Assembly (NCBI RefSeq): GCF_002261475.1
Contig: NZ_NEVN01000009.1
Location: 372,001-436,000, forward strand
Reading direction: 5' to 3'
DNA from: Bordetella genomosp. 5
Lineage (GTDB): Bacteria; Pseudomonadota; Gammaproteobacteria; Burkholderiales; Burkholderiaceae_B
Length of the DNA stretch: 64,000 nt
Every line of letters begins with the position of its first letter. Position 1 is the first letter of the stretch. Of the stretch, positions 1 to 64,000 are shown one piece after another. Position numbers and translations under genes: made by a program. The notes below the pieces were generated by a model. The model was not told where the DNA came from. It worked only from the letters and a program-made list of their open reading frames with translations, and did no database searches.

Positions 1-373
1 GGGCCTGCGCCACGGGATGCGAAGGGCAACGCAGCCCGATGCTGTCCTGGCCGCCGGTGACGGCGTCGCCGATGTGCGGCGCACGCTTGAGGATCAGCGT
101 GAGCGGGCCCGGCCAGAAGGCCTGCATCAGCGCCCGTGCTTCGGGCGGAACGTCGACGGCCCAGTAGCCCACGTCGCCCTCGGGCGCGATGTGGACGATG
201 ACGGGATGATTGGACGGCCGGCCCTTGGCGGCATAGATGCGCGCCACCGCCTCGGGATTCTCGGCGTCGGCGCCCAGCCCATAGACGGTCTCGGTGGGAA
301 ACGCCACCAGCTCGCCCGCCATCAGCCGCTGCGCGGCCAGGGCGATCTCGTGCGGATCCGCGGCCGCGCTCAT
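1..373 (-). CDS. tsaC: L-threonylcarbamoyladenylate synthase (Sua5/YrdC family), 3' end cut by the window edge
   Basis: The reading frame from the ATG at 373 gives about 124 residues of a Sua5/YciO/YrdC domain. Visible motifs are PTETVYGLGADA near residue 28, AAKGRP near 49, FWPGPLTLILKRAP near 88 and GLRCPSHP near 115. The family makes threonylcarbamoyl-AMP from Thr, bicarbonate and ATP, the first step of tRNA t6A37 modification in the cytoplasm. The start overlaps the purK stop in an ATGA arrangement, so the two are co-transcribed. The C-terminal part lies beyond base 1, so a short TsaC cannot be told from a long Sua5 form. Confidence 0.9.
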   Translation of the reverse strand, partial: MSAAADPHEIALAAQRLMAGELVAFPTETVYGLGADAENPEAVARIYAAKGRPSNHPVIVHIAPEGDVGYWAVDVPPEARALMQAFWPGPLTLILKRAPHIGDAVTGGQDSIGLRCPSHPVAQA

Positions 374-1557
374 GCGTGCGATTCCGCGGGCGCGATGCCC
401 AGCACCCGCGCCACGCGCGCGGCGGCGGCCTGGGTGTCGGCCAGCGTGACGCCGGTGATGTTGACGTGGCCCATCTTGCGGGCGCGGCGCGCCTCGGCCT
501 TGCCGTACAGATGCAGCTTGGCGCCCTCGACCGCCAGCACGCCGGCCCAGTCGGGTTCGCGCGGGGTGTCGCTGCCCGGCTCGAACCAGACGTCGCCCAG
601 GATGTTGAGCATGACGGCCGGCGCGAACAGACGCGTGGTACCCAGCGGCAGCCCGGCCATCACGCGGGCCTGTTGTTCGAACTGGCTCGTGACGCAGGCA
701 TCCATGCTGTAGTGGCCGCTGTTGTGCGGACGCGGCGCGATCTCGTTGACGATCAGGCTGCCATCGGTGAGCACGAAGAACTCGACGCACAACACGCCGT
801 GGTAGCCGAGGCCGGCCGCGATCTTTTGCGCGGCCAGGGTGGCCTGGGCCTGCGGCGACGCGTCGGCGCCGCCGCCGGACACCGTCGACACGGCCAGGAT
901 GCCGTCGCGGTGTTCGTTGCGGGCGATCGGAAACACCACATCGGCGCCGTCGAAGCCCCGCGCGATCACCACCGAGATCTCGTGGTCGAGCGGCATCAGT
1001 GCCTCGAGGACACAGGCGACGCCACCGAACTCGCGGAACGCCTCGATGGCCTGCTCGCGCGACGCGATGCGGGCCTGCCCCTTGCCGTCGTAGCCGAGGC
1101 GCGCGGCCTTGAGAATGCCGGGAAACAGGTCGTCTGGCGCGGCCGCGAGGTCGGCCTCGCTCAGCACCGGGACGTTGGGCGCGACGGCAATGCCCTGGCT
1201 CGCGATGAACGCCTTTTCGGCGTTGCGATCCTGGACGATGGCGACGGCGTCGGCGGACGGGCTCACCCGGCAGCGCGCCTGCAGGAAGCGCAGGCTGTCG
1301 GCCGGGACGTTTTCGAATTCGGTGGTGACCACACTGCAACGCTCGGCCAGGCGCGTGAGGCCCGCGGTGTCGTCATAGGCCGCCTGGATATGAAGATCGG
1401 CAACCATGCCGGCCGGGCACTCGTCGGCGGGGTCGAGCACGGCGACCTTGTAGCCGAGGCTTTGCGCGGCGTGGCAGAACATGCGGCCGAGCTGGCCGCC
1501 GCCCAGAAGGCCGAGCCAGTCGCCCGGAGCGACGATTGCGGTGGAGTGTTGCGACAT
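370..1557 (-). CDS. purK: 5-(carboxyamino)imidazole ribonucleotide synthase
   Basis: This is a 395-residue ATP-grasp enzyme that carboxylates AIR to N5-CAIR with ATP and bicarbonate in de novo purine synthesis. The N-terminal LGLLGGGQLGRM motif (from about residue 16) is the PurK signature. The mid-region has the ATP-grasp lysine and nucleotide-loop segment KAARLGYDGKGQ (about 150-161), and VNEIAPRPHNSGHYSMDAC (about 270-288) supplies the metal and substrate residues. Length is normal for the family. It lies about 100 bp after purE, the next pathway enzyme, and overlaps the TsaC/Sua5 start by four bases. Confidence 0.97.
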   Translation of the reverse strand: MSQHSTAIVAPGDWLGLLGGGQLGRMFCHAAQSLGYKVAVLDPADECPAGMVADLHIQAAYDDTAGLTRLAERCSVVTTEFENVPADSLRFLQARCRVSPSADAVAIVQDRNAEKAFIASQGIAVAPNVPVLSEADLAAAPDDLFPGILKAARLGYDGKGQARIASREQAIEAFREFGGVACVLEALMPLDHEISVVIARGFDGADVVFPIARNEHRDGILAVSTVSGGGADASPQAQATLAAQKIAAGLGYHGVLCVEFFVLTDGSLIVNEIAPRPHNSGHYSMDACVTSQFEQQARVMAGLPLGTTRLFAPAVMLNILGDVWFEPGSDTPREPDWAGVLAVEGAKLHLYGKAEARRARKMGHVNITGVTLADTQAAAARVARVLGIAPAESHA

Positions 1558-1655
1558 GGATCACAGCCCCTCGATGGGGGTTCGCAGGTCGACCCGATGA
1601 GGGGTCGCGAATGACAAAAAGCCGGGCCGGCGCATCACGATGGCCGGCCCACGAA

Positions 1656-2171
1656 TCAGGCCTCGGGCGGCACCTTCATGTTGCGCGCCGTCTCGGTCTG
1701 CGCGGCGCGGAACGCCACCAGCTTGGCATGCAGATCATCGTCGGTGCAAGCGAGGGTCGCGATGGCGTGCAGCGCGGCATTGGCCGCACCGGCTTCACCG
1801 ATCGCGAAGGTGGCCACCGGCACGCCCTTGGGCATCTGCACGATGGACAGCAGCGAATCTTCGCCACGCAGGTATTTGGACGGCACCGGCACGCCGAACA
1901 CGGGCACTTCGGTCAGGGCGGCCATCATGCCGGGCAGGTGCGCGGCGCCGCCGGCGCCCGCGATGATGGCGCGCAGGCCACGCGAGCGAGCCGCGGCGCC
2001 GTAATCGGCCATGTCCTGCGGCATGCGATGCGCCGAAATCACGCGCGCCTCGTAGGGCACGCCGAACGACTCGAGCATCGAGACGGCATTTTTCATGACC
2101 TCCCAGTCGCTGGAAGAGCCCATGATGACGCCGACGACCGGAGCGCCGGTAGCAGTTACCTTAGTGTTCAT
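1656..2171 (-). CDS. purE: N5-carboxyaminoimidazole ribonucleotide mutase
   Basis: This 171-residue class I PurE converts N5-CAIR to CAIR. The motifs [14 protein letters not shown] near the N-terminus and [11 protein letters not shown] near residue 45 form the substrate pocket, with the catalytic His in [26 protein letters not shown] is the usual family C-terminal signature. An upstream in-frame TTG at 2198 would add nine residues unlike PurE. The ATG at 2171 gives the standard length and is preferred, although no strong ribosome site is visible. purK follows on the same strand. Confidence 0.96.
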
Positions 2172-2249
2172 GACCGTTGCGGGTAGGCACGCGGACAAGG
2201 GCTGTGCGCGTGCGGGGATTGGCGGCTCGACGCCGCGAAACCCGGTATT

Positions 2250-2927
2250 TTACCCGCCTCGGGCAGACTCCGGCGCCTCGGCGCCCTGCAGGGCGGCGCC
2301 CGCGTCGGCGGCGGGCTGCGGCGCGGCCGTGGAAGCCGTGGGGGCGGTGAACGTCGCGGGCGTCGTGGAGGCTGCGGGGCCCGTGGAGGTCGTGGAGCCT
2401 GTGGAAGCCGTGGCCGCGCATTCCGCCACGCCGCAGGCATAGCCGGTATGGCCCAGCTGTGCCAGCACCGCCAGCGCGAAGAACCCCATCACCACGCCCA
2501 TCGGCACGGAGACGGGCTTCTTGATGGCGTTGTCGCCCCACTTGCGATCCTTGGCCTGCATCAGCACGGCGAAGCCGACCAGGCTGGCGCACACCAGGAA
2601 ATGCCAGGTATCGGCGCGCAGCCCGCCCCACGGCGCGGCGAGCCCGGCCGTTGTTTGCAGCAGCACCCAGGCGCTCGCGGCCATGCCGCCCAGCGCCGAT
2701 GCCGTGACCATGGCGTAGTGCAGAGGCGACGGGCCCAGGCGCATATTGAGCAGCAGGCCGATGCCCGCCATCACGTAGGCGGCCTGCTGCAACAGCGCGA
2801 GCGGCGGCACGCCACGTCCGGCGCGCCAATGCAGCGCCAGGCTGCCCAGCAGCATCAGGCTCACGATGATCAGAAACAGGCTGTTGAGCCAACGCGATCC
2901 GCGCGCCGGGTTGTGCAGAAAGATCAT
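2250..2927 (-). CDS. DsbB-like integral membrane protein without the N-terminal CxxC
   Basis: This 225-residue protein has about five hydrophobic segments (near residues 14-32, 46-62, 72-91, 108-124 and 142-160). The segment around 40-90 can be laid onto DsbB, with GVPPLALLQQAAYVMAGIG where DsbB has a Pro-Cys-x-x-Cys-containing helix start, and a VLLQ end like the DsbB VWLQ. The redox CxxC is absent. The only close cysteine pair is ACGVAEC after the last membrane segment. The tail from about 172 is low-complexity Thr/Ser/Ala/Pro. The upstream neighbour resembles DUF5993, which I recall as a frequent partner of DsbB-like genes. Assignment rests on fold-level resemblance, so function is open. 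Confidence 0.5.
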   Translation of the reverse strand: MIFLHNPARGSRWLNSLFLIIVSLMLLGSLALHWRAGRGVPPLALLQQAAYVMAGIGLLLNMRLGPSPLHYAMVTASALGGMAASAWVLLQTTAGLAAPWGGLRADTWHFLVCASLVGFAVLMQAKDRKWGDNAIKKPVSVPMGVVMGFFALAVLAQLGHTGYACGVAECAATASTGSTTSTGPAASTTPATFTAPTASTAAPQPAADAGAALQGAEAPESARGG

Positions 2928-2943
2928 GACGGAACCCGGGGCG

Positions 2944-3096
2944 TCAGAGCGTGAACGGCAGCGGGCCGCTCATATGAGTGCCGACGCCGGCGATGAACAG
3001 GCCCAGCGTCAGCAACCAGAATGTGAAGCAGGGCTGGCGTCGGCCCAGAATGGCGAACCAGACGGCCAGGCCGCCCGTCAGGAAGGGCAAAATCAT
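2944..3096 (-). CDS. Small DUF5993-like membrane protein
   Basis: This is a peptide of about 50 residues with two hydrophobic helices, PFLTGGLAVWFAILGRR and CFTFWLLTLGLFIAGVG, ending THMSGPLPFTL. The layout (helix, basic turn, helix, His, short hydrophobic end) matches my memory of DUF5993. A strong GAGGAGG ribosome site lies at 3115-3109. It is 12 bases from the ATG at 3096 and 6 or 9 from in-frame TTG codons at 3102 or 3099, so the true start may be two codons earlier. It lies 16 bp before the DsbB-like gene, probably as a two-gene transcript. Confidence 0.55.
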   Translation of the reverse strand: MILPFLTGGLAVWFAILGRRQPCFTFWLLTLGLFIAGVGTHMSGPLPFTL

Positions 3097-3212
3097 CAAC
3101 AAAATCGGCCTCCTCGTCGCAGGGCTGCGCCGGAGTATAACGTAACAAACAGCAATATATGTGACTGCCAGCAAACTTTCCAATTTTGTCGATTGTGCGT
3201 AACGCAGGCAAG

Positions 3213-3248
3213 AAAAAACCCGCCGGCGCAGGCGCGCGGGCGGGTTTT
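3213..3248 (-). terminator. Intrinsic terminator after purC
   Basis: A perfect 10-bp inverted repeat, AAAACCCGCC at 3215-3224 and GGCGGGTTTT at 3239-3248, surrounds a 14-base GC-rich loop. A run of six A on the plus strand (3213-3218) becomes the U tract for minus-strand transcription leaving purC, whose stop is 16 bp away. Confidence 0.85.
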
Positions 3249-3264
3249 GTGGCGCTAATGGCGC

Positions 3265-4146
3265 TCAGGCCATCAGGCGATCCAGCGCTTCGCGATATTT
3301 GGCGGCGGTCTTTTCGAGGACCTCCTGCGGCAGGCGCGGCGCGGGCGGGGTCTTGTCCCAGGGCTGGGTTTCGAGCCAGTCGCGCACGAACTGCTTGTCG
3401 AAGGACGGCGGGCTGATGCCGACGCGGTAGCCGTCCGCGGGCCAGAAGCGCGAGGAATCGGGGGTCAGCACTTCGTCCATCAGGTGCAGGGTGCCGTTGT
3501 CGTCGAGACCGAACTCGAACTTGGTGTCGGCGATGATGATGCCCTTGGTGGCGGCGAAGGCGGCGGCCTCGCTGTAGAGGCGCAGCGTGACGTCGCGGAT
3601 GCGCTCGGCCATTTCCTGGCCGACTTCGTTGACCACGTGGGCGAAGTCGACGTTTTCGTCGTGCAGACCGAACTCGGCCTTGGCCGCCGGCGTGAAGATG
3701 GGCTCGGGCAGCTTGCCGGCCTGCTGCAGACCGGCCGGCAGCGAGATGCCGCACACCGAACGGGTCGTCTGGTAGTCCTTCCAGCCCGATCCGATCAGAT
3801 AGCCACGCGCGACCGCCTCGACCAGGATGGGCTTGAGGCGCTTGACCACCACGGCGCGACCGCGCACCTGATCGACTTCGTCGGGGGCGACCACGTCTTC
3901 GGGACGCACGCCGGTGGAGTGGTTCGGCAGGATGTGAGCGAGCTTCTGCAGCCAGAACTCGGTCAGCTCGGTGAGCACCTGGCCCTTGCCCGGAATGGGA
4001 TCATCAAGAATGACGTCGAACGCGGAAATGCGGTCGGACGCGACGATCAGCAGCTTGTCGTCGCCGACGGCGTACATGTCACGCACCTTGCCGCGACCCA
4101 GGAGCGGCAGGGACTTGATGCTGGATTCGTGCAAAGCGGAAGTCAC
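3265..4146 (-). CDS. purC: Phosphoribosylaminoimidazole-succinocarboxamide synthase (SAICAR synthase)
   Basis: This 293-residue enzyme ligates aspartate to CAIR with ATP in purine synthesis. The family signatures are [20 protein letters not shown] near residue 18, followed by [11 protein letters not shown] (about 38-48) and [13 protein letters not shown] (about 113-125). Length is that of the longer SAICAR synthase type found in many betaproteobacteria. It is on the same strand as purE and purK but separated by the DUF5993/DsbB-like pair and a terminator, so it is probably its own transcript. Confidence 0.97.
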
Positions 4147-4463
4147 GGAGATGGCCTATGGCAAAAAATAAGCGTCCCGCCGGTGCGCGCCGCTGCGCGC
4201 AGGCCTGACGGAAAGAGAAAGAAAAGGGGGCTGCCGCGGCTGCCCGGTGTTACGGCCGCATGCGAACACCAGGGGACGCGCGGCGGGGGCAGGAGGCGCG
4301 GTTCGCGCAGGCGATAGGTTACTGCAAATACCCTAGTCCTGTCCGCCGATGGACGCGCCGCCGCCCCGCCGTTAGCCTCGGGTTCACCGGTGCGCGGCCA
4401 TGCCGCAGGCGCCGCTGTTGGCCCGATCCTGCCCTCTCCCTGCTCTCTTTCACCGAGACCCGC
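4147..4463. other. Intergenic region between divergent purC and a GFA-fold gene
   Basis: These 317 bases must hold promoters in both directions. The purC-proximal part is GC-rich with short CGCGC palindromes. I see no convincing sigma-70 boxes, PurR-like palindrome, repeat or small gene. Confidence 0.4.
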
Positions 4464-4892
4464 ATGAGCACAGATACCGCATTCAAGCCTCACACCGGCG
4501 GCTGCCATTGCCAGGCGGTGCGCTTTCGCACGACCGGCCCCGCCCTGACCGCCGCGACCTGCCACTGCCGCGACTGCCAGTTTCTGAGCGGTGGCGCGCC
4601 GGCCCATGCGCTGTTGCTGGCCGCGGCCAGCCTGAAGATCGAACGCGGCGCCCCGCAAGAGTATGTGTATCGCAGCGACTCGGGCCGCCAGGTCATGCGC
4701 AGCTTCTGCCCCGCCTGCGGCACGCCGCTGTTCGGCCAGGCCGAAGGCGCCGACTACGTGATCGTGCGGGCGGGCGCGCTGGACGAGCCGGCCCGCTTCG
4801 CCAACCAGCTCACCCTCTGGACCGCGTCGGCGCCGCCCTGGCACACCATCGACACCGCGCACCCGCACTTTCCGCACAACGCGCCGGGCTGA
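4464..4892 (+). CDS. GFA/CENP-V-fold zinc protein
   Basis: This 142-residue protein has the Mis4/GFA zinc-binding pattern: GGCHCQAVRF near residue 9, CHCRDCQFLSGG near 33 and FCPACGTPLFG near 77. Together these supply the Cys residues of two zinc sites seen in glutathione-dependent formaldehyde-activating-like proteins. Most members of this fold have no proven reaction, and the Gfa name should not be read as formaldehyde detoxification. The ATG at 4464 starts the conserved domain 12 residues before its first Cys. It converges on the amidase, with 18 bp between their stop codons. A second, different family member lies at 31778. Confidence 0.85.
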   Translation: MSTDTAFKPHTGGCHCQAVRFRTTGPALTAATCHCRDCQFLSGGAPAHALLLAAASLKIERGAPQEYVYRSDSGRQVMRSFCPACGTPLFGQAEGADYVIVRAGALDEPARFANQLTLWTASAPPWHTIDTAHPHFPHNAPG

Positions 4893-4910
4893 CGCTGGCC
4901 GCCCTGCCCT

Positions 4911-6245
4911 TCAGTCGTCGTGGGCCCGCGAGCCGAGCACCGCCTCCACCCGTCGTGCCCAGGCGAGCAGGGCCGGATCCTCGTGACGGAAGCCGACCAG
5001 CTGGATCGCGATGGGCAGCCCCAGGTCGCCACGCGCCACCGGCAGCGAGATCGACGGGTTGTGCAGAAGCGACCACGCACGAATGAACACCGAGCTTCCG
5101 GTGCTGTCCGCCGTGGGGGCCTCACCCAGCGTCGCCGGCATGACGATGGCGTCGATGTCGCGCGCGATGTCGTGAAACTGGCGCCGGCAGGCATCAGCCG
5201 CGTCCAGCGCACGCGCGTAATCGGCATCGCTGTACGTGCGGCCCAGATCCAGATAGGCGAGCAGCTCGGGGTCGCAGTGCTCGGCATGATCGCGGCGGAT
5301 GGCGTCGTATTCGCGGGCGAGATCGTAGGCCATGATGACATCCTGCAGATCGCCGATCTGTTCGTACGACGCCGGCATGGACAGCTCGGTGAGCACCGCG
5401 CCCGCGTCCGCGAGCGTGCGCAGGTTCTCCTCGAAGATGCGCTGCGCCACGGCGTCGGCCTGCGGCCAGTCGCGCGGCCGCCACACGCCCAGACGCGGCA
5501 TGCCGCCCGGCACCGGAGAGGCGTAACGCGGGTCGCCGACAAAACCGCGCATGAAATACTGCACGTCCTCGACCGACCGGCACAGCGGGCCGACCACATC
5601 GAGCGGCCGCGAATAGGTGCGGATGCCCACATAGGGGATGAGATCCAGCGTGGGCTTGAAGCCCACGGCGCCGCAGAACGAGGCGGGACGCAGGATCGAG
5701 CCGGCGGTCTGGGTGCCGATCGACAGCGGCACCATGAAGTCGGCCGCCGCCGCGCCCGAGCCGGCCGAGGAAGCGGCCGGCGTGCGGCTCACGTCGTGCG
5801 GGTTGCGGCACGGGCCCGGCAGCATGATGGCGTGGCGCGACACGGTGTTCTTGCCGAGCAGATTGAATCCGAGCGCGCGTGCGCGCGCCACCACGGGCGC
5901 GTCGACGGTGGGTTGCCGGCCCGGAAAGATGGCCGGGTCGCCCAGTTCGGTCGGCATGTCCGCCGTGTCGATCGTGTCCTTGATGCCCAGCGGCACGCCG
6001 TCGAACGGCCGCGTGCGGCCCAGCCGGTCGACGGTACGGGCGCGCTCGATCGCGGCCGCCTGCGCCACATGCACCCACGCATGGACCTCGGCGTCCCGCA
6101 GGGCGATGCGCTCGAGGCAGGCCCTTGCCCAGGCCTCGCAGGTCAGCGTTCCCGCATCCAGTGCGCGCAACCCCTGCGCCATGGTGAGACGGGCGATATC
6201 GGAGGGCGCGGGGCGACGCGGTCCCTGTCTAGCTTCGGTGTTCAT
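4911..6245 (-). CDS. Amidase-signature hydrolase
   Basis: This 444-residue amidase-signature enzyme hydrolyses an amide to acid and ammonia. The Ser-cisSer-Lys triad can be placed: Lys in VPLGIKDTIDTADMP (near residue 85), cis-Ser in ASSAGSGAAAADF (near 160) and nucleophile Ser in IGTQTAGSILRPASF (near 178). There is no signal peptide, so it is cytoplasmic. Its start overlaps the livF stop by four bases, making it the last gene of the Liv operon, where it could release ammonia from the imported compound or an intermediate. The exact substrate cannot be read from sequence. Confidence 0.88.
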   Translation of the reverse strand: MNTEARQGPRRPAPSDIARLTMAQGLRALDAGTLTCEAWARACLERIALRDAEVHAWVHVAQAAAIERARTVDRLGRTRPFDGVPLGIKDTIDTADMPTELGDPAIFPGRQPTVDAPVVARARALGFNLLGKNTVSRHAIMLPGPCRNPHDVSRTPAASSAGSGAAAADFMVPLSIGTQTAGSILRPASFCGAVGFKPTLDLIPYVGIRTYSRPLDVVGPLCRSVEDVQYFMRGFVGDPRYASPVPGGMPRLGVWRPRDWPQADAVAQRIFEENLRTLADAGAVLTELSMPASYEQIGDLQDVIMAYDLAREYDAIRRDHAEHCDPELLAYLDLGRTYSDADYARALDAADACRRQFHDIARDIDAIVMPATLGEAPTADSTGSSVFIRAWSLLHNPSISLPVARGDLGLPIAIQLVGFRHEDPALLAWARRVEAVLGSRAHDD

Positions 6246-6997
6246 GCGTGAGTTCCTTCTTCGGAGGCGGCATGGCCGCGGCCGATGTACAACTCGGCCA
6301 TGTCTTCATTGGCAAGCAGGTTGGCGCCCGTATCGGTCAGCACGATGCGCCCCGAATCCAGGATGTAGCCGCGATCACTGAACTGCAGCGCCTGGCGCGC
6401 GCGCTGTTCCACCATCAGTACCGCCACGTCGAGGCCGGGCAGCCGGCGCACTTCGTCGAAGACCTGTTCGGTCAGCGCCGGCGACAAGGCGGCCGAGGGT
6501 TCGTCGAGCAGGATGAGCCGCGGCGAGGGCATCAGCGCACGCGCGAAGGCGAGCTGCTGGCGCTCTCCCCCGGAGAGATTGCCGGCGTGCGTGCGGCGCC
6601 GCTGCGCCAGCGCCGGAAACATCTCCAGCATGGCCTCGATGCGTGCGCGCGGCTCGCGTACGTGTTCGACGACCTGGAGGTTCTCGAGCACGGTGAGGTC
6701 GCCGAACACGTTCTGCACCTGCGGCACGTAGGAGATGCCCACGCGCACCCGGTCTTCGACGTCGATGGCCCGCAGGTCATGTCCATCGAATCGCAGGCTT
6801 CCGCTCATGCGCGGCAACAGGCCCATCACCGCCTTGATCAGCGTGGACTTGCCCGCGCCATTGGTGCCCGCGATGGTGACGATCTCGCGCGCCCCCACAT
6901 GCAGGTCGATGCCGCTCACGATGTCGACGTCGCCGTAGCCGGCCGCCATGTCCTGCACCGAGAGCAGGCCCTGCCCGATCGCTGCGTTGCCGCTCAT
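6242..6997 (-). CDS. livF: Branched-chain-type ABC transporter ATPase (LivF family)
   Basis: This 251-residue ATPase has Walker A GTNGAGKST near residue 43, ABC signature LSGGERQQLAFARAL near 141, and Walker B RLILLDEPSAALSP followed by the switch region LMVEQRARQAL. The VEQ in place of the usual switch His motif is typical of LivF. It pairs with LivG on the cytoplasmic face of LivH/LivM. The ATG at 6997 overlaps the livG stop (ATGA); frames reaching further upstream lie inside livG and are shadows. Confidence 0.93.
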   Translation of the reverse strand: MSGNAAIGQGLLSVQDMAAGYGDVDIVSGIDLHVGAREIVTIAGTNGAGKSTLIKAVMGLLPRMSGSLRFDGHDLRAIDVEDRVRVGISYVPQVQNVFGDLTVLENLQVVEHVREPRARIEAMLEMFPALAQRRRTHAGNLSGGERQQLAFARALMPSPRLILLDEPSAALSPALTEQVFDEVRRLPGLDVAVLMVEQRARQALQFSDRGYILDSGRIVLTDTGANLLANEDMAELYIGRGHAASEEGTHA

Positions 6998-7755
6998 ATC
7001 ACGCCTCCCATGTAGGCTTCGCGCACCGCGGGCTGCGCCAGCACCGCGCGGGGGCCGCCCTCGGCGATGACCCGGCCACGATCCATCACATACATGCGGG
7101 GCACGATGCGGGCCAGCTCTTCCAGGTTGTGTTCGATGATCAGCACGGTCATGCCCCGCTGGTTCAGGGCCACGATGCGCTCGGAGAGCTCGCCGATCAG
7201 CACGGGGTTGACGCCCGCGAACGGCTCGTCGAGCATGATGCAGCGGGGCTCCAGCATGAGCAGGCGGCCCAGTTCGAGCAGCTTCTTCTGCCCGCCGGAG
7301 AGTTTTCCGGCCGGCTGATCGATCACCCGCGTCAGGTTGAGAAAATCCAGCCATTCGCGGGCCATCTCGGCCGCGCGGCGCTCTTCGCGCGCGACCTGGC
7401 GGGGCGAGAAAAACAGGCCGAGCAGCTTCTCGCCGTGCATGTCGGGCGCGGCGGCCATCATGTTGTGCAGCACCGACAGCTGCGAGAATTCGCGCGGCAC
7501 CTGAAACGTCCGGGCCAGGCCGCGCCGCACGCGCCGGTGGACCGGCAGGTCGTCGATGTCCTGCCCCTCGAAGCGGATCTGGCCCGACTGCTTCGGCACA
7601 TAGCCGGTGATCACCGAAAACAGCGTGCTCTTGCCCGCGCCGTTGGTGCCGATGAGGCCGAGCAGCTCGCCCCGGTCCAGATGCAGGCTCACGCCGTCGA
7701 GCGCCTTGAAGCCGCCAAAACTTGCGCTCACGTTACTGACTTCGAGCATTTTCAT
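6994..7755 (-). CDS. livG: Branched-chain-type ABC transporter ATPase (LivG family)
   Basis: This 253-residue ATPase has Walker A GTNGAGKSTLFSVITGY, the LivG-typical insert RGLARTFQVPREFSQLSVL, signature LSGGQKKLLELGRLL, Walker B CIMLDEPFAGVNP and switch IIEHNLEEL. The LDEPFAGVNP form and the long helical insert separate it from LivF. ATG codons at 7755 and 7749 are both possible starts; the first overlaps the livM stop by four bases and is chosen. Confidence 0.93.
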   Translation of the reverse strand: MKMLEVSNVSASFGGFKALDGVSLHLDRGELLGLIGTNGAGKSTLFSVITGYVPKQSGQIRFEGQDIDDLPVHRRVRRGLARTFQVPREFSQLSVLHNMMAAAPDMHGEKLLGLFFSPRQVAREERRAAEMAREWLDFLNLTRVIDQPAGKLSGGQKKLLELGRLLMLEPRCIMLDEPFAGVNPVLIGELSERIVALNQRGMTVLIIEHNLEELARIVPRMYVMDRGRVIAEGGPRAVLAQPAVREAYMGGVI

Positions 7756-8648
7756 GACTTCTTCCCTCCCGCCGGCTCGCCCAGCACACCCTGCGGCCGG
7801 TAGAGCACCACGAGAATGAGCGCCATCCCGATCACCCAGATGCGCACGCTCGCCATCTGGACCTCGGAGATCCCTCCCATGAACTCGCGCACGAAGCGCG
7901 ATCCTTCGAGAAAGCCCACCAGGATCACCGTGCCCAGGGCAACGCCGCGCAGCCGGTTGACACCGCCGACAAACACGGCGATCCAGATGTAGAACGTAAT
8001 GAGCGGCACGAACTGGTCGGGGCTGAGGAAGGTCAGGTAGTGCGCCTGGAACGCGCCCGCCAGACCGGCCAGGCCCGCGCCCAGCATGAGGGAGCGCGTC
8101 TTGAACCGCGCCGGATCCTTGCCCAGCGCACGGACGGCTACCTCGTTGTCGCGGATCGCGCCGATCACCCGGCCGAAGGGGCTGCGCACGACCCGCGTCA
8201 CCAGCCAGAACACCACCGCATTGGCGGCAAGCAGGCTCATCAGAATCCAGAAGTCGATCTGCGAGGCCGGCACAAGACCGTCGAACAGGCGCGGGATCCC
8301 GGGCAGGCCATGCATGCCGCGCGTGAGCCACTCTTCCGTCTGCAGCATCATGCGTACGGTTTCCGAGAAACCCAGCGTCACGATGGCGAGATAATCGCTG
8401 CCGAGCCGCAAGGCCACCATGCCGAGCGGCCAGGCCGCCAGCGCGGTGAGCACGGTGGCGCCGGCCATCGCCAGCGGGATCGGCACGCCTTGCATCGACA
8501 GCAAGGCCGACGCATACGAGCCGATGGCGAAAAACCCCACGTGGCCGAAGTTCACCAGGCCCGTGAAGCCATAGTGCAGCGACAGGCCGACGGCCAGGAG
8601 CATGTAGATCAGGATGCCAATGGAAATGGCGATCAGATAGGCTTCCAT
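7752..8648 (-). CDS. livM: Branched-chain-type ABC transporter permease (LivM family)
   Basis: This 298-residue inner-membrane permease has about eight to ten helices. The N-terminal half has YGFTGLVNFGHVGFFAIGSYASALL, the classic LivM segment. The EAA-like coupling region is SPFGRVIGAIRDNEVAVRALGKD near residue 177. It starts at ATG 8648, five bases after livH, and ends overlapping livG. Confidence 0.92.
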   Translation of the reverse strand: MEAYLIAISIGILIYMLLAVGLSLHYGFTGLVNFGHVGFFAIGSYASALLSMQGVPIPLAMAGATVLTALAAWPLGMVALRLGSDYLAIVTLGFSETVRMMLQTEEWLTRGMHGLPGIPRLFDGLVPASQIDFWILMSLLAANAVVFWLVTRVVRSPFGRVIGAIRDNEVAVRALGKDPARFKTRSLMLGAGLAGLAGAFQAHYLTFLSPDQFVPLITFYIWIAVFVGGVNRLRGVALGTVILVGFLEGSRFVREFMGGISEVQMASVRIWVIGMALILVVLYRPQGVLGEPAGGKKS

Positions 8649-8653
8649 GTTGC

Positions 8654-9529
8654 TTACCTCGCTGCGACCGGGCGGCCGAACAGACCCTGCGGGCGAACCA
8701 GCAGCACCACCAGCAGGACGGAAAAGGCCAGCACGATCTTGTACGACGGCTCGACATACAGGCTCGCGATTTCCTGGGACACGCTGAACAGCAAGGTGCC
8801 CACGACCGCGCCCACCGGATGGCCGATACCGCCCAGCACGACCGCCGCGAACATCGGCATCAGGAGTTCGAAACCGAGTTCGGGCACCACCACCGCCTTG
8901 ATGCCGAGCAGCACGCCGCCCAGCCCGCAGAAGACGCCGCAGAGCGTCCAGAGGCACAGCATCACGCGGCGCGAACGGATTCCGCTCGCCGCGGCGAGGT
9001 CGGGGTTGTCGGCCACCGCCCGCATGCGCCGGCCCAGCGGCGTGGCATGCAGCAGCACGAACACCAGCACCAGGGCCGCCGCGGCGGTGGCGAGGATGTA
9101 GACGTCGGTCGGCAGGATGCGCACGCCGTTGAAGTTCCATGCGCGCACCAGCGGCACGTCCAGGTTGTACTGATCCTGGCCGGCGAAGAACGTGATGGTG
9201 TTGCGCACCACGAACGCCACACCGAGCGAGGCCACCAGCCGCGAGACATTGGACCGATGGGCGAGCGCGCGGAATACCCAGAGATAGAACCCGACCGATA
9301 CCAGCGCGGTGACCAGGCAGGCGGCCACCACCCCGAGCACCAGCGAGCTGCCGACGAAGGTCTGCACGGCGATGGCCGTGTAGGCACCCAGCGTCATGTA
9401 GTCACCGGTGGCGGCGTTGGGAAAGCGCGCGATGCCGAAGACCATCGTGATGGCCAGGACCGGAAGCGCGAGCAGCGTTCCGAGCACGAGGCCATTGATG
9501 GTGGCATTGAGGATGGCGATAGCGTCCAT
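8654..9529 (-). CDS. livH: Branched-chain-type ABC transporter permease (LivH family)
   Basis: This 291-residue permease opens with NGLVLGTLLALPVLAITMVFGIARFPNAA-type sequence characteristic of LivH. The coupling region TPLGRRMRAVADNPDLAAASGI lies near residue 160. About eight membrane segments are predicted by eye. It lies 13 bp after the binding-protein gene and 5 bp before livM. Confidence 0.92.
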   Translation of the reverse strand: MDAIAILNATINGLVLGTLLALPVLAITMVFGIARFPNAATGDYMTLGAYTAIAVQTFVGSSLVLGVVAACLVTALVSVGFYLWVFRALAHRSNVSRLVASLGVAFVVRNTITFFAGQDQYNLDVPLVRAWNFNGVRILPTDVYILATAAAALVLVFVLLHATPLGRRMRAVADNPDLAAASGIRSRRVMLCLWTLCGVFCGLGGVLLGIKAVVVPELGFELLMPMFAAVVLGGIGHPVGAVVGTLLFSVSQEIASLYVEPSYKIVLAFSVLLVVLLVRPQGLFGRPVAAR

Positions 9530-9542
9530 GTGCGCTCCCGCC

Positions 9543-10784
9543 TCAGGCCAGCGACCCAGGCAACGTCTCCTTGAGAACGAGCTTGCCCTGATTGATCTCG
9601 AACACGCCGAAGTCGGGCACCGTCTCGCCCTTTGCGCCGAACTGCAGGCCGGAGGATGCGCCGTCGTAGTCGATGTCCTGCCCCGCCTTCAGCGCGTCGC
9701 GGCCCTGCGCGAACGAACTGACCTTCTGCCCGCCCTGGCCCGTGACCGGCTTGATGCGCTCATTCACCTCGAGCGGCGTGGCGTTGGCGCCGGCGGCCTC
9801 GATCGCGAGCGCCAGGGCGATGACCATGTCGTAGCTCTGCGCCGAGAAAATATCGGGTTCGCGGCGCGTCTTGGCGCGGAAGCGCTCGGCGAAGCTCTTG
9901 TACGTGGGGTGATCGTAGGCCGCGACGTTGGAGATCGAGATGATGCCTTCGGTGGCGTCCTTGCCCAGCGCCTTGACCAGGTCTTCGTTGGCCGTCCAGC
10001 CGGGCATGATGAACTTGCAGTCCTGCCCGCTCTGGTACCACTCCTTGAGCAGAATGGTGGCGTCGGGCCGGTACGAGCCCAGCGCAATGACATCGGGCTT
10101 GGTCGCCAGCACCCGCGAGAGCTCGGTGCGATAGGTGGTCTGGTTGGGCTCGTAGATGATCAGTTCGCTGACCTTGCCCCCGCCCGCCTCCCAGGTTTCG
10201 CGGAAGTAATTCGCCAGGCCCACGAAGGTGGAGTTGTTGAACGCCATCACCGCCGGACGCTTGAACCCGCGGCGGCGCGCGGTTTCGGCGAAGGCCTTGC
10301 CGAACACCGCGTTAGACGCCTGGAACATCCATGCGAGGCCGCGCTTGTTCTCGGTCTGCATTTCAGGCGCGCCGCAGGTGTTCATCATGATGACGCCTGC
10401 GTTGTTCGTGATGGGCATCACCGCCAATCCCACCGCCGACGGCCAGATCCCCACCACCGCCTCGACCTTGTTGATCTCGATCAGCTTCTTGACCGCCAGC
10501 ACGGCCGCATCCGGCTTGGTCTGGTCGTCCTCGGCATAGAGCGCGAGTTTGCGACCCGCTGCGCCCCCGGCCTCGTTGACCTCGTCGACCGCGATGCGTA
10601 TCGATTGCAGCATCGCGCCGCCGTACGGTCCGCCCACCCCGGTGATCGAGTTCAGCGCCCCCAGGCGGAACGGCGCCAGGGCGCCGGATTGTGCCCGGGC
10701 TGCCCAGGGCAGCATGGCGAGCGTTCCCATCGCGACGCTGGTGGCAACAAACTGACGGCGGTTCAAAGTGGTACTCGGCTTCAT
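9543..10784 (-). CDS. Liv-type periplasmic substrate-binding protein, Tat-like signal
   Basis: This 413-residue type I periplasmic binding protein belongs to the LivJ/LivK superfamily. The N-terminus (LNRRQFVATSVAMGTLAMLPWAARAQ) has an RRQF twin-arginine motif, a mild hydrophobic core and an Ala-x-Ala cleavage site, suggesting Tat export. The mature part has the GGPYGGAMLQSIRIAVDEVNEAGG start typical of the family. The ATG at 10784 has AAGGA seven bases upstream, preferred over the in-frame codon at 10811. It feeds the LivHMGF importer; the ligand is unknown. Confidence 0.9.
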   Translation of the reverse strand: MKPSTTLNRRQFVATSVAMGTLAMLPWAARAQSGALAPFRLGALNSITGVGGPYGGAMLQSIRIAVDEVNEAGGAAGRKLALYAEDDQTKPDAAVLAVKKLIEINKVEAVVGIWPSAVGLAVMPITNNAGVIMMNTCGAPEMQTENKRGLAWMFQASNAVFGKAFAETARRRGFKRPAVMAFNNSTFVGLANYFRETWEAGGGKVSELIIYEPNQTTYRTELSRVLATKPDVIALGSYRPDATILLKEWYQSGQDCKFIMPGWTANEDLVKALGKDATEGIISISNVAAYDHPTYKSFAERFRAKTRREPDIFSAQSYDMVIALALAIEAAGANATPLEVNERIKPVTGQGGQKVSSFAQGRDALKAGQDIDYDGASSGLQFGAKGETVPDFGVFEINQGKLVLKETLPGSLA

Positions 10785-10945
10785 ATTCGTTCCTTTCTGC
10801 GCAGTGCGCATTTCGCTGCTTCGAATATGCCGGCAAGGATTGCCCGGCCCCTTGATGCTGTTGTTATCGACCCCTATCGTGCGCTGCGGGGTCTCGTGCC
10901 TGGCGCACGGACGCGGCTGCGTCCCGACGCTGGAACAGGTTCGTC

Positions 10946-12148
10946 TTACTGGATGCTGCCCTCCCGCCGCAACTGCTCCCGGCGTCCGGCATCCACGCCG
11001 AAGCGCGCCAGGACCTCGTCGGTGTGCTCACCATGCAGCGGCGCGGGCCGCGTCACGCGTCCGGGCGTGCGCGAGAAGTGGGTCGGAATGCCGATCGTCT
11101 TCATGCGGCCGATGGTCGGGTGATCGAGCTCCTGGATCATGCCGCGCGCGGCGTAGTGGGGATCGTTGACCGTCTGGCCGAAGTCGTTGATCGGCCCGCA
11201 CGGCACACCGGCCTCCTCGCAACGGCGGATCCACTCGGCGGCGCTCGCACGGGCGAACTCCGCCTCCAGCAGCGCCTCGAGCACCTCGATGTTCGCCATT
11301 CGCTCCGTGTTCGTGACGAAGCGGGGATCGGTGATCCATTCGGGATGGCCCAGCACGTCCGCACACAGCCGCTCCCAGGTGCGCTGGTTGGCCGCGCCGA
11401 CGATGATGTAGCCGTCGCCCGTATGGAAGGCCTGGTAGGGCGCGGACACGCGATGCCGGCTGCCCGTGGCGCGCGGAATCGTGCCCTCCGCGAAGTAGGC
11501 GGCCGCCTCCCAGATGAACCACGGCAGGCCGCACTCGGCGAGCGAGATATCGATGAGCTGGCCCTCGCCGGTGCTGCGCTGGTGCATGCAGGCGGCCAGG
11601 ATGGCGTAGGAGGCGGTCAGGCCCGCCCCGATGTCGTAGATGGCGATGCCGGATTTGAGCGGTCGGCCGTCCGGCTCGCCGGTCATGCTCATGATGCCGG
11701 TCATCCCCTGCGCCACCAGGTCGAAGCCGCCCTTGCCCGAGTACGGGCCGGTCTGTCCATAGCCCGAGATGGAGCAGTACACCAGGCGGGGGTTGATGGC
11801 GCTCAGGGTTTCATAATCGAGCCCGAGCGAGCGCGTCACGCCCACCCGATAGTTTTCGACCAGGACATCGGCCCAGCGCACCAGATCGAGCACGATCTCG
11901 CGCACGGCCGGATGCTTGAGGTTGAGCGAGATGCCGAGCTTGTTGCGATTGATCTGCGCGAAGCAGGTCGATTCGCCGTTCACATAAGGGCCCATCTCGC
12001 GCGAGTCATCGCCACTGCCCGGCTTCTCGACCTTGATCACCTCGGCGCCGAGGTCGGCCAATACCATCGTGCAGTACGGACCGGCCATGATCTGCGACAG
12101 ATCGAGAACCTTCAGGCCGGCCAGGGGCTGCGTTGCGGAAGTCGTCAT
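10946..12148 (-). CDS. CaiB/BaiF family (type III) CoA-transferase
   Basis: This 400-residue protein has the family III CoA-transferase fold. PLAGLKVLDLSQIMAGPYCTMVLADLGAEVIK-type sequence starts it, then VNRNKLGISLNLKHP-like and GFDLVAQGMTGIMSMTGEPDG segments; the latter leads to the usual catalytic Asp region (IAIYDIGAG). It would move CoA between carboxylic acids. AGGAG lies seven bases before the ATG. It is 13 bp downstream of the enoyl-CoA hydratase gene and 160 bp before the binding-protein gene, where an internal promoter is possible. Confidence 0.9.
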   Translation of the reverse strand: MTTSATQPLAGLKVLDLSQIMAGPYCTMVLADLGAEVIKVEKPGSGDDSREMGPYVNGESTCFAQINRNKLGISLNLKHPAVREIVLDLVRWADVLVENYRVGVTRSLGLDYETLSAINPRLVYCSISGYGQTGPYSGKGGFDLVAQGMTGIMSMTGEPDGRPLKSGIAIYDIGAGLTASYAILAACMHQRSTGEGQLIDISLAECGLPWFIWEAAAYFAEGTIPRATGSRHRVSAPYQAFHTGDGYIIVGAANQRTWERLCADVLGHPEWITDPRFVTNTERMANIEVLEALLEAEFARASAAEWIRRCEEAGVPCGPINDFGQTVNDPHYAARGMIQELDHPTIGRMKTIGIPTHFSRTPGRVTRPAPLHGEHTDEVLARFGVDAGRREQLRREGSIQ

Positions 12149-12161
12149 GAATTCGCTCCTG

Positions 12162-12935
12162 TCAGCGACCGACGAAGACCGGCGTTTCCTTGCGCAGGAA
12201 CGCGGCCTTGCCGGCGCGATAATCTTCGGTGTCGAAACAGGCGTAGGGCTCGAGCAGATCCGCCTCGCTCAGGGTCTCGCCCGAGGCCAGCCGGCGCACG
12301 AAGCGCTTGTGCCAGCGATTGGCCAACGGCGCCCCGCGCACGATCCGCTCCACGCACTGCGCCACGGCCTCTTCGAGCGCCGCGTCGTCGACCACGCGCG
12401 TGAGCAGCCCCTTCGACATCGCCTCGGCGGCGTCGAAAACCGAGCCTTCGAGCAGCATCTCCAGGGCGTGCGCCGGCCCGATCAGCGCGACGAGATCGGC
12501 CAGCTCGCGGTAATCGAGGGTGAGCCCGATGCGATTGATGGGGATTCCGAACCGCGCGCTGCGCGCGGCGATCCGCACATCGCACATGGCGGCGATCTCG
12601 AGCCCGCCGCCCACGCAGGCGCCCTCGATGCAGGCCACCGTGGGATGGCGCACGAGCTTGAGGCGATCGGTCATGGCGAGCGTGAATTCGGCATAGTCGC
12701 GCGCCTGCGCCGCGCCTTCCCGGTCTTCGTCGAATCCGCCGATGTCGCTGCCCGCGCAGAACGCGCCGCCGGCACCGCGCAGGACGATGCAGCGGACGGC
12801 GTCGTCCGCATCGAGCGCATCGAAGACGGCGCCGAACTCGCGATACATCTCCAGGGTGAAGGCATTGCGCTTGGCCGGCCGGTCGAACAGGACCCGGGCC
12901 ACCCCGTTGTCTTCGATGGTCAGGCGTACGGTCAT
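12162..12935 (-). CDS. Enoyl-CoA hydratase/isomerase (crotonase) family
   Basis: This is a 257-residue crotonase-fold protein. The oxyanion-hole segments are GGAFCAGSDIGGF near residue 59 and IEGACVGGGLEIAAMCDVRIA near 104. The first catalytic Glu position of true hydratases falls in FGIPINRIGLTLDYRELADLV, where the match is loose, so hydratase, isomerase or thioesterase activity cannot be fixed. The ATG at 12935 overlaps the stop of the metalloenzyme gene by four bases. Confidence 0.88.
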   Translation of the reverse strand: MTVRLTIEDNGVARVLFDRPAKRNAFTLEMYREFGAVFDALDADDAVRCIVLRGAGGAFCAGSDIGGFDEDREGAAQARDYAEFTLAMTDRLKLVRHPTVACIEGACVGGGLEIAAMCDVRIAARSARFGIPINRIGLTLDYRELADLVALIGPAHALEMLLEGSVFDAAEAMSKGLLTRVVDDAALEEAVAQCVERIVRGAPLANRWHKRFVRRLASGETLSEADLLEPYACFDTEDYRAGKAAFLRKETPVFVGR

Positions 12936-13912
12936 GGCCGTGGCTCCAGCAGCAGGCGCGTGCCGTCCAGGACGAGCCTGTCGTCCAGCCAGAGCTGCGC
13001 CTCGGTCACAATGGTGTCGTAGTGCGCGGCCGCCTTGACGGTGCCGCCGATATAAGCGCTGGTGCCGAGCGCGAGCTGGATCGAACCATAGACGCTTTCG
13101 TCGGACAGCATGGTCCCGTCCAGCGTGCAGCAGGGGTTCATGCCCACGCCCAGCTCGCCGAGGTTGTAAACCAGCGGATCCTCGAAACCGGCGAGCAGCT
13201 CGCGAAAACGCGTGGCGAGCGCGCCACCCTCGATGGATACCGCCATGCCGCGTTCGAATACGATGCGTACCGGCTCGTTCTGCACCAGGCCCACGCCGGG
13301 AATGCTGGCATTGACCACGATCACGCCCTCGGCCGTGCCTTCGACCGGCGCGAGGCTGGATTCGAGGCAGTAGCCGGCCGAGATATCGACCGTGTTGGCA
13401 AACCCGTGCAGCGCGCGACCGCGCCGCCCGGCGATGCTCATGCGGATATCCGTACCCGCCGCGCTCGTGACACGCGCATGGCTGGCCTGCGTGAGCGCAT
13501 CGGCAAGCCCCTGAATCTCGGGTCTGAGCGCGTCGAAATCCGCCTTCCAGCCTTCGGCAAGGAAGAAGTCGGGCTTGTCCGATTCGGGCAGCACGATCAC
13601 GCCCACGCCCGCCTTCGTGGCCTGTTGCCGCGCTTCGGTGTGCGCCGCATTGGCGCGCGTCAGCGCAATCACGAGATCGGCTGCGCGCATGGCCTGGGCC
13701 ACCACTTCCGAGAAGCCGCCGCCATGCTGGCGGCTGCCGGCGATCTGCAACAGATGCAGGGTCGCGCCGCACTCCTGCAGGGCGATCGCAAGCGGCTGCA
13801 CATTGTGCTCGGTATAGAAGTCGTAGAGCACCAGCACGTTCATGCCCTGGCGCGCGCCGCCCAATACGTGGGTGACCTTGCGCGCATTGTCGAGTTTGAG
13901 CAGGGTATTCAT
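12932..13912 (-). CDS. M29 aminopeptidase/NicX-like metalloenzyme
   Basis: This 326-residue protein belongs to the thermophilic aminopeptidase (M29)-like group that includes 2,5-dihydroxypyridine dioxygenase NicX. Visible family blocks are AAGTDIRMSIAGRRGRA near residue 158, PVEGTAEGVIVVNASIPG near 196, NLGELGVGMNPCCTLDG near 263 and HYDTIVTEAQLWLDD near 302. Glu of PVEG and His-x-Asp of HYD are likely metal ligands. In the block before HYD, most relatives I recall carry His (xHIALG) while this protein has SIQLALG. It overlaps the genes on both sides by four bases. Confidence 0.7.
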   Translation of the reverse strand: MNTLLKLDNARKVTHVLGGARQGMNVLVLYDFYTEHNVQPLAIALQECGATLHLLQIAGSRQHGGGFSEVVAQAMRAADLVIALTRANAAHTEARQQATKAGVGVIVLPESDKPDFFLAEGWKADFDALRPEIQGLADALTQASHARVTSAAGTDIRMSIAGRRGRALHGFANTVDISAGYCLESSLAPVEGTAEGVIVVNASIPGVGLVQNEPVRIVFERGMAVSIEGGALATRFRELLAGFEDPLVYNLGELGVGMNPCCTLDGTMLSDESVYGSIQLALGTSAYIGGTVKAAAHYDTIVTEAQLWLDDRLVLDGTRLLLEPRP

Positions 13913-15255
13913 GCGCGTGCCTCCCCGGCGACGTGCACGATGGCCTGCTCCAGGATGTCGAGGCCGCGCGCGAGCTCGGCCTCGCTCATGCACAGGGGTC
14001 CGAGAAAACGGAGCACATTGCCGTGAAAGCCCGCCTTGACCAGAATGAGGCCGGCCTCGTACGCCCGTTGCACGATCCGCGCGGCCAGCGCCGACGCGGG
14101 CTCCGCGCCGGCCTTGTCCTGCACGATCTCGACGGCGCGCATCGCGCCCACGCCGCGCGCGTCGCCCACGATTTCGATCTCGCGGACCCAGCGTGCAAAC
14201 CGCGCCTCCAGGATCTCGCCGATGCGCCGGGCCTTGCCCGCGTAGTCGTCGCGCGCCATCACCTTCAGCGTGGCGAGCGCGGCGGCGCACGACAGCGGGT
14301 TGCCGGCATAGGTGCCGCCCAGCCCGCCGAGGTCGGGCGCGTCCATCAATTCGGCACGGCCGACGACCGCCGCGATCGGCATTCCGCCGCCCATCGACTT
14401 CGCCAGCGTGTAGAGGTCGGCCTGCACGCCCGCATGCTCGGTGGCGAACCAATGGCCGGTGCGGCAAAAGCCCGACTGGATCTCGTCGGCGATCAGCACG
14501 ATGCCGTGCCGGGTGCAGTAATCGCGCAGGCTGCGCATGAACTCGGGCGGCGCGACATGGAAACCGCCCTCCCCCTGCACCGGCTCGATCACGACAGCCG
14601 CGACCTGATCCGCGCCGATCTCGCTTTCAATCATGCGCCGCAGGCGATCGAACGCGTGCCGGCCGCTGGCCTCGGCGTCGTCCCGGCTGCGATAGGCCAC
14701 CGGGAACGGCGCCCGGTACACCTCGGAGGCGAGCGGCCCGAAGCCCGTTTTGTAGCCGGGCGCCTTGGCCGTGAGCGACAAGGCCATGAAGGTGCGGCCG
14801 TGAAATGCGTTTTCGAATGCGACCACGGCGGCGCGGCCCGTGGCGCGGCGCGCGATCTTGATGGCGTTTTCGATCGCTTCGGCGCCGGTGCTCTGCAGCA
14901 TGACCTTCTTGGGCCAGTCACCGGGCACGCGCTCGATCAGCGCTTCGGCGAGTTCGATGTAGCCGGGATACATCACGATGTTGAAGCAGGTGTGCAGGTA
15001 GGCATCCGCCTGGGCCTTCACGGCCTCCACCACTTCCGGATGCGCATGGCCCACGTTCAAGGTGCCGATGCCGCCCGCGAAATCCAGGTACTCCCGACCA
15101 TCCAGGTCGGTGATCGTGGCGCCGCTGGCATGGCGGGCGAACACGGGGGGTCCGTTGACCACGCCGCGCGCGACATGCGCCGCGCGCCGTGACATGTATT
15201 CCTGGCAGCGCGGGCCCGGGCCGGCCGCCTTCGAAGATTCGATCTGCAAAGCCAT
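13909..15255 (-). CDS. Class III PLP aminotransferase, 4-aminobutyrate aminotransferase-like
   Basis: This 448-residue enzyme is a GabT-type class III transaminase. GTLNVGHAHPEVVEAV and QSTGAEAIENAIKIARRATGR lie in the first third; IEPVQGEGGFHVAP and LIADEIQSGFCRTG supply the Asp that pairs with PLP nitrogen; TLAKSMGGGMPIAAVVGR contains the Schiff-base Lys. Substrate could be 4-aminobutyrate or another omega-amino acid. AGGAG sits only one or two bases before ATG 15255, so the in-frame TTG at 15249 may be the real start. It is the promoter-proximal gene of the accessory operon. Confidence 0.88.
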   Translation of the reverse strand: MALQIESSKAAGPGPRCQEYMSRRAAHVARGVVNGPPVFARHASGATITDLDGREYLDFAGGIGTLNVGHAHPEVVEAVKAQADAYLHTCFNIVMYPGYIELAEALIERVPGDWPKKVMLQSTGAEAIENAIKIARRATGRAAVVAFENAFHGRTFMALSLTAKAPGYKTGFGPLASEVYRAPFPVAYRSRDDAEASGRHAFDRLRRMIESEIGADQVAAVVIEPVQGEGGFHVAPPEFMRSLRDYCTRHGIVLIADEIQSGFCRTGHWFATEHAGVQADLYTLAKSMGGGMPIAAVVGRAELMDAPDLGGLGGTYAGNPLSCAAALATLKVMARDDYAGKARRIGEILEARFARWVREIEIVGDARGVGAMRAVEIVQDKAGAEPASALAARIVQRAYEAGLILVKAGFHGNVLRFLGPLCMSEAELARGLDILEQAIVHVAGEARA

Positions 15256-15313
15256 TCTCCTGAAATCGTGCGTCCCAAGACATCGGACGACTGCAGGTTA
15301 TTCCCGGAACAAT

Positions 15314-15361
15314 ATTGTGTCAATTCCAAATCACAATTTAGTTATCTTGATTGTGCACAAT
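15314..15361. promoter_or_regulatory. Half-site array between the aminotransferase operon and GntR gene
   Basis: The AT-rich divergent region holds ATTGTG at 15314-15319, CACAAT at 15332-15337 and the perfect palindrome ATTGTGCACAAT at 15350-15361. Successive units begin 18 bp apart. The first two form an inverted repeat with a 12-bp spacer. Position and symmetry suggest operators for the adjacent FadR-type regulator. The role is inferred. Confidence 0.6.
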
Positions 15362-15422
15362 TTTGAGTTCGATGCGATGATATGATTTTCTCCTCAAAAA
15401 AATGGCGATCAGGGACGTGAAA

Positions 15423-16118
15423 ATGGCAACCCGAGACAAACCCGTAGACAGTGCCGACCCGGCGCCGAAGCGACCCATGGTGTCGACCCAGGCGGTGCTG
15501 CGCGATGTGCGCGCCCGCATCGCGTCGCAGTCAGTGCTGCCGGGCTCGCGCTTGCCCGAGGAAGATCTGGCGCAGCACTACGGCATCACCCGCGCGAAGG
15601 CGCGCGAGGTGCTGGCCACCCTCGAAGACCGCGGCCTGATCGAGCGCGTTCCCAACAAGGGCGCGGTCGTGGTGCCGGTGGACATGGAGACCACTTATCG
15701 TCTGTACGAAGTGCGTGAATCGCTCGATAGCCTGACCGTGCGCCTCGCCATGCAACACGCCCGGCCCGAAGACTGGGTCGAGCTGCAGGAATGGCTGGGC
15801 CCGCCGTTCGAGCAGAGCCTGCGCGACGGTGATATCGAGGCCCACGTGAACACCATCATGCGGTTCCGCGACCGGCTGGCCGAGCTGGCCGCCAACCCCG
15901 TGCTCAGCGACCTCATCGAACGCATCTACGAGCGCACGCGCGTGACGATGCGGCGCGTGGCGCTGCTGCCCGGCCGTGCCGACACCGGGATCCTGCAATA
16001 CCGCGACCTGCTCGCGGCGATGGTGGCCGGCGACTACGACCGGGCCGAGCGCTGCGTGCGCGCGCTCAACCAGGGCGCGCGCGATTCGATCCAGCGCTAC
16101 AAGGACTACCTGATCTGA
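15423..16118 (+). CDS. GntR-family regulator, FadR/FCD type
   Basis: This is a protein of about 231 residues with an N-terminal winged helix (VLRDVRARIASQSVLPGSRLPEEDLAQ, then YGITRAKAREVLATLEDRGLIERVPNKGAVVVP) and an all-helical FCD ligand domain from about residue 85. The FCD metal-binding pattern is plausible from the Asp/His-rich segment around EAHVNTIMRFRDRLAEL, but I cannot map all ligands. ATG 15423 has AGGGA seven bases upstream; ATG 15402 is in frame but has no ribosome site. It diverges from the Liv/aminotransferase operon and most likely controls it. Confidence 0.85.
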   Translation: MATRDKPVDSADPAPKRPMVSTQAVLRDVRARIASQSVLPGSRLPEEDLAQHYGITRAKAREVLATLEDRGLIERVPNKGAVVVPVDMETTYRLYEVRESLDSLTVRLAMQHARPEDWVELQEWLGPPFEQSLRDGDIEAHVNTIMRFRDRLAELAANPVLSDLIERIYERTRVTMRRVALLPGRADTGILQYRDLLAAMVAGDYDRAERCVRALNQGARDSIQRYKDYLI

Positions 16119-16145
16119 CCGCCGCGCTGCAGGAAAAACGGGGGG

Positions 16146-16299
16146 AAAGGCCCCCACGCCGCGCCTTCGGCTTGCTGCCCCCCAAGGGGGCGTTTTTTGT
16201 CTTGGGGCGGCCCGGCGACAAAAAAGGCCCCCACGCCGCGCCTTCGGCTTGCTGCCCCCGAGGGAGATTTTCTGTCTTGGGGCGGCCCTAAGACAAAAA
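16146..16299. repeat. Two tandem copies of a 77-bp hairpin-rich repeat
   Basis: Copy 1 is 16146-16222 and copy 2 is 16223-16299, in direct orientation. Both begin with AAAGGCCCCCACGCCGCGCC and share about 35 identical bases (16148-16182 and 16225-16259), then differ modestly. Each copy ends in a T-rich/A-rich inverted repeat, for example TTTTTTGTC at 16193-16201 with GACAAAAAA at 16217-16225. The block resembles dispersed intergenic repeats seen in Burkholderiales, from memory. It lies between the convergent GntR and fba genes. Confidence 0.8.
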
Positions 16300-16332
16300 A
16301 AGGCCGGACGCACGAGGCGTCCGGCCTTTTTT
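16295..16332. terminator. Bidirectional intrinsic terminator between gntR and fba
   Basis: A perfect 9-bp stem, GGCCGGACG at 16302-16310 and CGTCCGGCC at 16318-16326, has a 7-base loop. It is flanked by seven A on one side and six T on the other. It can end transcription from the GntR gene on plus and fba on minus, whose stop is at 16362. Confidence 0.92.
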
Positions 16333-16361
16333 CTTCAGGGCCGTTGCCGGCCCCGTCAGCT

Positions 16362-17426
16362 TTACTGCACGACCTGGGCCAGCTTGCCGCTGGCGTACTG
16401 CTGCGCGATCTCGGTCAGGGGCAGCGCCTTGATCTTGCTGGCGTTGCCGGCCGTGCCGAACTCGGTGTAGCGGGCCACGCAGATCGCCTTGGCGGCGGCG
16501 CGGGCGGGCTTGAGGTATTCGCGCGGGTCGAACTTGGTGGGGTTCTCGGCGAAGAAGCGGCGGATCGCGCCGGTCATGGCCAGACGGATATCGGTGTCGA
16601 TATTGATCTTGCGCACGCCGAACTTGATGGCTTCCTGGATCTCTTCGACGGGCACGCCGTAGGTTTCCTTCATGTCGCCGCCGAATTCGCGGATCTCGGC
16701 CAGCAGCTCCTGCGGCACGCTCGACGAGCCGTGCATCACCAGGTGGGTGTTGGGCAGGCGGGCGTGGATTTCCTTGATGCGCTTGATCGACAGGATGTCG
16801 CCGGTGGGCTTGCGCGTGAACTTGTAGGCGCCGTGGCTGGTGCCGATGGCGATGGCCAGGGCGTCGAGCTGGGTCTGGCGCACGAAGTCGGCGGCCTGCT
16901 CGGGATCGGTCAGCAGCTGATCCATGGTCAGCTTGCCGTCGGCGCCGTGGCCGTCTTCCTTGTCGCCTTCCATGGTTTCGAGCGAGCCCAGGCAGCCGAG
17001 TTCGCCTTCGACCGTCACGCCCAGCTTGTGCGCCATGTCGACGACCTTGCGGGTCACGTCGACGTTGTAGTCGTAGTCGGCGATGGTCTTGCCGTCTTCT
17101 TTCAGCGAACCGTCCATCATGACGCTGGAGAAGCCCAGATTGATCGCACCCTGACAGACGGACGGCGACTGGCCGTGATCCTGGTGCATCACCACGGGGA
17201 TGTGCGGATACGACTCGACGGCGGCCTGGATCAGATACTTGAGGAAGCCTTCGCCCGCGTATTTGCGTGCACCGGCGGAGGCCTGCATGATCACCGGACT
17301 GTCGGTCTCGGCGGCCGCTTCCATGATGGCCTGGACTTGTTCCAGGTTATTGACGTTGAAGGCGGGGATGCCATAACCGTGCTCGGCGGCGTGGTCGAGC
17401 AACTGGCGCATGGAAACTAGGGCCAT
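16362..17426 (-). CDS. fba: Fructose-1,6-bisphosphate aldolase, class II
   Basis: This 354-residue zinc aldolase cleaves fructose-1,6-bisphosphate to DHAP and glyceraldehyde-3-phosphate. Motifs are [12 protein letters not shown] near residue 76 (zinc His and catalytic Asp), [10 protein letters not shown] near 140, [11 protein letters not shown] near 178 and [14 protein letters not shown] near 207, with [16 protein letters not shown] near 260 for phosphate binding. Length matches the CalvinBenson-type FbaA common in betaproteobacteria. An AAGGAGGT ribosome site (17440-17433) lies six bases before the ATG. It is monocistronic with a strong terminator. Confidence 0.97.
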
Positions 17427-17960
17427 GAAAGGACCTCCTTGATTACCGGTTGATTGTGATGGTTGAAATGCGGCTGAATGCAGCGATTTTAGCCGTGCTT
17501 TGAAACCAGGTCTTGTGCACGAGCCGACAAGGCGTAACCAAACCCGCCCCGGCGCCTGTCCGGCGGCCCCACCGCCGCGCCATTACGGGCTCGCGCGCAG
17601 TACTTCCCGGCCCTAAGCCGCCCGCCTCCCCGGCCCGGCGGCGGCGGCCCGCCATCACTTACCGCCGGCATCCCGCCGCCGACCGACGGCAACGTCGGCC
17701 TACCCCGGCCATTTTGTCATTGGTTGTTACCGCGCCGCCCCAGCCCCGAGGTGCCGGGCCGCACTGACAACTGTCTGTCAGCCAGCCGCGCTTACTATCG
17801 CGCCGGGCCCCCCTCATCGGGGCCGTCCGCGTCGCCCGACGCGTGCCCGCCGCCTCGCCGCATTCAGGCCCAGGCTGCCCGGGCCACCCACCCGCCGGCC
17901 CTTGTTCGCCCGCTGATGCGCGGCGCCGGCGACCTGCTCCAACCCTCAGTTCTGCCTATC
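17427..17960. other. Intergenic region between fba and a cation symporter gene
   Basis: These 534 bases carry the fba leader with its ribosome site at the left, then a C/G-rich stretch of about 350 bases. Possible coding frames at 17513-17767 and 17724-17960 lack any recognisable domain or ribosome site and have Pro/Arg-rich composition expected from GC-rich noncoding DNA. The plus-strand part should contain the symporter promoter, but I cannot define its boxes. Confidence 0.4.
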
Positions 17961-19283
17961 ATGAATACCAAGAAGTTGACTCGCTACATCGGCATCGCCA
18001 TGGTGCTGGGCATCGTAGTGGGATACATCTGCAATCGCACGGCCCAGGACGCGGCCCACGCCAAACAACTGGCGGGTTACTTCAGCATGCTCACCGACAT
18101 CTTCCTGCGCATGATCAAGATGATCATCGCGCCGCTGGTGTTCGCCACGCTGGTGTCGGGCCTGGCCAGCATGACGGACTCGAGCGCCGTGGGCCGCATC
18201 GGCCTGCGCGCCATGATCTGGTTCGTGCTCGCCTCGGTGACATCGCTGCTGCTCGGCCTGCTGCTGGTGAACATCTTCTCGCCCGGCACGCACATGAATC
18301 TCACCCTGCCCGACGCGGCGGCGCACACGGCGCTCAAGACCGGTGACTTCACGCTCAAGGCCTTCATCACGCACGTGTTCCCGCGCAGCATCATCGAGGC
18401 GATGGCGACCAACGAGATCCTGCAGATTCTCGTGTTCTCGCTGTTCTTCGGCGCCGGCCTGGCCTATGTGCGCGGCCAGGGTCATACCACCATCGTCAAC
18501 GCGATCGATGAGCTGGCCAAGGTCATGTTCCGCGTCACCGACTATGTGATGCGCTTCGCGCCGATCGGCGTGTTCGCCGCGATGGCGGCCGCCATCACCA
18601 CCGAAGGCCTCGGCGTGCTGGTGGGCTATGGCCTCCTGATCGGCGAGTTCTATCTCGGCCTGGCCCTGCTGTGGGCCGTGCTGTTCGGCGTGGGCTACCT
18701 GTTTCTGGGCCGGTCCATCGTGCGGCTGGGCGGGCTCATCAAAGAGCCCACGCTGCTGGCCTTCTCCACCGCGAGCAGCGAATCCGCCTATCCCAAGACC
18801 ATCGAAGCCCTGTCGCGCTTCGGCGTGTCCAAGCGGATCTCGGGCTTCGTGCTGCCGCTGGGCTATTCGTTCAACCTCGACGGCTCGATGATGTATCAGT
18901 CGTTCGCGGTGCTCTTCATCGCGCAGGCCTACGAGATTCCGATGAGCTTGAGCCAGCAGCTCATGCTGCTGCTGGTGCTGATGATCACCAGCAAGGGCAT
19001 GGCCGGGGTGGCGCGTGCGTCGCTGGTGGTGGTGGCGGCCACGCTGCCGATGTTCAACCTGCCCGAAGCCGGCCTGCTGCTCATCATGGGCATCGACCAG
19101 TTCTTCGACATGGGCCGCACTGCCACCAACGTGGTGGGCAACAGCCTGGCCACCGCCGTGATCGCCAAGCTGGAAGGCGATCGCGCCTCGCCCGAGGAGA
19201 TCGCCGAGGCCTCGGCGGAAGAGACCGAGCCGCAATCGGCCGTGGCTCCGGTGGCATCCGCCGCCGGGCGTCAGCGCGCCTGA
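17961..19283 (+). CDS. Dicarboxylate/amino acid:cation symporter (DAACS family)
   Basis: This 440-residue inner-membrane carrier of the DctA/GltP family has about eight helices plus two re-entrant loops. Diagnostic parts are the serine-rich hairpin TLLAFSTASSESAYPKTIEAL near residue 265, LPLGYSFNLDGSMMYQSF near 305, and IDQFFDMGRTATNVVGNSLATAV near 380, which binds substrate carboxylate and cation. Start ATG 17961 places the first helix at YIGIAMVLGIVVGYI. Substrate may be C4-dicarboxylate or glutamate/aspartate. It stands alone and converges on phnM. Confidence 0.93.
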   Translation: MNTKKLTRYIGIAMVLGIVVGYICNRTAQDAAHAKQLAGYFSMLTDIFLRMIKMIIAPLVFATLVSGLASMTDSSAVGRIGLRAMIWFVLASVTSLLLGLLLVNIFSPGTHMNLTLPDAAAHTALKTGDFTLKAFITHVFPRSIIEAMATNEILQILVFSLFFGAGLAYVRGQGHTTIVNAIDELAKVMFRVTDYVMRFAPIGVFAAMAAAITTEGLGVLVGYGLLIGEFYLGLALLWAVLFGVGYLFLGRSIVRLGGLIKEPTLLAFSTASSESAYPKTIEALSRFGVSKRISGFVLPLGYSFNLDGSMMYQSFAVLFIAQAYEIPMSLSQQLMLLLVLMITSKGMAGVARASLVVVAATLPMFNLPEAGLLLIMGIDQFFDMGRTATNVVGNSLATAVIAKLEGDRASPEEIAEASAEETEPQSAVAPVASAAGRQRA

Positions 19284-19292
19284 GTTAGCAGC

Positions 19293-19311
19293 GGGCCGCC
19301 CTGAGCGGCCC
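19293..19311. terminator. Hairpin between convergent symporter and phnM genes
   Basis: A perfect 7-bp stem, GGGCCGC at 19293-19299 and GCGGCCC at 19305-19311, has a CCTGA loop. It sits in the 38-bp gap between two convergent stop codons. There is no T tract, so termination may be weak or Rho-assisted. Confidence 0.45.
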
Positions 19312-19321
19312 TCGCACGCGC

Positions 19322-20521
19322 TCAGGCGGCCAGCATGTCGGCGCCGGCCACCACGCGCGCCGGCACCGCGGGCGCGTAGTGCGCGCCGAACACCAGCCTG
19401 CCGGCGGACCAGGTCTGACTCACGAGCGGCATGCTGCCCACCGGCATCACCGCCACCAGGTCGGCACGCAGCCCGGCCTCGATGCGGCCGCGGTCATGCA
19501 GGCCGGCGGCGCGCGCCGGATTGGCCGTGACCAGCGCGGCCGCCTGCGGCAGACCGAGATCGGTCTGCTCGATCACCTTGAACACCGAGGCGATCAGGGT
19601 CGAGGGCTGGTAATCCGAACACAGGCAGCTCGCCACGCCGGCGCGCACGGCGTCGATGGCGCGCATCGAGCCGCTCTGGCTCTGCCCTCGCAGCACGTTG
19701 GGCGCGCCAAAGATGGTGGGCAGACCGCAGGACACCGCCGCCGTGGCCGTGTCGAGGTTGATCGGGAACTCGCTCATCGCCACGCCCAGGTTGCGCATGG
19801 TGGCGATGCGATGCACCGAATCGTCGTCGTGGCTGGCCGTGGGAATGCCGCACTCGCGCGCCACGCCCAGCAATCGCTCCACCCGGCCGCTCGCGCCGGC
19901 CTGACCGTCGAGCTTGGCGCTGGCGGCCGCTTCGGCCTCGTCGCGCGTCATGGCGTGATTGCCCATCATGTACTTGAGATAGGCTTCGAGCGTCTTGAAC
20001 TGCCCCTGACCGGGCGAATGATCCATGACAGAGAGCAGGTCCACCACGCCCTCGCGGATCAGCGCGCAAAGCACCTCCACCGCCGCCGGATCGGTGACCT
20101 CGTAGCGGCAATGCACGCGGTTATCGACCAGGCTGTGTCCGCGGAACGCATGCACCAGGCGGATGATCTCGGCCGCGGTCTGGTTGTTGCGCACGCCCCA
20201 TTCCTTGTTGGCGAACGACATCGCATGAAACGGCGTGGTGATGCCGGCCGCGGCATTGCGACGATCCACCTGCGCCACGGCGAAGTCCAGCGGAAACAGC
20301 ACGCTGGCGCGCGGCTCCGCCTCCTTCTCGATCGCATCGCAGTGCAGGTCGATCAGCCCGGGCAGCAGGGTCTGGCCGTCGAGCCGGAACTCCTGGGCGC
20401 CCGCCATGCCGCTGACCGGATTCACGGCGGCGATGCGGCCGTCCTCGATCAGCACCGCGCCATCGTCCAGCACGGCATCCGGCAGCACCACGCGCGCACC
20501 GGTCAGGTATTGCTTGCTCAT
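19322..20521 (-). CDS. phnM: Alpha-D-ribose 1-methylphosphonate 5-triphosphate diphosphatase (PhnM)
   Basis: This is a 399-residue amidohydrolase-superfamily enzyme that removes pyrophosphate from the 5'-triphosphate intermediate of C-P lyase. Metal-binding DLHCDAIEKEAEPR lies near residue 58, followed by GITTPFHAM, the VMDHSPGQGQF segment, PTASHDDDS near 240 and FGAPNVLRGQSQSGSMRA near 285. Three ATG codons lie in tandem (20527, 20524, 20521); AGGAG upstream favours the last. It closes the phnGHIJKLM operon, 21 bp after phnL. A divergent paralogue is encoded at 26216. Confidence 0.93.
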   Translation of the reverse strand: MSKQYLTGARVVLPDAVLDDGAVLIEDGRIAAVNPVSGMAGAQEFRLDGQTLLPGLIDLHCDAIEKEAEPRASVLFPLDFAVAQVDRRNAAAGITTPFHAMSFANKEWGVRNNQTAAEIIRLVHAFRGHSLVDNRVHCRYEVTDPAAVEVLCALIREGVVDLLSVMDHSPGQGQFKTLEAYLKYMMGNHAMTRDEAEAAASAKLDGQAGASGRVERLLGVARECGIPTASHDDDSVHRIATMRNLGVAMSEFPINLDTATAAVSCGLPTIFGAPNVLRGQSQSGSMRAIDAVRAGVASCLCSDYQPSTLIASVFKVIEQTDLGLPQAAALVTANPARAAGLHDRGRIEAGLRADLVAVMPVGSMPLVSQTWSAGRLVFGAHYAPAVPARVVAGADMLAA

Positions 20522-20542
20522 CATCATGCTCCTGGAGTCGAT

Positions 20543-21271
20543 TCAGGCCGCGCAGGCCGGCACGGCGGCCGGGCGCAGCGACAACAGACGCGTGGCCACG
20601 GCGTGGCGCACCGCTTCATCGTGGAAGATGCCGATCAGGCAGCGGCCTTCGGCCACCGCCTCGCGGATCAGGCCCACCACCACATTGCGGTTGTCCGCGT
20701 CGAGCGAGGCCGTCGGCTCGTCGAGCAGCAGGATCGGATGACCGCCGATGAAGCCGCGTGCAATGTTCACGCGCTGCTGCTCGCCGCCGGAGAACGTGGC
20801 GGGCGGCAGCGACCAGAGCCGCTCGGGCAGGTTGAGCCGTGCCAGCAAGGCCGCGGCGGCATCGCGCGCCTCGGCCGCGGCCACGCCCCGGGCCCGCAGC
20901 GGCTCGGCCGCCACGTCGAGCGCGCTCACGCGCGGTACCGCGCGCAGAAACTGGCTGACGTAGCCGATCACGTCGCGCCGCAGCCGCAGCACCTCGCGCT
21001 CGGGGGCCTGGGTGAGTTCGACGCTGGCCGCGCCATCGCGCACCCGGATCGAGCCCGCGCTGGCCAGATAGTTGCCATACAGACAGCGCAGCAAGGTGCT
21101 CTTGCCCGTGCCCGAGGGGCCGTCCAGCACCACGCACTCGCCGGCATGCGCGGTGAAATCCACCGCGTCGAGTACCGGCAGCGCCGTTCCGCCCTGGTTG
21201 TGCAGCGTGAAAGTCTTGCTCAGTCCGTGCACCGAGACCATGGCGCCGGAAACGAGGGAAAGGTCGGTCAT
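20543..21271 (-). CDS. phnL: Phosphonate C-P lyase system protein PhnL (ABC-type ATPase)
   Basis: This 242-residue ABC ATPase has Walker A GPSGTGKSTLLRCLYGNY near residue 50, signature FSGGEQQRVNIARGFIGG near 158, Walker B HPILLLDEPTASLDADN and switch IFHDEAVRHAVATR. The CLYGNYLASAGSI segment and ARGF after the signature are typical of PhnL, which works with the PhnGHIJ core rather than in transport. It starts two bases after phnK. Confidence 0.93.
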   Translation of the reverse strand: MTDLSLVSGAMVSVHGLSKTFTLHNQGGTALPVLDAVDFTAHAGECVVLDGPSGTGKSTLLRCLYGNYLASAGSIRVRDGAASVELTQAPEREVLRLRRDVIGYVSQFLRAVPRVSALDVAAEPLRARGVAAAEARDAAAALLARLNLPERLWSLPPATFSGGEQQRVNIARGFIGGHPILLLDEPTASLDADNRNVVVGLIREAVAEGRCLIGIFHDEAVRHAVATRLLSLRPAAVPACAA

Positions 21272-21273
21272 GA

Positions 21274-22050
21274 TCAGCTCTGCAGGATGGAAGACACGAG
21301 CAACTGGGTGTAGGGGTGCTGCGGATCGTCGAGGATCTGGTCGGTGAGGCCGCTCTCCACGACACGCCCGCCGCGCATCACCAGCGTGCGGTGCGCCAGC
21401 AGGCGCGCGACCGCGAGATCGTGCGTCACGATGATGGCCGCGAGACCGAGATCGGCGACGAGCTGGCGCAACAGGTCGAGCAGACGCGCCTGCACCGACA
21501 CGTCGAGCGACGCGGTGGGCTCGTCCATGAACACCAGGCGCGGATGCGTGACCAGGTTGCGCGCGATCTGCAGGCGTTGCTGCATGCCGCCCGAGAATTT
21601 CGCCGGCGCGTCGTCCAGGCGCGCCACATCGATCTCCATCTTGCGCAGCCATTCCGAGGCCGCGCCGCGCAGTTCGCCGTAATGGCGATCGCCGATCGCC
21701 ATCAATCGCTCGGCCACGTTGGCGCCCGCGCTCACCCGCATGCGCAGGCCATCGCGCGGGTTCTGCCGCACGAAGCCCCAATCGGTGCGCGCCAGCAAGC
21801 GCAGCCGCGCGCTGGTGAGCGACGCGAGCGACACCGGCCCCTGGTCGCGCGTGTCAAACCAGATGCTGCCGTCCTGCGGCACGACCTGCCACGACAGCGC
21901 CTGCAGCAAGGTGCTCTTGCCCGATCCCGATTCGCCAACCACGCACAGCACTTCGCCCGGCCACAGATCGAAACTCACGTCGCGGCAACCGTGCACACCG
22001 TCCCAGGTGTACGTCAGGCCGCGTACCGACAACAAGGGATGCGCGCTCAT
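21274..22050 (-). CDS. phnK: Phosphonate C-P lyase system protein PhnK (ABC-type ATPase)
   Basis: This 258-residue ABC ATPase has Walker [17 protein letters not shown] near residue 38, the PhnK-characteristic stretch LARTDWGFVRQNPRDGLRM near 86, signature FSGGMQQRLQIARNLV, Walker B RLVFMDEPTASLDVSVQ and switch IIVTHDLAVARLL. In E. coli, PhnK docks on the PhnGHIJ complex. The ATG at 22050 overlaps the phnJ stop by four bases; longer upstream frames lie within phnJ. Confidence 0.94.
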   Translation of the reverse strand: MSAHPLLSVRGLTYTWDGVHGCRDVSFDLWPGEVLCVVGESGSGKSTLLQALSWQVVPQDGSIWFDTRDQGPVSLASLTSARLRLLARTDWGFVRQNPRDGLRMRVSAGANVAERLMAIGDRHYGELRGAASEWLRKMEIDVARLDDAPAKFSGGMQQRLQIARNLVTHPRLVFMDEPTASLDVSVQARLLDLLRQLVADLGLAAIIVTHDLAVARLLAHRTLVMRGGRVVESGLTDQILDDPQHPYTQLLVSSILQS

Positions 22051-22940
22051 GCCTGCACCTCCACCGGCGCGGTGTCGCAGCCGTGATGGCCTTCGGCCTG
22101 GCGCGTGGCGCAATACTCCGTGTCGGAACACACGAACCGGCGCGTGCCCTGGTCATCCAGAATGATCTCGTCGAGATAGCTGTCGGTGGCGCCGCAGTGC
22201 GCGCAACTGCCGTCCCAGCGCTCGACCTCGAACGGGTGATCCTCGAAGTCCAGGCTGCGCACGCGGGTGTACGGCGGCACCGCGTACACACGCTTCTCGC
22301 GGCCGGCGCCGAACAGCATCAGCGCCGGGCTGGCGTCGAGCTTGGGATTGTCGAACTTGGGGATGGGCGAGGGCCGCATCATGTAGCGATCGTTCACGAT
22401 GACCGGATAGTCGTAGGTGGTGGCGATATGGCCATGGCGCGCGATGTCTTCGTAAAGCTTGACGTGCATGCCGCCGTACTCGGCCAGCGCGTGCATCGTG
22501 CGGGTCTCGGTTTCGCTGGGCTCGAGCCAGCGCAGCGGCTCGGGGATCGGCACCTGATAGACCATGATCTGGCCTTCGGCGAGCGGCGTTTCCGGAATGC
22601 GATGGCGCGTCTGGATGATGCTGGCCTCGCGCGTCGCCTCGGTGGTGCGCACGCCGGTCACGCGGGCGAAGAAACGCCGGATGTTGATGGCGTTGGTCGT
22701 GTCGTCCGATCCCTGATCGATCACCTTGAGCACGTCTTGCTGGCCGATGATCGCCGCCGTGACCTGGATGCCGCCGGTGCCCCAGCCGTAGGGCAAGGGC
22801 ATTTCGCGGCCACCGAACGGCACCTGGTAGCCGGGGATGGCCACCGCCTTCAGCAGGGCGCGGCGCAGCATGCGCTTGGTGGACTCGTCGAGATAGGCGA
22901 AGTTGTACGCGCCTTCGGTAAGGGGGCTGGCGTGGCTCAT
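22047..22940 (-). CDS. phnJ: Alpha-D-ribose 1-methylphosphonate 5-phosphate C-P lyase (PhnJ)
   Basis: This is the 297-residue radical-SAM C-P lyase. PhnJ has an unusual cluster motif, and its four cysteines are present: C246-A-H-C249, C271 and C277. They correspond to E. coli 241/244/266 (cluster) and 272 (catalytic) with constant spacing. YQVPFGGREMPLPYGWGTGG near residue 38 and PSPIPKFDNPKLDASPALMLFG near 190 are further signatures. It cleaves the phosphonate carbon-phosphorus bond to release alkane and ribosyl cyclic phosphate. Both ends overlap neighbouring genes by four bases. Confidence 0.97.
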   Translation of the reverse strand: MSHASPLTEGAYNFAYLDESTKRMLRRALLKAVAIPGYQVPFGGREMPLPYGWGTGGIQVTAAIIGQQDVLKVIDQGSDDTTNAINIRRFFARVTGVRTTEATREASIIQTRHRIPETPLAEGQIMVYQVPIPEPLRWLEPSETETRTMHALAEYGGMHVKLYEDIARHGHIATTYDYPVIVNDRYMMRPSPIPKFDNPKLDASPALMLFGAGREKRVYAVPPYTRVRSLDFEDHPFEVERWDGSCAHCGATDSYLDEIILDDQGTRRFVCSDTEYCATRQAEGHHGCDTAPVEVQA

Positions 22941-24094
22941 GCGGCGGCCTCGGTGACGGGAGAAAGGGGAGCCCCGGCCGGCGGCTGCGCGCGGGCCTCG
23001 GCTTGCGCGTGCTCGCCACGCAGGCGTCGCACCAGTTCCAGGTTGGCCTGGAAGTCCACGTAATGCGGCAGTTTCAGATGCTGGACGAAGCCCGAGGCCT
23101 CGACGTTGTCGCTGTGATAGAGAACGAATTCCTGGTCGTTTGCCGGCGAATCGGCGGCTTCGCCGAGTTCGGCCGCCTTGAGCGCGCGATCGACCAGTGA
23201 CATCGACATGGCCTTGCGTTCGCCGTAACCGAACACCAGGCCATAGCCGCGCGTGAATCGCGGCGCCTCGCCCGGCGCGCCGCCGAACTGACTCACCATC
23301 TGGCATTCCGTCAGCTCGATCTCGCCGATGGTGACGGCGAAGCCCAGTTCCTCGACCATGAGCTCCACCTCGACGCTGCCGTAACGGATCTCGGCCGCGA
23401 AGGGGTGGGTATTGCCATAACCGCGCTGTGTGGAATAGCCCATCGCCAGCAGAAAACCCTCGTCGGCGCGCGCCAGATTCTGCAGGCGCGCCGAGCGCGG
23501 CGCCGGGAAACTGAGCGGCTCGCGCGTCAGATCGAACGGCGCGGGCGCATCCGGTGTCGGCAGCTCCGGGTCGATCAGGTCATCCTGGGCCAGCAGATCG
23601 GTGACGCGCGGTGTATGGGCCTGCACGGCCGCCTCGGCGCGGGCGGCATCGGCCTGCGCCGCATCGCCCGGCGCGTCCGGCTCGCCCTCGTCCATCAGCG
23701 AAAAATCGAGCAGGCGCTGGGTGTAGTCGTAGGTCGGACCCAGCATCTGGCCGCCGGGCAGATCCTTGAACGTGGCCGAGATGCGCCGATCCAGCCGCAT
23801 GCGGCCGGTGTCGACGGGCTCCGTGTAGCCGAATCGCGAGAGCGTGGTGCGATAGGCCCGCAGCAGGAAGACGGCCTCGAGCGTGTCGCCCGCGGCCTGT
23901 TTGATGGCCAGGGCCGCCAGATCGCGGTCGTACAGCGCGCCTTCGGCCATCACGCGCGACACCGCCAGCGGCATCTGTTCGCGGATCTGCGCCACGCTCA
24001 GCTCGGGCAGGGCCACGTCGCCGCGGCGATAGGCGTCCAGCAGGCGGTACGAATTGAGGATGGCACGTTCGCCTCCTTTCACGGCTACGTACAT
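22937..24094 (-). CDS. phnI: Phosphonate C-P lyase core subunit PhnI
   Basis: This 385-residue protein starts MYVAVKGGERAILNSYRLL, as PhnI does, and has PTYDYTQRLLDFSLMDEGEP near residue 122 and ATGYSTQRGYGNTHPF-like sequence near 220. PhnI is the nucleosidase-like subunit that, with PhnG, PhnH and PhnL, transfers methylphosphonate onto the ribose of ATP. It is 385 residues against about 354 in E. coli; the extra length lies in Ala/Asp-rich stretches near 145-170 and at the C-terminus. It overlaps phnJ by four bases and begins one base after phnH ends. Confidence 0.95.
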   Translation of the reverse strand: MYVAVKGGERAILNSYRLLDAYRRGDVALPELSVAQIREQMPLAVSRVMAEGALYDRDLAALAIKQAAGDTLEAVFLLRAYRTTLSRFGYTEPVDTGRMRLDRRISATFKDLPGGQMLGPTYDYTQRLLDFSLMDEGEPDAPGDAAQADAARAEAAVQAHTPRVTDLLAQDDLIDPELPTPDAPAPFDLTREPLSFPAPRSARLQNLARADEGFLLAMGYSTQRGYGNTHPFAAEIRYGSVEVELMVEELGFAVTIGEIELTECQMVSQFGGAPGEAPRFTRGYGLVFGYGERKAMSMSLVDRALKAAELGEAADSPANDQEFVLYHSDNVEASGFVQHLKLPHYVDFQANLELVRRLRGEHAQAEARAQPPAGAPLSPVTEAAA

Positions 24095-24095
24095 G

Positions 24096-24782
24096 TCATT
24101 CCTCCACGATGGCGGTGCGCGGCAAGGCGCAGAACTGCGCGCCGCAGGTCAGGAACAGGTCCACGCCGAGCGGAAAACGCGCATGGTTGTGGCGCCATTC
24201 GCGCCAGAAGCCCTCCGGCACCGCCGCGCGCAGCGTCTGCGTGTCGCGGATGCCCGGGCCACGCAGCGTGACCGCCTGCCCCTGTTCGAGGGTCTCCACT
24301 TCCAGGATCAGCGTGGCGGAGCGGTCGGGGTAATCGGGCTGGCCCGCGTCGAGGTCGGTCAGGGCCGGCGCCCTGGCGCCGGCCGGTACAGCGACGAAGC
24401 GCGCGGCGAGCGGCAGGTCGACCAGCGGGCTGGCGCAATGAAAGCGCACGAACGCCAGCGCCTGGGCACTGCTGTCCGGCGGCAACCACAGCGGGGTGTC
24501 GGTATCGGCCAGCGTGAGCAGCAGCGCGGTGAGCGCGGGCGCGAAGCCGGCCGGCACCGCGCAGGTCGGCTCGAGCGTATGGACGCGGCCGGGCGCCGCC
24601 ATGGCCTGCAGGGCGAGGCGGAACGCCTGCTGCGCGTCGGCCACCGGATCGGTGAAGCCGGGCAGCGGGACGGCGCTCGTGTGCACGGCGCCCGTGTGCA
24701 CGGCGCCCGTATGCACGGCGCCCGTCTGCACGGCGCCCGTCTGCACCGCCGGGGAGGTCTGGGGTTGGCGTTGCGGCTGCAT
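24096..24782 (-). CDS. phnH: Phosphonate C-P lyase core subunit PhnH with an N-terminal repeat extension
   Basis: This 228-residue protein contains a PhnH domain from about residue 40: GFTDPVADAQQAFRLALQAM, then APGRVHTLE and GVDLFLTCGAQFCALPRT near the end. PhnH is a core subunit of the C-P lyase complex. The first 38 residues are not family-like and include five copies of a pentapeptide (Q/H-T-G/S-A-V) encoded by a 15-bp tandem repeat. The start is the ATG at 24782, overlapping the phnG stop by one base. The extension may have arisen by repeat expansion. Confidence 0.92.
   Translation of the reverse strand: MQPQRQPQTSPAVQTGAVQTGAVHTGAVHTGAVHTSAVPLPGFTDPVADAQQAFRLALQAMAAPGRVHTLEPTCAVPAGFAPALTALLLTLADTDTPLWLPPDSSAQALAFVRFHCASPLVDLPLAARFVAVPAGARAPALTDLDAGQPDYPDRSATLILEVETLEQGQAVTLRGPGIRDTQTLRAAVPEGFWREWRHNHARFPLGVDLFLTCGAQFCALPRTAIVEE
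24671..24745. repeat. Five 15-bp tandem repeats inside phnH
   Basis: On the plus strand five units of the form CGGCGCCCGTNTGCA run without gaps: 24671-24685, 24686-24700, 24701-24715, 24716-24730 and 24731-24745. They differ at one or two positions. On the coding strand they translate to Q/H-T-G/S-A-V units, so gain or loss of a unit would not shift the frame. Confidence 0.95.
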
Positions 24783-25243
24783 CAATCCTCTCCTCGCACC
24801 ATCGTGAAGAACTCCACCCGCGACTGCGCGGCGGCGCCGGCGCGGCGGCCGGCCCGCTCGGCCTGTTCGCGCGCCAGGGGCGCCAGCAGATCACGTTCGA
24901 TGCGCGGCCGCCAATCCGCCAATTGCATGAGGGCGTCCGCCACGGCGGCCTGCCGCGCATGCCGCCGGCCACGCCCCTGCACATAGGCCACGCCCATGAC
25001 GCCGGGATCGAGCGTGATGGCGCAGCGGGTCACCGTGACCTCGCCCAGGTTGAAAGGCTCGCCCGTGCCGCCGCTGCGGCCGCGCACCATCGCCATGCCT
25101 GTCTGCGGCTCGCGCAGCATGCGGTAATCGGGAATGGGCTCGAGCGCGTCGTAGAGCACGTCGAGCCGCTGGGGATCGGCCAGCGCCAGCACGCGCATCC
25201 AGGCGGCCCGCTCGGCGTCGTTGGGGTTCGGGCAGGAATCCAT
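24782..25243 (-). CDS. phnG: Phosphonate C-P lyase core subunit PhnG
   Basis: This 153-residue protein has the PhnG landmarks RAAWMRVLALADPQRLDVL near residue 12, MREPQTGMAMVRGRSGGTGEPFNLGEVTVTRC-like sequence (first part RMLREPQTGMAMVRGR at about 41) and ADALMQLADW near 103. It forms the PhnG2H2I2J2 core. It is the first gene of the minus-strand phnGHIJKLM operon. Its ATG is ten bases from an operator-like site at 25253. Confidence 0.94.
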   Translation of the reverse strand: MDSCPNPNDAERAAWMRVLALADPQRLDVLYDALEPIPDYRMLREPQTGMAMVRGRSGGTGEPFNLGEVTVTRCAITLDPGVMGVAYVQGRGRRHARQAAVADALMQLADWRPRIERDLLAPLAREQAERAGRRAGAAAQSRVEFFTMVRGED

Positions 25244-25252
25244 GTGCGTCCT

Positions 25253-25273
25253 CTAAACGTCTAGATGAATATA
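25253..25273 (-). promoter_or_regulatory. HutC-type operator and -10 element before phnG
   Basis: Read on the minus strand, TATATT (25273-25268) resembles a sigma-70 -10 box. It is followed by ATCTAGACGTTTAG (25266-25253). The core ATCTAGAC is one base off the HutC-subfamily consensus GTMTAKAC. The 13-mer TCTAGACGTTTAG recurs with one change at 26173-26185. No good -35 box is visible. Repression by PhnF is inferred. Confidence 0.65.
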
Positions 25274-25424
25274 GCCAAAGTGAAACACGAATGGCGGCAG
25301 TTTTGCAGGGCAGGATTAAGCTTTGATGACAGGCCCCGATTCGGCCGCGTGACCAGGGCGCGGCGCGCGGCGATGGTGCACAATCTCGCCGACGATATGT
25401 TGCGCACATGACAGGTACAAGACC

Positions 25425-26159
25425 ATGGTAGAAAGAGGCTCCGGCATCGCGGTATGGCGCCAGATCGGCGAACAGCTCGCCGAAGACATCCGCAAGAAGC
25501 GCTATCCCGCGGGCGAACAGATGCCGCCCGAGCCGGAGCTGGCCGCGCGTTTCTCGGTCAATCGGCACACGATCCGCCGCGCAATGGCCGAGCTCGAGCA
25601 GCATGGTCTGGTGCGGATCGAGCAGGGGCGTGGCACCTTCGTGCAGGAGCACGCGATCGATTACGTCATCGGCCGGCGCACCCGCTTCTCCGAGAACCTC
25701 CGCAACCAGGGCCTGCACGGCCATGTCGAAGTGATCGACAGCCTGGTGTTGCGCAATGCCGACGTGGCGCGCCATCTCGGCCTGCCGCGCAGCCATCCCT
25801 TGTTGCGCGTGCAACTGATCGGCAAGGCCGAGGGCACGCCGATCAACGTCTCCGAACATTTTTTCGACGAACGCCGCTTTCCGGACTTTGCCGACGAGCT
25901 CGCGCGCCAGCGTTCGGTGTCGAAGGTCTATGCTCATTTCGGGGTGGACGACTACACCCGCAAGTGGTCGCGCATCACCGCCGCGCTCCCGAGCGCCGAG
26001 GTGACGCGCCTGTTGGGTCAGCCCAAGACGCGCCCGATCCTGCAGATCGAATCGCTCAATGTGGACCAGGCCGGCGTTCCGCTCCAGTACAGCCTCACGC
26101 GCTTCGTCGGCGACTGGGTGCAACTGGTGATCAGCGACGACGACACCGTGCCCGCATGA
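25425..26159 (+). CDS. phnF: Phosphonate-operon GntR/HutC-type regulator PhnF
   Basis: This 244-residue regulator has an N-terminal GntR winged helix (IAVWRQIGEQLAEDIRKKRYP, PPEPELAARFSVNRHTIRRAMAELEQHGLVRIEQGRGTFV) and a C-terminal UTRA ligand domain, with RLLGQPKTRPILQIESLNVDQAGVPLQYSLTRF-type sequence near 185-225. The HutC subfamily normally represses. It diverges from phnG with 181 bp between them and lies just before a second phn transcription unit. HutC-consensus sites near both units fit autoregulation of the locus by phosphonate-related ligands. Confidence 0.92.
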   Translation: MVERGSGIAVWRQIGEQLAEDIRKKRYPAGEQMPPEPELAARFSVNRHTIRRAMAELEQHGLVRIEQGRGTFVQEHAIDYVIGRRTRFSENLRNQGLHGHVEVIDSLVLRNADVARHLGLPRSHPLLRVQLIGKAEGTPINVSEHFFDERRFPDFADELARQRSVSKVYAHFGVDDYTRKWSRITAALPSAEVTRLLGQPKTRPILQIESLNVDQAGVPLQYSLTRFVGDWVQLVISDDDTVPA

Positions 26160-26171
26160 CCCGCCCGATTC

Positions 26172-26185
26172 GTCTAGACATTTAG
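26172..26185 (+). promoter_or_regulatory. HutC-type operator before the second phnM unit
   Basis: GTCTAGAC at 26172-26179 fits the HutC consensus GTMTAKAC exactly and is palindromic. The extended TCTAGACATTTAG (26173-26185) matches the phnG site at 12 of 13 positions. TGTAAT at 26187-26192 is a possible -10 element directly beside it, 24 bases before the ATG at 26216. Confidence 0.65.
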
Positions 26186-26215
26186 CTGTAATGTGGCTTC
26201 GGTAAGGTACGCCGC

Positions 26216-27415
26216 ATGAATCCTTCTTCTGCTCCAGCCCCCCTGCTGGCCGGCATCACCGGCAAGCGCATCCTGACGCCCTCCGGGCCCGGCGTCGCCA
26301 GCCTGCGCTTTCATGGCGGGCTCATCGACGACGCGGGTGGCCCCGCGCGGCGCCACGGCCAATGGCTGGACGCAGGCGACCTGCTGGTGCTGCCCGGCAT
26401 CGTGGACCTGCACGGCGACGCCTTCGAACGCGCCGTCATGCCCCGGCCCGGTGTCGCGTTCCCGTACAACAACGCGCTGCTCGACGTCGACCGCCAGCTG
26501 CTCTCCAACGGCATCACCACCGAGTTTCATGGCGTGACGCTGTCGTGGGAAGGCGGGCTGCGCGGCGAGCCGTACGCCGAACACATGTTCGGCGCGCTCG
26601 ACACGCTGCGCGACGAGCTGGCCGCACGGCACTATGTGCATCTGCGCTTCGAAACCCACCATCTCGATGGCGTGGCGCTCGCACAGGACTGGATCCGCGC
26701 GGGCCGCGTGCGTTTTCTTGCGCTCAACGATCATCTGCCCGGCATGGCGCGCCGGCTGGGCGACGACCGCAAGCTGCTGCAGTATGCGGATCGCGCCGAG
26801 TGCGATCTCGACACCTTCCGCGAGCGCATCCGCCAGGCCATGAGCGGCGCCGACCGCGTGGCGAGCGCCATGCGGGATCTGGTGCGCAGCGCGCACGAGG
26901 CCGGCCTGAAGGTCGCCTCTCACGACGACCCCGACGCAAGCACCCGCCGCTACTACCACGGCCTGGGCTGCGAAGTCGCGGAGTTTCCGCTCACGCCCGA
27001 AGCCGCCCGCGTCGCGCGGGACCTGGGCAACTCGGTGATCTTCGGCGCGCCCAACGTGGTGCGCGGCAAGAGCCACACCGGCGCCCCCGGCGCGACCGAC
27101 ATGGTGCGTGCCGGCCTGTGCGATGTCCTGACCTCCGATTACTACTACCCCGCACCGCTGCTCGCCGCGCTGAAGCTGGCCGACACCGGTGTGCTGCCCC
27201 TGGTCGACGCCTGGGCCCTCGTGTCGGCCAACCCGGCGCGCGCCGCCGGCCTGCGCGACCGCGGCAGCCTCACGCCGGGCCGCATCGCCGACCTGATCGT
27301 GGTCGACGACAGCGTGCCGGGCATGCCCCGCGTCTGCGCGGCCGTGGTCGGCGGTGCGCTGCGCTATGCCACGCGCCAATTCGAGGCCGAGCGCGCCGCC
27401 GCGTTGGCCGCCTGA
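26216..27415 (+). CDS. PhnM-like amidohydrolase, second copy
   Basis: This 399-residue protein is a paralogue of PhnM. It shares metal-binding DLHGDAFERAVMPRPGV near residue 63, GITTEFHGVTLSWEGGLRG, LALNDHLPGMARR near 175, VASHDDPDASTRRYYHGLG near 235 and FGAPNVVRGKSHTG near 278. Identity to the copy at 19322 looks moderate by eye. It is the first gene of a plus-strand unit with DUF1045 and phnN and starts next to a HutC-type operator. It may act on a related triphosphate or be redundant. Confidence 0.88.
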   Translation: MNPSSAPAPLLAGITGKRILTPSGPGVASLRFHGGLIDDAGGPARRHGQWLDAGDLLVLPGIVDLHGDAFERAVMPRPGVAFPYNNALLDVDRQLLSNGITTEFHGVTLSWEGGLRGEPYAEHMFGALDTLRDELAARHYVHLRFETHHLDGVALAQDWIRAGRVRFLALNDHLPGMARRLGDDRKLLQYADRAECDLDTFRERIRQAMSGADRVASAMRDLVRSAHEAGLKVASHDDPDASTRRYYHGLGCEVAEFPLTPEAARVARDLGNSVIFGAPNVVRGKSHTGAPGATDMVRAGLCDVLTSDYYYPAPLLAALKLADTGVLPLVDAWALVSANPARAAGLRDRGSLTPGRIADLIVVDDSVPGMPRVCAAVVGGALRYATRQFEAERAAALAA

Positions 27416-27418
27416 ATC

Positions 27419-28147
27419 ATGCCCCCTCCCCTCGCCCATCGCTACGCGGTCTACCTCGCGCCCGAGGGCGCGTGGTGGGACCACGGCAGCGCCTGGCTGG
27501 GCCGCTGCGCGCAGACCGGCGCCGCCCTGCCTTCCGAGGCGCCGGCCGACTGGACAAGCGCACCCCGCCTGTACGGCCTGCATGCCACGCTCAAGGCGCC
27601 GCTGCGGCTGGCCGATGGCGCCGACGCCACCGAACTCGACGCCGCGCTGCGCGCGCTGGCCCGCCGCCACGCGCCCTTCCAGGTGCGGCTGGCGCTGCGC
27701 CGGCTGCGCGGATTTCTGGCCTGGTGCATCGCCGCCGACGACGACACCGGCCGTCGCGCGATGCAGGCCCTCGCCGACGATGCCGTCGCCTTTCTCGACC
27801 CGTTGCGCGCCCCCGCCACCGAGGCCGAGCTGGCAAGGCGCCGTCCCGAACAGTTGTCCGACGCCGAACGCGCGATGCTGATGCGCTGGGGCTACCCCTA
27901 CGCGTTCGACACCTACCGCTTTCACATCACGCTAAGCGGCATGCTGGCGGAACCCGCGCTGCATGCCGCCGAAGCGGCGCTGACCACGCTCAGTGCGCCG
28001 CTGGCGGCCGAGCCGATGCCGGCCAGCGCCGTCAGCCTGTATGTGCAGCCCGAGCCCGGCGCCGACTTCCTGATCGCCCGCCACTACGGCTTCGATGGCA
28101 GCGTGCGCGATGGCGCGGGCGCTGCCTGGCTGCCCGTTCGATCATGA
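27419..28147 (+). CDS. DUF1045 phosphonate-locus protein, 2H phosphoesterase fold
   Basis: This 242-residue protein has the two H-x-T motifs of 2H phosphoesterases, GLHATLKAPLRL near residue 58 and RFHITLSGML near 172, and starts YAVYLAPEGAWWDHGSAWLGR as phosphonate-operon DUF1045 proteins do. 2H enzymes hydrolyse cyclic phosphodiesters. Its gene starts three bases after the PhnM paralogue and overlaps phnN, which handles ribose bisphosphate. No phnP is visible in the window, so hydrolysis of the cyclic ribosyl phosphate is a reasonable inferred role. Confidence 0.8.
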   Translation: MPPPLAHRYAVYLAPEGAWWDHGSAWLGRCAQTGAALPSEAPADWTSAPRLYGLHATLKAPLRLADGADATELDAALRALARRHAPFQVRLALRRLRGFLAWCIAADDDTGRRAMQALADDAVAFLDPLRAPATEAELARRRPEQLSDAERAMLMRWGYPYAFDTYRFHITLSGMLAEPALHAAEAALTTLSAPLAAEPMPASAVSLYVQPEPGADFLIARHYGFDGSVRDGAGAAWLPVRS

Positions 28148-28704
28148 ACGGTCACGGCCTGGTGTACCTCATGGGGCCGTCGGGCAGCGGCAAGGACACG
28201 GTGCTGCGCCTGTTGCGCGAGCGCCAGCCCGCGCACCGCCCGCTGCTCGTCGCGCATCGCTACATCACCCGACCCGGCGGCGCCGACGAAGCGTCGCTGC
28301 ACCTGCCGCCCGATGAATTCGACCGCCGCGCGGGCCTGGGCTGCTTCGCGCTGCATTGGCACAGCCATGGCCTGCGCTACGGCATCGGCGTCGAAATCGA
28401 TACCTGGCTCGCCATCGGCGCCACGGTGGTGATCAACGGCTCGCGCGCCCATCTGGCCCAGGCGCATGCGCGCTATCCGGGCCTGACGGCGGTCAGTCTG
28501 CAGGTGGACGCCGCGGTGCTGCGCGCGCGGCTGGTCGGCCGGGGCCGCGAAGACGCGACCCAGATCGCCGAGCGTCTGGCGCGCGCCAGCGCTGACTACC
28601 CCATTCCCGCGGGCTGCCGCCACGTGGTGATCCTCAACAACAGCGTGCCACAGCATGCGGCCGATGCCCTGCTGCGCGCGCTCGAATCCGATTGCGCCGA
28701 ATAA
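28144..28704 (+). CDS. phnN: Ribose 1,5-bisphosphate phosphokinase (PhnN)
   Basis: This 186-residue P-loop kinase of the guanylate-kinase fold has Walker A LMGPSGSGKDTVLRLLRERQ at residues 9-28, RYITRPGGADEASLHL near 40 and HWHSHGLRYGIGVEID near 77. PhnN phosphorylates ribose 1,5-bisphosphate to PRPP, returning the ribose of the C-P lyase pathway to metabolism. The ATG overlaps the DUF1045 stop by four bases. Confidence 0.93.
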   Translation: MNGHGLVYLMGPSGSGKDTVLRLLRERQPAHRPLLVAHRYITRPGGADEASLHLPPDEFDRRAGLGCFALHWHSHGLRYGIGVEIDTWLAIGATVVINGSRAHLAQAHARYPGLTAVSLQVDAAVLRARLVGRGREDATQIAERLARASADYPIPAGCRHVVILNNSVPQHAADALLRALESDCAE

Positions 28705-28745
28705 AAAAAGTGGCGCCCCGGCCTGGTCTGCAGGCGGGACGCCAC
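28703..28745 (-). terminator. Intrinsic terminator for phnCDE
   Basis: GTGGCG at 28710-28715 pairs with CGCCAC at 28740-28745, extended by a neighbouring CCC/GGG match. Seven A at 28703-28709 give a U tract for minus-strand transcription coming from phnE (stop 28832). The A run overlaps the phnN stop codon, so the two convergent units end tightly together. Confidence 0.75.
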
Positions 28746-28831
28746 GTGAGGGGCCGGGCCCGGTGTCGGGCACGGCAATGATTCGGAAGCGCCATTCTGA
28801 GGCCGGCGCATGACAATACGATGTCGGCGGC

Positions 28832-29629
28832 TCAGATCAGCATGGCGCGGATGCGGGCCGAGACGATGTCGATGAACGCCACGAACGCGATGATGATGAT
28901 CATGATCGCGCAGGTCTCGGCGTAGCGGAAACTACGGATGATTTCCCAGAGCAGGGTGCCGATACCGCCGGCGCCCACGATCCCCACGACGGAGGCCGAC
29001 CGCACGTTGGACTCGAAGCGATAGAGCGAGAGCGAAATCCAGAGCGGCAGCACCTGCGGGATCACGCCATAGACGATCTCCTCGACGGCATTGGCGCCGG
29101 TGGCGCGCACGCCCTCGACCGGCCGCGGGTCGATGGCCTCGACGGCCTCGGAGAACAGCTTGGCCAGCACGCCCGTGGTGTGCACCCACAGCGCGAGCAC
29201 GCCGGCGAACGGCCCCAGGCCGACCGCCACGATGAACAGCATGGCGAACACCATCTCGTTGATGGCGCGGCACGCGTCCATCAGCCGGCGCATCGGCTGG
29301 TAGATCCAGACCGGTGCGATGTTCGACGAGCACAGCAGCGCCAGCGGCACCGCGCACACGACGGCAAGAAAGGTGCCCCACACCGCGATCTGCACCGTCA
29401 CGATCATCTCGTCGAGGTACATGCGCCAGTCGCGGAAGTCGGGCGGGAAGAAGTCGGACGCGAACTGCGCCATATTGCCGGAGTCGCGCAACAGGTCCAG
29501 CGGACGCATGTCCGCGCCATTCCAGGAGCCGATCAACAGGGCCATCAGGACGGCCCAGCCGAGCATCATGGGAAGCGAGGAACGAGGGCCCGTGGGCAGG
29601 GAGACGGTGCTGGAAGCAGCCAGGGACAT
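28832..29629 (-). CDS. phnE: Phosphonate ABC transporter permease PhnE
   Basis: This 265-residue inner-membrane permease has about six helices. [25 protein letters not shown] near residue 120 and [26 protein letters not shown] near 150 form the PhnE coupling segment, and [20 protein letters not shown] near 215 is a strong family signature. It completes the PhnCDE importer. It starts 64 bp after phnD. Confidence 0.94.
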
Positions 29630-29693
29630 GAGGAAGATCCGGTAAAGGTGGCGAGGGCGCGGACGCGGCGGTCGCCGCGTCCGCCCGTGCCGC

Positions 29694-30680
29694 TTATTGC
29701 TTGGCGGTGGGGGCCTGCTTCTCGAGCGCGGCCAGCTTCTGGTCCAGGTCGGCGATGCGCTTGGACTTTTCGCCGGCGTTCATCGCGGTGTCGGCCTCGA
29801 CGCGCGCCTTTTCCTTGGCGTATTCCAGTTGGCGGATCGGCACGAGCTGGCCGTTGTCCGAGGCGCGGAAGCCCTTGTAGGTCAGGCCCTTGAGCACGGC
29901 GAGCTCGTGCTCGGCATTGGCGCCCTTGCCGTAGTTCACGAAGAAGTCGCGCAGCTTGGTCTTCACGTCCGCCGGCAGGTCGGTGCGATACACCATCGGG
30001 TCGGCCGGGATCAGCGGCGACTTCCAGATCACCTTGACCTGATCCTGCGGATTCTTGCCCGTGCTGATGCGATAGCGTTCGAGCGCTTCGGTGTTGTTGA
30101 CCGCCACGTCGACCTGGCCGTTGATGACCGACAGGAGGTTGGTCTCGTGGTTGCTGACGCGCACGTTCTTGAACAGCGTCTTGGGATCGACCTTGTTGGC
30201 GGCCCACAGGTAGTAGCCCGGCACCAGCGTGCCCGACGTGGAGTTGGGGTCGCCGGCGCCGTAGCTCAGGGTCTTGCCCTGCTTGATGACGTCTTCGACG
30301 CTGTTGATCGGGCTGGACTTGTTCACCAGCAGCACCGACCAGTAGCCCGGGTTGCCGTCCTTGTCGATCACGGACGCGAAGACCTCGCCCTGGGCCCGGT
30401 CGACGGCCTCCATGGCCGACTTGTTGCCGTACCAGGCGACCTGCACCTTGTTGAAGCGCATGCCTTCGATGATGCCGGCGTAGTCGGAGGCGAAGAACGG
30501 CTTGACCTCGACGCCGAGCGCCTTGCTCAGATCGTCGACCAGCGGCTGCCAGGCCGACTTGAGGTTGCTCGACGATTCGGTGGAAATGATGCCGAAGTTC
30601 AGCGTCTTGAGATCCTGCGCGTGGGCGCCGGCGGACAGGGCGGCCGAGGCCAGCAGGAAGCAGAAGGTTCTGCGCAGCAT
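29694..30680 (-). CDS. phnD: Phosphonate ABC transporter periplasmic binding protein PhnD
   Basis: This 328-residue protein has a signal peptide ([21 protein letters not shown], cleavage after AHA). Domain landmarks are [48 protein letters not shown]-type sequence near residue 62, and [17 protein letters not shown] near 140. This is the PhnD pattern for binding alkyl phosphonates in the periplasm. The C-terminal 60 residues are rich in Lys, Glu and Ala and probably helical. Start ATG 30680 begins at the signal peptide. Confidence 0.95.
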
Positions 30681-30735
30681 GAAGAGGCTCCGTAGGTAAG
30701 CCAGGGTGGGGAAATCGGTCGGGGTCGCGCGGCGT

Positions 30736-31563
30736 TCAGGCCAGGGCCAGCGCGGGCTCCAGCAGCGGCGCGCGCGCACCGTTGGCGGCGGGCAGCAGCT
30801 CGCCCAGATCGGCGCCGTAAAGGTCTTGCAGCATGGCCGGCGTGAGCTCGCGCGCCGGGCCGTCGTACACCACGCGGCCATGGCGCAGGGCCACCACGCG
30901 CGGGCAATAACGCAGCGCCACATCGACCTGATGCAGCGACACCACCACGGCCACGCCGCGGTCGCGATTGATCTGAGCCAGCGTGTCCATGACGCGGCGC
31001 GACGACTCGGGATCGAGCGAGGCGATGGGCTCGTCGGCCAGGATCACGCGTGCGTTCTGCACCAGGGTGCGGGCGATGGCCGCGCGCTGCTGCTGACCGC
31101 CCGACAGCGTCGAGGCGCGTTGCCAGGCGTGCTCGCCGATGCCGACCTGCGCCAGCGCCACGCAGCCGGCCGCGATCTCGTCGCGGCGGAACACGCGCAG
31201 CAGGCTGCGCCACAGCGGCACGCGCGGCAGCATGCCGGTCAGCACATTGGTGATCACCGGCAGGCGGCCCACCAGATTGAACTGTTGAAAGACAAAGCCG
31301 ATGCCGGCGCGCGCGCCGCGCACGCCGCGGCTGATGCGGCCGTTGTGCTGGATCAGGCAGCCGTTGACCGTCACGCGGCCCGCGCCCGCATCGCCCGCGA
31401 CGAAGCCGGCGAGATGCCGCAGCAACGTCGACTTGCCCGAGCCGGACGCGCCGAGCAGCGCCACCATCTCGCCTTCGGCGATCTTCAGATCGACGCGCTG
31501 GAGGGCCGGCTTGCCGGCGAAGGTTTTGGACAGCCCTTCGACTTCGATCGCGTAGTTCGGCAT
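30736..31563 (-). CDS. phnC: Phosphonate ABC transporter ATPase PhnC
   Basis: This 275-residue ATPase has Walker [18 protein letters not shown] near residue 37, the PhnC-type [21 protein letters not shown] near 88, signature [15 protein letters not shown], Walker [17 protein letters not shown] and switch [14 protein letters not shown]. The ATG at 31563 has AGGGGG six bases upstream; a longer frame to 31641 lacks this support. It leads the phnCDE operon. Confidence 0.94.
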
Positions 31564-31652
31564 GACGCCCCCTTGGTTGTTTGTTGACGGAGGGGATTTT
31601 GTCGATCGGGGGTGACCGCCTGATGACGTGCGCCGTCCCATTTGTCGAAAAA

Positions 31653-31670
31653 ATGACAGGGCCGGATCAG
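31653..31670 (-). promoter_or_regulatory. Possible Pho box upstream of phnC
   Basis: On the minus strand CTGATCC (31670-31664) and CTGTCAT (31659-31653) form 7-bp direct repeats 11 bp apart. The second is a perfect PhoB half-site and the first matches at only three leading positions. It lies about 90 bp before phnC, a suitable place for phosphate-starvation control. The match is weak overall. Confidence 0.35.
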
Positions 31671-31777
31671 GTCTTGAAACCTGAGCGTCACAATCGGCGC
31701 AGAGCCACGGCCGGCGCGGTTCTCGGTATAGTCTGGTAAACCCGACTTCCCTCCTCTGCGTACCGGACGTCTACATC

Positions 31778-32176
31778 ATGTTGCATGGTTCCTGCCTGTG
31801 CGGCCGCGTGGCCTACGAAATCAACGGCCCGCTCACCAATGCCCTCAACTGCCATTGCTCGATGTGCCGCAAAAGCCAGGGCGGCGCCTACCGCAGCCGC
31901 GCCACCGTGCAGGTGAGCGATTTCACCTGGACCCGCGGCGAGAGCGATATCACCTGGTACAGCTCGTCGCCGGGCAGCTACCGGGGCTTCTGCGGTGCCT
32001 GCGGCTCGCCGCTGCTGTCGCGCTTCGACGCCACGCCCGAGGTCTACGGCCTGCCCCTCGGCGCACTCGACGACGACCCGGGCGTGCGCCCGGCGTGCCA
32101 CGTACATGTGGCCGACAAGGCCCCCTGGCACGAGATCACCGACACCCTGCCGCAGCATCCGGGCCCGCTGCCCTGA
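31778..32176 (+). CDS. GFA/CENP-V-fold zinc protein, second copy
   Basis: This 132-residue protein has GSCLCGRVAYEING at the N-terminus, NCHCSMCRKSQGGAYRSRA near residue 24 and GFCGACGSPLLSRF near 71, the cysteine pattern of the GFA zinc fold. Its reaction is unknown, as for most members. It is divergent from phnC, with 214 bp between, and stands alone. It differs clearly from the copy at 4464. Confidence 0.88.
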   Translation: MLHGSCLCGRVAYEINGPLTNALNCHCSMCRKSQGGAYRSRATVQVSDFTWTRGESDITWYSSSPGSYRGFCGACGSPLLSRFDATPEVYGLPLGALDDDPGVRPACHVHVADKAPWHEITDTLPQHPGPLP

Positions 32177-32668
32177 CACGGCCCCGCCCTGGTTCGCACC
32201 GGCCGCCCGCGTCGTGGCGGCCCGCCTGTGGCCTCGATGCCACGGTCGCGGCGGCCTGCTCGCGGCAGATTCCCGGGCATCTGGCTAAAACGTGGTATCC
32301 GCGCTACAATAAGTCGTTGATTTTCCGCAGGAAGCCTGCATTTGCGCTGCTTACCCGGTCCGTGTCACTGCACGATCCCCGAGGCGCCCCTGCCGGCTCG
32401 ACGACCCGGATGCCCTGCGACGGACCGCTCCGACGTTCTGCATCCACCGCTTCTTCCAACGGTTTGGCCGTTGCGACCTAGCCGCGCCACCTGGCGCACA
32501 TTGCCCCAGCGGCGAGTACCCGCCCCCTCCCTGGTCCCAGCCAGGCGTCATGGCCCGTACCCGAGTCAGTATCCGGCGTTCGCGTCCGGTCTCAATCTGT
32601 CCCCCGTCTGGGAACGCCCCGCAGCGCTTGTGGTTGCCACCGCCGCGCTCGACAAGGAGATATAAAAG
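32177..32668. other. Intergenic region and long leader before the infA paralogue
   Basis: These 492 bases contain a probable promoter at 32282-32310. If it is used, about 350 bases of untranslated leader precede infA. A Pro/Arg-rich frame at 32342-32665 has no ribosome site or domain and is treated as noncoding. No terminator or riboswitch class was recognised. Confidence 0.5.
32282..32310 (+). promoter_or_regulatory. Predicted sigma-70 promoter for the infA paralogue
   Basis: TGGCTA at 32282-32287 serves as a weak -35, followed by a 17-bp spacer and TACAAT at 32305-32310 as a good -10 (five of six consensus bases). The region is locally more AT-rich than its surroundings. Confidence 0.5.
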
Positions 32669-32935
32669 ATGGCGAAAGAAGAACTCATCGAACTGAACGG
32701 TATCGTGGACGAAGTGCTGCCCGACAGCCGCTACCGCGTGACGCTGGACAATGGCGTCGAAGTGGGCGCATACGCCTCCGGCCGCATCCGCAAGCACCGT
32801 ATCCGCATCCTGGCGGGCGATCGCGTGACCCTCGAAATGTCGCCCTACGACCTGACCAAGGGCCGGATCAATTTCCGCCACAAAGACGAGCGTAGCGGTC
32901 CCCCGCCCACGTCGCGTCCGCAGTTCCGCCGCTAA
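32669..32935 (+). CDS. infA: Translation initiation factor IF-1, extended paralogue
   Basis: This is an 88-residue S1/OB-fold protein starting [20 protein letters not shown], with [20 protein letters not shown] near residue 38 and [18 protein letters not shown] near 57. This is the IF-1 sequence pattern. Classic IF-1 is about 72 residues; this copy has a basic/Pro-rich C-terminal tail ([13 protein letters not shown]). Betaproteobacteria often carry such a second infA away from the ribosomal protein operon. AGGAGA lies eight bases before the ATG. Confidence 0.92.
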
Positions 32936-33022
32936 GCAGCGGGAGCGCCCGGGTCGATCCGGCGCTCTGAACCGAAATCCCGGCCCTGTCTTGCCGAACG
33001 GGCGTTTGCCCGTCCGGTTAAG

Positions 33023-33364
33023 ATGCCGGGCATGATGGATCAGGATTTCACCGACGTGACGCAAGACCGGGAGCAGGCGCTGCGCGAACAGCTGCGCCAG
33101 GCCGCCGATCGCCTCACCCGGGCTCGCTACATCTACGATTACGGCGAGAAAAACCTGAATCTCCTGCGCGAGTCGCGCGAGAACTTCATCAACAGCCTGC
33201 GCAACACCGGCCTGAGCTACATCGAAGCCAAAACCAAGTACGACAATTGCCTCGATGACCAGAGCGGGCACCTCAAAGAACTCGGCGTGGAGCTGGATTA
33301 CGCCCAGCGGCTGTACACCCGCGCCTGCGCCGACATGGAAACCGCGGCCGCGGCCGTGTCGTAA
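33023..33364 (+). CDS. Small coiled-coil protein of unknown function
   Basis: This 113-residue soluble protein is rich in Gln, Glu, Arg and Leu. Heptad-like spacing runs from about residue 14 to 75 (REQALREQLRQAADRLTRAR, then NLLRESRENFINSLRNTGLS), and a second helix covers 85-110. I do not recognise a family. In-frame ATG codons at 23, 32 and 35 (33023, 33032, 33035) leave the start open. It lies 87 bp after infA and ends before a strong terminator, so the two may share a transcript. Confidence 0.7.
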   Translation: MPGMMDQDFTDVTQDREQALREQLRQAADRLTRARYIYDYGEKNLNLLRESRENFINSLRNTGLSYIEAKTKYDNCLDDQSGHLKELGVELDYAQRLYTRACADMETAAAAVS

Positions 33365-33399
33365 GCCGGCGCAAACAGCGAATCGCGAGCCATGAAATA

Positions 33400-33438
33400 A
33401 AGCGGGGCCCGTCCGGCATCACCGGACGGGCCCCGCTT
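33400..33438. terminator. Strong 17-bp stem terminator
   Basis: AAGCGGGGCCCGTCCGG at 33400-33416 and its exact complement at 33422-33438 flank the loop CATCA. The short T and A ends make it usable in both directions. It separates the coiled-coil gene (plus) from the glycine-zipper gene (minus). Confidence 0.92.
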
Positions 33439-33465
33439 TGCTTGGGCGGCTATGCCGCCCGGGGA

Positions 33466-33690
33466 TCAGCGCTTGCCGACCTGATCGCCGATCACGCCGC
33501 CCAGGGCGGCGCCGCCGACGGTACCCAGCACACCGCCATTGGTGATCACCGCGCCTGCCACGCCGCCGATGGCGGCGCCGCCGACGGCGCTCTTCTGACG
33601 ATGGCTCATGCCGTCCCAGGAGGAACAACCGGCCATGGTCGCCGCGAGGGTGGCGGCAATGCAGACTTTGGACAAAGTAGCGAGTTTCAT
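33466..33690 (-). CDS. Glycine-zipper 2TM-domain lipoprotein
   Basis: This 74-residue protein has a lipoprotein signal ending TMAGC (lipid Cys about residue 22) followed by SSWDGMSHRQKSAVGGAAIGGVAG and GGVLGTVGGAALGGVIGDQVGKR. The GxxxG/AxxxG spacing is the glycine-zipper 2TM motif found in OsmB-like and SlyB-like envelope lipoproteins. It is probably an envelope stress or packing protein. It is monocistronic, converging on the strong terminator at 33400. Confidence 0.88.
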   Translation of the reverse strand: MKLATLSKVCIAATLAATMAGCSSWDGMSHRQKSAVGGAAIGGVAGAVITNGGVLGTVGGAALGGVIGDQVGKR

Positions 33691-33930
33691 GATGGGCTCC
33701 TTTTGTTGTGCCGGGACCGCGCATCGCCCTTTACGGCCGGACCGTCGCGCGGAGGTGGTGCCCTACCCGCAAGTTTCGGGCCCGCCCTGCGCAAGATGCG
33801 TTGTCTTATTGATTCAGAGCCTTCAGGATCGCAAAAGGATCCGCGTTTTGCTGTGAGGTTTGCCCAATTATTGTGTCCAGCTATAGGAATTGTTCGATCG
33901 GCACACACAATTGTTGCGCCGGACCCGTCC

Positions 33931-34470
33931 CTATTTGACGAGTCGTAACGCGTCGCGGAAGCGCGGGTGCTCGCAGGTGCCCAGCCATTCGAAGATCGCC
34001 ATCTCGGTGGTCACGATATCGGCCCCCGCCGAGCGCGCCCGCCGCAGCGCCGCATGGTGATCCGAGGCGCGGCGGGATCCGGTGGCGTCGGCCACCAGCA
34101 CCGCGTGCCAGCCCTGCTCCGCCAGCCCGATCACGGTCTGCAGCACGCAGACGTGGGCTTCGCAGCCGGCCACCAGGACCGTCTTGCGCGCCGGCGGCAG
34201 CCAGGCTTCGAATCCGGGTTCGCGTACCGCCGAAAAATGCATCTTGTGGAACGCGGCCTGGATCTGGCCCGCGAGCGGTTCGACCGTCGCGCCCAGGGTG
34301 GCGGCGTTGTGCTCGGTCGCCGCGACCGGCACATCCAGCAGCCGCGCGGCCTGCGCCAGCTTGTGCGCGGCGGCGAGCACCGCGTCGCCCCGCTCGATGG
34401 CCGGCATGAGCCGGGCCTGCATGTCGACGATCAACAGGGTGGCCGAGTCGGCCTGCAGCAGCTTGCTCAT
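33931..34470 (-). CDS. Isochorismatase-family hydrolase (YcaC-like)
   Basis: This 179-residue cysteine hydrolase has catalytic Asp in ATLLIVDMQARLMP near residue 16, Lys in FHKMHFSAV near 85, and Cys in VLVAGCEAHVCVLQTV near 114 (the second Cys, in HVCV, is the likely nucleophile). This is the isochorismatase-like triad; YcaC/MJ-like members act on unknown amides. GGAGG lies nine bases before ATG 34470, which fits better than the ATG at 34479 that overlaps it. It is monocistronic. Confidence 0.87.
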   Translation of the reverse strand: MSKLLQADSATLLIVDMQARLMPAIERGDAVLAAAHKLAQAARLLDVPVAATEHNAATLGATVEPLAGQIQAAFHKMHFSAVREPGFEAWLPPARKTVLVAGCEAHVCVLQTVIGLAEQGWHAVLVADATGSRRASDHHAALRRARSAGADIVTTEMAIFEWLGTCEHPRFRDALRLVK

Positions 34471-34547
34471 GACGGACATCCTCCGCAGCGGCCACCGGCG
34501 GGCGGCACATGCCTCAGCGTATACCAGATGCGCCCTCCCCGACCCGC

Positions 34548-34575
34548 GAGGGGCGCCCGGCCAGGGGCGCCCGGC
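34548..34575. repeat. Two 14-bp GC-rich direct repeats
   Basis: GAGGGGCGCCCGGC (34548-34561) and CAGGGGCGCCCGGC (34562-34575) are adjacent and differ at one base; a partial third unit, GAGGGGC, follows. They lie between the isochorismatase-like gene and ettA. No function is evident. Confidence 0.8.
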
Positions 34576-34651
34576 GAGGGGCACCGCTCGCCGCACGCCC
34601 GGCCAGGAGGGGTCCCGCGGCCGCGCCGCGATCACGCACGCGCCGCCCATG

Positions 34652-34676
34652 AAAAAGGCCGGACATGCGTCCGGCC
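34652..34676 (-). terminator. Intrinsic terminator after ettA
   Basis: GGCCGGAC (34657-34664) and GTCCGGCC (34669-34676) form a perfect stem with an ATGC loop. Five A at 34652-34656 supply the minus-strand U tract, 22 bp past the ettA stop. Confidence 0.88.
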
Positions 34677-34698
34677 TTCTCGCCCCATTGCCTGGGGT

Positions 34699-36372
<1,674 letters not shown>

Positions 36373-36479
36373 GGGCTCGTAGAGAGACAGGATGCGAAAC
36401 CCTGGATTGTAGGCCACCTTGGCATGGCCCGGATTTCAGACGGCGGCGCGCCGGTTCTCCGCGCCCGTGAGGGCCTCGC

Positions 36480-36528
36480 GCCCGGTGCCCGGCGCCCGGT
36501 GCCCGGCGCCCGGTGCCCGGCGCCCGGT
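36480..36528. repeat. 14-bp tandem repeat, 3.5 copies
   Basis: The unit GCCCGGTGCCCGGC occurs at 36480-36493, 36494-36507 and 36508-36521, and half a unit follows to 36528. It ends two bases before the stop of the EamA transporter gene. Each unit contains two GCCCGG blocks, so strand slippage is likely. Confidence 0.95.
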
Positions 36529-36530
36529 TA

Positions 36531-37427
36531 CTACACGGCGGCGGCGCGGCCCGGCCGCCACTGCGCCAGACTGACGCCGGCCAGGGCCAGCAGCCCGCCC
36601 GTCACGTGATAGAGGTGCGGCTGCTCGTCCAGCGCCACCATGGCGATCGCCACGGTTCCGACCGGCATCAGATTCAGGAACAGGCTCGCCCGGTTGGGCC
36701 CCAGATGCCGCACGCCCTGCATCCACAAAAACGGCGCGAACAGCGACGGAAAGATGCCTGCATAGAGCACCAGCGGGATGTTCTGTGCGTTCAGTGGCGA
36801 CGGCTCGGCCAGCACGAAAGTCGGAATCTGGAGCAGCACGCCGAACATCACCTGCACGAACAACGACTGCCATGCGCCGATCGGCAACGACCACTTGCGC
36901 AGCAGGATGCCGTACAAGGCGTAGGCCAGCGCGGCCAGGCCCATCAGCCCGTCGCCGAGGTTCACCCCCGCGCGCAGCAGCTGCAAGGGATCGCCCTTGC
37001 CCAACAACAGCGCCAGCCCGAACAGGGACACCAGCGCCCCGATCAGGGCCGTGGCGGCGGGCCGCTCGCGCAACACCAGCGTGCCCACCCCGATGGTGAG
37101 CAGGGGCACCATCGCCGTGATGATGCCCATGTTGGTTGCCGTGGTGGTGGCGGCCGCCACATAGGCGAGCCCCTGATACAGCGCCATGCCCAGCGCGCCG
37201 AGCACGCCCAGACGCCAGAGGTTGGGACGGATCAGGTGCCATTGCCGCACCACGCCCGGCAGGGCGAACGGCGCGAGCAGCAGGGCCGCCAGCGCCCAGC
37301 GATAGAAGCCGATGGCCGCCGGCGAAATCGTGCTCGCCGCCATCTTGGTGACCACCATATTCACCGACCAGATCAGGGCGGCGAACAACGGAAACAGCAT
37401 GTGGCGGGCGGAGGGTGCGGCGGTCAT
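36531..37427 (-). CDS. EamA/DMT-family membrane transporter
   Basis: This 298-residue protein has ten hydrophobic helices in two EamA repeats. The first begins LFPLFAALIWSVNMVVTKMA with the GFYRWALAALLLAP motif; the second begins GDGLMGLAALAYALYGILLRKW and ends HLYHVTGGLLALAGVSLAQW. This drug/metabolite superfamily exports diverse small molecules, so the substrate is unknown. ATG 37427 is preferred over a far-upstream frame that runs into the divergent gene and is Gly/His-rich. No operon partner is seen. Confidence 0.9.
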   Translation of the reverse strand: MTAAPSARHMLFPLFAALIWSVNMVVTKMAASTISPAAIGFYRWALAALLLAPFALPGVVRQWHLIRPNLWRLGVLGALGMALYQGLAYVAAATTTATNMGIITAMVPLLTIGVGTLVLRERPAATALIGALVSLFGLALLLGKGDPLQLLRAGVNLGDGLMGLAALAYALYGILLRKWSLPIGAWQSLFVQVMFGVLLQIPTFVLAEPSPLNAQNIPLVLYAGIFPSLFAPFLWMQGVRHLGPNRASLFLNLMPVGTVAIAMVALDEQPHLYHVTGGLLALAGVSLAQWRPGRAAAV

Positions 37428-37487
37428 GGCAAAATTCACGGGAAAACCCGCGCATAGTACGCGCATTTGCCCGCACCCAGACCCACC

Positions 37488-38009
37488 ATGCCCGCCTCCA
37501 GCCAAGCTCCCGCCTCGATCGTCACCTTCAGCACGGCCGAGCTCGACATGCTCGCCAAGACCGCCGACGCCATGTCCGCCTACATGGGCCGCCCCGTCCT
37601 CGCCGAAGTCGGCAAGGGCGACGAGGGCACCGAGTGGGTCACGTTCGGCGTGGCGCTCGATACCGATGGCAAAGAGGCCGACGACGATCAGCCTCACGTG
37701 CAGATGGGCGGCAAGGACGCGCGCCTGCTCGGCGGCCTGGGCGGCCTGCCCGACGCAGCCACGCAGACCTACGATTGCATCTACCTGTGGGCCGTGCAGA
37801 TTTCACTGGTGGAGGGCGAGCGCTTCGTCAAACTCGACCAGGAAGGCGAAGAATGCGCCTGGTCGGACGAGCTGGCCGACGTCCTGCCGTTCGCCCTGAG
37901 CGAAGATCCGCTCGAGCCCGAGGACGATGAAGACGACGAGGACGACGAAGACGACGGCGAGGAAGACGCCCTGCGCCGCGCCCTGCCGCCGAGCCCGCAC
38001 CGCCACTGA
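37488..38009 (+). CDS. Acidic hypothetical protein
   Basis: This is a 173-residue cytoplasmic protein of unknown family. Residues 10-140 look globular (FSTAELDMLAKTADAMSAYM, then VGKGDEGTEWVTFGVALDTD). Residues 148-165 are an Asp/Glu run (EDDEDDEDDEDDGEED). The end is basic (RRALPPSPHRH). It starts at ATG 37488, 60 bp from the divergent EamA gene, and is followed by a strong terminator. Confidence 0.75.
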   Translation: MPASSQAPASIVTFSTAELDMLAKTADAMSAYMGRPVLAEVGKGDEGTEWVTFGVALDTDGKEADDDQPHVQMGGKDARLLGGLGGLPDAATQTYDCIYLWAVQISLVEGERFVKLDQEGEECAWSDELADVLPFALSEDPLEPEDDEDDEDDEDDGEEDALRRALPPSPHRH

Positions 38010-38031
38010 TCGCAGCCAGCCCCTGACGCAA

Positions 38032-38062
38032 AACGGCGTGGCCAAGGCCACGCCGTTTTTTT
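38032..38062 (+). terminator. Intrinsic terminator after the acidic protein gene
   Basis: AACGGCGTGGCC (38032-38043) and GGCCACGCCGTT (38046-38057) form a 12-bp stem with a two-base AA loop, followed by T to 38062. A flanking A run allows some minus-strand activity for the converging ABC operon. Confidence 0.92.
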
Positions 38063-38086
38063 GCAAAGGCGCGGCGTCTCGCTGTC

Positions 38087-39076
38087 TTATAGTCGTCCTT
38101 CCTGGACCGCGTGACATGCCACTACGCCGGGCCCGGCGGGCATCAGGACCGGCACTTCCTGCTTGCAGCGCTCGTTGGCATGCGGGCAACGCGGATGGAA
38201 CGTGCAGCCCGTGGGCGGGTTGAGCGGGTTGGGCACCTCGCCCGCCACGGCCGTGCGGCGCTTGCCCGTGCCTTCCAGGTCGGGGATGGCCTCGAGCAGC
38301 ATCCGGGTGTAGGGATGCCGCGGCGTGGCGAACACGTCGTCGCGCGGCGCCACCTCCACGATGCGGCCCAGATACATCACGCCGACGCGGTCGGCCACAT
38401 GGTGCACGACCGCCAGATTGTGCGAGATGAACAGGTACGTCAGCCCCAGCTCGCGCTGCAGCTCCTTCATCAGGTTGAGCACCTGCGCCTGCACCGACAC
38501 GTCGAGCGCGGAGGTGGGCTCGTCGCACACCAGGAATTCCGGCCGCACGGCGAGCGCGCGCGCGATCGAGATACGCTGGCGCTGACCACCCGAGAACTGG
38601 TGGGGATAGCGGCTCTGATCGGCCGGGTCCAGCCCCACCTGCGTGAGCAGCTCGGCCACGCGGATCTGGCGCTCGGCCGCGCTCATGTCGGTGTGGGTGA
38701 GCATCGGCTCGGCGATGATGCGGCCCACGCGCCAGCGCGGATTCAGGCTGGCGAACGGATCCTGGAAGATCATCTGCAGCCGGCGCCGCAACGCCCGCCC
38801 CGAACGGCCCTGCATGCGCTCGACCGGTTGCCCGTCGAACTGGATCTCGCCGCGGGTCAGGCCGTACAAGCCCACCAGCATGCGGGCCACCGTGGACTTG
38901 CCGCAGCCCGACTCGCCCACCAGCGCCAGTGTTTCGCCACGCGCGATGTCGAACGAGACGCCGTCGACGGCGCGCAACATCTGGCGCGGCTTGCGCGCCA
39001 TCACGCGCTCCAGCCAGGGTTGCGACACGTCGAACCAGCGCGCCGCGTCGCGAACGGAAATCAGGGGGGCCGTCAT
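38087..39076 (-). CDS. Dipeptide/oligopeptide-type ABC transporter ATPase, DppF/OppF family
   Basis: This 329-residue ATPase has Walker [20 protein letters not shown] near residue 51, [17 protein letters not shown] near 99, signature [17 protein letters not shown] near 158, Walker [17 protein letters not shown] and switch [12 protein letters not shown]. The C-terminal oligopeptide domain has [16 protein letters not shown] near 285, Cys residues expected to bind an Fe-S cluster in this family. The ATG at 39076 overlaps the previous stop by four bases. It is the last gene of the peptide operon. Confidence 0.92.
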
Positions 39077-40047
39077 GCCGCCACCTCCACATCGTGCAAC
39101 CAACAGGCCGCGCGGGACGTGCCCGCCGGCAACAACTCGGGGCGCTCCTGCGTGCAGCGCGGCATGCGCCGCGTGCAGCGCGGATTGAATGCGCAGCCCG
39201 GCGGAATCGCGGTCAGACGCGGCATGCTGCCGTCGATCTGCACCAGACGCTCCACGTGCCCCTTCATGCTGGGGATCGATCCCATCAGGCCCACCGTGTA
39301 CGGGTGCTGCGGCTGATGGATCACATCGGCGACCGGGCCGATCTCGGCCAGGCGGCCCGCGTACATCACCGCCACGCGATCCGCGGTCTCGGCGATCACG
39401 CCCATGTCGTGCGTGATCAGCATGACCGAGGCGCCCTGCTCGCGGCACAGCTTCTTGAGCAGATCGATGATCTGCGCCTGAATCGACACGTCGAGCGCGG
39501 TGGTGGGCTCATCGGCCACCACCAGCTTGGGCTCGGCGGCGAGCGCCAGTGCGATCACCACGCGCTGACGCATGCCGCCCGAGAACTGGTGCGGATAGTG
39601 GTCGATACGCTCGCGCGCCGCCGGGATGCCGGTGGACGCGAGCAGCTCGATCGCACGCGTGCGCGCCTGGCTCCAGGTCATGGGCAGGTGCGTGACGATG
39701 GTCTCGGCCAGCTGGTGCCCCACGGTGTAGAGCGGGTTGAGCGAGGTCAGGGGGTCCTGGAAGACCGCGCCGATCTCGCGCCCGCGCACGCGCCGCATGG
39801 CCTCGTCGCCGAGGTTGTCGATGCGGCGGCCCGACAGCAGGATCTCGCCACCGCTCACGCGGCCCGGCGGCTCGAGCAGGCCGATGATGGCCGCCCCGGT
39901 CAGGGACTTGCCCGCGCCGGACTCGCCCACCACGCCGAGCACTTCGCCCGGCGCGATCGAAAATGAGACGTCATCGAGCGCCTTGAGCACGCCATGACGG
40001 TTCGGAAATTCGACCGATAGATTCTTTACTTCCAACAATGCGCTCAT
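39073..40047 (-). CDS. Dipeptide/oligopeptide-type ABC transporter ATPase, DppD/OppD family
   Basis: This 324-residue ATPase has Walker [19 protein letters not shown] near residue 39 (Leu in place of the second Thr, as in OppD), [15 protein letters not shown] near 92, signature [16 protein letters not shown] near 155, Walker [17 protein letters not shown] and switch [31 protein letters not shown] near the end is the C-terminal cysteine motif. It starts seven bases after the permease gene. Confidence 0.92.
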
Positions 40048-40054
40048 GGTCGCC

Positions 40055-40969
40055 TCAATTCAGTCGCGGGTTGAGCGCATCGCGCAGCCAGTCGCCCAAC
40101 AGGTTGACCGACAGCACCAGCAGCACCAGCGCCACTCCCGGGAAGATGGTGATCCACCATTCGCCCGAGAACAGGAAATCGTTGCCGATGCGGATCAGGG
40201 TGCCCAGCGACGGCGAGGTCGGCGGCACACCCACCCCGAGGAACGACAGCGTCGCCTCGGTGATGATGGCGGTGGCCAGATGCACCGTCGCCAGCACCAG
40301 CACGGGCCCCATCACATTCGGCAGCACGTGGCGGAACATGATGACCGGCGTGGACACGCCGATCACGCGGGCAGCCTGCACGTACTCGCGGTTTTTCTCG
40401 ACCAGGGTCGAGCCGCGCACGGTGCGGGCATATTGCGGCCAGCCGGCCAGCGCGATCGCGCCGATCAGCACCGGGAACGCGATCACCTCGTGCAGCTCGC
40501 GCGGCACGGCGGCACGCGCCACGCCATCGATCAGCAGCGCGATCAGGATGGCGGGAAACGACAGCTGCACATCGGCGACGCGCATGATGAACGCATCGAC
40601 ACGGCCGCCCACGTAACCCGAGAGCAGGCCCAGCACGATGCCGATCACCATCGACAGCGCCACCGACGCCAGGCCGATCAGCAGCGACACCCGGGTGCCG
40701 TACAGCAGCGCCGAGTACAGGTCGCGGCCCTGGCTGTCGGTACCGAGCAGATACTTGGACGAGCCGTTCTCTTCCCATGCCGGCGGCAGCAGCGCGTCGA
40801 GCAGCTCCACCGTGGTCAGGTCGAACGGATTATGCGGCGCCACCCAACCCGCGCCGAACGAACCGATCAGCAGCAGGACGAGAATCACGGTCGCCACGAT
40901 GGCGACCGGCGCGTGGCGCCAGGACCAACAGAGGTCGCTGTTCCACCAGCGTTTGAGCGTGGCTTGCAT
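40055..40969 (-). CDS. Dipeptide/oligopeptide-type ABC transporter permease, DppC family
   Basis: This 304-residue permease has an N-terminal helix (VAIVATVILVLLLIGSFGAGW), the DppC phrase LLGTDSQGRDLYSALLYGTRVSLLIG near residue 75, and coupling loop EYVQAARVIGVSTPVIMFRHVLPN near 195. About six helices follow the family plan. Its ATG overlaps the DppB-type stop by one base (TGATG). Confidence 0.92.
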   Translation of the reverse strand: MQATLKRWWNSDLCWSWRHAPVAIVATVILVLLLIGSFGAGWVAPHNPFDLTTVELLDALLPPAWEENGSSKYLLGTDSQGRDLYSALLYGTRVSLLIGLASVALSMVIGIVLGLLSGYVGGRVDAFIMRVADVQLSFPAILIALLIDGVARAAVPRELHEVIAFPVLIGAIALAGWPQYARTVRGSTLVEKNREYVQAARVIGVSTPVIMFRHVLPNVMGPVLVLATVHLATAIITEATLSFLGVGVPPTSPSLGTLIRIGNDFLFSGEWWITIFPGVALVLLVLSVNLLGDWLRDALNPRLN

Positions 40970-41958
40970 CAGTGACCTCCCCGGGCACGGCCCAGACCCG
41001 CGCGCAGACGCGGATCGACAACGAAATACAGCAGATCGACCACCAGGTTGATCACCACGAACACCAGTGCGATCAGACAGAGGTAGGCTGCCATGACGGG
41101 AATGTCGGCAAACTGCACCGCCTGGATGAACAGCAGACCCATGCCGGGCCACTGGAACACGGTCTCGGTCACGATGGCGAAGGCGATGATGCCGCCGAGC
41201 TGCAGGCCGGTGATCGTGATGACCGGCACCATGGTGTTCTTCAGGGCGTGACCGAAGTGGATGGCCCGGCGCTTGAGGCCGCGCGCCCGCGCGAACTTGA
41301 TGTAGTCGGTGCGCAGCACCTCCAGCATCTCCGAGCGCACCAGTCGCAGGATCAGCGTCATCTGGAACAGCGACAGCGTGATGGTCGGCAGGATCAGGTG
41401 CTTCCAGCCGGTCGGCGTGAGCAGCCCGGTGGTCCACCAGCCCAGTGCCACGGTCTCGCCCCGGCCGTAGCTCGGCAGCCAGCCCAGCGTGACCGAAAAG
41501 ATCATGATGAGCAGAATGCCGATCAGGAAGGTGGGCAGCGATACGCCCAGCAGCGAGCCGGCCAACACGATCTGGGACAGCATGCCGTTGCGGCGCAGCG
41601 CGGTGTAAACGCCGAGCGGCAATCCCACCACGAGCGCCAGCAGCGCGGCGGCGAAGGAGAGTTCGAGGGTGGCCGGCAGGCGGCTGCGGATCAGGGACGA
41701 GACCGGCTCGCTCTGGCGCAGCGACATGCCGAAGTCGCCTTGCACGGCGTTGCCGACAAAGCGCGCGAACTGGACCGGGGCGGGATCGTCCAGGCCGAGT
41801 CGTTGGCGCAGCTCTACGCGTTCGGCGTCCGTGGCGTCCTGCCCGAGCATGATGGTGACGGGGTCACCCACATACTGGAACAGCACGAACGCCAACAGGG
41901 CCACCGTAAGCATGACCGCGCCTGCCTGCAACAGGCGGCGAAGAATGAATGCGAACAT
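40969..41958 (-). CDS. Dipeptide/oligopeptide-type ABC transporter permease, DppB family
   Basis: This 329-residue permease starts FAFILRRLLQAGAVMLTVALLAFVLFQ and carries LGLDDPAPVQFARFVGNAVQGDFG near residue 52 and coupling loop LRTDYIKFARARGLKRRAIHFGHAL near 215, all typical of DppB/GsiC. Six helices are predicted. It pairs with the DppC-type subunit. It lies 64 bp after the binding-protein gene. Confidence 0.92.
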   Translation of the reverse strand: MFAFILRRLLQAGAVMLTVALLAFVLFQYVGDPVTIMLGQDATDAERVELRQRLGLDDPAPVQFARFVGNAVQGDFGMSLRQSEPVSSLIRSRLPATLELSFAAALLALVVGLPLGVYTALRRNGMLSQIVLAGSLLGVSLPTFLIGILLIMIFSVTLGWLPSYGRGETVALGWWTTGLLTPTGWKHLILPTITLSLFQMTLILRLVRSEMLEVLRTDYIKFARARGLKRRAIHFGHALKNTMVPVITITGLQLGGIIAFAIVTETVFQWPGMGLLFIQAVQFADIPVMAAYLCLIALVFVVINLVVDLLYFVVDPRLRAGLGRARGGH

Positions 41959-42022
41959 GGGGAATGGAAAGCAAGACGCGGCGGCGTCTCACGACGCCGC
42001 CGCTGGAGAGGAAAAACCGAGG

Positions 42023-43594
42023 TCAGTCGACCTTGACCCACTCGGCCACGAGGCGGTTGTCGGCGCGGTGCGTCACGCTGACATTCTTGCGCATGGCCCA
42101 CGGGATGACCTGGTCATGCAGCGGGATGTGGCCGAATTCCTTGGCGTGGATCTCCAGCACCTTGTGAATGTCGGCGTCGCGCTTGGCCACGTCGGTCTCG
42201 GTCTTGACGCGATCGATGATGGCGTCGACTTCCTTGTTGCTGTAATCGCCGAGGTTGTACATGCCGTCGGCGCCTTCACCCTTGGTGCGGATCAGGTTCT
42301 GCAGCGTGTACATCGCGTCGAAGGTCGGCACGCCCCAGCCGAACAGATACACGCTGGTGTCGCGGTTCTGCACCTTGGGGAAGTACGTGGCGCGCGGCAT
42401 CGCGTTGAGCGAGGCCTTCACGCCGACCTTGGCCCACATGCCGACCACGGCCTGGCAGATGGCTTCGTCGTTGATGTAGCGGTTGTTCGGGCAATCGAGC
42501 GTGAAGTTGAGCGTGCCGTCGTAGCCGGCTTCTTTCAGCAGGGCGCGCGACTTCTCGGGATCGTAGGGCACGCGCTTGGCCAGCGCTTCGGTCCAGCCGT
42601 GCACCTGCGGCGCGATCATCGTGCCGGTCGGGGCCGACAGGCCGCGCATCACGGCGCGCTTGATGGCGTCGACGTCGATGGCGCGGTACAGGGCCTCGCG
42701 CACGCGCACGTCCTGGAACGGGTTCTTGCCCTTGATGTTCGAGTACAGCAGCTCCGGACGCTTCTGGTCGTAGCCGATGTAGATGGTGCGGTATTCGTTG
42801 CCTTCGACCACCTTGGCTTCGCGGCGCAGGCGATCCAGATCCTGGGCAGCCGGGTCGAGCACGAAGTCGATTTCGCCCGACAGCAGCGCGGCCGTGCGGG
42901 TGGCGTTCTGCTTGATCGGCGTGAAGACCACTTCGGTCACGTTGCCGACCTTCTTGTCCTTGTTCCACCAGCCGGCGTGGGCGGCGAACACGGTGCGCAC
43001 GTCGACTTCACGCGACTTGAGCTGGTAGGGGCCGGTGCCGTTGGTGTTGCGCGCCGCGAAGGTTTCTTCCTTGTTGACGAAGTCCTGCGGCTTGGTGACG
43101 TTGTGCTTTTCGGCCCAGGCCTTGTTCATGATGAACACGTTGGGCAGCTGGCGCAGCAGGACCGGATTCGGGGCGGACGTTTCGATCTCGACCGTCAGGT
43201 CGTCGATCTTGCGCGCCTCTTTGATGCCGGTGGTGTAGGCCTTGTAGTTCGAGGTGGGCGCCATGGCGCGGTGCACCGAGAACACCACGTCGTCGGCCGT
43301 GAAGGCGGCGCCGTCGTGGAACTTCACGCCTTCGCGCAGCTTGAAGCGATATAGCGTGGGGGAAACCTGCTCCCAGGAGGTGGCCAGGCGCGGCACGACC
43401 TTGAACGAGGCGTCGTAGTCGACCAGCGGCTCGTAGATGTAGCTGTTCGCCGCGATGGTCATGCCCTCGTTTTGCGAGTGCGGATCCATCGTGAGGATGT
43501 CGCCCTGGGCAGCCCAGCGGAAGGTCTTGGCGTGCCCGATGGTGGGGGCAGCGACGGCGGCGGCGATCGCGATAGCAATCAAGGTGCGGCGCAT
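42023..43594 (-). CDS. Dipeptide/oligopeptide-type ABC transporter periplasmic binding protein
   Basis: This 523-residue SBP family 5 protein has a signal peptide (RRTLIAIAIAAAVAAPTIGHA, cleavage after GHA). Landmarks are LTMDPHSQNEGMTIAANSYIYEPL, FKLREGVKFHDGAAFTADDV near residue 90 and YLFGWGVPTFDAMYTLQNLI near 420. The ligand may be a di- or oligopeptide or a glutathione-type peptide given the neighbouring gamma-glutamyltransferase. AGGAG lies five bases before ATG 43594. Confidence 0.92.
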   Translation of the reverse strand: MRRTLIAIAIAAAVAAPTIGHAKTFRWAAQGDILTMDPHSQNEGMTIAANSYIYEPLVDYDASFKVVPRLATSWEQVSPTLYRFKLREGVKFHDGAAFTADDVVFSVHRAMAPTSNYKAYTTGIKEARKIDDLTVEIETSAPNPVLLRQLPNVFIMNKAWAEKHNVTKPQDFVNKEETFAARNTNGTGPYQLKSREVDVRTVFAAHAGWWNKDKKVGNVTEVVFTPIKQNATRTAALLSGEIDFVLDPAAQDLDRLRREAKVVEGNEYRTIYIGYDQKRPELLYSNIKGKNPFQDVRVREALYRAIDVDAIKRAVMRGLSAPTGTMIAPQVHGWTEALAKRVPYDPEKSRALLKEAGYDGTLNFTLDCPNNRYINDEAICQAVVGMWAKVGVKASLNAMPRATYFPKVQNRDTSVYLFGWGVPTFDAMYTLQNLIRTKGEGADGMYNLGDYSNKEVDAIIDRVKTETDVAKRDADIHKVLEIHAKEFGHIPLHDQVIPWAMRKNVSVTHRADNRLVAEWVKVD

Positions 43595-43737
43595 GATAGC
43601 TCCTGACAGGTATCTGAATATTAAAGACCGGCGGATATTGCCTAGGCCCGACAGCGCCGTCAATTAGGGGTTTCTGCCCATGCGGGCCACTTATTACCGC
43701 AGGTTGTGAAACCGGGGACAGTGAGACGGGCGTCTCT

Positions 43738-45366
43738 TCAGAGCGCCACAGCGAGCGCGACGCCGTCGCGCTGGGGGTCGGCGCCGCCTTGCAGCGTGCC
43801 GGTCATGCGCGACACCACGTGGGGCGCGGCGAAGGCGTAGCTCTGGCAGGAGCGATGGATAGTCTGACCTTGCGCCTCGACGGCGTCGGTCACATAACGC
43901 GGGATCCGGTTGGACACGTCGATCGCGTTGCCGGTGACCGAGATGCGCGGCGCGGCCACGGCTTCGAAGGCACTCATGCCGAAATCCACCAGATTCACGA
44001 CCGTCTGCGTGAGGGCCGACGCGATGGCCGTGCCGCCCGGCGCGCCGAGCGCCGCCTGGACTTCGCCGTCGCGAAACAGCAGCAGCGGGCATTGCGAACT
44101 GGTGCGGCGCTTGCCCGGGCCGATCGAGGCGGGCCGGCCCGGACGCGGGTCGAAGCCGCTGAGCAGGCCGTTGTAGAGCACGCCCAGGCCGTCGGTGATG
44201 ATGCCGGAGCTGGTGCCCAGGCTGTGCGTGAGCGTGACCGCGTTGCCCGCGGCGTCGATCACGCAGACCTGCGTGGTGTCGCGCGGTTCGGCGGCGATGC
44301 CGGGTGCGAGCCGGGCCAGCTCCGCGGGCACGCGGTCGCGGATGCGCGCGGCGATCGACGCCGCGTGTGCCTGCGACAGCAGTTGCTCGACGGGCACCGT
44401 GACGAACTCGGGGTCGCCGATCAGCGTGTCCTTGTCGATCGTGACCCACTTGAGCGCGCGGGCCAGCAGATCGAGGTAGGCCGGACTGTTGTGACCAAGC
44501 GCGGCCACGTCGAATTGCGCCAGCACGTGCAGCGCCTGGATCAGCGTGAGGCCGCCGGCGGGCGGCGGAAAACCGGCCACGCGCCAGCCGCGATACTCGC
44601 CACACAGCGGCGCCACTTCGGCGACCCGATACGCGTTCAGGTCGGCCAGCGTGAGCAGGCCGTCGTGCGCGCGCATGTCGTCGGCGATGCGCCCGGCGAT
44701 CTCGCCGCGGTAAAAATCCGCCGCGCCGACGCGCGCCAGATGTTCCAGCGTGGCGGCGAGGTCGGGGTTGTGCAGGCGCTCGCCGGGCCGCTTGAACTGG
44801 CCTTCGGCATCGAGGTACACCGCGCGGCCGGTGGCCGTCAGCGCAAGCCGCTCGCGCGTCTCCAGCATGCCGCCGCGCGCGCGGTCGAGCGCGCCGTACT
44901 GGTACATGTGCGGGCGCACCACCACGCCTTCGCGCGCGTGCCGCAGGGCCGGCGCCAGCGCGTCGGCAAACGACCACGTGCCGTAGCGCGACAGCGCATG
45001 ATCGAGGCCCGCGAGCGTGCCGGGCGTCCCGATCGACTGATAGCCGGCCTCGTTCACGTTGCCCTCGACCACGAAGGCGTAACCATCGGGCGTTTCGTTC
45101 AGGGGCAGATGCGCCCAGATGTCGGGGCGCGCCGCGGCCGGCGCCCGGGCGCAGAAGTCGATGCAGGTGTGCACGCCGCGTGCGGGCAGCGCGATCTGCA
45201 GGGTGCCGTAGCCCGCGATGCCGGCCATCATCGGGTCCACCACGCACTGCGTGAACGCGGCGGCCACGGCGGCATCCACCGCGTTGCCGCCGTCCATCAG
45301 CACGCGCGCGCCGGCCTCCGCGGCCTCGGGCTGCGCCGCGCAGATCATGGCGCGGCGCGAACTCAC
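43738..45366 (-). CDS. ggt: Gamma-glutamyltransferase family protein
   Basis: This 542-residue Ntn hydrolase has the GGT start AAQPEAAEAGARVLMDGGNAVDAAVAAAF near residue 10 (Gly-Gly-Asn-Ala), FPPPAGGLTLIQALHVL near 266 and DTTQVCVIDAAGNAVTLTHSLGTSSG near 363. Thr364 or Thr365 is the expected autoprocessing nucleophile. GGIITDGLGVLYNG-like and FRDGEVQAALGAPGG segments follow. No signal peptide is seen, so it is probably cytoplasmic, unlike classical GGT. A GTG start at 45366 overlaps the serine-hydrolase stop; a longer frame upstream is a shadow. Confidence 0.88.
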   Translation of the reverse strand: MSSRRAMICAAQPEAAEAGARVLMDGGNAVDAAVAAAFTQCVVDPMMAGIAGYGTLQIALPARGVHTCIDFCARAPAAARPDIWAHLPLNETPDGYAFVVEGNVNEAGYQSIGTPGTLAGLDHALSRYGTWSFADALAPALRHAREGVVVRPHMYQYGALDRARGGMLETRERLALTATGRAVYLDAEGQFKRPGERLHNPDLAATLEHLARVGAADFYRGEIAGRIADDMRAHDGLLTLADLNAYRVAEVAPLCGEYRGWRVAGFPPPAGGLTLIQALHVLAQFDVAALGHNSPAYLDLLARALKWVTIDKDTLIGDPEFVTVPVEQLLSQAHAASIAARIRDRVPAELARLAPGIAAEPRDTTQVCVIDAAGNAVTLTHSLGTSSGIITDGLGVLYNGLLSGFDPRPGRPASIGPGKRRTSSQCPLLLFRDGEVQAALGAPGGTAIASALTQTVVNLVDFGMSAFEAVAAPRISVTGNAIDVSNRIPRYVTDAVEAQGQTIHRSCQSYAFAAPHVVSRMTGTLQGGADPQRDGVALAVAL

Positions 45367-46553
45367 CCGCGGGCTCCGGTGGCGTCGCGCAGGGCCAGGA
45401 TGAAGGCGTTGAGCGCGGCGTCGCGGTCGGGCTCGTTGGGGCTCACGTAGCGCGGTTCGGGATAGGCCGCGAGCTGCACGACCGCCAGCTGCGCGCGCGT
45501 ATCGATGAAGATGCGCTGGCCGGAATGGCCCATGGCCATCATCGCGCCGTCCTCGCGCAGCCACCAGCTGTAGCCGTAGGCGATCAGCCCCAGCGCCTGG
45601 CGTTGCGCCGTGTGCAGGTCCGCCGGAATCCGGAAGGCCGGCGTGCCGGATTGCGCCACCCAGCCCTCGGGCAGGATGCGTTCGCCGCCGACCACGCCGT
45701 CGTCCAGCACGAACTGCGCGAAGCGGCCGATATCGCGCAGCGTCATGCCCGCGCGGCTGCCGCCGATCTCCTGACCGTCGTCAGATTCGAGCGTGTAGAA
45801 CCCGTCGAACTCCATGCCGCACGGCTGCCAGATGCGGCGCGACATGTAGTCGGCCAGCGTGCCGCCGGTGGCCGCGCTCAGCACGGCGCCCAGCAGATAG
45901 GTGTCGCCCGTGTTGTAGTGCCAGATGCGCCCTGCGTCGTGCGCGCGATGGCAGGCCCGCAACAGCGCCAGCACACCGCCCGGCACCTTGTCGGCCAGCG
46001 ATTTGCTGTAGCGGTTCACGTCCGACGCCTTGTCGGTGTAGTTCTCTTCCCAGGCAATGCCCGACGACATCGTGAGCAGATGGCGGACCGTGACGGCGTC
46101 GTAGGCACAGCCGGCCAGCGCCGGCACATAAGCGGTGACCGGGTCATCAAGGCTGGCGATCGCGCCATCGCGCAGCGCCGCGCCGGTGAGCATGGCGGTC
46201 ATGGATTTGACCGTCGACATGGTCGACCAGCGCTCCTGCGGGCGAAAGCCCAGCCCATAGCGCTCGAGCACGATGTGGCCGCGATGAATCGCGATCAGGC
46301 CGGCCACGTTGTTGCGGTCCATCAGGTCGGCCACGCCCAGCGTCTCGCCGGCCTGATCGAAGCGCACATCGATCTCGGGCGCGCGCGGCATGGGCCGGGG
46401 CTGCGCGCCCCGGCGGATGGTGCGGGTGGCGAACAGGCGGTCGACGATGCGATAGCCGTACGACTGCAGGCAAGGCGGCCACAGCAGGAAGTCTTCGCCG
46501 CGCGGCAGATGCTCGACGGCCTCGGCCAGGGGCGGAGTGGGAATGGCGTTCAT
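45363..46553 (-). CDS. Beta-lactamase-fold serine hydrolase
   Basis: This 396-residue protein belongs to the class C beta-lactamase/esterase (PBP-like) family. Nucleophile Ser and general base Lys are in WSTMSTVKSMTAML (S-x-x-K) near residue 112. YNTGDTYLLGAVL near 213 stands where family C enzymes have the Tyr motif. MGHSGQRIFID near 345 replaces the KTG box with HSG. No signal peptide is apparent. It overlaps ggt by four bases. It may hydrolyse a peptide or D-amino-acid derivative imported by the operon. Confidence 0.85.
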   Translation of the reverse strand: MNAIPTPPLAEAVEHLPRGEDFLLWPPCLQSYGYRIVDRLFATRTIRRGAQPRPMPRAPEIDVRFDQAGETLGVADLMDRNNVAGLIAIHRGHIVLERYGLGFRPQERWSTMSTVKSMTAMLTGAALRDGAIASLDDPVTAYVPALAGCAYDAVTVRHLLTMSSGIAWEENYTDKASDVNRYSKSLADKVPGGVLALLRACHRAHDAGRIWHYNTGDTYLLGAVLSAATGGTLADYMSRRIWQPCGMEFDGFYTLESDDGQEIGGSRAGMTLRDIGRFAQFVLDDGVVGGERILPEGWVAQSGTPAFRIPADLHTAQRQALGLIAYGYSWWLREDGAMMAMGHSGQRIFIDTRAQLAVVQLAAYPEPRYVSPNEPDRDAALNAFILALRDATGARG

Positions 46554-46593
46554 GGTGTCTCAAGAAAACGCCGGGCGCGCGGCCCGGCATGAC

Positions 46594-47610
46594 TCAGTCG
46601 TTGCGGATGCCCAGGCGTTTGACGATGGGGCCCCACACCTCGGCTTCGGTCGTCATGGATTGCGCCACCGACTCGGGCCCCAGGGCCTTCGGCGGCGTCA
46701 TGTAGATCTCGTCCATCTGCTTGCGCACCGCCGGGTCGGCCCAGAACTTGCGCGTGGCCTCGGTGAGCCGCGTCACGATCTCGGGCGGCGTGCCCTTGGG
46801 CGCCATCAGGCCGTACCAGGCATCGCCGGGGAAGCCCTGCACGCCCACTTCGGCGATCGTGGGCACGTCGGGCAACTGCGCGACGCGGTCGGTGCCGAAG
46901 ATCACCAGCGGCACGGCCTTGCCGGTCTTGACCTGCGGCACCGCGCCGGTCAGCGCGTCGGAGGTCAGGTCGATCTGGCCGCCGATCAGATCCATCATCG
47001 CGGGCGCTGCGCCCTTGTACGGCACATGCGACATCTTGATGTTGAAATGTTCGGCCAGGAACGCGACGTTCAGATGGGTCGAGTTACCGATGCCGGCCGA
47101 GCCGTAGTTGAGATGGCCGGGATCGGCCTTGGCCTTCTTCACCAGATCCTCCACGGAGCGGATCCCGGTCTTGGGATTGGCCACCAGCACCTGCGAGGTG
47201 CCGGCGATCTTCGTTATCGGATCGAAATCGCGCGTGGGGTTGTAGGCCAGCTGCGAGTAGGTGAACGGATTGACCGACATGTTGGAGGTGCTGCCGAACA
47301 GCAGCGCATGACCGTCCGCCGGCTGTTTGGCCACGAAGGCGGCCGCGATGCTGCCGTTGGCGCCGGGCTTGTTCTCGACCACCACGGTGCCGCCGATTTC
47401 CTTGCTGGCGTAGGCGGCCCAGGCCCGGGCCAGCGCATCGGCCGCACCGCCCGCGGCCACCGGCACCACCACCGACACCGGACGCACCGGCCAGTTGGCG
47501 GCGGCAGCCGGAGCGGCAATGCTCAGCGCGAGCGTGCCGGCCGCGGCCAGCCCCAACAGACGTTGAACCAGGGGTGAAACCGACTGCGGAAAGGGCGAAC
47601 GATGGGCCAT
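46594..47610 (-). CDS. Bug/TctC-type tripartite tricarboxylate receptor
   Basis: This 338-residue protein has a long signal peptide ending APAAAA followed by NWPVRPVSVVVPVAAGGAADALAR, the typical Bug start. NGSIAAAFVAKQPADGHALLFG near residue 85 and GHLNYGSAGIGNSTHLN near 165 are family blocks. Bug proteins bind carboxylates or amides in the periplasm; no TctA/TctB membrane genes adjoin it, a common situation in Bordetella relatives. The ATG at 47610 gives the best signal peptide. It heads the minus-strand operon and is divergent from lysR. Confidence 0.9.
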   Translation of the reverse strand: MAHRSPFPQSVSPLVQRLLGLAAAGTLALSIAAPAAAANWPVRPVSVVVPVAAGGAADALARAWAAYASKEIGGTVVVENKPGANGSIAAAFVAKQPADGHALLFGSTSNMSVNPFTYSQLAYNPTRDFDPITKIAGTSQVLVANPKTGIRSVEDLVKKAKADPGHLNYGSAGIGNSTHLNVAFLAEHFNIKMSHVPYKGAAPAMMDLIGGQIDLTSDALTGAVPQVKTGKAVPLVIFGTDRVAQLPDVPTIAEVGVQGFPGDAWYGLMAPKGTPPEIVTRLTEATRKFWADPAVRKQMDEIYMTPPKALGPESVAQSMTTEAEVWGPIVKRLGIRND

Positions 47611-47668
47611 GGCCGGTTGCTCCAGAGAATTCGGACAGTGAAGGCCCGCATTCTGGAAGCCCGTTTTC

Positions 47669-47716
47669 ATTACGTCCAATGCATAATTCATCATCAAAGC
47701 ATAATCAGAACGTAAT
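47669..47716. promoter_or_regulatory. Inverted and direct repeats in the Bug/lysR divergent promoter
   Basis: ATTACGT at 47669-47675 is repeated inverted as ACGTAAT at 47710-47716. Between them GCATAAT occurs twice, at 47681-47687 and 47699-47705, 18 bp apart. An AT-rich stretch with symmetric ends in a 122-bp divergent gap is the expected place for a LysR regulator. Assignment is inferred. Confidence 0.5.
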
Positions 47717-47732
47717 AAAACAAGGGGCGCGG

Positions 47733-48656
47733 ATGAACCTGCAGCAGCTCGAACACTTCCTCGTCCTCGTGGAAACCCAGTCTTTCAGCCGCGCGGCGGC
47801 CAAGTTGCATCTCACGCAGCCCGCCCTGAGCCGCAGCATCCAGGCGCTCGAAGAGACGCTCGGCGGCCGCCTGCTCGAGCGCGACAAAGGGAAAACACTG
47901 ACGGCGCTGGGCGAGCTGGCCATCGTCCGCGCGCGCCGTATCCGGGTCGAACTCGCCGAGCTGCGCCGCAGCGCCAGCCTGCTGGCCGATTACGCGGGCG
48001 GCACGCTGCGACTGGGTCTGGGACCCACGCCCACCGCGATCCTGTCGCTGCCGCTGCTGCGCGAGATGAAGGAGCGCTACCCGGCGATCAAGCTGCTGCT
48101 GAGCGGGGGCACGCCCGAGATGCAGGTGCAGGAACTGCGCGAGGGTGCGGTCGACGCGCTGGTGGTGCACCGCAATCACATCCCCGCCGACGCCGACCTG
48201 CACCTGCGCTTCTTCCCGCGCACGCCGCTCGGTTTCGTGGTGCGCGCCGGCCATCCGCTCGCCGGCCGGCACGCGCTCGATTTCGATGCCCTGCGCCGCT
48301 ATGCCGTCGCGGCCAGCGGCCGCGCGATCAGCGACGAGGTGATGCACCGGCTCAACGCCTATTTCGGTCCGCCGGTGCACTTCATCGACGCCATCCAATA
48401 TCAGTCGAACGACATCCAGGCGCTGGTCGATCTGGTGCGCACGACCGATACCGTGTTCTTCGGTGTGCTGCAGGTGGCGCAACCGGCGATCGCGCGCGGC
48501 GAGCTGGTGCAGATGGAACTGCGGCCCGAGCTGGCGTTGTCATCGCAGTTCGTCTTCGTGACGCTGGAGGGCAAGACGCTGCCCCCCGCCCTGCTGCGGC
48601 TCGGCGAGCTTTGCATGCAGTACCTGTCGGGCCCCCTGGATCCCCATTCGGGCTGA
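47733..48656 (+). CDS. LysR-family transcriptional regulator
   Basis: This 307-residue regulator has an N-terminal helix-turn-helix, MNLQQLEHFLVLVETQSFSR followed by AAAKLHLTQPALSRSIQALEETLGGRLLERD, and a LysR substrate domain from about residue 90 (GTLRLGLGPTPTAILSLPLL). Length and plan are standard. It diverges from the Bug/ggt/peptide importer operon and is its likely regulator, with the repeats at 47669-47716 as candidate sites. Confidence 0.92.
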   Translation: MNLQQLEHFLVLVETQSFSRAAAKLHLTQPALSRSIQALEETLGGRLLERDKGKTLTALGELAIVRARRIRVELAELRRSASLLADYAGGTLRLGLGPTPTAILSLPLLREMKERYPAIKLLLSGGTPEMQVQELREGAVDALVVHRNHIPADADLHLRFFPRTPLGFVVRAGHPLAGRHALDFDALRRYAVAASGRAISDEVMHRLNAYFGPPVHFIDAIQYQSNDIQALVDLVRTTDTVFFGVLQVAQPAIARGELVQMELRPELALSSQFVFVTLEGKTLPPALLRLGELCMQYLSGPLDPHSG

Positions 48657-48689
48657 GCCCGCATCGGCCGCCGTGCGGCGCCGGCGCGG

Positions 48690-49178
48690 TCAGGTTTCTT
48701 CGTCGTCGGCGGGCTCGAGGGGGGTGCCCATCAGGGCGCGCAGCATCTCCATCAACTGGGCCGCGCGCTCATGGCCGAAGGGCCGCAGCACGGCATCCTG
48801 ATGCTCGAGCGCGGCCGCGCAGAGCGAGCCCACCAGCGCGTGGCCCTTCGCGGTGATGCGCACACGCGTCTGGCGCCGGTCGCTGCGAACCCCGGCGCGC
48901 ACCACCAGGCCGTCGGCCTCGAGTCGTTGCACCACTTTGCTGAGCGTGGGTTGCTTGGTCAGCGCGAGCGCCGCGAGCGAACCGATGGTTTCACCGGGGC
49001 TGCCTTCGAGACTGGCCAGCACCCGCCACTCGGTCACCGAGATGCCGGCCTCCTTGGCCTGGCGGTGGAACTCGGCCGAGATGCGATGGCTCGCCTGCGC
49101 GAGCAGATACGCCAGGTAGTTGTCGACGAAACGGGGACTGCCTTCGCCTGCCTCGGATGCCGCTGTGTTTTTCTTCAT
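48690..49178 (-). CDS. MarR-family transcriptional regulator
   Basis: This 162-residue protein has the MarR winged helix: AEFHRQAKEAGISVTEWRVL near residue 38, LAALALTKQPTLSKVVQRLEADGLVVRAG near 70 and SDRRQTRVRITAKGHAL near 102 (the wing). It diverges from the large catabolic operon starting at 49610. A palindrome overlapping that operon's -35 box is its likely operator. MarR-type regulators typically leave DNA on binding an aromatic acid or CoA ester; the ligand here is unknown. Confidence 0.92.
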   Translation of the reverse strand: MKKNTAASEAGEGSPRFVDNYLAYLLAQASHRISAEFHRQAKEAGISVTEWRVLASLEGSPGETIGSLAALALTKQPTLSKVVQRLEADGLVVRAGVRSDRRQTRVRITAKGHALVGSLCAAALEHQDAVLRPFGHERAAQLMEMLRALMGTPLEPADDEET

Positions 49179-49469
49179 GAGTCGTCCGCGCCCATCGTTG
49201 CTGAATTGCACCACCGCTGATTCGTGACCCGGGCAGCGTCCGTAACGGGCCGCCGAACCCGCACCGCTGACGCATCGCAGCAGCCTGCGCACCAGCCCGG
49301 TGCCGCCTCGGTCAGGTCTGCACCACATCGTGTCGCGATGCTGTTGCGCAGCATAGGGTTAGCCCTGAATAAAACCCGCCGTCTGCACCACTTTCAGGCA
49401 TCGTGCCAGCAGCGAAAGCACAGGACAACGAGTATATACACCCTTGTTTTAGCGTGATATTTTTTTCTT

Positions 49470-49496
49470 TCAATGAAATTTCATGTTTTTCATTGA
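49470..49496. promoter_or_regulatory. Nested palindromes, probable MarR operator
   Basis: TCAATGAAA at 49470-49478 and TTTCATTGA at 49488-49496 form a 9-bp inverted repeat. Overlapping its left half is a perfect 12-bp palindrome, ATGAAATTTCAT (49473-49484). The right arm overlaps the -35 hexamer, so binding would block RNA polymerase. Confidence 0.65.
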
Positions 49497-49521
49497 CAGC
49501 TAAAAAGTTGACTTCTAAAGT
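49493..49521 (+). promoter_or_regulatory. Sigma-70 promoter of the catabolic operon
   Basis: TTGACA at 49493-49498 is a perfect -35, separated by 17 bp from TAAAGT at 49516-49521 (four of six -10 bases). It lies in an AT-rich island (about 49440-49530) within GC-rich DNA, 88 bp before the first start codon. The rest of the 431-bp gap (49179-49440) shows no other feature I can support. Confidence 0.8.
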
Positions 49522-49609
49522 ATTTTCGCGGTGCCAGAAAAACAGGAAGTGCGTGTTGCCACGCAACATTCCAACGCGGGCCTGAGGTCCGTGCTCAAGG
49601 GGTTTCTCG

Positions 49610-51838
49610 ATGGCGGAAAGGTCGTTCAAGAAAGAAGTCCAGCAGTTGCGCATTGGCGCGGGCGAAGAGTTCCGCGGCGAAGGCATTCTTGCCGTCACCA
49701 AGGGCCTGCTGCAGTCCGGCGTGGGGTACGTCGCCGGCTATCAAGGCTCGCCCATCTCGCATCTGATGGACGTGCTGGCGGATGCCAACGACATCCTGCA
49801 GGAGCTGGGCGTGCACTTCGAGGCCAGCGCCTCGGAGGCCACCGCCGCGGCCACGCTCGCCGCCTCCGTCATGTACCCCATTCGCGGCGCCGTCACCTGG
49901 AAATCCACGGTGGGCACCAACGTCGCCTCCGACGCCCTGGCCAACCTGGCCTCGGGCGGCGTGACGGGTGGCGCGCTGGTCATCGTGGGCGAAGACTACG
50001 GCGAAGGCTCCTCCATCATGCAGGAGCGCTCCCACGCGTTCGCAATGAAGTCGCAGATCTGGCTGCTGGATCCCCGCCCCAACCTCGAAAGCATGGTGCA
50101 GGCGGTCGAAGACGGCTTCTCGCTGTCCGAGGCGAGCAAGACGCCGGTCATGCTGCAACTGCGCATCCGCGGCTGTCACGTGCATGGCCGCTTCATCGCC
50201 AAGGACAACCAGCGCCCCGCCTTCTCGCTCGCGCAGGCGCTCGAAGCGCCGCAACGCGACACCAGCCGCATCGTGCTGCCGCCGGCCTCGTTCCTGCACG
50301 AACAGGAAAAGATCAAAGAGCGTTGGCCTGCCGCCATCTCGTTCATCAAAGAGCGCAGGCTCAACGAGTTCTTCGATGGCGAGCTGCAGGACGTGGGCCT
50401 GATCCTGCAGGGCGGGCTGTACAACGGCGTGATCCGCGCGCTGCAGCTGCAGGGCCTGGCCGATCACTTCGGCAACAGCCGCATTCCGCTTTATGTGATG
50501 AACGTCACGTATCCCGTGATCGAAGACGAAGTGCTGGACTTCTGCCGCGACAAGCGCGCGGTGCTGCTGCTCGAAGAAGGGCAGCCCGATTACATCGAAC
50601 AGAATCTTCACGCCGTGCTGCGGCGTGCCGGTGTCACGACTCAGCTTTCCGGCAAGGATGTCCTGCCGATGGCGGGCGAGTACACGACCCAGGTGATGCG
50701 CGACGGCATCCGCCGATTCATGGCGGCCCATGCGCCGGAGGCCGTGCAGACCCACGCGCCCGCCGCCGCGGACGCCCAGGGCGAGCGCCAGCTTCAGGCC
50801 ACCGAGGTGACGCGCGCGCGCCCCGCCCCGGCCGCACGCCCGGCCGAGCAGCCCGTCACGTTCATGCGCCATGCGGCCGACCTGGCCAGCGTCGTGCCGC
50901 CGCGGCCCGCCGGCTTCTGTACCGGCTGTCCCGAGCGGCCGATCTTCTCGGCCCTGACCCTGGCCCAGGAAAAGCTCGGCCAGCATCACATCTCCTGTGA
51001 CATCGGCTGCCATCTGTTCTCGATCCTGCCGCCCTTCAATCTGGGCGCCACCACGATGGGTTACGGCCTGGGCGCGTCGAGCGCCGCGGCGTTCAACGTG
51101 CCGGCGGCCAAGCGGCCGATCTCGATCATGGGCGACGGCGGCTTCTGGCACAACGGCCTCGCCTCGGGCATCGGCAACGCCGTGTTCAACAAATACGATG
51201 GCGTGATCGTCATCGTGGACAACTTCTATTCCTCGGCCACCGGCGGGCAGGACATCCTGTCATCGCGCGCCGAGAATCCCGACCGCTCCACCAACAATCC
51301 GATCGACGCGGCCGTGCGTGGCGTCGGCGTGAAATGGGTGCGCACGATCGACCACACCTACGACGTGTCGCGCGTGCGCGCCGTGCTCGAAGAGGCGCTC
51401 ACCACCGACGAGGGCGGGCCCAAGGTCATCATCGCGCAGTCGGAATGCATGCTGAACAAGCAGCGCCGGATCAAGCCGCTGTTCAATCGCGCGGTCAAAG
51501 AAGGCAAGCGCGTGGTCAAGGAGCGCTTCGGCGTCGACCCCGACGTCTGCACCGGCGATCACGCCTGTATCCGGCTGTCGGGCTGCCCTTCGCTCTCGGT
51601 GAAGGACAGCGGCGACCCGCTCAAGCCCGACCCGGTCGCACACGTCGAAAGCAGCTGCGTGGGCTGCGGCAACTGCGGCGAGGTCGCGCACGCCGCCGTG
51701 CTGTGCCCGTCGTTCTACCGCGCCGACATCGTGCACAACCCGAGCGCGGGCGACCGCCTGCTCGCTCGCGTGCGCAACGGCGTGATCGGCTTCCTGCAAC
51801 GCCGCCGCGCCGCTCGCCTCAACCGCTACGCCCTGTGA
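49610..51838 (+). CDS. Indolepyruvate/2-oxoacid:ferredoxin oxidoreductase, alpha-type subunit with ferredoxin domain
   Basis: This 742-residue protein resembles IorA. An N-terminal pyrimidine domain (ILAVTKGLLQSGVGYVAGYQGSP near residue 27, HFEASASEATAAATLAASVM) is followed by a TPP-binding domain (FCTGCPERPIFSAL near 441, ISCDIGCHLFSILPPFNLG, ISIMGDGGFWHNGLASGIGN near 505). A C-terminal 2[4Fe-4S] region has CTGDHACIRLSGC and CVGCGNCGEVAHAAVLC (about 646-698). It oxidatively decarboxylates aryl 2-oxo acids to acyl-CoA. AAGGGG precedes the ATG by seven bases. It leads the operon. Confidence 0.88.
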   Translation: MAERSFKKEVQQLRIGAGEEFRGEGILAVTKGLLQSGVGYVAGYQGSPISHLMDVLADANDILQELGVHFEASASEATAAATLAASVMYPIRGAVTWKSTVGTNVASDALANLASGGVTGGALVIVGEDYGEGSSIMQERSHAFAMKSQIWLLDPRPNLESMVQAVEDGFSLSEASKTPVMLQLRIRGCHVHGRFIAKDNQRPAFSLAQALEAPQRDTSRIVLPPASFLHEQEKIKERWPAAISFIKERRLNEFFDGELQDVGLILQGGLYNGVIRALQLQGLADHFGNSRIPLYVMNVTYPVIEDEVLDFCRDKRAVLLLEEGQPDYIEQNLHAVLRRAGVTTQLSGKDVLPMAGEYTTQVMRDGIRRFMAAHAPEAVQTHAPAAADAQGERQLQATEVTRARPAPAARPAEQPVTFMRHAADLASVVPPRPAGFCTGCPERPIFSALTLAQEKLGQHHISCDIGCHLFSILPPFNLGATTMGYGLGASSAAAFNVPAAKRPISIMGDGGFWHNGLASGIGNAVFNKYDGVIVIVDNFYSSATGGQDILSSRAENPDRSTNNPIDAAVRGVGVKWVRTIDHTYDVSRVRAVLEEALTTDEGGPKVIIAQSECMLNKQRRIKPLFNRAVKEGKRVVKERFGVDPDVCTGDHACIRLSGCPSLSVKDSGDPLKPDPVAHVESSCVGCGNCGEVAHAAVLCPSFYRADIVHNPSAGDRLLARVRNGVIGFLQRRRAARLNRYAL

Positions 51839-51845
51839 GCGCCCG

Positions 51846-53390
51846 ATGAGCCTGACCGATACCGCCCGCACCGAACCGATCAAGATCGCCATCCTGGCCA
51901 TGGGCGGCCAGGGTGGCGGCGTGCTCGCAGACTGGATCGTGGAGCTGGCCGAGCATGCCGGATGGTGGGCACAGACCACCTCGGTGCCGGGCGTGGCCCA
52001 GCGCACCGGCGCCACCATCTACTACCTCGAACTGCTGCCGGAGACCGAAGTCGCGCGCGCCGGACGACAACCCGCGCTGGCGCTCATGCCCACGCCGGGC
52101 GACGTCGATCTCGTGGTCGCCGCCGAGCTGATGGAAGGGGGCCGCGCCATTACCCGCGGGCTCGTCACCCCGGAGCGCACCACGCTCATCAGCTCATCGC
52201 ACCGCAGTTATGCGGTGAGCGAGAAATCCGCGCCGGGCAACGGCATCGCCGATCCGAACAAGGTGCTGGATGCCGGCCGCGACGCCGCCCGCCGCTTTCT
52301 CTGCTTCGATCTGCAGGAGCTGGCCGACCGCAACGGCAGCGTGATCAGCGCCAGCCTGTTCGGCGCCGTCGCCGGCAGCGGCGCCCTGCCGTTTGCGCGC
52401 GATGCCTACGAAGCCACCATCGAGCGCGCCGGTGTCGGGGTGCAGGCCAGCCTGCGCGCCTTCGGCGCCGGTTACGCCGCCGCGGTGCAGGCGCCGGCCC
52501 AGCCCGATGCCATCGTGGCACCCGATCATCTGCCCGAGGTGCCCGAACACGCCGCCTCCCCCGCCACGCAGACGCTGCTGGATCGGGTGCGGCGCGACTT
52601 TCCGGGCGCGGCCCAGCCGCTGATGGTGGCGGCGCTGCGCCGATTGATCGACTACCAGGACCCGGCTTATGCCGGCGAGTACCTCGATCGCATGGACACG
52701 CTGGCCGCCCTGGACCGTCAGCACGGCGGCGACGCGGCGGGCTGGGCGCTGACCTGTGCGGCCGCGCGCCACCTCGCGGTGGCGATGGCCTACGACGACG
52801 TGATCCGTGTCGCCGACCTCAAGACGCGCGGCACCCGCACCGAGCGCGTGCGCGCCGAGGTCGGCGCCAAGCCCGATCAGCTGGTCTACACCACCGAATT
52901 CGTGCATCCCCGGCTCGAGGAAATCTGCGGCACCCTGCCCGTGCGCCTGGGCCGCTGGCTCGAGCATTCGCGGGGCTTCGGCCGCTTCGTGGAAAAGCGG
53001 CTCGCGCGCGGCAAACGCATGCGGCTGGGCACGCTCCCGGGCTTTCTGGCGTTTTACGGACTGGCCGGCATGCGACGCTTCCGGCGCACCACCCTGCGCC
53101 ACCAGATCGAAAGCGAGGCCCTGCAGACCTGGCTCGCGCTGATCGCCCGCATCGCGCCCACCGACTACGCGCTGGCGGTCGAAACCACGCTATGCCGCCG
53201 TCTGGTCAAGGGCTACAGCGACACCCACGCCCGCGGCCAGAGCAAGTACCACACGCTGATCGACGCGGCGGGCCGCATGCTGGGCCAGCCCGACGCCGCG
53301 GCGCGGCTGCGCGAACTGCGCGAGCTGGCGCTGGCCCAGGCCAGCTGCGCGCCGCTCGAACGCCGCGCCGCCGAACACCTTCCCGCCTGA
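51846..53390 (+). CDS. 2-oxoacid:ferredoxin oxidoreductase beta-type subunit with C-terminal extension (DUF6537-like)
   Basis: This 514-residue protein begins with the gamma-domain fold of IorB (IAILAMGGQGGGVLADWIVE near residue 15, SVPGVAQRTGATIYYLEL near 46, LPTGDVDLVVAAELMEGGRA-like sequence near 80). Classical IorB is about 200 residues; the remaining 300, largely helical with HPRLEEICGTLPVRLGRWLE near 350, resemble the DUF6537 part of fused indolepyruvate oxidoreductases. It completes the enzyme with the preceding gene, seven bases upstream. Confidence 0.82.
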   Translation: MSLTDTARTEPIKIAILAMGGQGGGVLADWIVELAEHAGWWAQTTSVPGVAQRTGATIYYLELLPETEVARAGRQPALALMPTPGDVDLVVAAELMEGGRAITRGLVTPERTTLISSSHRSYAVSEKSAPGNGIADPNKVLDAGRDAARRFLCFDLQELADRNGSVISASLFGAVAGSGALPFARDAYEATIERAGVGVQASLRAFGAGYAAAVQAPAQPDAIVAPDHLPEVPEHAASPATQTLLDRVRRDFPGAAQPLMVAALRRLIDYQDPAYAGEYLDRMDTLAALDRQHGGDAAGWALTCAAARHLAVAMAYDDVIRVADLKTRGTRTERVRAEVGAKPDQLVYTTEFVHPRLEEICGTLPVRLGRWLEHSRGFGRFVEKRLARGKRMRLGTLPGFLAFYGLAGMRRFRRTTLRHQIESEALQTWLALIARIAPTDYALAVETTLCRRLVKGYSDTHARGQSKYHTLIDAAGRMLGQPDAAARLRELRELALAQASCAPLERRAAEHLPA

Positions 53391-53410
53391 CATTTGAATC
53401 GAGATCCATC

Positions 53411-54388
53411 GTGGCTCCGCTGAAACTCGTCGTACGTGACATCCGCCAAGAATCCCCGCTGATCCGCTCGGTCTGTCTGGAGCGGTCCGACGGCGGCGCG
53501 CTGCCCGCCTTCGGACCCGGCGCGCACCTGAAGATCACGATCCCCGGCCTGGCCGAGCCGCGCTGCTATTCGCTGATCGCCACCGAAGGTGGCGCCGCCG
53601 GTTTCGCACAACCGGCGCGCTACCGCCTCGGCGTGCGCCTCGAAGACAACAGCCAGGGCGGTTCGCGCCACATGCACGCGCTCGCCGTGGGCGATGAGCT
53701 CGAAGCCGAGGGCCCCAAGAACGACTTCCCGCTGCACGAGGCCCCGGCCGGCGAAGCGCCGGTGGTGCTGATCGCGGGCGGGATCGGCATCACGCCCATC
53801 GCCGCCATGGCCGCCGCGCTGGCCGGCGCCGGCCGCGACTACGCGCTGCACTACACCGGCCGCAGCCGCGAGCAGCTGGCGTTCGCCGGCGAGCTCGAGG
53901 GTCTGGCGGGCGGCGCGTTGCGCCTGTACGCCGACGACGAGCCCGCCGCCCGCTTCGACCTCGATGCCCTGCTGGCGGCGAGCACGCCGCATCAGCACCT
54001 GTATGTGTGCGGTCCCAAGGGCCTGATCGACGCGGTGATCGCCAAGGCGGCCGAGCGCGGCTGGCCGCCGGCGCACGTCCATTTCGAACTCTTCACCACG
54101 GCGACGGCCCAGGCCGGCGACCAGCCCTTCGAAGTCGAGCTGCGCCAGTCGGGCAAGGTTCTTACCGTGCCGGCCGACAAGACCATCGTGGATGTGCTCG
54201 AAGAGGCCGGCTGCGACCCGCTGTACGACTGCAAGCGCGGCGAGTGCGGCGTCTGTCAGGCCACCGTGCTGGAGGGCGAGCCGGACCACCGCGATTACTA
54301 CCTGTCAGCGGCCGAGAAGGCCAGCGGCACGGTCATTCAGATGTGCATCTCGCGCGCCAAGTCGGCCCGCCTGGTGCTGGACCTGTAG
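53411..54388 (+). CDS. PDR/VanB-family oxygenase reductase
   Basis: This 325-residue flavin reductase has a ferredoxin-reductase FMN domain (RCYSLIATEGG near residue 51, GGSRHMHALAVGDEL near 81), an NAD domain (VVLIAGGIGITPIAAMAAAL near 119, HLYVCGPKGLIDAVI near 200), and a C-terminal plant-type 2Fe-2S domain with CKRGECGVCQATVLEG near 275 and IQMCISRAKS. It passes electrons from NAD(P)H to an oxygenase. GTG at 53411 is the start and lies 20 bp after the previous gene. Confidence 0.9.
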   Translation: MAPLKLVVRDIRQESPLIRSVCLERSDGGALPAFGPGAHLKITIPGLAEPRCYSLIATEGGAAGFAQPARYRLGVRLEDNSQGGSRHMHALAVGDELEAEGPKNDFPLHEAPAGEAPVVLIAGGIGITPIAAMAAALAGAGRDYALHYTGRSREQLAFAGELEGLAGGALRLYADDEPAARFDLDALLAASTPHQHLYVCGPKGLIDAVIAKAAERGWPPAHVHFELFTTATAQAGDQPFEVELRQSGKVLTVPADKTIVDVLEEAGCDPLYDCKRGECGVCQATVLEGEPDHRDYYLSAAEKASGTVIQMCISRAKSARLVLDL

Positions 54389-54396
54389 AGGCAGAC

Positions 54397-55728
54397 ATGG
54401 CGAGCCCACGCTACCGCGACAATCCCGACGCCGTCCGCGCCCTGGTGCGCGAGACCGAAGTGCACAAGGATCTGTTCACCAGCCCCGAGCTGTTCGATCT
54501 CGAAATGGAACACCTGTACGCCGCGACCTGGGTGTACGTGGGCCACGAGAGCCAGGTGCCGAACAACGGCGACTACATCACGACCACCGTGGGCGCGCAG
54601 CCCGTGGTGATGGTGCGCCACACCGACAAATCGGTACGCGTGCTGTACAACCGCTGCCCGCACAAAGGCACCATGGTGGCGGGCGATGCCTGCGGCAATA
54701 CCGGCAAATTCTTCCGTTGCCCCTACCACGCCTGGACCTTCAAGACCGACGGATCGCTCCTGTCGATCCCGCTCAAGAAGGGCTACGACCCCGAGGTGCT
54801 GTCGTCCTGCGAGGCCAGCAGCGGCATGGCGGCCGTGGGCGCCGTGGAAAATTATCGCGGCTTCATCTTCTGCCGCCTCAACGCGCAGGGCCAGGATTTC
54901 GCGGCGTTCTTCGGCGAGTCGCTCAGCACCCTCGACAACATGGTCGACCGCTCGCCCGAGGGCCGGCTCGAGGTGGCGGGCGGGGTGTTCCGCTACGTGC
55001 ACCGCTGCAACTGGAAGATGCTGGTCGACAACCAGACCGACACCTGCCACCCGATGGTGGCGCACGAGTCCTCGGCGGGTACCGCCGTGAGGGTCTGGGA
55101 GGCCGCGCCCGAGGGGACGCCCAAGCCCATGGCCGTGGAGCTCTTCGCGCCGTTCATCTCGCCCTACGAATTCTTCGAGAACATGGGCATCCGCGTCTGG
55201 GAAAACGGCCACGGTCATACCGGCGTGTCGGATTCCATTCACGCGTCGTACTCCACGATCCCGGGCTACTGGGACGCGATGGTGAACGCCTACGGCGAGG
55301 ACCGGGCCCATGCCATCCTGGGCGAGGTCCGCCACAACACCGTGTACTTCCCCAACATCATGGTCAAGGGCCCGATCCAGACGCTGCGCATCTTCAAGCC
55401 GCTGGCCGCCGACCGCACGCTGGTCGAGTCGTGGACCTTCCGGCTGGTCGGCGCGCCCGACCTGCTGCTCGAACGCACCCTCATGTACAACCGCTTGATC
55501 AACGCGCCCACCTCGGTGGTGGGCCACGACGACCTGGAGATGTACGAGCGCGCCCAGCAAGGCCTGGCGGCCCGCTCGCACGACTGGGTCAACGTGGCGC
55601 GGCTGTGGCAGGCCGACGAGCAGAGCCAGCGCAACGTCGTCACCAACGGCACCAACGAATGGCAGATGCGCAACCAGTACCGGGCCTGGGCCCGCTACCT
55701 CACCGACAGCATGGAGGCCCGCGCATGA
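54397..55728 (+). CDS. Aromatic ring-hydroxylating dioxygenase, Rieske alpha subunit
   Basis: This 443-residue Rieske oxygenase has cluster ligands C87-P-H89 and C108-P-Y-H111 (RCPHKGTMVAG and RCPYHAWTFK). The mononuclear iron site is in DNQTDTCHPMVAH, giving D215 as electron bridge and H218/H223 as ligands. The beta-sheet catalytic domain follows to the end. It would dihydroxylate an aromatic or heteroaromatic ring using O2. It starts eight bases after the reductase gene, and its stop overlaps the beta-subunit start. Confidence 0.93.
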   Translation: MASPRYRDNPDAVRALVRETEVHKDLFTSPELFDLEMEHLYAATWVYVGHESQVPNNGDYITTTVGAQPVVMVRHTDKSVRVLYNRCPHKGTMVAGDACGNTGKFFRCPYHAWTFKTDGSLLSIPLKKGYDPEVLSSCEASSGMAAVGAVENYRGFIFCRLNAQGQDFAAFFGESLSTLDNMVDRSPEGRLEVAGGVFRYVHRCNWKMLVDNQTDTCHPMVAHESSAGTAVRVWEAAPEGTPKPMAVELFAPFISPYEFFENMGIRVWENGHGHTGVSDSIHASYSTIPGYWDAMVNAYGEDRAHAILGEVRHNTVYFPNIMVKGPIQTLRIFKPLAADRTLVESWTFRLVGAPDLLLERTLMYNRLINAPTSVVGHDDLEMYERAQQGLAARSHDWVNVARLWQADEQSQRNVVTNGTNEWQMRNQYRAWARYLTDSMEARA

Positions 55729-56219
55729 ACGCGCCGCTCGACCAACGCCTCGCCGATTTCGTCTACGCCGAAGCCCGCCTGCTCGACGAGCAGCGGTTCG
55801 ACGCGTGGCTGGCGCTTTTCACCGCCGATGGCCATTACTGGATGCCGCTCGCCCACGACCAGCAGGACGCGCGCCTGCATGCGTCGCTGATGTACGAAGA
55901 CCAGCTGCTGCTACGCGTGCGGATCGAACGCCTGACGGGCAACCGCACGTTTTCGCAACAGCCGCGCAGCCGCTCGCATCACCTGCTGCAGGCGCCCACC
56001 GTGGAACACGACCACCCCGAACATCAGCCCGACGAAGGCCGCTACGTGGTGCGCAGCGCCTTCCATTACGTGGAGTCGCGCCAGGACGAGCAGACCCTCT
56101 ACGCGGGCTGGGCCACGCATCACCTGGTCGACCAGGACGGCGCGCTGCGCATGCGCCTCAAGCGCGTCGATCTGCTGAACTGCGACGCGGCCTTCGGCAA
56201 CATTCAACTGTTCATGTGA
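55725..56219 (+). CDS. Aromatic ring-hydroxylating dioxygenase, beta subunit
   Basis: This 164-residue protein has the SnoaL/NTF2-like fold of Rieske oxygenase small subunits: FVYAEARLLDEQRFDAWLALFTADGHYWMP near residue 12, RIERLTGNRTFSQQPRSRSHH near 70 and a C-terminal RVDLLNCDAAFGNIQLFM ending. It has structural rather than catalytic roles. It overlaps the alpha gene by four bases, showing an alpha3beta3-type enzyme. Confidence 0.92.
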   Translation: MNAPLDQRLADFVYAEARLLDEQRFDAWLALFTADGHYWMPLAHDQQDARLHASLMYEDQLLLRVRIERLTGNRTFSQQPRSRSHHLLQAPTVEHDHPEHQPDEGRYVVRSAFHYVESRQDEQTLYAGWATHHLVDQDGALRMRLKRVDLLNCDAAFGNIQLFM

Positions 56220-56229
56220 GGAGCGCGAC

Positions 56230-57864
56230 ATGAACGCAACGGTTCACCAGGCTTTCACCGACAGCGCGCGCCAATGGCCGGAGCACGCTTTCCTGTGCAT
56301 CCTGCCGGAGACGGCGGGCCTGTACGGCATCGCGGCAGGCGAGCTCGCCTATGCCGACGCCGCGGTCCGCGTCGAGGCGCTGCGCAGCGCCTATGCGGCG
56401 GCGGGCTACGGCCATGGCCACCGCGCCGGCCTGCTGCTCGAGAATCGGCCCGACTTCTTTCTGCACTGGTTCGCGCTGAACGCGCTCGGCGTGTCGGTCG
56501 TGCCGATCAACGCCGATCTGCGCGCCGCCGAACTCGAGTACCTGACGGGACACTCCGAGATCGCGCTGGCGGTCGCGCTGCCGCAACGGCACGACGACCT
56601 GCGCGCCGCCGCCGGCCGGGCGGGCCGGCCGCTCGCCGTGATGGGCCCGGCCGACGCGGTGCCGGTCGCGCCGTTCGCGGCCCCGCGCGCGAACGAAGCG
56701 CCGGACGAGCTGAGCGAATGCGCCCTGCTCTACACCTCGGGCACGACGGGCCGGCCCAAGGGTTGCATCCTGCCCAATCGCTATTTCCTGCACGCGGGCC
56801 GGTGGTACGCGCGCGCCGGCGGCCTGGCCGCGTTGCGCCCGGGCGTGGAACGCATGATCACGCCGCTGCCCCTGGTGCACATGAACGCCATGGCGTATTC
56901 GGCCATGGCGATGGTGCTGACCGGCGGCTGCCTCATCCCGCTCGACCGCTTCCACCCGCGCAGCTGGTGGGACAGCGTGCGCGCCTCGCGCGCCACGGTG
57001 CTGCACTACCTGGGCGTGATGCCCGCCATGCTGATGAAGGCGCCCGACAGCGCGCAGGACCTCAAGCATCGTGTGCGCTTCGGCTTCGGCGCCGGCGTCG
57101 AGCGCGGCCTGCACGAGCCCTTCGAGGCCCGCTTCGGCTTCCCGCTGCTGGAGGCCTGGGCCATGACCGAAACCGGCGCCGGCGCCGTCGTCATCGCCAA
57201 CGAAGAGCCGCGCCACATCGGATCGAACTGCTTCGGTCGCGAAGAGGCCGACGTTCAGGTCCGCATCGTGGCCGACGATGGCACCGACGCGGCCGCGGGC
57301 CAGCCCGGCGAACTGCTCGTGCGCCATGCGGGCGACGACCCCCGCTACGGTTTCTTCGCCGGCTATCTGAAAGACGCCGAGGCCACCGATGCCGCGTGGG
57401 AAGGCGGCTGGTTTCATACCGGCGACATCGTGCGCCGCGATGCCGACGGGGCGCTGCGCTTCGTCGATCGCAAGAAAAACGTGATCCGCCGCAGCGGCGA
57501 GAACATCTCTGCCGTCGAGGTCGAGGCGGTGCTGCTGCGTCACCCCAACGTCAAGACCGCGGCCGTGGCGGCCGTGCCCGATCCCGTGCGCGGCGACGAG
57601 GTCCTGGCCTGCGTGGTCGCCGACAGCGAACCCGCCGACCCGGACGGCCGCGCCGCCGCGGCGCAGGAACTCGTGCAGTGGTGTCTGGAGCAACTGGCCT
57701 ATTACAAGGCGCCCGGCTATGTGGCGTTCGTGGATGCGCTGCCGCTCACCACCACCAACAAGATCCAGCGGGGCGAGATGAAAAACTGGGCGCCGACCTT
57801 GCCCGGCACCGAACGCTGCGTCGACACCCGCGCGCTCAAGAAGCGCCAGGAGCACGCCGCATGA
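56230..57864 (+). CDS. Class I adenylate-forming acyl/aryl-CoA ligase
   Basis: This 544-residue AMP-dependent ligase has the P-loop LLYTSGTTGRPKGCILP near residue 165, LLEAWAMTETGAG near 305 (A5 motif), HTGDIVRRDADGALRFVDRKKNVIRRSGENIS-type A7/A8 region (first part WFHTGDIVRRDADG) near 400, and A10 Lys in LPLTTTNKIQRGEMK near 512. It activates an organic acid to its CoA ester with ATP. GAGGAG lies six bases before the ATG. The substrate is probably the aromatic acid handled by the operon. Confidence 0.9.
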   Translation: MNATVHQAFTDSARQWPEHAFLCILPETAGLYGIAAGELAYADAAVRVEALRSAYAAAGYGHGHRAGLLLENRPDFFLHWFALNALGVSVVPINADLRAAELEYLTGHSEIALAVALPQRHDDLRAAAGRAGRPLAVMGPADAVPVAPFAAPRANEAPDELSECALLYTSGTTGRPKGCILPNRYFLHAGRWYARAGGLAALRPGVERMITPLPLVHMNAMAYSAMAMVLTGGCLIPLDRFHPRSWWDSVRASRATVLHYLGVMPAMLMKAPDSAQDLKHRVRFGFGAGVERGLHEPFEARFGFPLLEAWAMTETGAGAVVIANEEPRHIGSNCFGREEADVQVRIVADDGTDAAAGQPGELLVRHAGDDPRYGFFAGYLKDAEATDAAWEGGWFHTGDIVRRDADGALRFVDRKKNVIRRSGENISAVEVEAVLLRHPNVKTAAVAAVPDPVRGDEVLACVVADSEPADPDGRAAAAQELVQWCLEQLAYYKAPGYVAFVDALPLTTTNKIQRGEMKNWAPTLPGTERCVDTRALKKRQEHAA

Positions 57865-59027
57865 GCCGCAAGGGTTACGACGGCGTCGCGGTGGCCGTGC
57901 CGGTCACGGTGCCCTACGTCCGCTACAGCACGCATGCCGCGCACTGGTGGCTCGGACGCGCGCTGGCCGAATTGCTGCGCGCCACCGGCCTGCGCAAGCA
58001 CGACGTCGACGGCGTATGCGTATCGAGCTTCACGCTCGCGCCGGACAGCGCGGTCGGCCTGATGCAGCATCTGGGCATGCAGCCCCGCTGGCTCGACCAT
58101 ATCCCGATGGGCGGCGCCTCGGGCGTGGTGGCGCTGCGCCGCGCGGCGCGTGCCGTGCAGGCCGGCGACGCCTCGATCGTCGCCTGCGTCGCGGGCGATA
58201 CCAACCATGTCGACTCGTTCCGCAACACGGTGAGCCAGTTCTCCCGCTTTGCCCAGGACGGCGTCTATCCCTACGGGGCGGGCGGCCCCAACGCCAGCTT
58301 CGCGCTGCTCACCGACCACTACATGCGCGAGAGCGGCGCCACCCGTGCCGACTTCGGCAAGCTCTGCGTGGCCCAGCGCGACAACGCGCTGCGCTATCCG
58401 CACGCGCTGATGAAGAAGCCGCTCACGCTCGAGCAATACCTGGGCGCGCGCGAGATCGCGAGCCCGATCCACCTCTTCGACTGCGTCATGCCGTGCGCGG
58501 GCGCCGACGCCTTCCTGGTGATGAGCGACGAACGCGCCCGGGCGCTCGGCCTGCCCTACGCGCATCTGCTGGGCACGATCGAGCGCCATAACGCCTGGAG
58601 CGAGGATCCGATCCAGACGCGCGGCGGCTGGACGCTCGACGTGGACGACCTCTACGCACAGGCCGGCCGGGGCCCCGCGGATGTCGATGTGATGCAGGCC
58701 TACGACGACTACCCGGTGATCAACTTCATGCAGCTCGAAGACCTGGGCTTCTGCGCCAAGAACGAAGCGCCCGAGTTCGTGCGCCGTCACACCTTCACGG
58801 TGGACGGCAGCTTTCCGTTCAACACCAACGGCGGACAGCTCTCGGTCGGCCAGGCCGGCGCCGCCGGCGGCTATCTCGGCACGGTGGAAGCGCTGCGCCA
58901 GCTCACCGGCGGCGCGGGCCGCACGCAGGTGGCCGACGCGCGCACCGCGCTGGTGAGCGGCTTCGGCATGATCAACTACGACCGCGGCCTGTGCACCGGC
59001 GCGGCGCTGCTCGGGAGCGCATCATGA
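57861..59027 (+). CDS. Thiolase-like protein (SCP2/Ltp2 type) lacking the nucleophilic Cys
   Basis: This 388-residue thiolase-fold protein aligns with the SCP-x/lipid-transfer thiolase group. At the nucleophile position it reads HIPMGGASGVVALRRA (about 80-95), with Gly-Gly-Ala-Ser-Gly and no Cys. The C-terminal block is NTNGGQLSVGQAGAAGG near 340 instead of the His-containing GHPxGxTG. Such Cys-less forms working with DUF35 partners include retro-aldolases of steroid degradation. The next gene carries a DUF35 domain and overlaps it by four bases, so they likely form one complex. Confidence 0.85.
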   Translation: MSRKGYDGVAVAVPVTVPYVRYSTHAAHWWLGRALAELLRATGLRKHDVDGVCVSSFTLAPDSAVGLMQHLGMQPRWLDHIPMGGASGVVALRRAARAVQAGDASIVACVAGDTNHVDSFRNTVSQFSRFAQDGVYPYGAGGPNASFALLTDHYMRESGATRADFGKLCVAQRDNALRYPHALMKKPLTLEQYLGAREIASPIHLFDCVMPCAGADAFLVMSDERARALGLPYAHLLGTIERHNAWSEDPIQTRGGWTLDVDDLYAQAGRGPADVDVMQAYDDYPVINFMQLEDLGFCAKNEAPEFVRRHTFTVDGSFPFNTNGGQLSVGQAGAAGGYLGTVEALRQLTGGAGRTQVADARTALVSGFGMINYDRGLCTGAALLGSAS

Positions 59028-60265
59028 CCGCCCCGCTCAAGCCCCCCGGGCGCAAGAATCCGGTCGCGCGTACGCGCCAGCCCACGCTGCCGCCCGGCGC
59101 GCGCAGCCGTGCCGCGCTGGGGCTGACCGCCGCGGCGGCGCTCGGCCACTTCCGCCTGCAGGTCTGCGCCGCCTGCGGCACGGTTCAGTATCCGCCGCGC
59201 GAAGTGTGCGGCGCCTGCCTGCATCATGAGCTGCCCTGGCGCGACGTGTCGCCATGCGGCACCCTCATCGCCCGCACCACCCTGCAGCACAGCAACGACC
59301 TTTATTTCCGCGAGCGCCTGCCCTGGCACGTCGGCACCGTCGTGATGGACGCCGGCCCCAGCGTGGTGGCCCATCTGCACGAGGACTGCCGCGACGGCGA
59401 GCCGGTGCGCCTGGTACTCAAACTGGATCGCAGCGGCCAGGCCGTGATGATCGCCCTGCCGCCCAAGGACACACCCCATATGGAAGACGACAAGACGCTG
59501 CGCGAGACCTCCTGCACGCCGAAGCTGCGACGCGTACTGGTCACCGACGGGCGCTCCGCGGTGGGCCAGGCCCTGGTCGGCGCATTGCTGCAGGCCGGCG
59601 CCACCCGGGTCTTCGTGGGCGACCCGCAGGCCTGGCGCGGCGACGCCGCCTTCGAGGCGCTGCGCACGGACGAGCGCGTGAGCGTCCTGCCGCTGGACAT
59701 CACCGACACCGACGCCGTGGATCGCGCCGCCGCGTCGATCGGCGGCAAGGTCGACATTCTCGTCAACACGGCCGACTACGAACGCGAGGGCGGGCTGCTC
59801 GGCGCGCGCGATGTGAACCGCGCGCGGGATGCGCTGGACGTCAATTGCCTCGGCCTCATGCGCCTGGCGCAGGCGTTCGGCCCCGGGATGTGCGGCCGCG
59901 CCGCCGACGGACTGAACAACGCCTGCGCCTGGGTCAACGTGCTGAGCATCTATGCGCAGATGAATCTGCCCGCGCGCGGCGTGTGGTCGGCGAGCAAGGC
60001 CGCCGCGCTGTCGCTGGCGCAGTGCCTGCGCGCCGAGTTCCGGCCCGCGGGCGTGCGCGTGATCAACGTCTTCCCGGGCCCGGTCGACCACGAATGGGAG
60101 CAGCGCACGCCGCCCCCGCGCGTGGCGCCCAAGGCGATCGCCGCCGCGATCGTGCGCGCGCTCGAGGCGGGCACCGAAGACGTGTACGTGGGCGACGTGG
60201 CCGAGGAATTCCTCGCCCGTCTGGCCGACAACCCCAAGGGACTGGAACGCGAGCTGGGCGCCTGA
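59024..60265 (+). CDS. DUF35/OB-fold zinc-ribbon domain fused to a degenerate short-chain dehydrogenase
   Basis: This 413-residue two-domain protein has a rubredoxin-like zinc ribbon (C48, C51, C62, C65) and OB fold in residues 40-150, the arrangement of thiolase-partner DUF35 proteins. Residues 168-410 form an SDR-like Rossmann domain: VLVTDGRSAVGQALVGALL, then DILVNTADY near 244 and NVLSIYAQM with Ser308. The active-site Tyr position is Trp321 (GVWSASKAA) with Lys325 retained. The ATG at 59024 overlaps the thiolase stop. Fusion and lost Tyr suggest a structural or altered catalytic role. Confidence 0.87.
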   Translation: MTAPLKPPGRKNPVARTRQPTLPPGARSRAALGLTAAAALGHFRLQVCAACGTVQYPPREVCGACLHHELPWRDVSPCGTLIARTTLQHSNDLYFRERLPWHVGTVVMDAGPSVVAHLHEDCRDGEPVRLVLKLDRSGQAVMIALPPKDTPHMEDDKTLRETSCTPKLRRVLVTDGRSAVGQALVGALLQAGATRVFVGDPQAWRGDAAFEALRTDERVSVLPLDITDTDAVDRAAASIGGKVDILVNTADYEREGGLLGARDVNRARDALDVNCLGLMRLAQAFGPGMCGRAADGLNNACAWVNVLSIYAQMNLPARGVWSASKAAALSLAQCLRAEFRPAGVRVINVFPGPVDHEWEQRTPPPRVAPKAIAAAIVRALEAGTEDVYVGDVAEEFLARLADNPKGLERELGA

Positions 60266-60292
60266 GCCCGCCGCATCGACAAGGAGCAACCA

Positions 60293-61075
60293 TTGAGCGC
60301 AGACACCCTCGCCCGTTTCGTCGGCGACCTGGCCGCAGGCCGGATCCGCGTGGTCGACCTGACCGAAACCCTCACGCCCGAGTTTCCGACCATCGTGCTG
60401 CCGCCCGAGTTCGGCCAGGCGTGGCCGTTCCGCATCGAAGAGATCTCGCGCTATGACGAGCGCGGCCCGGCCTGGTACTGGAACAACTTCTCGTGTTCCG
60501 AGCACACCGGCACGCACTTCGACGCGCCGGCCCACTGGATCAGCGGCAAGGACCAGCCCGACAATACCGTCGACACCATCCCCGTCGAGGCCTTCGTCGC
60601 GAACGCCTGCGTGATCGACTGCTCGCGCGAATCGCGCGACAACCCCGATTTCCTGCTCACCATCGACTTCGTCAAGCGTTGGGAAGCCGAGCATGGCGAG
60701 ATTCCTGCCCGCTCGTGGGTGCTGATGCGCACCGACTGGTCCAAGCGCGCCAAGCCCGCCGAGTATCTGAACATGCAGGCCGATGGCGCTCACTCGCCGG
60801 GCCCCGACGCGGATGTCGTGCCGTGGCTCATCAAGGAGCGCGACGTGCATGGGTTCGGCACCGAGTCGGTCGGCACCGACGCGGGCCAGGCGGCGCACCT
60901 GGATCCGCCCTATCCCTGCCACTACTTCATGCACGGCAACAACCGCTATGGCCTGCAGTGCCTGACCAATCTCGATCAGCTGCCGCCCAAGGGCGCGGTG
61001 ATCTTCTCGGCGCCGCTGAAGATCCGCAACGGCTCGGGCAGCCCGCTGCGCGTGCTGGCCATGGCGCCGGTCTGA
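60293..61075 (+). CDS. Cyclase-family hydrolase (KynB/isatin hydrolase type)
   Basis: This 260-residue protein of the putative-cyclase family has HTGTHFDAPAHWISG near residue 67, the H-x-G-T-H-x-D-x-P-x-H metal motif of N-formylkynurenine formamidase and isatin hydrolase, and a downstream conserved GTDAGQAAHLDPPYP segment near 197. These manganese/zinc enzymes open cyclic or linear amides or lactones. The start is TTG 60293, with AAGGAG six bases before it. The gene is 27 bp after the fusion gene. Confidence 0.9.
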   Translation: MSADTLARFVGDLAAGRIRVVDLTETLTPEFPTIVLPPEFGQAWPFRIEEISRYDERGPAWYWNNFSCSEHTGTHFDAPAHWISGKDQPDNTVDTIPVEAFVANACVIDCSRESRDNPDFLLTIDFVKRWEAEHGEIPARSWVLMRTDWSKRAKPAEYLNMQADGAHSPGPDADVVPWLIKERDVHGFGTESVGTDAGQAAHLDPPYPCHYFMHGNNRYGLQCLTNLDQLPPKGAVIFSAPLKIRNGSGSPLRVLAMAPV

Positions 61076-61101
61076 CGCAAGCGCCACGCAAGGGGAACAC
61101 A

Positions 61102-61830
61102 ATGAACAATGAAAATGTGGCCATCGTCACCGGCGGCAGCGCCGGCATCGGCGCCGAAATCTGCCGCAGCATGCTCGAGGCCGGCTACGAGGTGATTTCG
61201 CTGGCGCGCCGCACGGGCGAACAGCGCCATGCGCGCCTGCATCATGTGCAGGTGGACCTGCTCGACGCCACCGCCACGGCGCAGGCCGCCGCCGAGGTGG
61301 CCGCCCGGCATCCCGTGAGCCACGTGATCCACAACGCCGGCGTGATCTGGCCGAATCTGTTGCCCGACGTGAAGCCCGAAGAGCTGCAGGGACTGACGCA
61401 GATCCATCTGGGCGCGGCGCTGGCGCTGGTGCAGGCCACGCTGCCGGGCATGCAGGAGCGCGGCTACGGCCGCATCGTGCTGCTGTCGTCGCGCGGTGCG
61501 CTGGGCCTGCCCACGCGCACGGCCTATTCCGCCACCAAGGCCGGCATGATCGGCATGGCGCGCACGTGGGCGCTGGAGCTCGCGCCCAGCGGCATCACCG
61601 TCAACGTGGTGGCGCCCGGCCCGATCCAGACCGATATGTTCTACGAGGTCATCGAACCCGGCAGCGAACGCGAGCGCGCGCTCGCCAACAACATCCCGGT
61701 CAAGCGCATCGGCCGCAGCGACGACGTCGCGCGCGCGGTCATGTTTTTCTCCGATCCCGCCAATAGCTTCGTGACCGGTCAGACGCTGTATGTCTGCGGC
61801 GGCGCGAGCGTGGGCTCGATCACGATCTGA
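61102..61830 (+). CDS. Short-chain dehydrogenase/reductase
   Basis: This 242-residue SDR has the nucleotide motif VTGGSAGIGAEICRSML (TGxxxGIG at residues 10-17), HNAGVIWP near 78, catalytic Ser in VLLSSRGALG near 133, and YSATK near 147 with Tyr and Lys intact. It oxidises or reduces an alcohol/ketone using NAD(P). In the operon it could dehydrogenate the cis-diol or a hydroxyacyl-CoA. AAGGGGAA precedes the ATG. Confidence 0.92.
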   Translation: MNNENVAIVTGGSAGIGAEICRSMLEAGYEVISLARRTGEQRHARLHHVQVDLLDATATAQAAAEVAARHPVSHVIHNAGVIWPNLLPDVKPEELQGLTQIHLGAALALVQATLPGMQERGYGRIVLLSSRGALGLPTRTAYSATKAGMIGMARTWALELAPSGITVNVVAPGPIQTDMFYEVIEPGSERERALANNIPVKRIGRSDDVARAVMFFSDPANSFVTGQTLYVCGGASVGSITI

Positions 61831-61933
61831 ACGTTTCACCCGTCTAACAAGCAGTCCCACGAAGCGCGGACGCCCTTCCCGGCGCCCGCGGCAAGCGCAG
61901 CATCCACCCTCTCCAAAGCACGGAGGAATTGCC

Positions 61934-63082
61934 ATGTTGTCGAACAAGCTCTCCCTGGCGGCCGCGGCCGCCGCCGCCCTGATCGCCTTCCCCGCCCTGG
62001 CCCAGGTCAAGGTCGGCGTGGTCACGTCGTCCACCGGCCCCACCGCCCTGGTCGGCATCCCGCAAAAAAATACGGTCCCGCTGCTGCCCAAGAAGATCGG
62101 CGACCTGACGGTCGAGTACATCTCGCTCGATGACGCCAGCGACTCCACGCAGTCGGTCACCGCGTTCAAGAAGCTGATCTCGGAGCAGAACGTCGACGCG
62201 CTGATCGGCCCGTCGGGCTCGCCCAACGCGATGGGCGTGATCCAGTTCGCCGCCGAGGCCGGCGTGCCCATGCTGGCGCCGGTGGGTACCGCCGCGGTGG
62301 TGCTGCCGATGAACGACCAGAAGAAGTGGGTGTTCAAGACCACGCAGAACGACGACATCATCGCCCGTGCGCTGGTCGACCACATGGCCAAGACCGGCAT
62401 CAAGACGGTGGGCTTCATCGGCCTGAACGATCCCTACGGCGAGAACTGGTACAAGGTGTTCTCGGCCATGGCGACCGAGAAAGGCATCAAGATCAGCGCC
62501 AACGAACGCTACCTGCGCTTCGACAGCTCGGTGACCGGCCAGGCGCTCAAGATCCTCGCCGCCAAGCCGGACGCGGTGCTGATCGCCGCTCCGGGCGCGG
62601 CCAGCGTGCTGCCGCAGACCACGCTGTTCGATCAGGGCTACAAGGGCAAGTTCTACCAGACCCACGGCGCCGCGCTACCCGACTTCCTGAAGCTCGGCGG
62701 CAAGAAGGTCGAAGGCACGATCCTCGCGGCCAGCCTGATGCTGGTGCTGCCGGAAATGCCCGACAGCAACCCGTCCAAGAAGGTCGCCTCCGACTACATC
62801 GCCGCCTACCAGAAGCTGCACGGCTCGGTGCCCGCCACCTTCGGCGCCAACGTCTACGACGCCGGCCTGCTGCTCGAGAAGGCCGTTCCGATTGCCGAGA
62901 AGGCCGGCAAGCCGGGCACCAAGGAGTTCCGCTCCGCGCTGCGCGATGCGCTGGAACAGACCAAGGAGCTGGTGGGCACGCAGGGCGTCTACAACATGAG
63001 CGCCGCCGACCACAGCGGTTTCGACGAACGCGGACGCGAGCTGATCACCGTGCGTGACGGCAACTGGACGCTGGTCAAGTAA
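61934..63082 (+). CDS. Liv-type ABC transporter periplasmic binding protein
   Basis: This 382-residue type I periplasmic binding protein has a Sec signal (NKLSLAAAAAAALIAFPALAQ, cleavage after ALA). The mature start KVGVVTSSTGPTALVGIPQKN is a LivK-type signature, and VDALIGPSGSPNAMGVIQFAAE near residue 85 and FIGLNDPYGENWYKVF near 160 are typical. Members in aromatic operons bind aromatic acids. GGAGG precedes the ATG by six bases. It lies 103 bp after the SDR and starts the uptake module. Confidence 0.93.
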   Translation: MLSNKLSLAAAAAAALIAFPALAQVKVGVVTSSTGPTALVGIPQKNTVPLLPKKIGDLTVEYISLDDASDSTQSVTAFKKLISEQNVDALIGPSGSPNAMGVIQFAAEAGVPMLAPVGTAAVVLPMNDQKKWVFKTTQNDDIIARALVDHMAKTGIKTVGFIGLNDPYGENWYKVFSAMATEKGIKISANERYLRFDSSVTGQALKILAAKPDAVLIAAPGAASVLPQTTLFDQGYKGKFYQTHGAALPDFLKLGGKKVEGTILAASLMLVLPEMPDSNPSKKVASDYIAAYQKLHGSVPATFGANVYDAGLLLEKAVPIAEKAGKPGTKEFRSALRDALEQTKELVGTQGVYNMSAADHSGFDERGRELITVRDGNWTLVK

Positions 63083-63106
63083 GACGCCGGGCCGGAACCA
63101 CGACGC

Positions 63107-64000
63107 ATGAATGCTCAGATAGCCCTGATCCTCGGGCAGGATGGCCTGACCAACGGCGCGATCTACGCGCTGCTGGCCCTGGCCATTCTGCTCGTCTTCA
63201 CCGTCACGCGGGTGCTGTTCATCCCGCAGGGCGAATTCGTCGCCTTTGGCGCCCTCACCATGGCCGCGCTGCAGGCCGGCAAACCCGTGCTGCTGGTCTG
63301 GCTGGTGGTCGCGTTCGCCGTGGCGGAAGCGCTGGCCGATCTGCTGGCCCAGCGGCGCCGCTACGGCCGCATGCGGCCCGACTGGCGCTGGGGCGCGCGG
63401 CTGGTCTATCCGTTCGTGCTGGCGGGGCTGCTGTACACGCTGCCGCTGGCCGACTTGCCCATGGCGGTGCAGGCGCTGCTGACGCTGGCGATCGTGGTTC
63501 CGCTCGGCCCTCAGCTCTACCGGCTGTTCTATCAACCGATCGCGGCGGCTTCCACGCTGGTGCTGCTGATCGTTTCGGTCGCGGTGCACCTGGCGCTGGT
63601 CGGCCTGGGCCTGCTGGCATTCGGCGCCGAGGGCGCGCGCACGCGCCCCTTCTCGGACGCGCAGTTCGCGCTCGGCCCGCTCAACGTCAATAGCCAGGCG
63701 CTGTGGGTGCTGGCCGTGTCGCTGGTGCTGATCCTGGTGCTCTACCAGTTCTTCGAACGCACCATGTATGGCAAAGCGTTGCGGGCGGCCGCCTTCAATC
63801 GCGCCGGTGCGCGGCTGATGGGGATCTCGCCGGTGTTCGCCGGCCGCATCACCTTCCTGTTGGCGGGCCTGATCGGCACCGTCTCCGGCATCCTGATCGC
63901 GCCGATCACCACCATGTATTTCGATTCGGGCTTTCTCGTCAGCCTCAAGGGCTTCGTGGGCGCCATCATCGGCGGCCTGGTGAGCTACCCCGTGGCGGCC
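63107..64000 (+). CDS. LivH-type ABC transporter permease, 3' end outside the window
   Basis: The open frame from ATG 63107 gives 298 residues to the window end without a stop. NGAIYALLALAILLVFTVTRVLFIPQGEFVAFGAL-type start (first part LTNGAIYALLALAILLVF) is LivH-like. Coupling loop TMYGKALRAAAFNRAGARLMGI near residue 222 and SGFLVSLKGFVGAIIGGL near 275 follow the family. An unusual stretch of about 60 residues (QRRRYGRMRPDWRWGARL onward) splits the N-terminal half. It begins 24 bp after the binding-protein gene; livM/G/F genes are expected beyond the window. Confidence 0.88.
   Translation, partial: MNAQIALILGQDGLTNGAIYALLALAILLVFTVTRVLFIPQGEFVAFGALTMAALQAGKPVLLVWLVVAFAVAEALADLLAQRRRYGRMRPDWRWGARLVYPFVLAGLLYTLPLADLPMAVQALLTLAIVVPLGPQLYRLFYQPIAAASTLVLLIVSVAVHLALVGLGLLAFGAEGARTRPFSDAQFALGPLNVNSQALWVLAVSLVLILVLYQFFERTMYGKALRAAAFNRAGARLMGISPVFAGRITFLLAGLIGTVSGILIAPITTMYFDSGFLVSLKGFVGAIIGGLVSYPVAA

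Follow-up and report, generated by a model that had tools for sequence, protein, structure and literature searches.

The closest described relatives of the locus studied here are, at the level of gene order, the iad operon for auxin (IAA) degradation and, at the level of single proteins, the enzymes in which a DUF35 domain is paired with a thiolase-fold aldolase. In Variovorax paradoxus CL14/CL014, iadH lies in the order C-D-E-F-G-H-I-J-K, which for CL14 was taken from IMG ids (PMC10374108), and IAA growth was reported for Achromobacter Root83 and Variovorax Root473 (PMC11630574). By degrading auxin, the iad locus influences how roots grow, and root bacteria are being engineered to carry it; a 2025 preprint reports that iadG, iadH and iadI are each needed for IAA degradation, that strains lacking iadF, iadG, iadH or iadI accumulate C10H9NO4, and that C8H7NO2 (the formula of dioxindole) builds up in the iadI deletion and in an iadCDEFGH_JK2 strain, which was read there as reductive removal; a 'reductive' alcohol dehydrogenase role was inferred for IadH, and DOAA-CoA was not detected (PMC12633357). 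The alcohol dehydrogenase label of the published CL14 IadH came from annotation; its cofactor and catalytic motifs are missing, as judged from other Variovorax sequences. On the other side, ChsH2 and Shy join a DUF35 domain to a second domain and are paired with the thiolase-fold aldolases Ltp2 and Sal; in these nearest solved relatives, the DUF35 binds the thiolase-like partner (PMC11321319, PMC12329534).

The window analysed here, a 64,000-nucleotide stretch from Bordetella genomosp. 5, carries the iad genes in the order A-B-C-D-E-F-G-H-I-J-K (Table 1). Judged from this gene order, 59024-60265 is iadH of the auxin degradation operon, an identity that had been missed by an earlier sequence-only reading of the same DNA. 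The fusions of Variovorax are 57-58 percent identical to the IadH of the window, and among the IAA-growing relatives, Achromobacter Root83 (locus coordinates identical to those of our genome G025) has W321 and Variovorax Root473 has F321.

Table 1. Features of the iad locus in the window (positions are those of the whole stretch).
Feature	Position	Strand	Remarks
iadA	49610..51838	+	thiamine-diphosphate oxidoreductase-like (TPP_enzyme_C)
iadB	51846..53390	+	indolepyruvate-ferredoxin-oxidoreductase-like (POR, DUF6537)
iadC	53402..54388	+	ferredoxin-reductase-like protein; start approximate
iadD	54397..55728	+	Rieske oxygenase alpha subunit; start set at Met before PDAVRA
iadE	55725..56219	+	Rieske oxygenase beta subunit; homologue so annotated beside locus L204
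iadF	56230..57864	+	AMP-forming acyl-CoA ligase
iadG	57861..59027	+	thiolase-fold protein, probable retro-aldolase; Y281-D-D-Y, Q326, Q331, without nucleophile Cys
iadH (DUF35-pseudoSDR fusion)	59024..60265	+	413 aa; Pfam profiles; named by gene order against IMG ids in PMC10374108
zf-ChsH2 zinc ribbon of iadH	59129..59221	+	residues 36-66; C48, C51, C62, C65; Pfam
OB_ChsH2_C domain of iadH	59237..59419	+	residues 72-132; Pfam
linker of iadH	59420..59524	+	residues 133-167
pseudo-SDR domain of iadH	59525..60262	+	residues 168-413
D175, S308 codons of iadH	59546-59548, 59945-59947	+	computed from residue numbers
W321, K325 codons of iadH	59984-59986, 59996-59998	+	computed from residue numbers
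iadI	60293..61075	+	isatin hydrolase; Pfam Cyclase; PDB 5nna isatin hydrolase A, E 6.3e-117
iadJ	61102..61830	+	ordinary SDR with YSATK
iadK-like	61934..63082	+	periplasmic binding protein

The sequence-only reading had placed a four-Cys zinc ribbon/OB domain and an SDR in one frame, and this was borne out. Indeed, iadH is a single intact reading frame, 413 codons long without its stop, whose product matches zf-ChsH2 (9.7e-10), OB_ChsH2_C (1.9e-8) and adh_short (residues 170-360, 1e-24), all above the Pfam gathering score; a ChsH2/DUF35 zinc ribbon with four metal Cys, an OB fold and, by profile, an SDR fold are therefore all present, while the 25 NCBIfam models shown for this protein all scored below their cut-offs. 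Cys48, 51, 62 and 65 are all kept in the 147 full-length fusion rows (147/147), which include duplicates between collections; the widest non-redundant set, drawn from Beta- and Alphaproteobacteria, holds 123 distinct full-length fusions. A sequencing error joining two frames, named in that reading as what would speak against it, does not fit a full-length fusion found in 82 of the 268 searched genomes of the family. With 123 distinct copies under purifying selection in addition, the DUF35-SDR fusion is neither a frame error nor chance.

The dehydrogenase half of this fusion looks catalytically dead. Ser308, Lys325, Trp321 in place of Tyr and TDGRSAVG in place of TGxxxGxG could be read out directly as previously stated, and the Ser308-x12-321-xxx-325 spacing is that of a normal SDR, so that Trp321 truly stands at the Tyr position of YxxxK; neither the cofactor motif nor the Ser-Tyr-Lys triad of an active classical SDR is present in the IadH of the window. 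Residue 321 is W in 122, F in 23 and Y in 2 of the 147 rows (W 83, F 28, Y 7, T 2, H 2 and A 1 in the 123 distinct fusions), residue 325 is K in 96, Q in 40, M in 9 and H in 2 of the rows (Lys325 kept in 80/123 distinct fusions), and all three catalytic positions drift among the fusions (e.g., P/T/A in Ruegeria). Residue 175, where the NAD(P) motif should have its first Gly, is Asp in 119 and Asn in 4 of the distinct fusions, which makes NAD(P) binding in the usual mode doubtful and leaves the 'nucleotide-binding' part of the earlier reading unsupported. Its proposal of a pseudoenzyme was supported: the full set of Gly175, Ser/Thr308, Tyr321 and Lys325 occurs together in 0/123 distinct fusions; as a control, 21 non-fused SDR relatives from the same search have Gly175 in 21/21, with Tyr in 17 and Leu in 4. 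Four of the 123 fusions (L065, L067, L181 and L182) retain Ser-Tyr-Lys and miss only the Gly motif, which counts against a dead SDR.

The domain is nevertheless under strong purifying selection: its median dN/dS is 0.078 over 821 pairs and 0.059 over the 40 nearest pairs, as low as that of the DUF35 part (0.101 for all pairs and 0.078 for the nearest ones), and the linker is conserved as well (median 0.034, 767 pairs). G352, P353, W358, Q360 and A326 are invariant (123/123), and few stretches are as well conserved as the loop that follows the PG motif. Because its SDR half looks dead and is joined to a domain for docking, IadH is more likely the partner subunit of a C-C bond-cutting enzyme.

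The proposed partner is IadG. The 3′ end of iadG and the start of iadH share 4 bases, which, together with the binding of thiolase-like partners by the DUF35 of solved relatives, agrees with the tethering to a thiolase-like complex suggested by the sequence-only reading. That reading spoke of a thiolase-like partner. The nucleophile Cys of the first thiolase motif occurs in 0/130 distinct IadG sequences, with Gly85 instead in 130/130, and IadG is probably not a thiolase but a retro-aldolase. Y281, D283, Q326 and Q331 are invariant in the same 130 sequences, and 9myr and 6ok1 (Ltp2-ChsH2 DUF35) are among the top three PDB chains for IadG; in the alignments, 9myr shows YDCY, GGQ and GQ, the CtSal pattern, and 6ok1 shows YDHF. 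IadG shares with the Sal/Ltp2 aldolases the catalytic Tyr of the YDxx motif and a DUF35 partner gene, whereas the known aldolase acid (Cys304 of Sal or Tyr344 of Ltp2) was not found in it: Asp283 lies at the place of Cys304 and a Gln at that of Tyr344, as in Sal. The 17 NCBIfam models listed for IadG all stayed below their cut-offs (best 210.8 bits vs 421). Steroid, ibuprofen or plain benzoate-type pathways, suggested by the IadG and Rieske matches, were dropped once the operon matched iad.

The gene that follows iadH also bears on the reaction. By sequence family and metal motif, IadI is assigned as an isatin hydrolase: HxGTHxD occurs in 121/121 distinct IadI sequences and GLQC in 120, and the IadI of Roseibium aggregatum, encoded beside a fused iadH, differs from the solved LaIHA at 9 of 257 residues (counted from the alignment). 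LaIHA hydrolyses isatin with a Km of 16 uM (PMC6117287). On this identity, the gene after iadH needs isatin, not dioxindole.

Our findings therefore suggest that IadH is probably an accessory subunit of IadG and not a dehydrogenase, that the pair would cleave dioxindole-3-acetyl-CoA by a retro-aldol reaction, and that the pseudo-SDR would serve as a scaffold. The domain architecture, its conservation, the lost motifs, the synteny and the families of IadG and IadI are observations; what we infer from them is that a CoA ester is formed, that it undergoes retro-aldol cleavage, that DUF35 contacts IadG in this system and that the pseudo-SDR acts as a scaffold. In this proposal, IadF would make dioxindole-3-acetyl-CoA, a beta-hydroxyacyl-CoA, from DOAA, and the N-terminal DUF35 part of IadH would sit on the IadG dimer like ChsH2 on Ltp2 and Shy on Sal. 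Tyr281 of IadG would take the proton from the C3 hydroxyl and the C3-CH2 bond would break, after which Asp283, by its position a candidate for the acid, or a neighbour would protonate the acetyl-CoA enolate. The products would be isatin and acetyl-CoA, formed without redox, and IadI would open isatin to isatinate, en route to anthranilate. No reductive step would be needed, the acetyl side chain would leave as acetyl-CoA, and the direct formation of isatin would explain an isatin hydrolase as the next gene. The pseudo-SDR would therefore be structural, a folded and constrained module most simply kept as a scaffold or dimerisation arm. The working names ketothiolase and alcohol dehydrogenase, given to two needed iad genes, are contradicted by the sequences. 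On this reading, something other than IadH would have to reduce isatin to account for C8H7NO2, which counts against it.

What the pseudo-SDR does may be approached from the loci that do without it. Any match at 1e-20 was found in 107/268 genomes, of which those without the full-length fusion carry a stand-alone DUF35 (18) or an SDR relative only (7), and the 10/10 stand-alone loci examined are complete iad operons with DUF35 but no SDR domain. The gene iadI directly follows fused iadH in 123/123 cases examined and stand-alone DUF35 in 0/10, and the stand-alone loci carry a separate IadI clade. An apparent absence of iadI from these loci was an artefact of 4 kb flanks: iadI is present in 22/22 genomes checked, including all 18 with a stand-alone DUF35, located either ~7 kb before the DUF35 gene or 6.9 kb after it. 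The link between pseudo-SDR and iadI is thus one of adjacency and type, not of presence. Matches running through a stop, first taken for a split two-gene form, are in fact DUF35 followed by an ordinary iadJ. In the IadG tree, two or more lineages lack the pseudo-SDR, and a single origin of the stand-alone state is rejected by this tree (p-AU 0.00012; recovered in 0 percent of the 200 bootstrap trees). Contrary to it, the DUF35 tree groups the stand-alone forms with support 98, on a short alignment (150 columns) with long branches, so that the transfer of a DUF35-plus-IadI set between lineages appears as possible as two losses.

The adjacency of iadI to fused iadH, its distance from stand-alone DUF35 and the separate IadI clade of the latter loci hint that the pseudo-SDR may dock IadI. 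It is thus possible, as a tentative extension, that IadH is a two-headed adaptor whose DUF35 holds IadG and whose dead SDR holds IadI, reactive isatin being passed directly between the sites; the invariant G-H-I gene order would then mirror the order of the complex, and lineages that have lost the SDR head would rely on another isatin hydrolase, one that can work without it. Alternatively, the pseudo-SDR pocket may have been repurposed to hold isatin or a portion of the substrate, either CoA or indole, forming a lid on IadG with no second enzyme bound. The invariant G352, P353, W358 and Q360 are what a ligand site would show, but the SDR domain is missing from working-looking operons, and we regard this explanation as rather unlikely.

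An active IadH, acting as alcohol dehydrogenase or isatin reductase in a reductive side-chain removal that gives dioxindole, would agree with the annotation, with the C8H7NO2 of the iadI deletion (PMC12633357) and with Variovorax IadH, in which Ser and Lys are retained and Phe replaces the Tyr. This is improbable in view of the Asp/Asn at residue 175, Tyr321 in only 7/123 and Lys325 in 80/123 fusions, the complete operons without an SDR domain, and an isatin hydrolase as the next enzyme. It is likewise improbable that IadJ and the pseudo-SDR form a mixed SDR in which the latter is the inactive half, even if IadJ matches BbsD and BbsC at 1e-31 to 4e-31 and BbsC is reportedly an inactive SDR subunit paired with active BbsD. 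Gene presence speaks against such a pairing: among 13 genomes with a fused locus but without adjacent iadJ (three of them less than 90 percent complete), 8 lack an IadJ relative at E 1e-50, 2 possess just one of 47-48 percent identity (the paralogue level in their own genome) and 3 have a relative of 52-63 percent elsewhere, and iadJ is retained in 10/10 loci without the pseudo-SDR. Finally, a functionless relic of an accidental fusion, tolerated while decaying, would fit the drifting catalytic residues and the absence of the domain in some lineages, but is hardly credible given the dN/dS of ~0.06-0.08 and the 123 distinct full-length copies over two classes.

Compared with known systems, the Bbs proteins also combine a DUF35-thiolase pair (BbsAB) and a pseudo-SDR (BbsC) in one CoA-ester pathway, but BbsA and BbsC are separate proteins whereas their counterparts are fused in IadH; the 60 best PDB matches of the fusion do not include BbsC, and descent of IadH from it is therefore not indicated. 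For the SDR part, the top PDB hit by sequence is 5u4s (a putative short chain dehydrogenase, 1.4e-33), which has Leu for Tyr, aligned at the Trp321 position; it is a stand-alone protein and, unlike IadH, keeps the Gly residues of its motif, with GADRGLG after the Thr. IpfD/IpfE of ibuprofen degradation resemble the iad set in combining oxygenase, CoA ligase, and thiolase-like plus OB-fold proteins, and remove an acyl-CoA side chain beside a hydroxylated carbon; in the excerpts available, an SDR fusion is not part of the description of IpfE, which sets it apart from IadH (PMC11347016, PMC9195938). The statement that DUF35 proteins usually stand alone was incomplete, since ChsH2 and Shy are DUF35-MaoC fusions (PMC11321319). 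Both carry a MaoC hydratase as second domain, which is active in Shy but inert in ChsH2, whereas that of IadH is a dead SDR; their substrate is a steroid, which that of IadG-IadH is not, and the zinc ribbon is Cys4 in IadH vs Cys3His1 in Shy. If our proposal is true, IadH would represent a third kind of DUF35 fusion, in which a dead enzyme is kept as a building block.

The fusion of a DUF35 protein to an SDR with Trp at the catalytic Tyr position, as proposed by the sequence-only reading, was confirmed: the frame is single and intact, Pfam domains from both halves are found, the arrangement recurs in relatives, and every residue that had been named is present on re-reading the translation. The operon was already known, and what is new and testable is the reading of two of its genes. 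In the window gene layout, a Pfam ‘Cyclase’ gene (iadI) starts 27 bases past the fusion end.

Features of the fusion, its operon and a related plasmid operon
Feature	Location	Remarks
DUF35-pseudo-SDR fusion (iadH)	window 59024-60265 (+)	single unbroken gene, 413 codons
zf-ChsH2	fusion residues 36-66	Pfam, above gathering score
OB_ChsH2_C	fusion residues 72-132	Pfam, above gathering score
adh_short	fusion residues 170-360	Pfam, above gathering score
Thiolase-like gene (iadG), 5′ of fusion	window 57861-59027	end shared with fusion start, 4-base overlap
LysR-type regulator gene	window 47574-48656	upstream of iadA, same strand
iadA/iadB-like genes	window 49610-53390	thiamine-diphosphate and POR/DUF6537 proteins, directly upstream of iadC
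Isatin hydrolase gene	L204 10254-11027	Roseibium aggregatum plasmid operon; nearly LaIHA (5nnb)

Judged from its sequence, the SDR domain is a constrained pseudoenzyme, predicted to be catalytically dead yet kept, because its motifs are lost across 123 distinct fusions (from 178 loci) while dN/dS is low and some positions are invariant. The first Gly of TGxxxGxG (residue 175) is Asp in 119 and Asn in 4, residue 179 is Gly in only one, and residue 308 is Ser (118), Pro (4) or Thr (1); at residue 321, Trp (83) and Phe (28) prevail, with Tyr in 7, Thr and His in 2 each and Ala in 1, whereas residue 325 is Lys in 80, Gln in 29, Met in 7, His and Ala in 2 each, and Asn, Gly and Cys in one apiece. 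None of the 123 combines Gly175, Ser/Thr308, Tyr321 and Lys325. Ser-Tyr-Lys is retained in four fusions (L065, L067, L181 and L182), all with Asp175; in these, it is just the loss of the Gly motif that points to a dead enzyme. By comparison, Gly175 is present in every one of 21 control SDRs, relatives outside the fusion that came from an order-wide search, of which 17 have Tyr and 4 have Leu. Positions unchanged in all 123 fusions include A326, G352, P353, W358 and Q360, and the Nei-Gojobori dN/dS of the SDR part (median 0.078 over 821 pairs; 0.059 over the 40 nearest) compares with 0.101 and 0.078, respectively, for the DUF35 part. Note that Met or Gln replaces the catalytic Lys genus-wide in some loci with Trp retained at the Tyr position (L044, L142, L144-L147, L040, L050), and that the most degraded site seen is P/T/A, in L206 (Ruegeria pomeroyi DSS-3 megaplasmid). 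The stand-alone SDRs nearest to the domain (L184, L185, L186 and L188) share with 5u4s a Leu in place of the catalytic Tyr, and their Gly motif is intact; by their sequences, they are a separate family of SDRs without the catalytic Tyr.

The fusion is single-copy in the 5.2 Mb genome, and its closest named relative among the matches listed is from Bordetella genomosp. 1 (91 percent identity over the full protein length). A family-level scan of 268 genomes gave matches in 107, which the table count divides into full fusion (82), stand-alone DUF35 (18) and SDR relative only (7). The best 80 of 126 confirmed loci in a contig scan include Bordetella, Achromobacter, pusillimonads, Azoarcus, Aromatoleum, Variovorax and others, and 34 of 40 matching plasmid records, including Sulfitobacter, Roseibium and Labrenzia, span at least 80 percent of the fusion query. 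In a phylum-wide sample of 398 genomes, IadG was found at 1e-90 in 8, the window's own among them, and the fusion adjoins IadG in all 7 others.

Where the fetched locus is long enough to tell, and with exceptions, a reductase gene is followed in turn by genes for the Rieske alpha and beta subunits, CoA ligase, thiolase-like protein, fusion, cyclase, SDR and binding protein; plasmids of Roseibium, Sulfitobacter, Ruegeria pomeroyi DSS-3 and Paracoccus share this order as far as the SDR gene. By sequence and order the fusion is iadH, since this order equals that of Variovorax paradoxus CL14 iadC-iadK, as given by gene identifiers in PMC10374108, and iadA- and iadB-like genes lie upstream of iadC in the window. 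In some fused loci (L048, L065, L226, L228, L231 and others), iadJ or the oxygenase genes are missing from the fetched stretch. According to PMC11630574, Achromobacter Root83 and Variovorax Root473 grow on IAA; their loci are L124 (coordinates identical to G025; W321) and L169 (F321). The megaplasmid of the marine model strain Ruegeria pomeroyi DSS-3 bears a complete iadC-J-like operon (L206), and several Variovorax loci (L155, L157, L161 and others) have another Rieske alpha/beta pair past the binding-protein genes, at the far end of the stretch fetched, with 48-54 percent and 41-60 percent identity to the window genes. A LysR-type regulator gene stands upstream of iadA in the window, whereas PMC9613470 describes control of the Variovorax iad locus by MarR proteins.

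Passages of a preprint (PMC12633357) report that deleting iadCDE, iadF, iadG, iadH, iadI or iadJ lowers anthranilate, that C10H9NO4 (DOAA) builds up on deletion of iadF, iadG, iadH or iadI, and that IadG and IadH are called ketothiolase and alcohol dehydrogenase by annotation. In our data, all 130 distinct IadG sequences have Gly85 in place of the nucleophile Cys, and all keep Y281-D-D-Y, Q326 and Q331. The closest PDB chains are 9myr (YDCY and both Gln), 4u4e and 6ok1 (YDHF; crystallised with the ChsH2 DUF35). The CtSal catalytic pair is Tyr302 and Cys304 of a YDCY motif (PMC12329534, in part), and from this motif 9myr would be CtSal. IadI matches isatin hydrolase A at 6.3e-117, and 9 of 257 positions (alignment count) separate the Roseibium IadI adjoining a fused iadH from solved LaIHA; this near-identity ties the solved enzyme, whose activity on isatin is measured in PMC6117287, to this operon. 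Because IadG has aldolase-type motifs without the nucleophile Cys and IadI matches isatin hydrolase, the operon likely performs a retro-aldol reaction in which IadG and IadH would convert DOAA-CoA to isatin and acetyl-CoA, after which IadI would hydrolyse isatin to isatinate. The iadA/iadB-like oxidoreductases may act after IadI, since enzymes of this type take aryl 2-oxo acids, to which isatinate belongs. However, the dioxindole result in the same preprint speaks against a purely non-reductive route, unless other enzymes reduce isatin.

Of the 18 genomes with a stand-alone DUF35, ten loci were examined together with long flanking stretches. Every one contains iadC to iadG, iadI and iadJ along with the DUF35 gene, and none has the pseudo-SDR in the operon (two have an unrelated separate SDR with normal motifs near the stretch edge); therefore, the chemistry as such does not require the domain. 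All 123 distinct fused loci have iadI directly after the fusion, at a distance of -30 to 300 bases, and none of the 10 stand-alone loci has it directly after the DUF35 gene. By contrast, iadJ directly follows the DUF35 gene in 10 of 10 stand-alone loci and the fusion in none of the 105 fused loci in which it was found. The IadG tree of 46 rows requires two changes for the stand-alone state (single clade rejected, p-AU 0.00012), as does that of 63 rows, while IadI of these loci forms a single clade (support 100; 100/100 in a 35-row tree), and grouping IadI of genus g38 with those of Achromobacter and Bordetella was rejected (p-AU 0.0005). Genus g4 may be Alcaligenes. From these gene-order counts and trees, pseudo-SDR presence tracks IadI type and place on two backgrounds, with one or two independent events behind the association. 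Docking of IadI by the pseudo-SDR would fit this pattern. Transfer of the stand-alone set between lineages would look alike, and the DUF35 tree indeed puts the stand-alone forms together; so would a deletion spanning iadH through iadI. By gene presence, pairing with IadJ is less likely.

Among the matches listed, we found no literature treating DUF35 together with iadH or iadG, and within the literature collection searched, just one general review joins at least three of dioxindole-3-acetic acid, aldolase, isatin and CoA ligase. The pairing of a DUF35 and partner-domain fusion with a thiolase-fold aldolase is an already known kind of arrangement, into which the window fusion fits.
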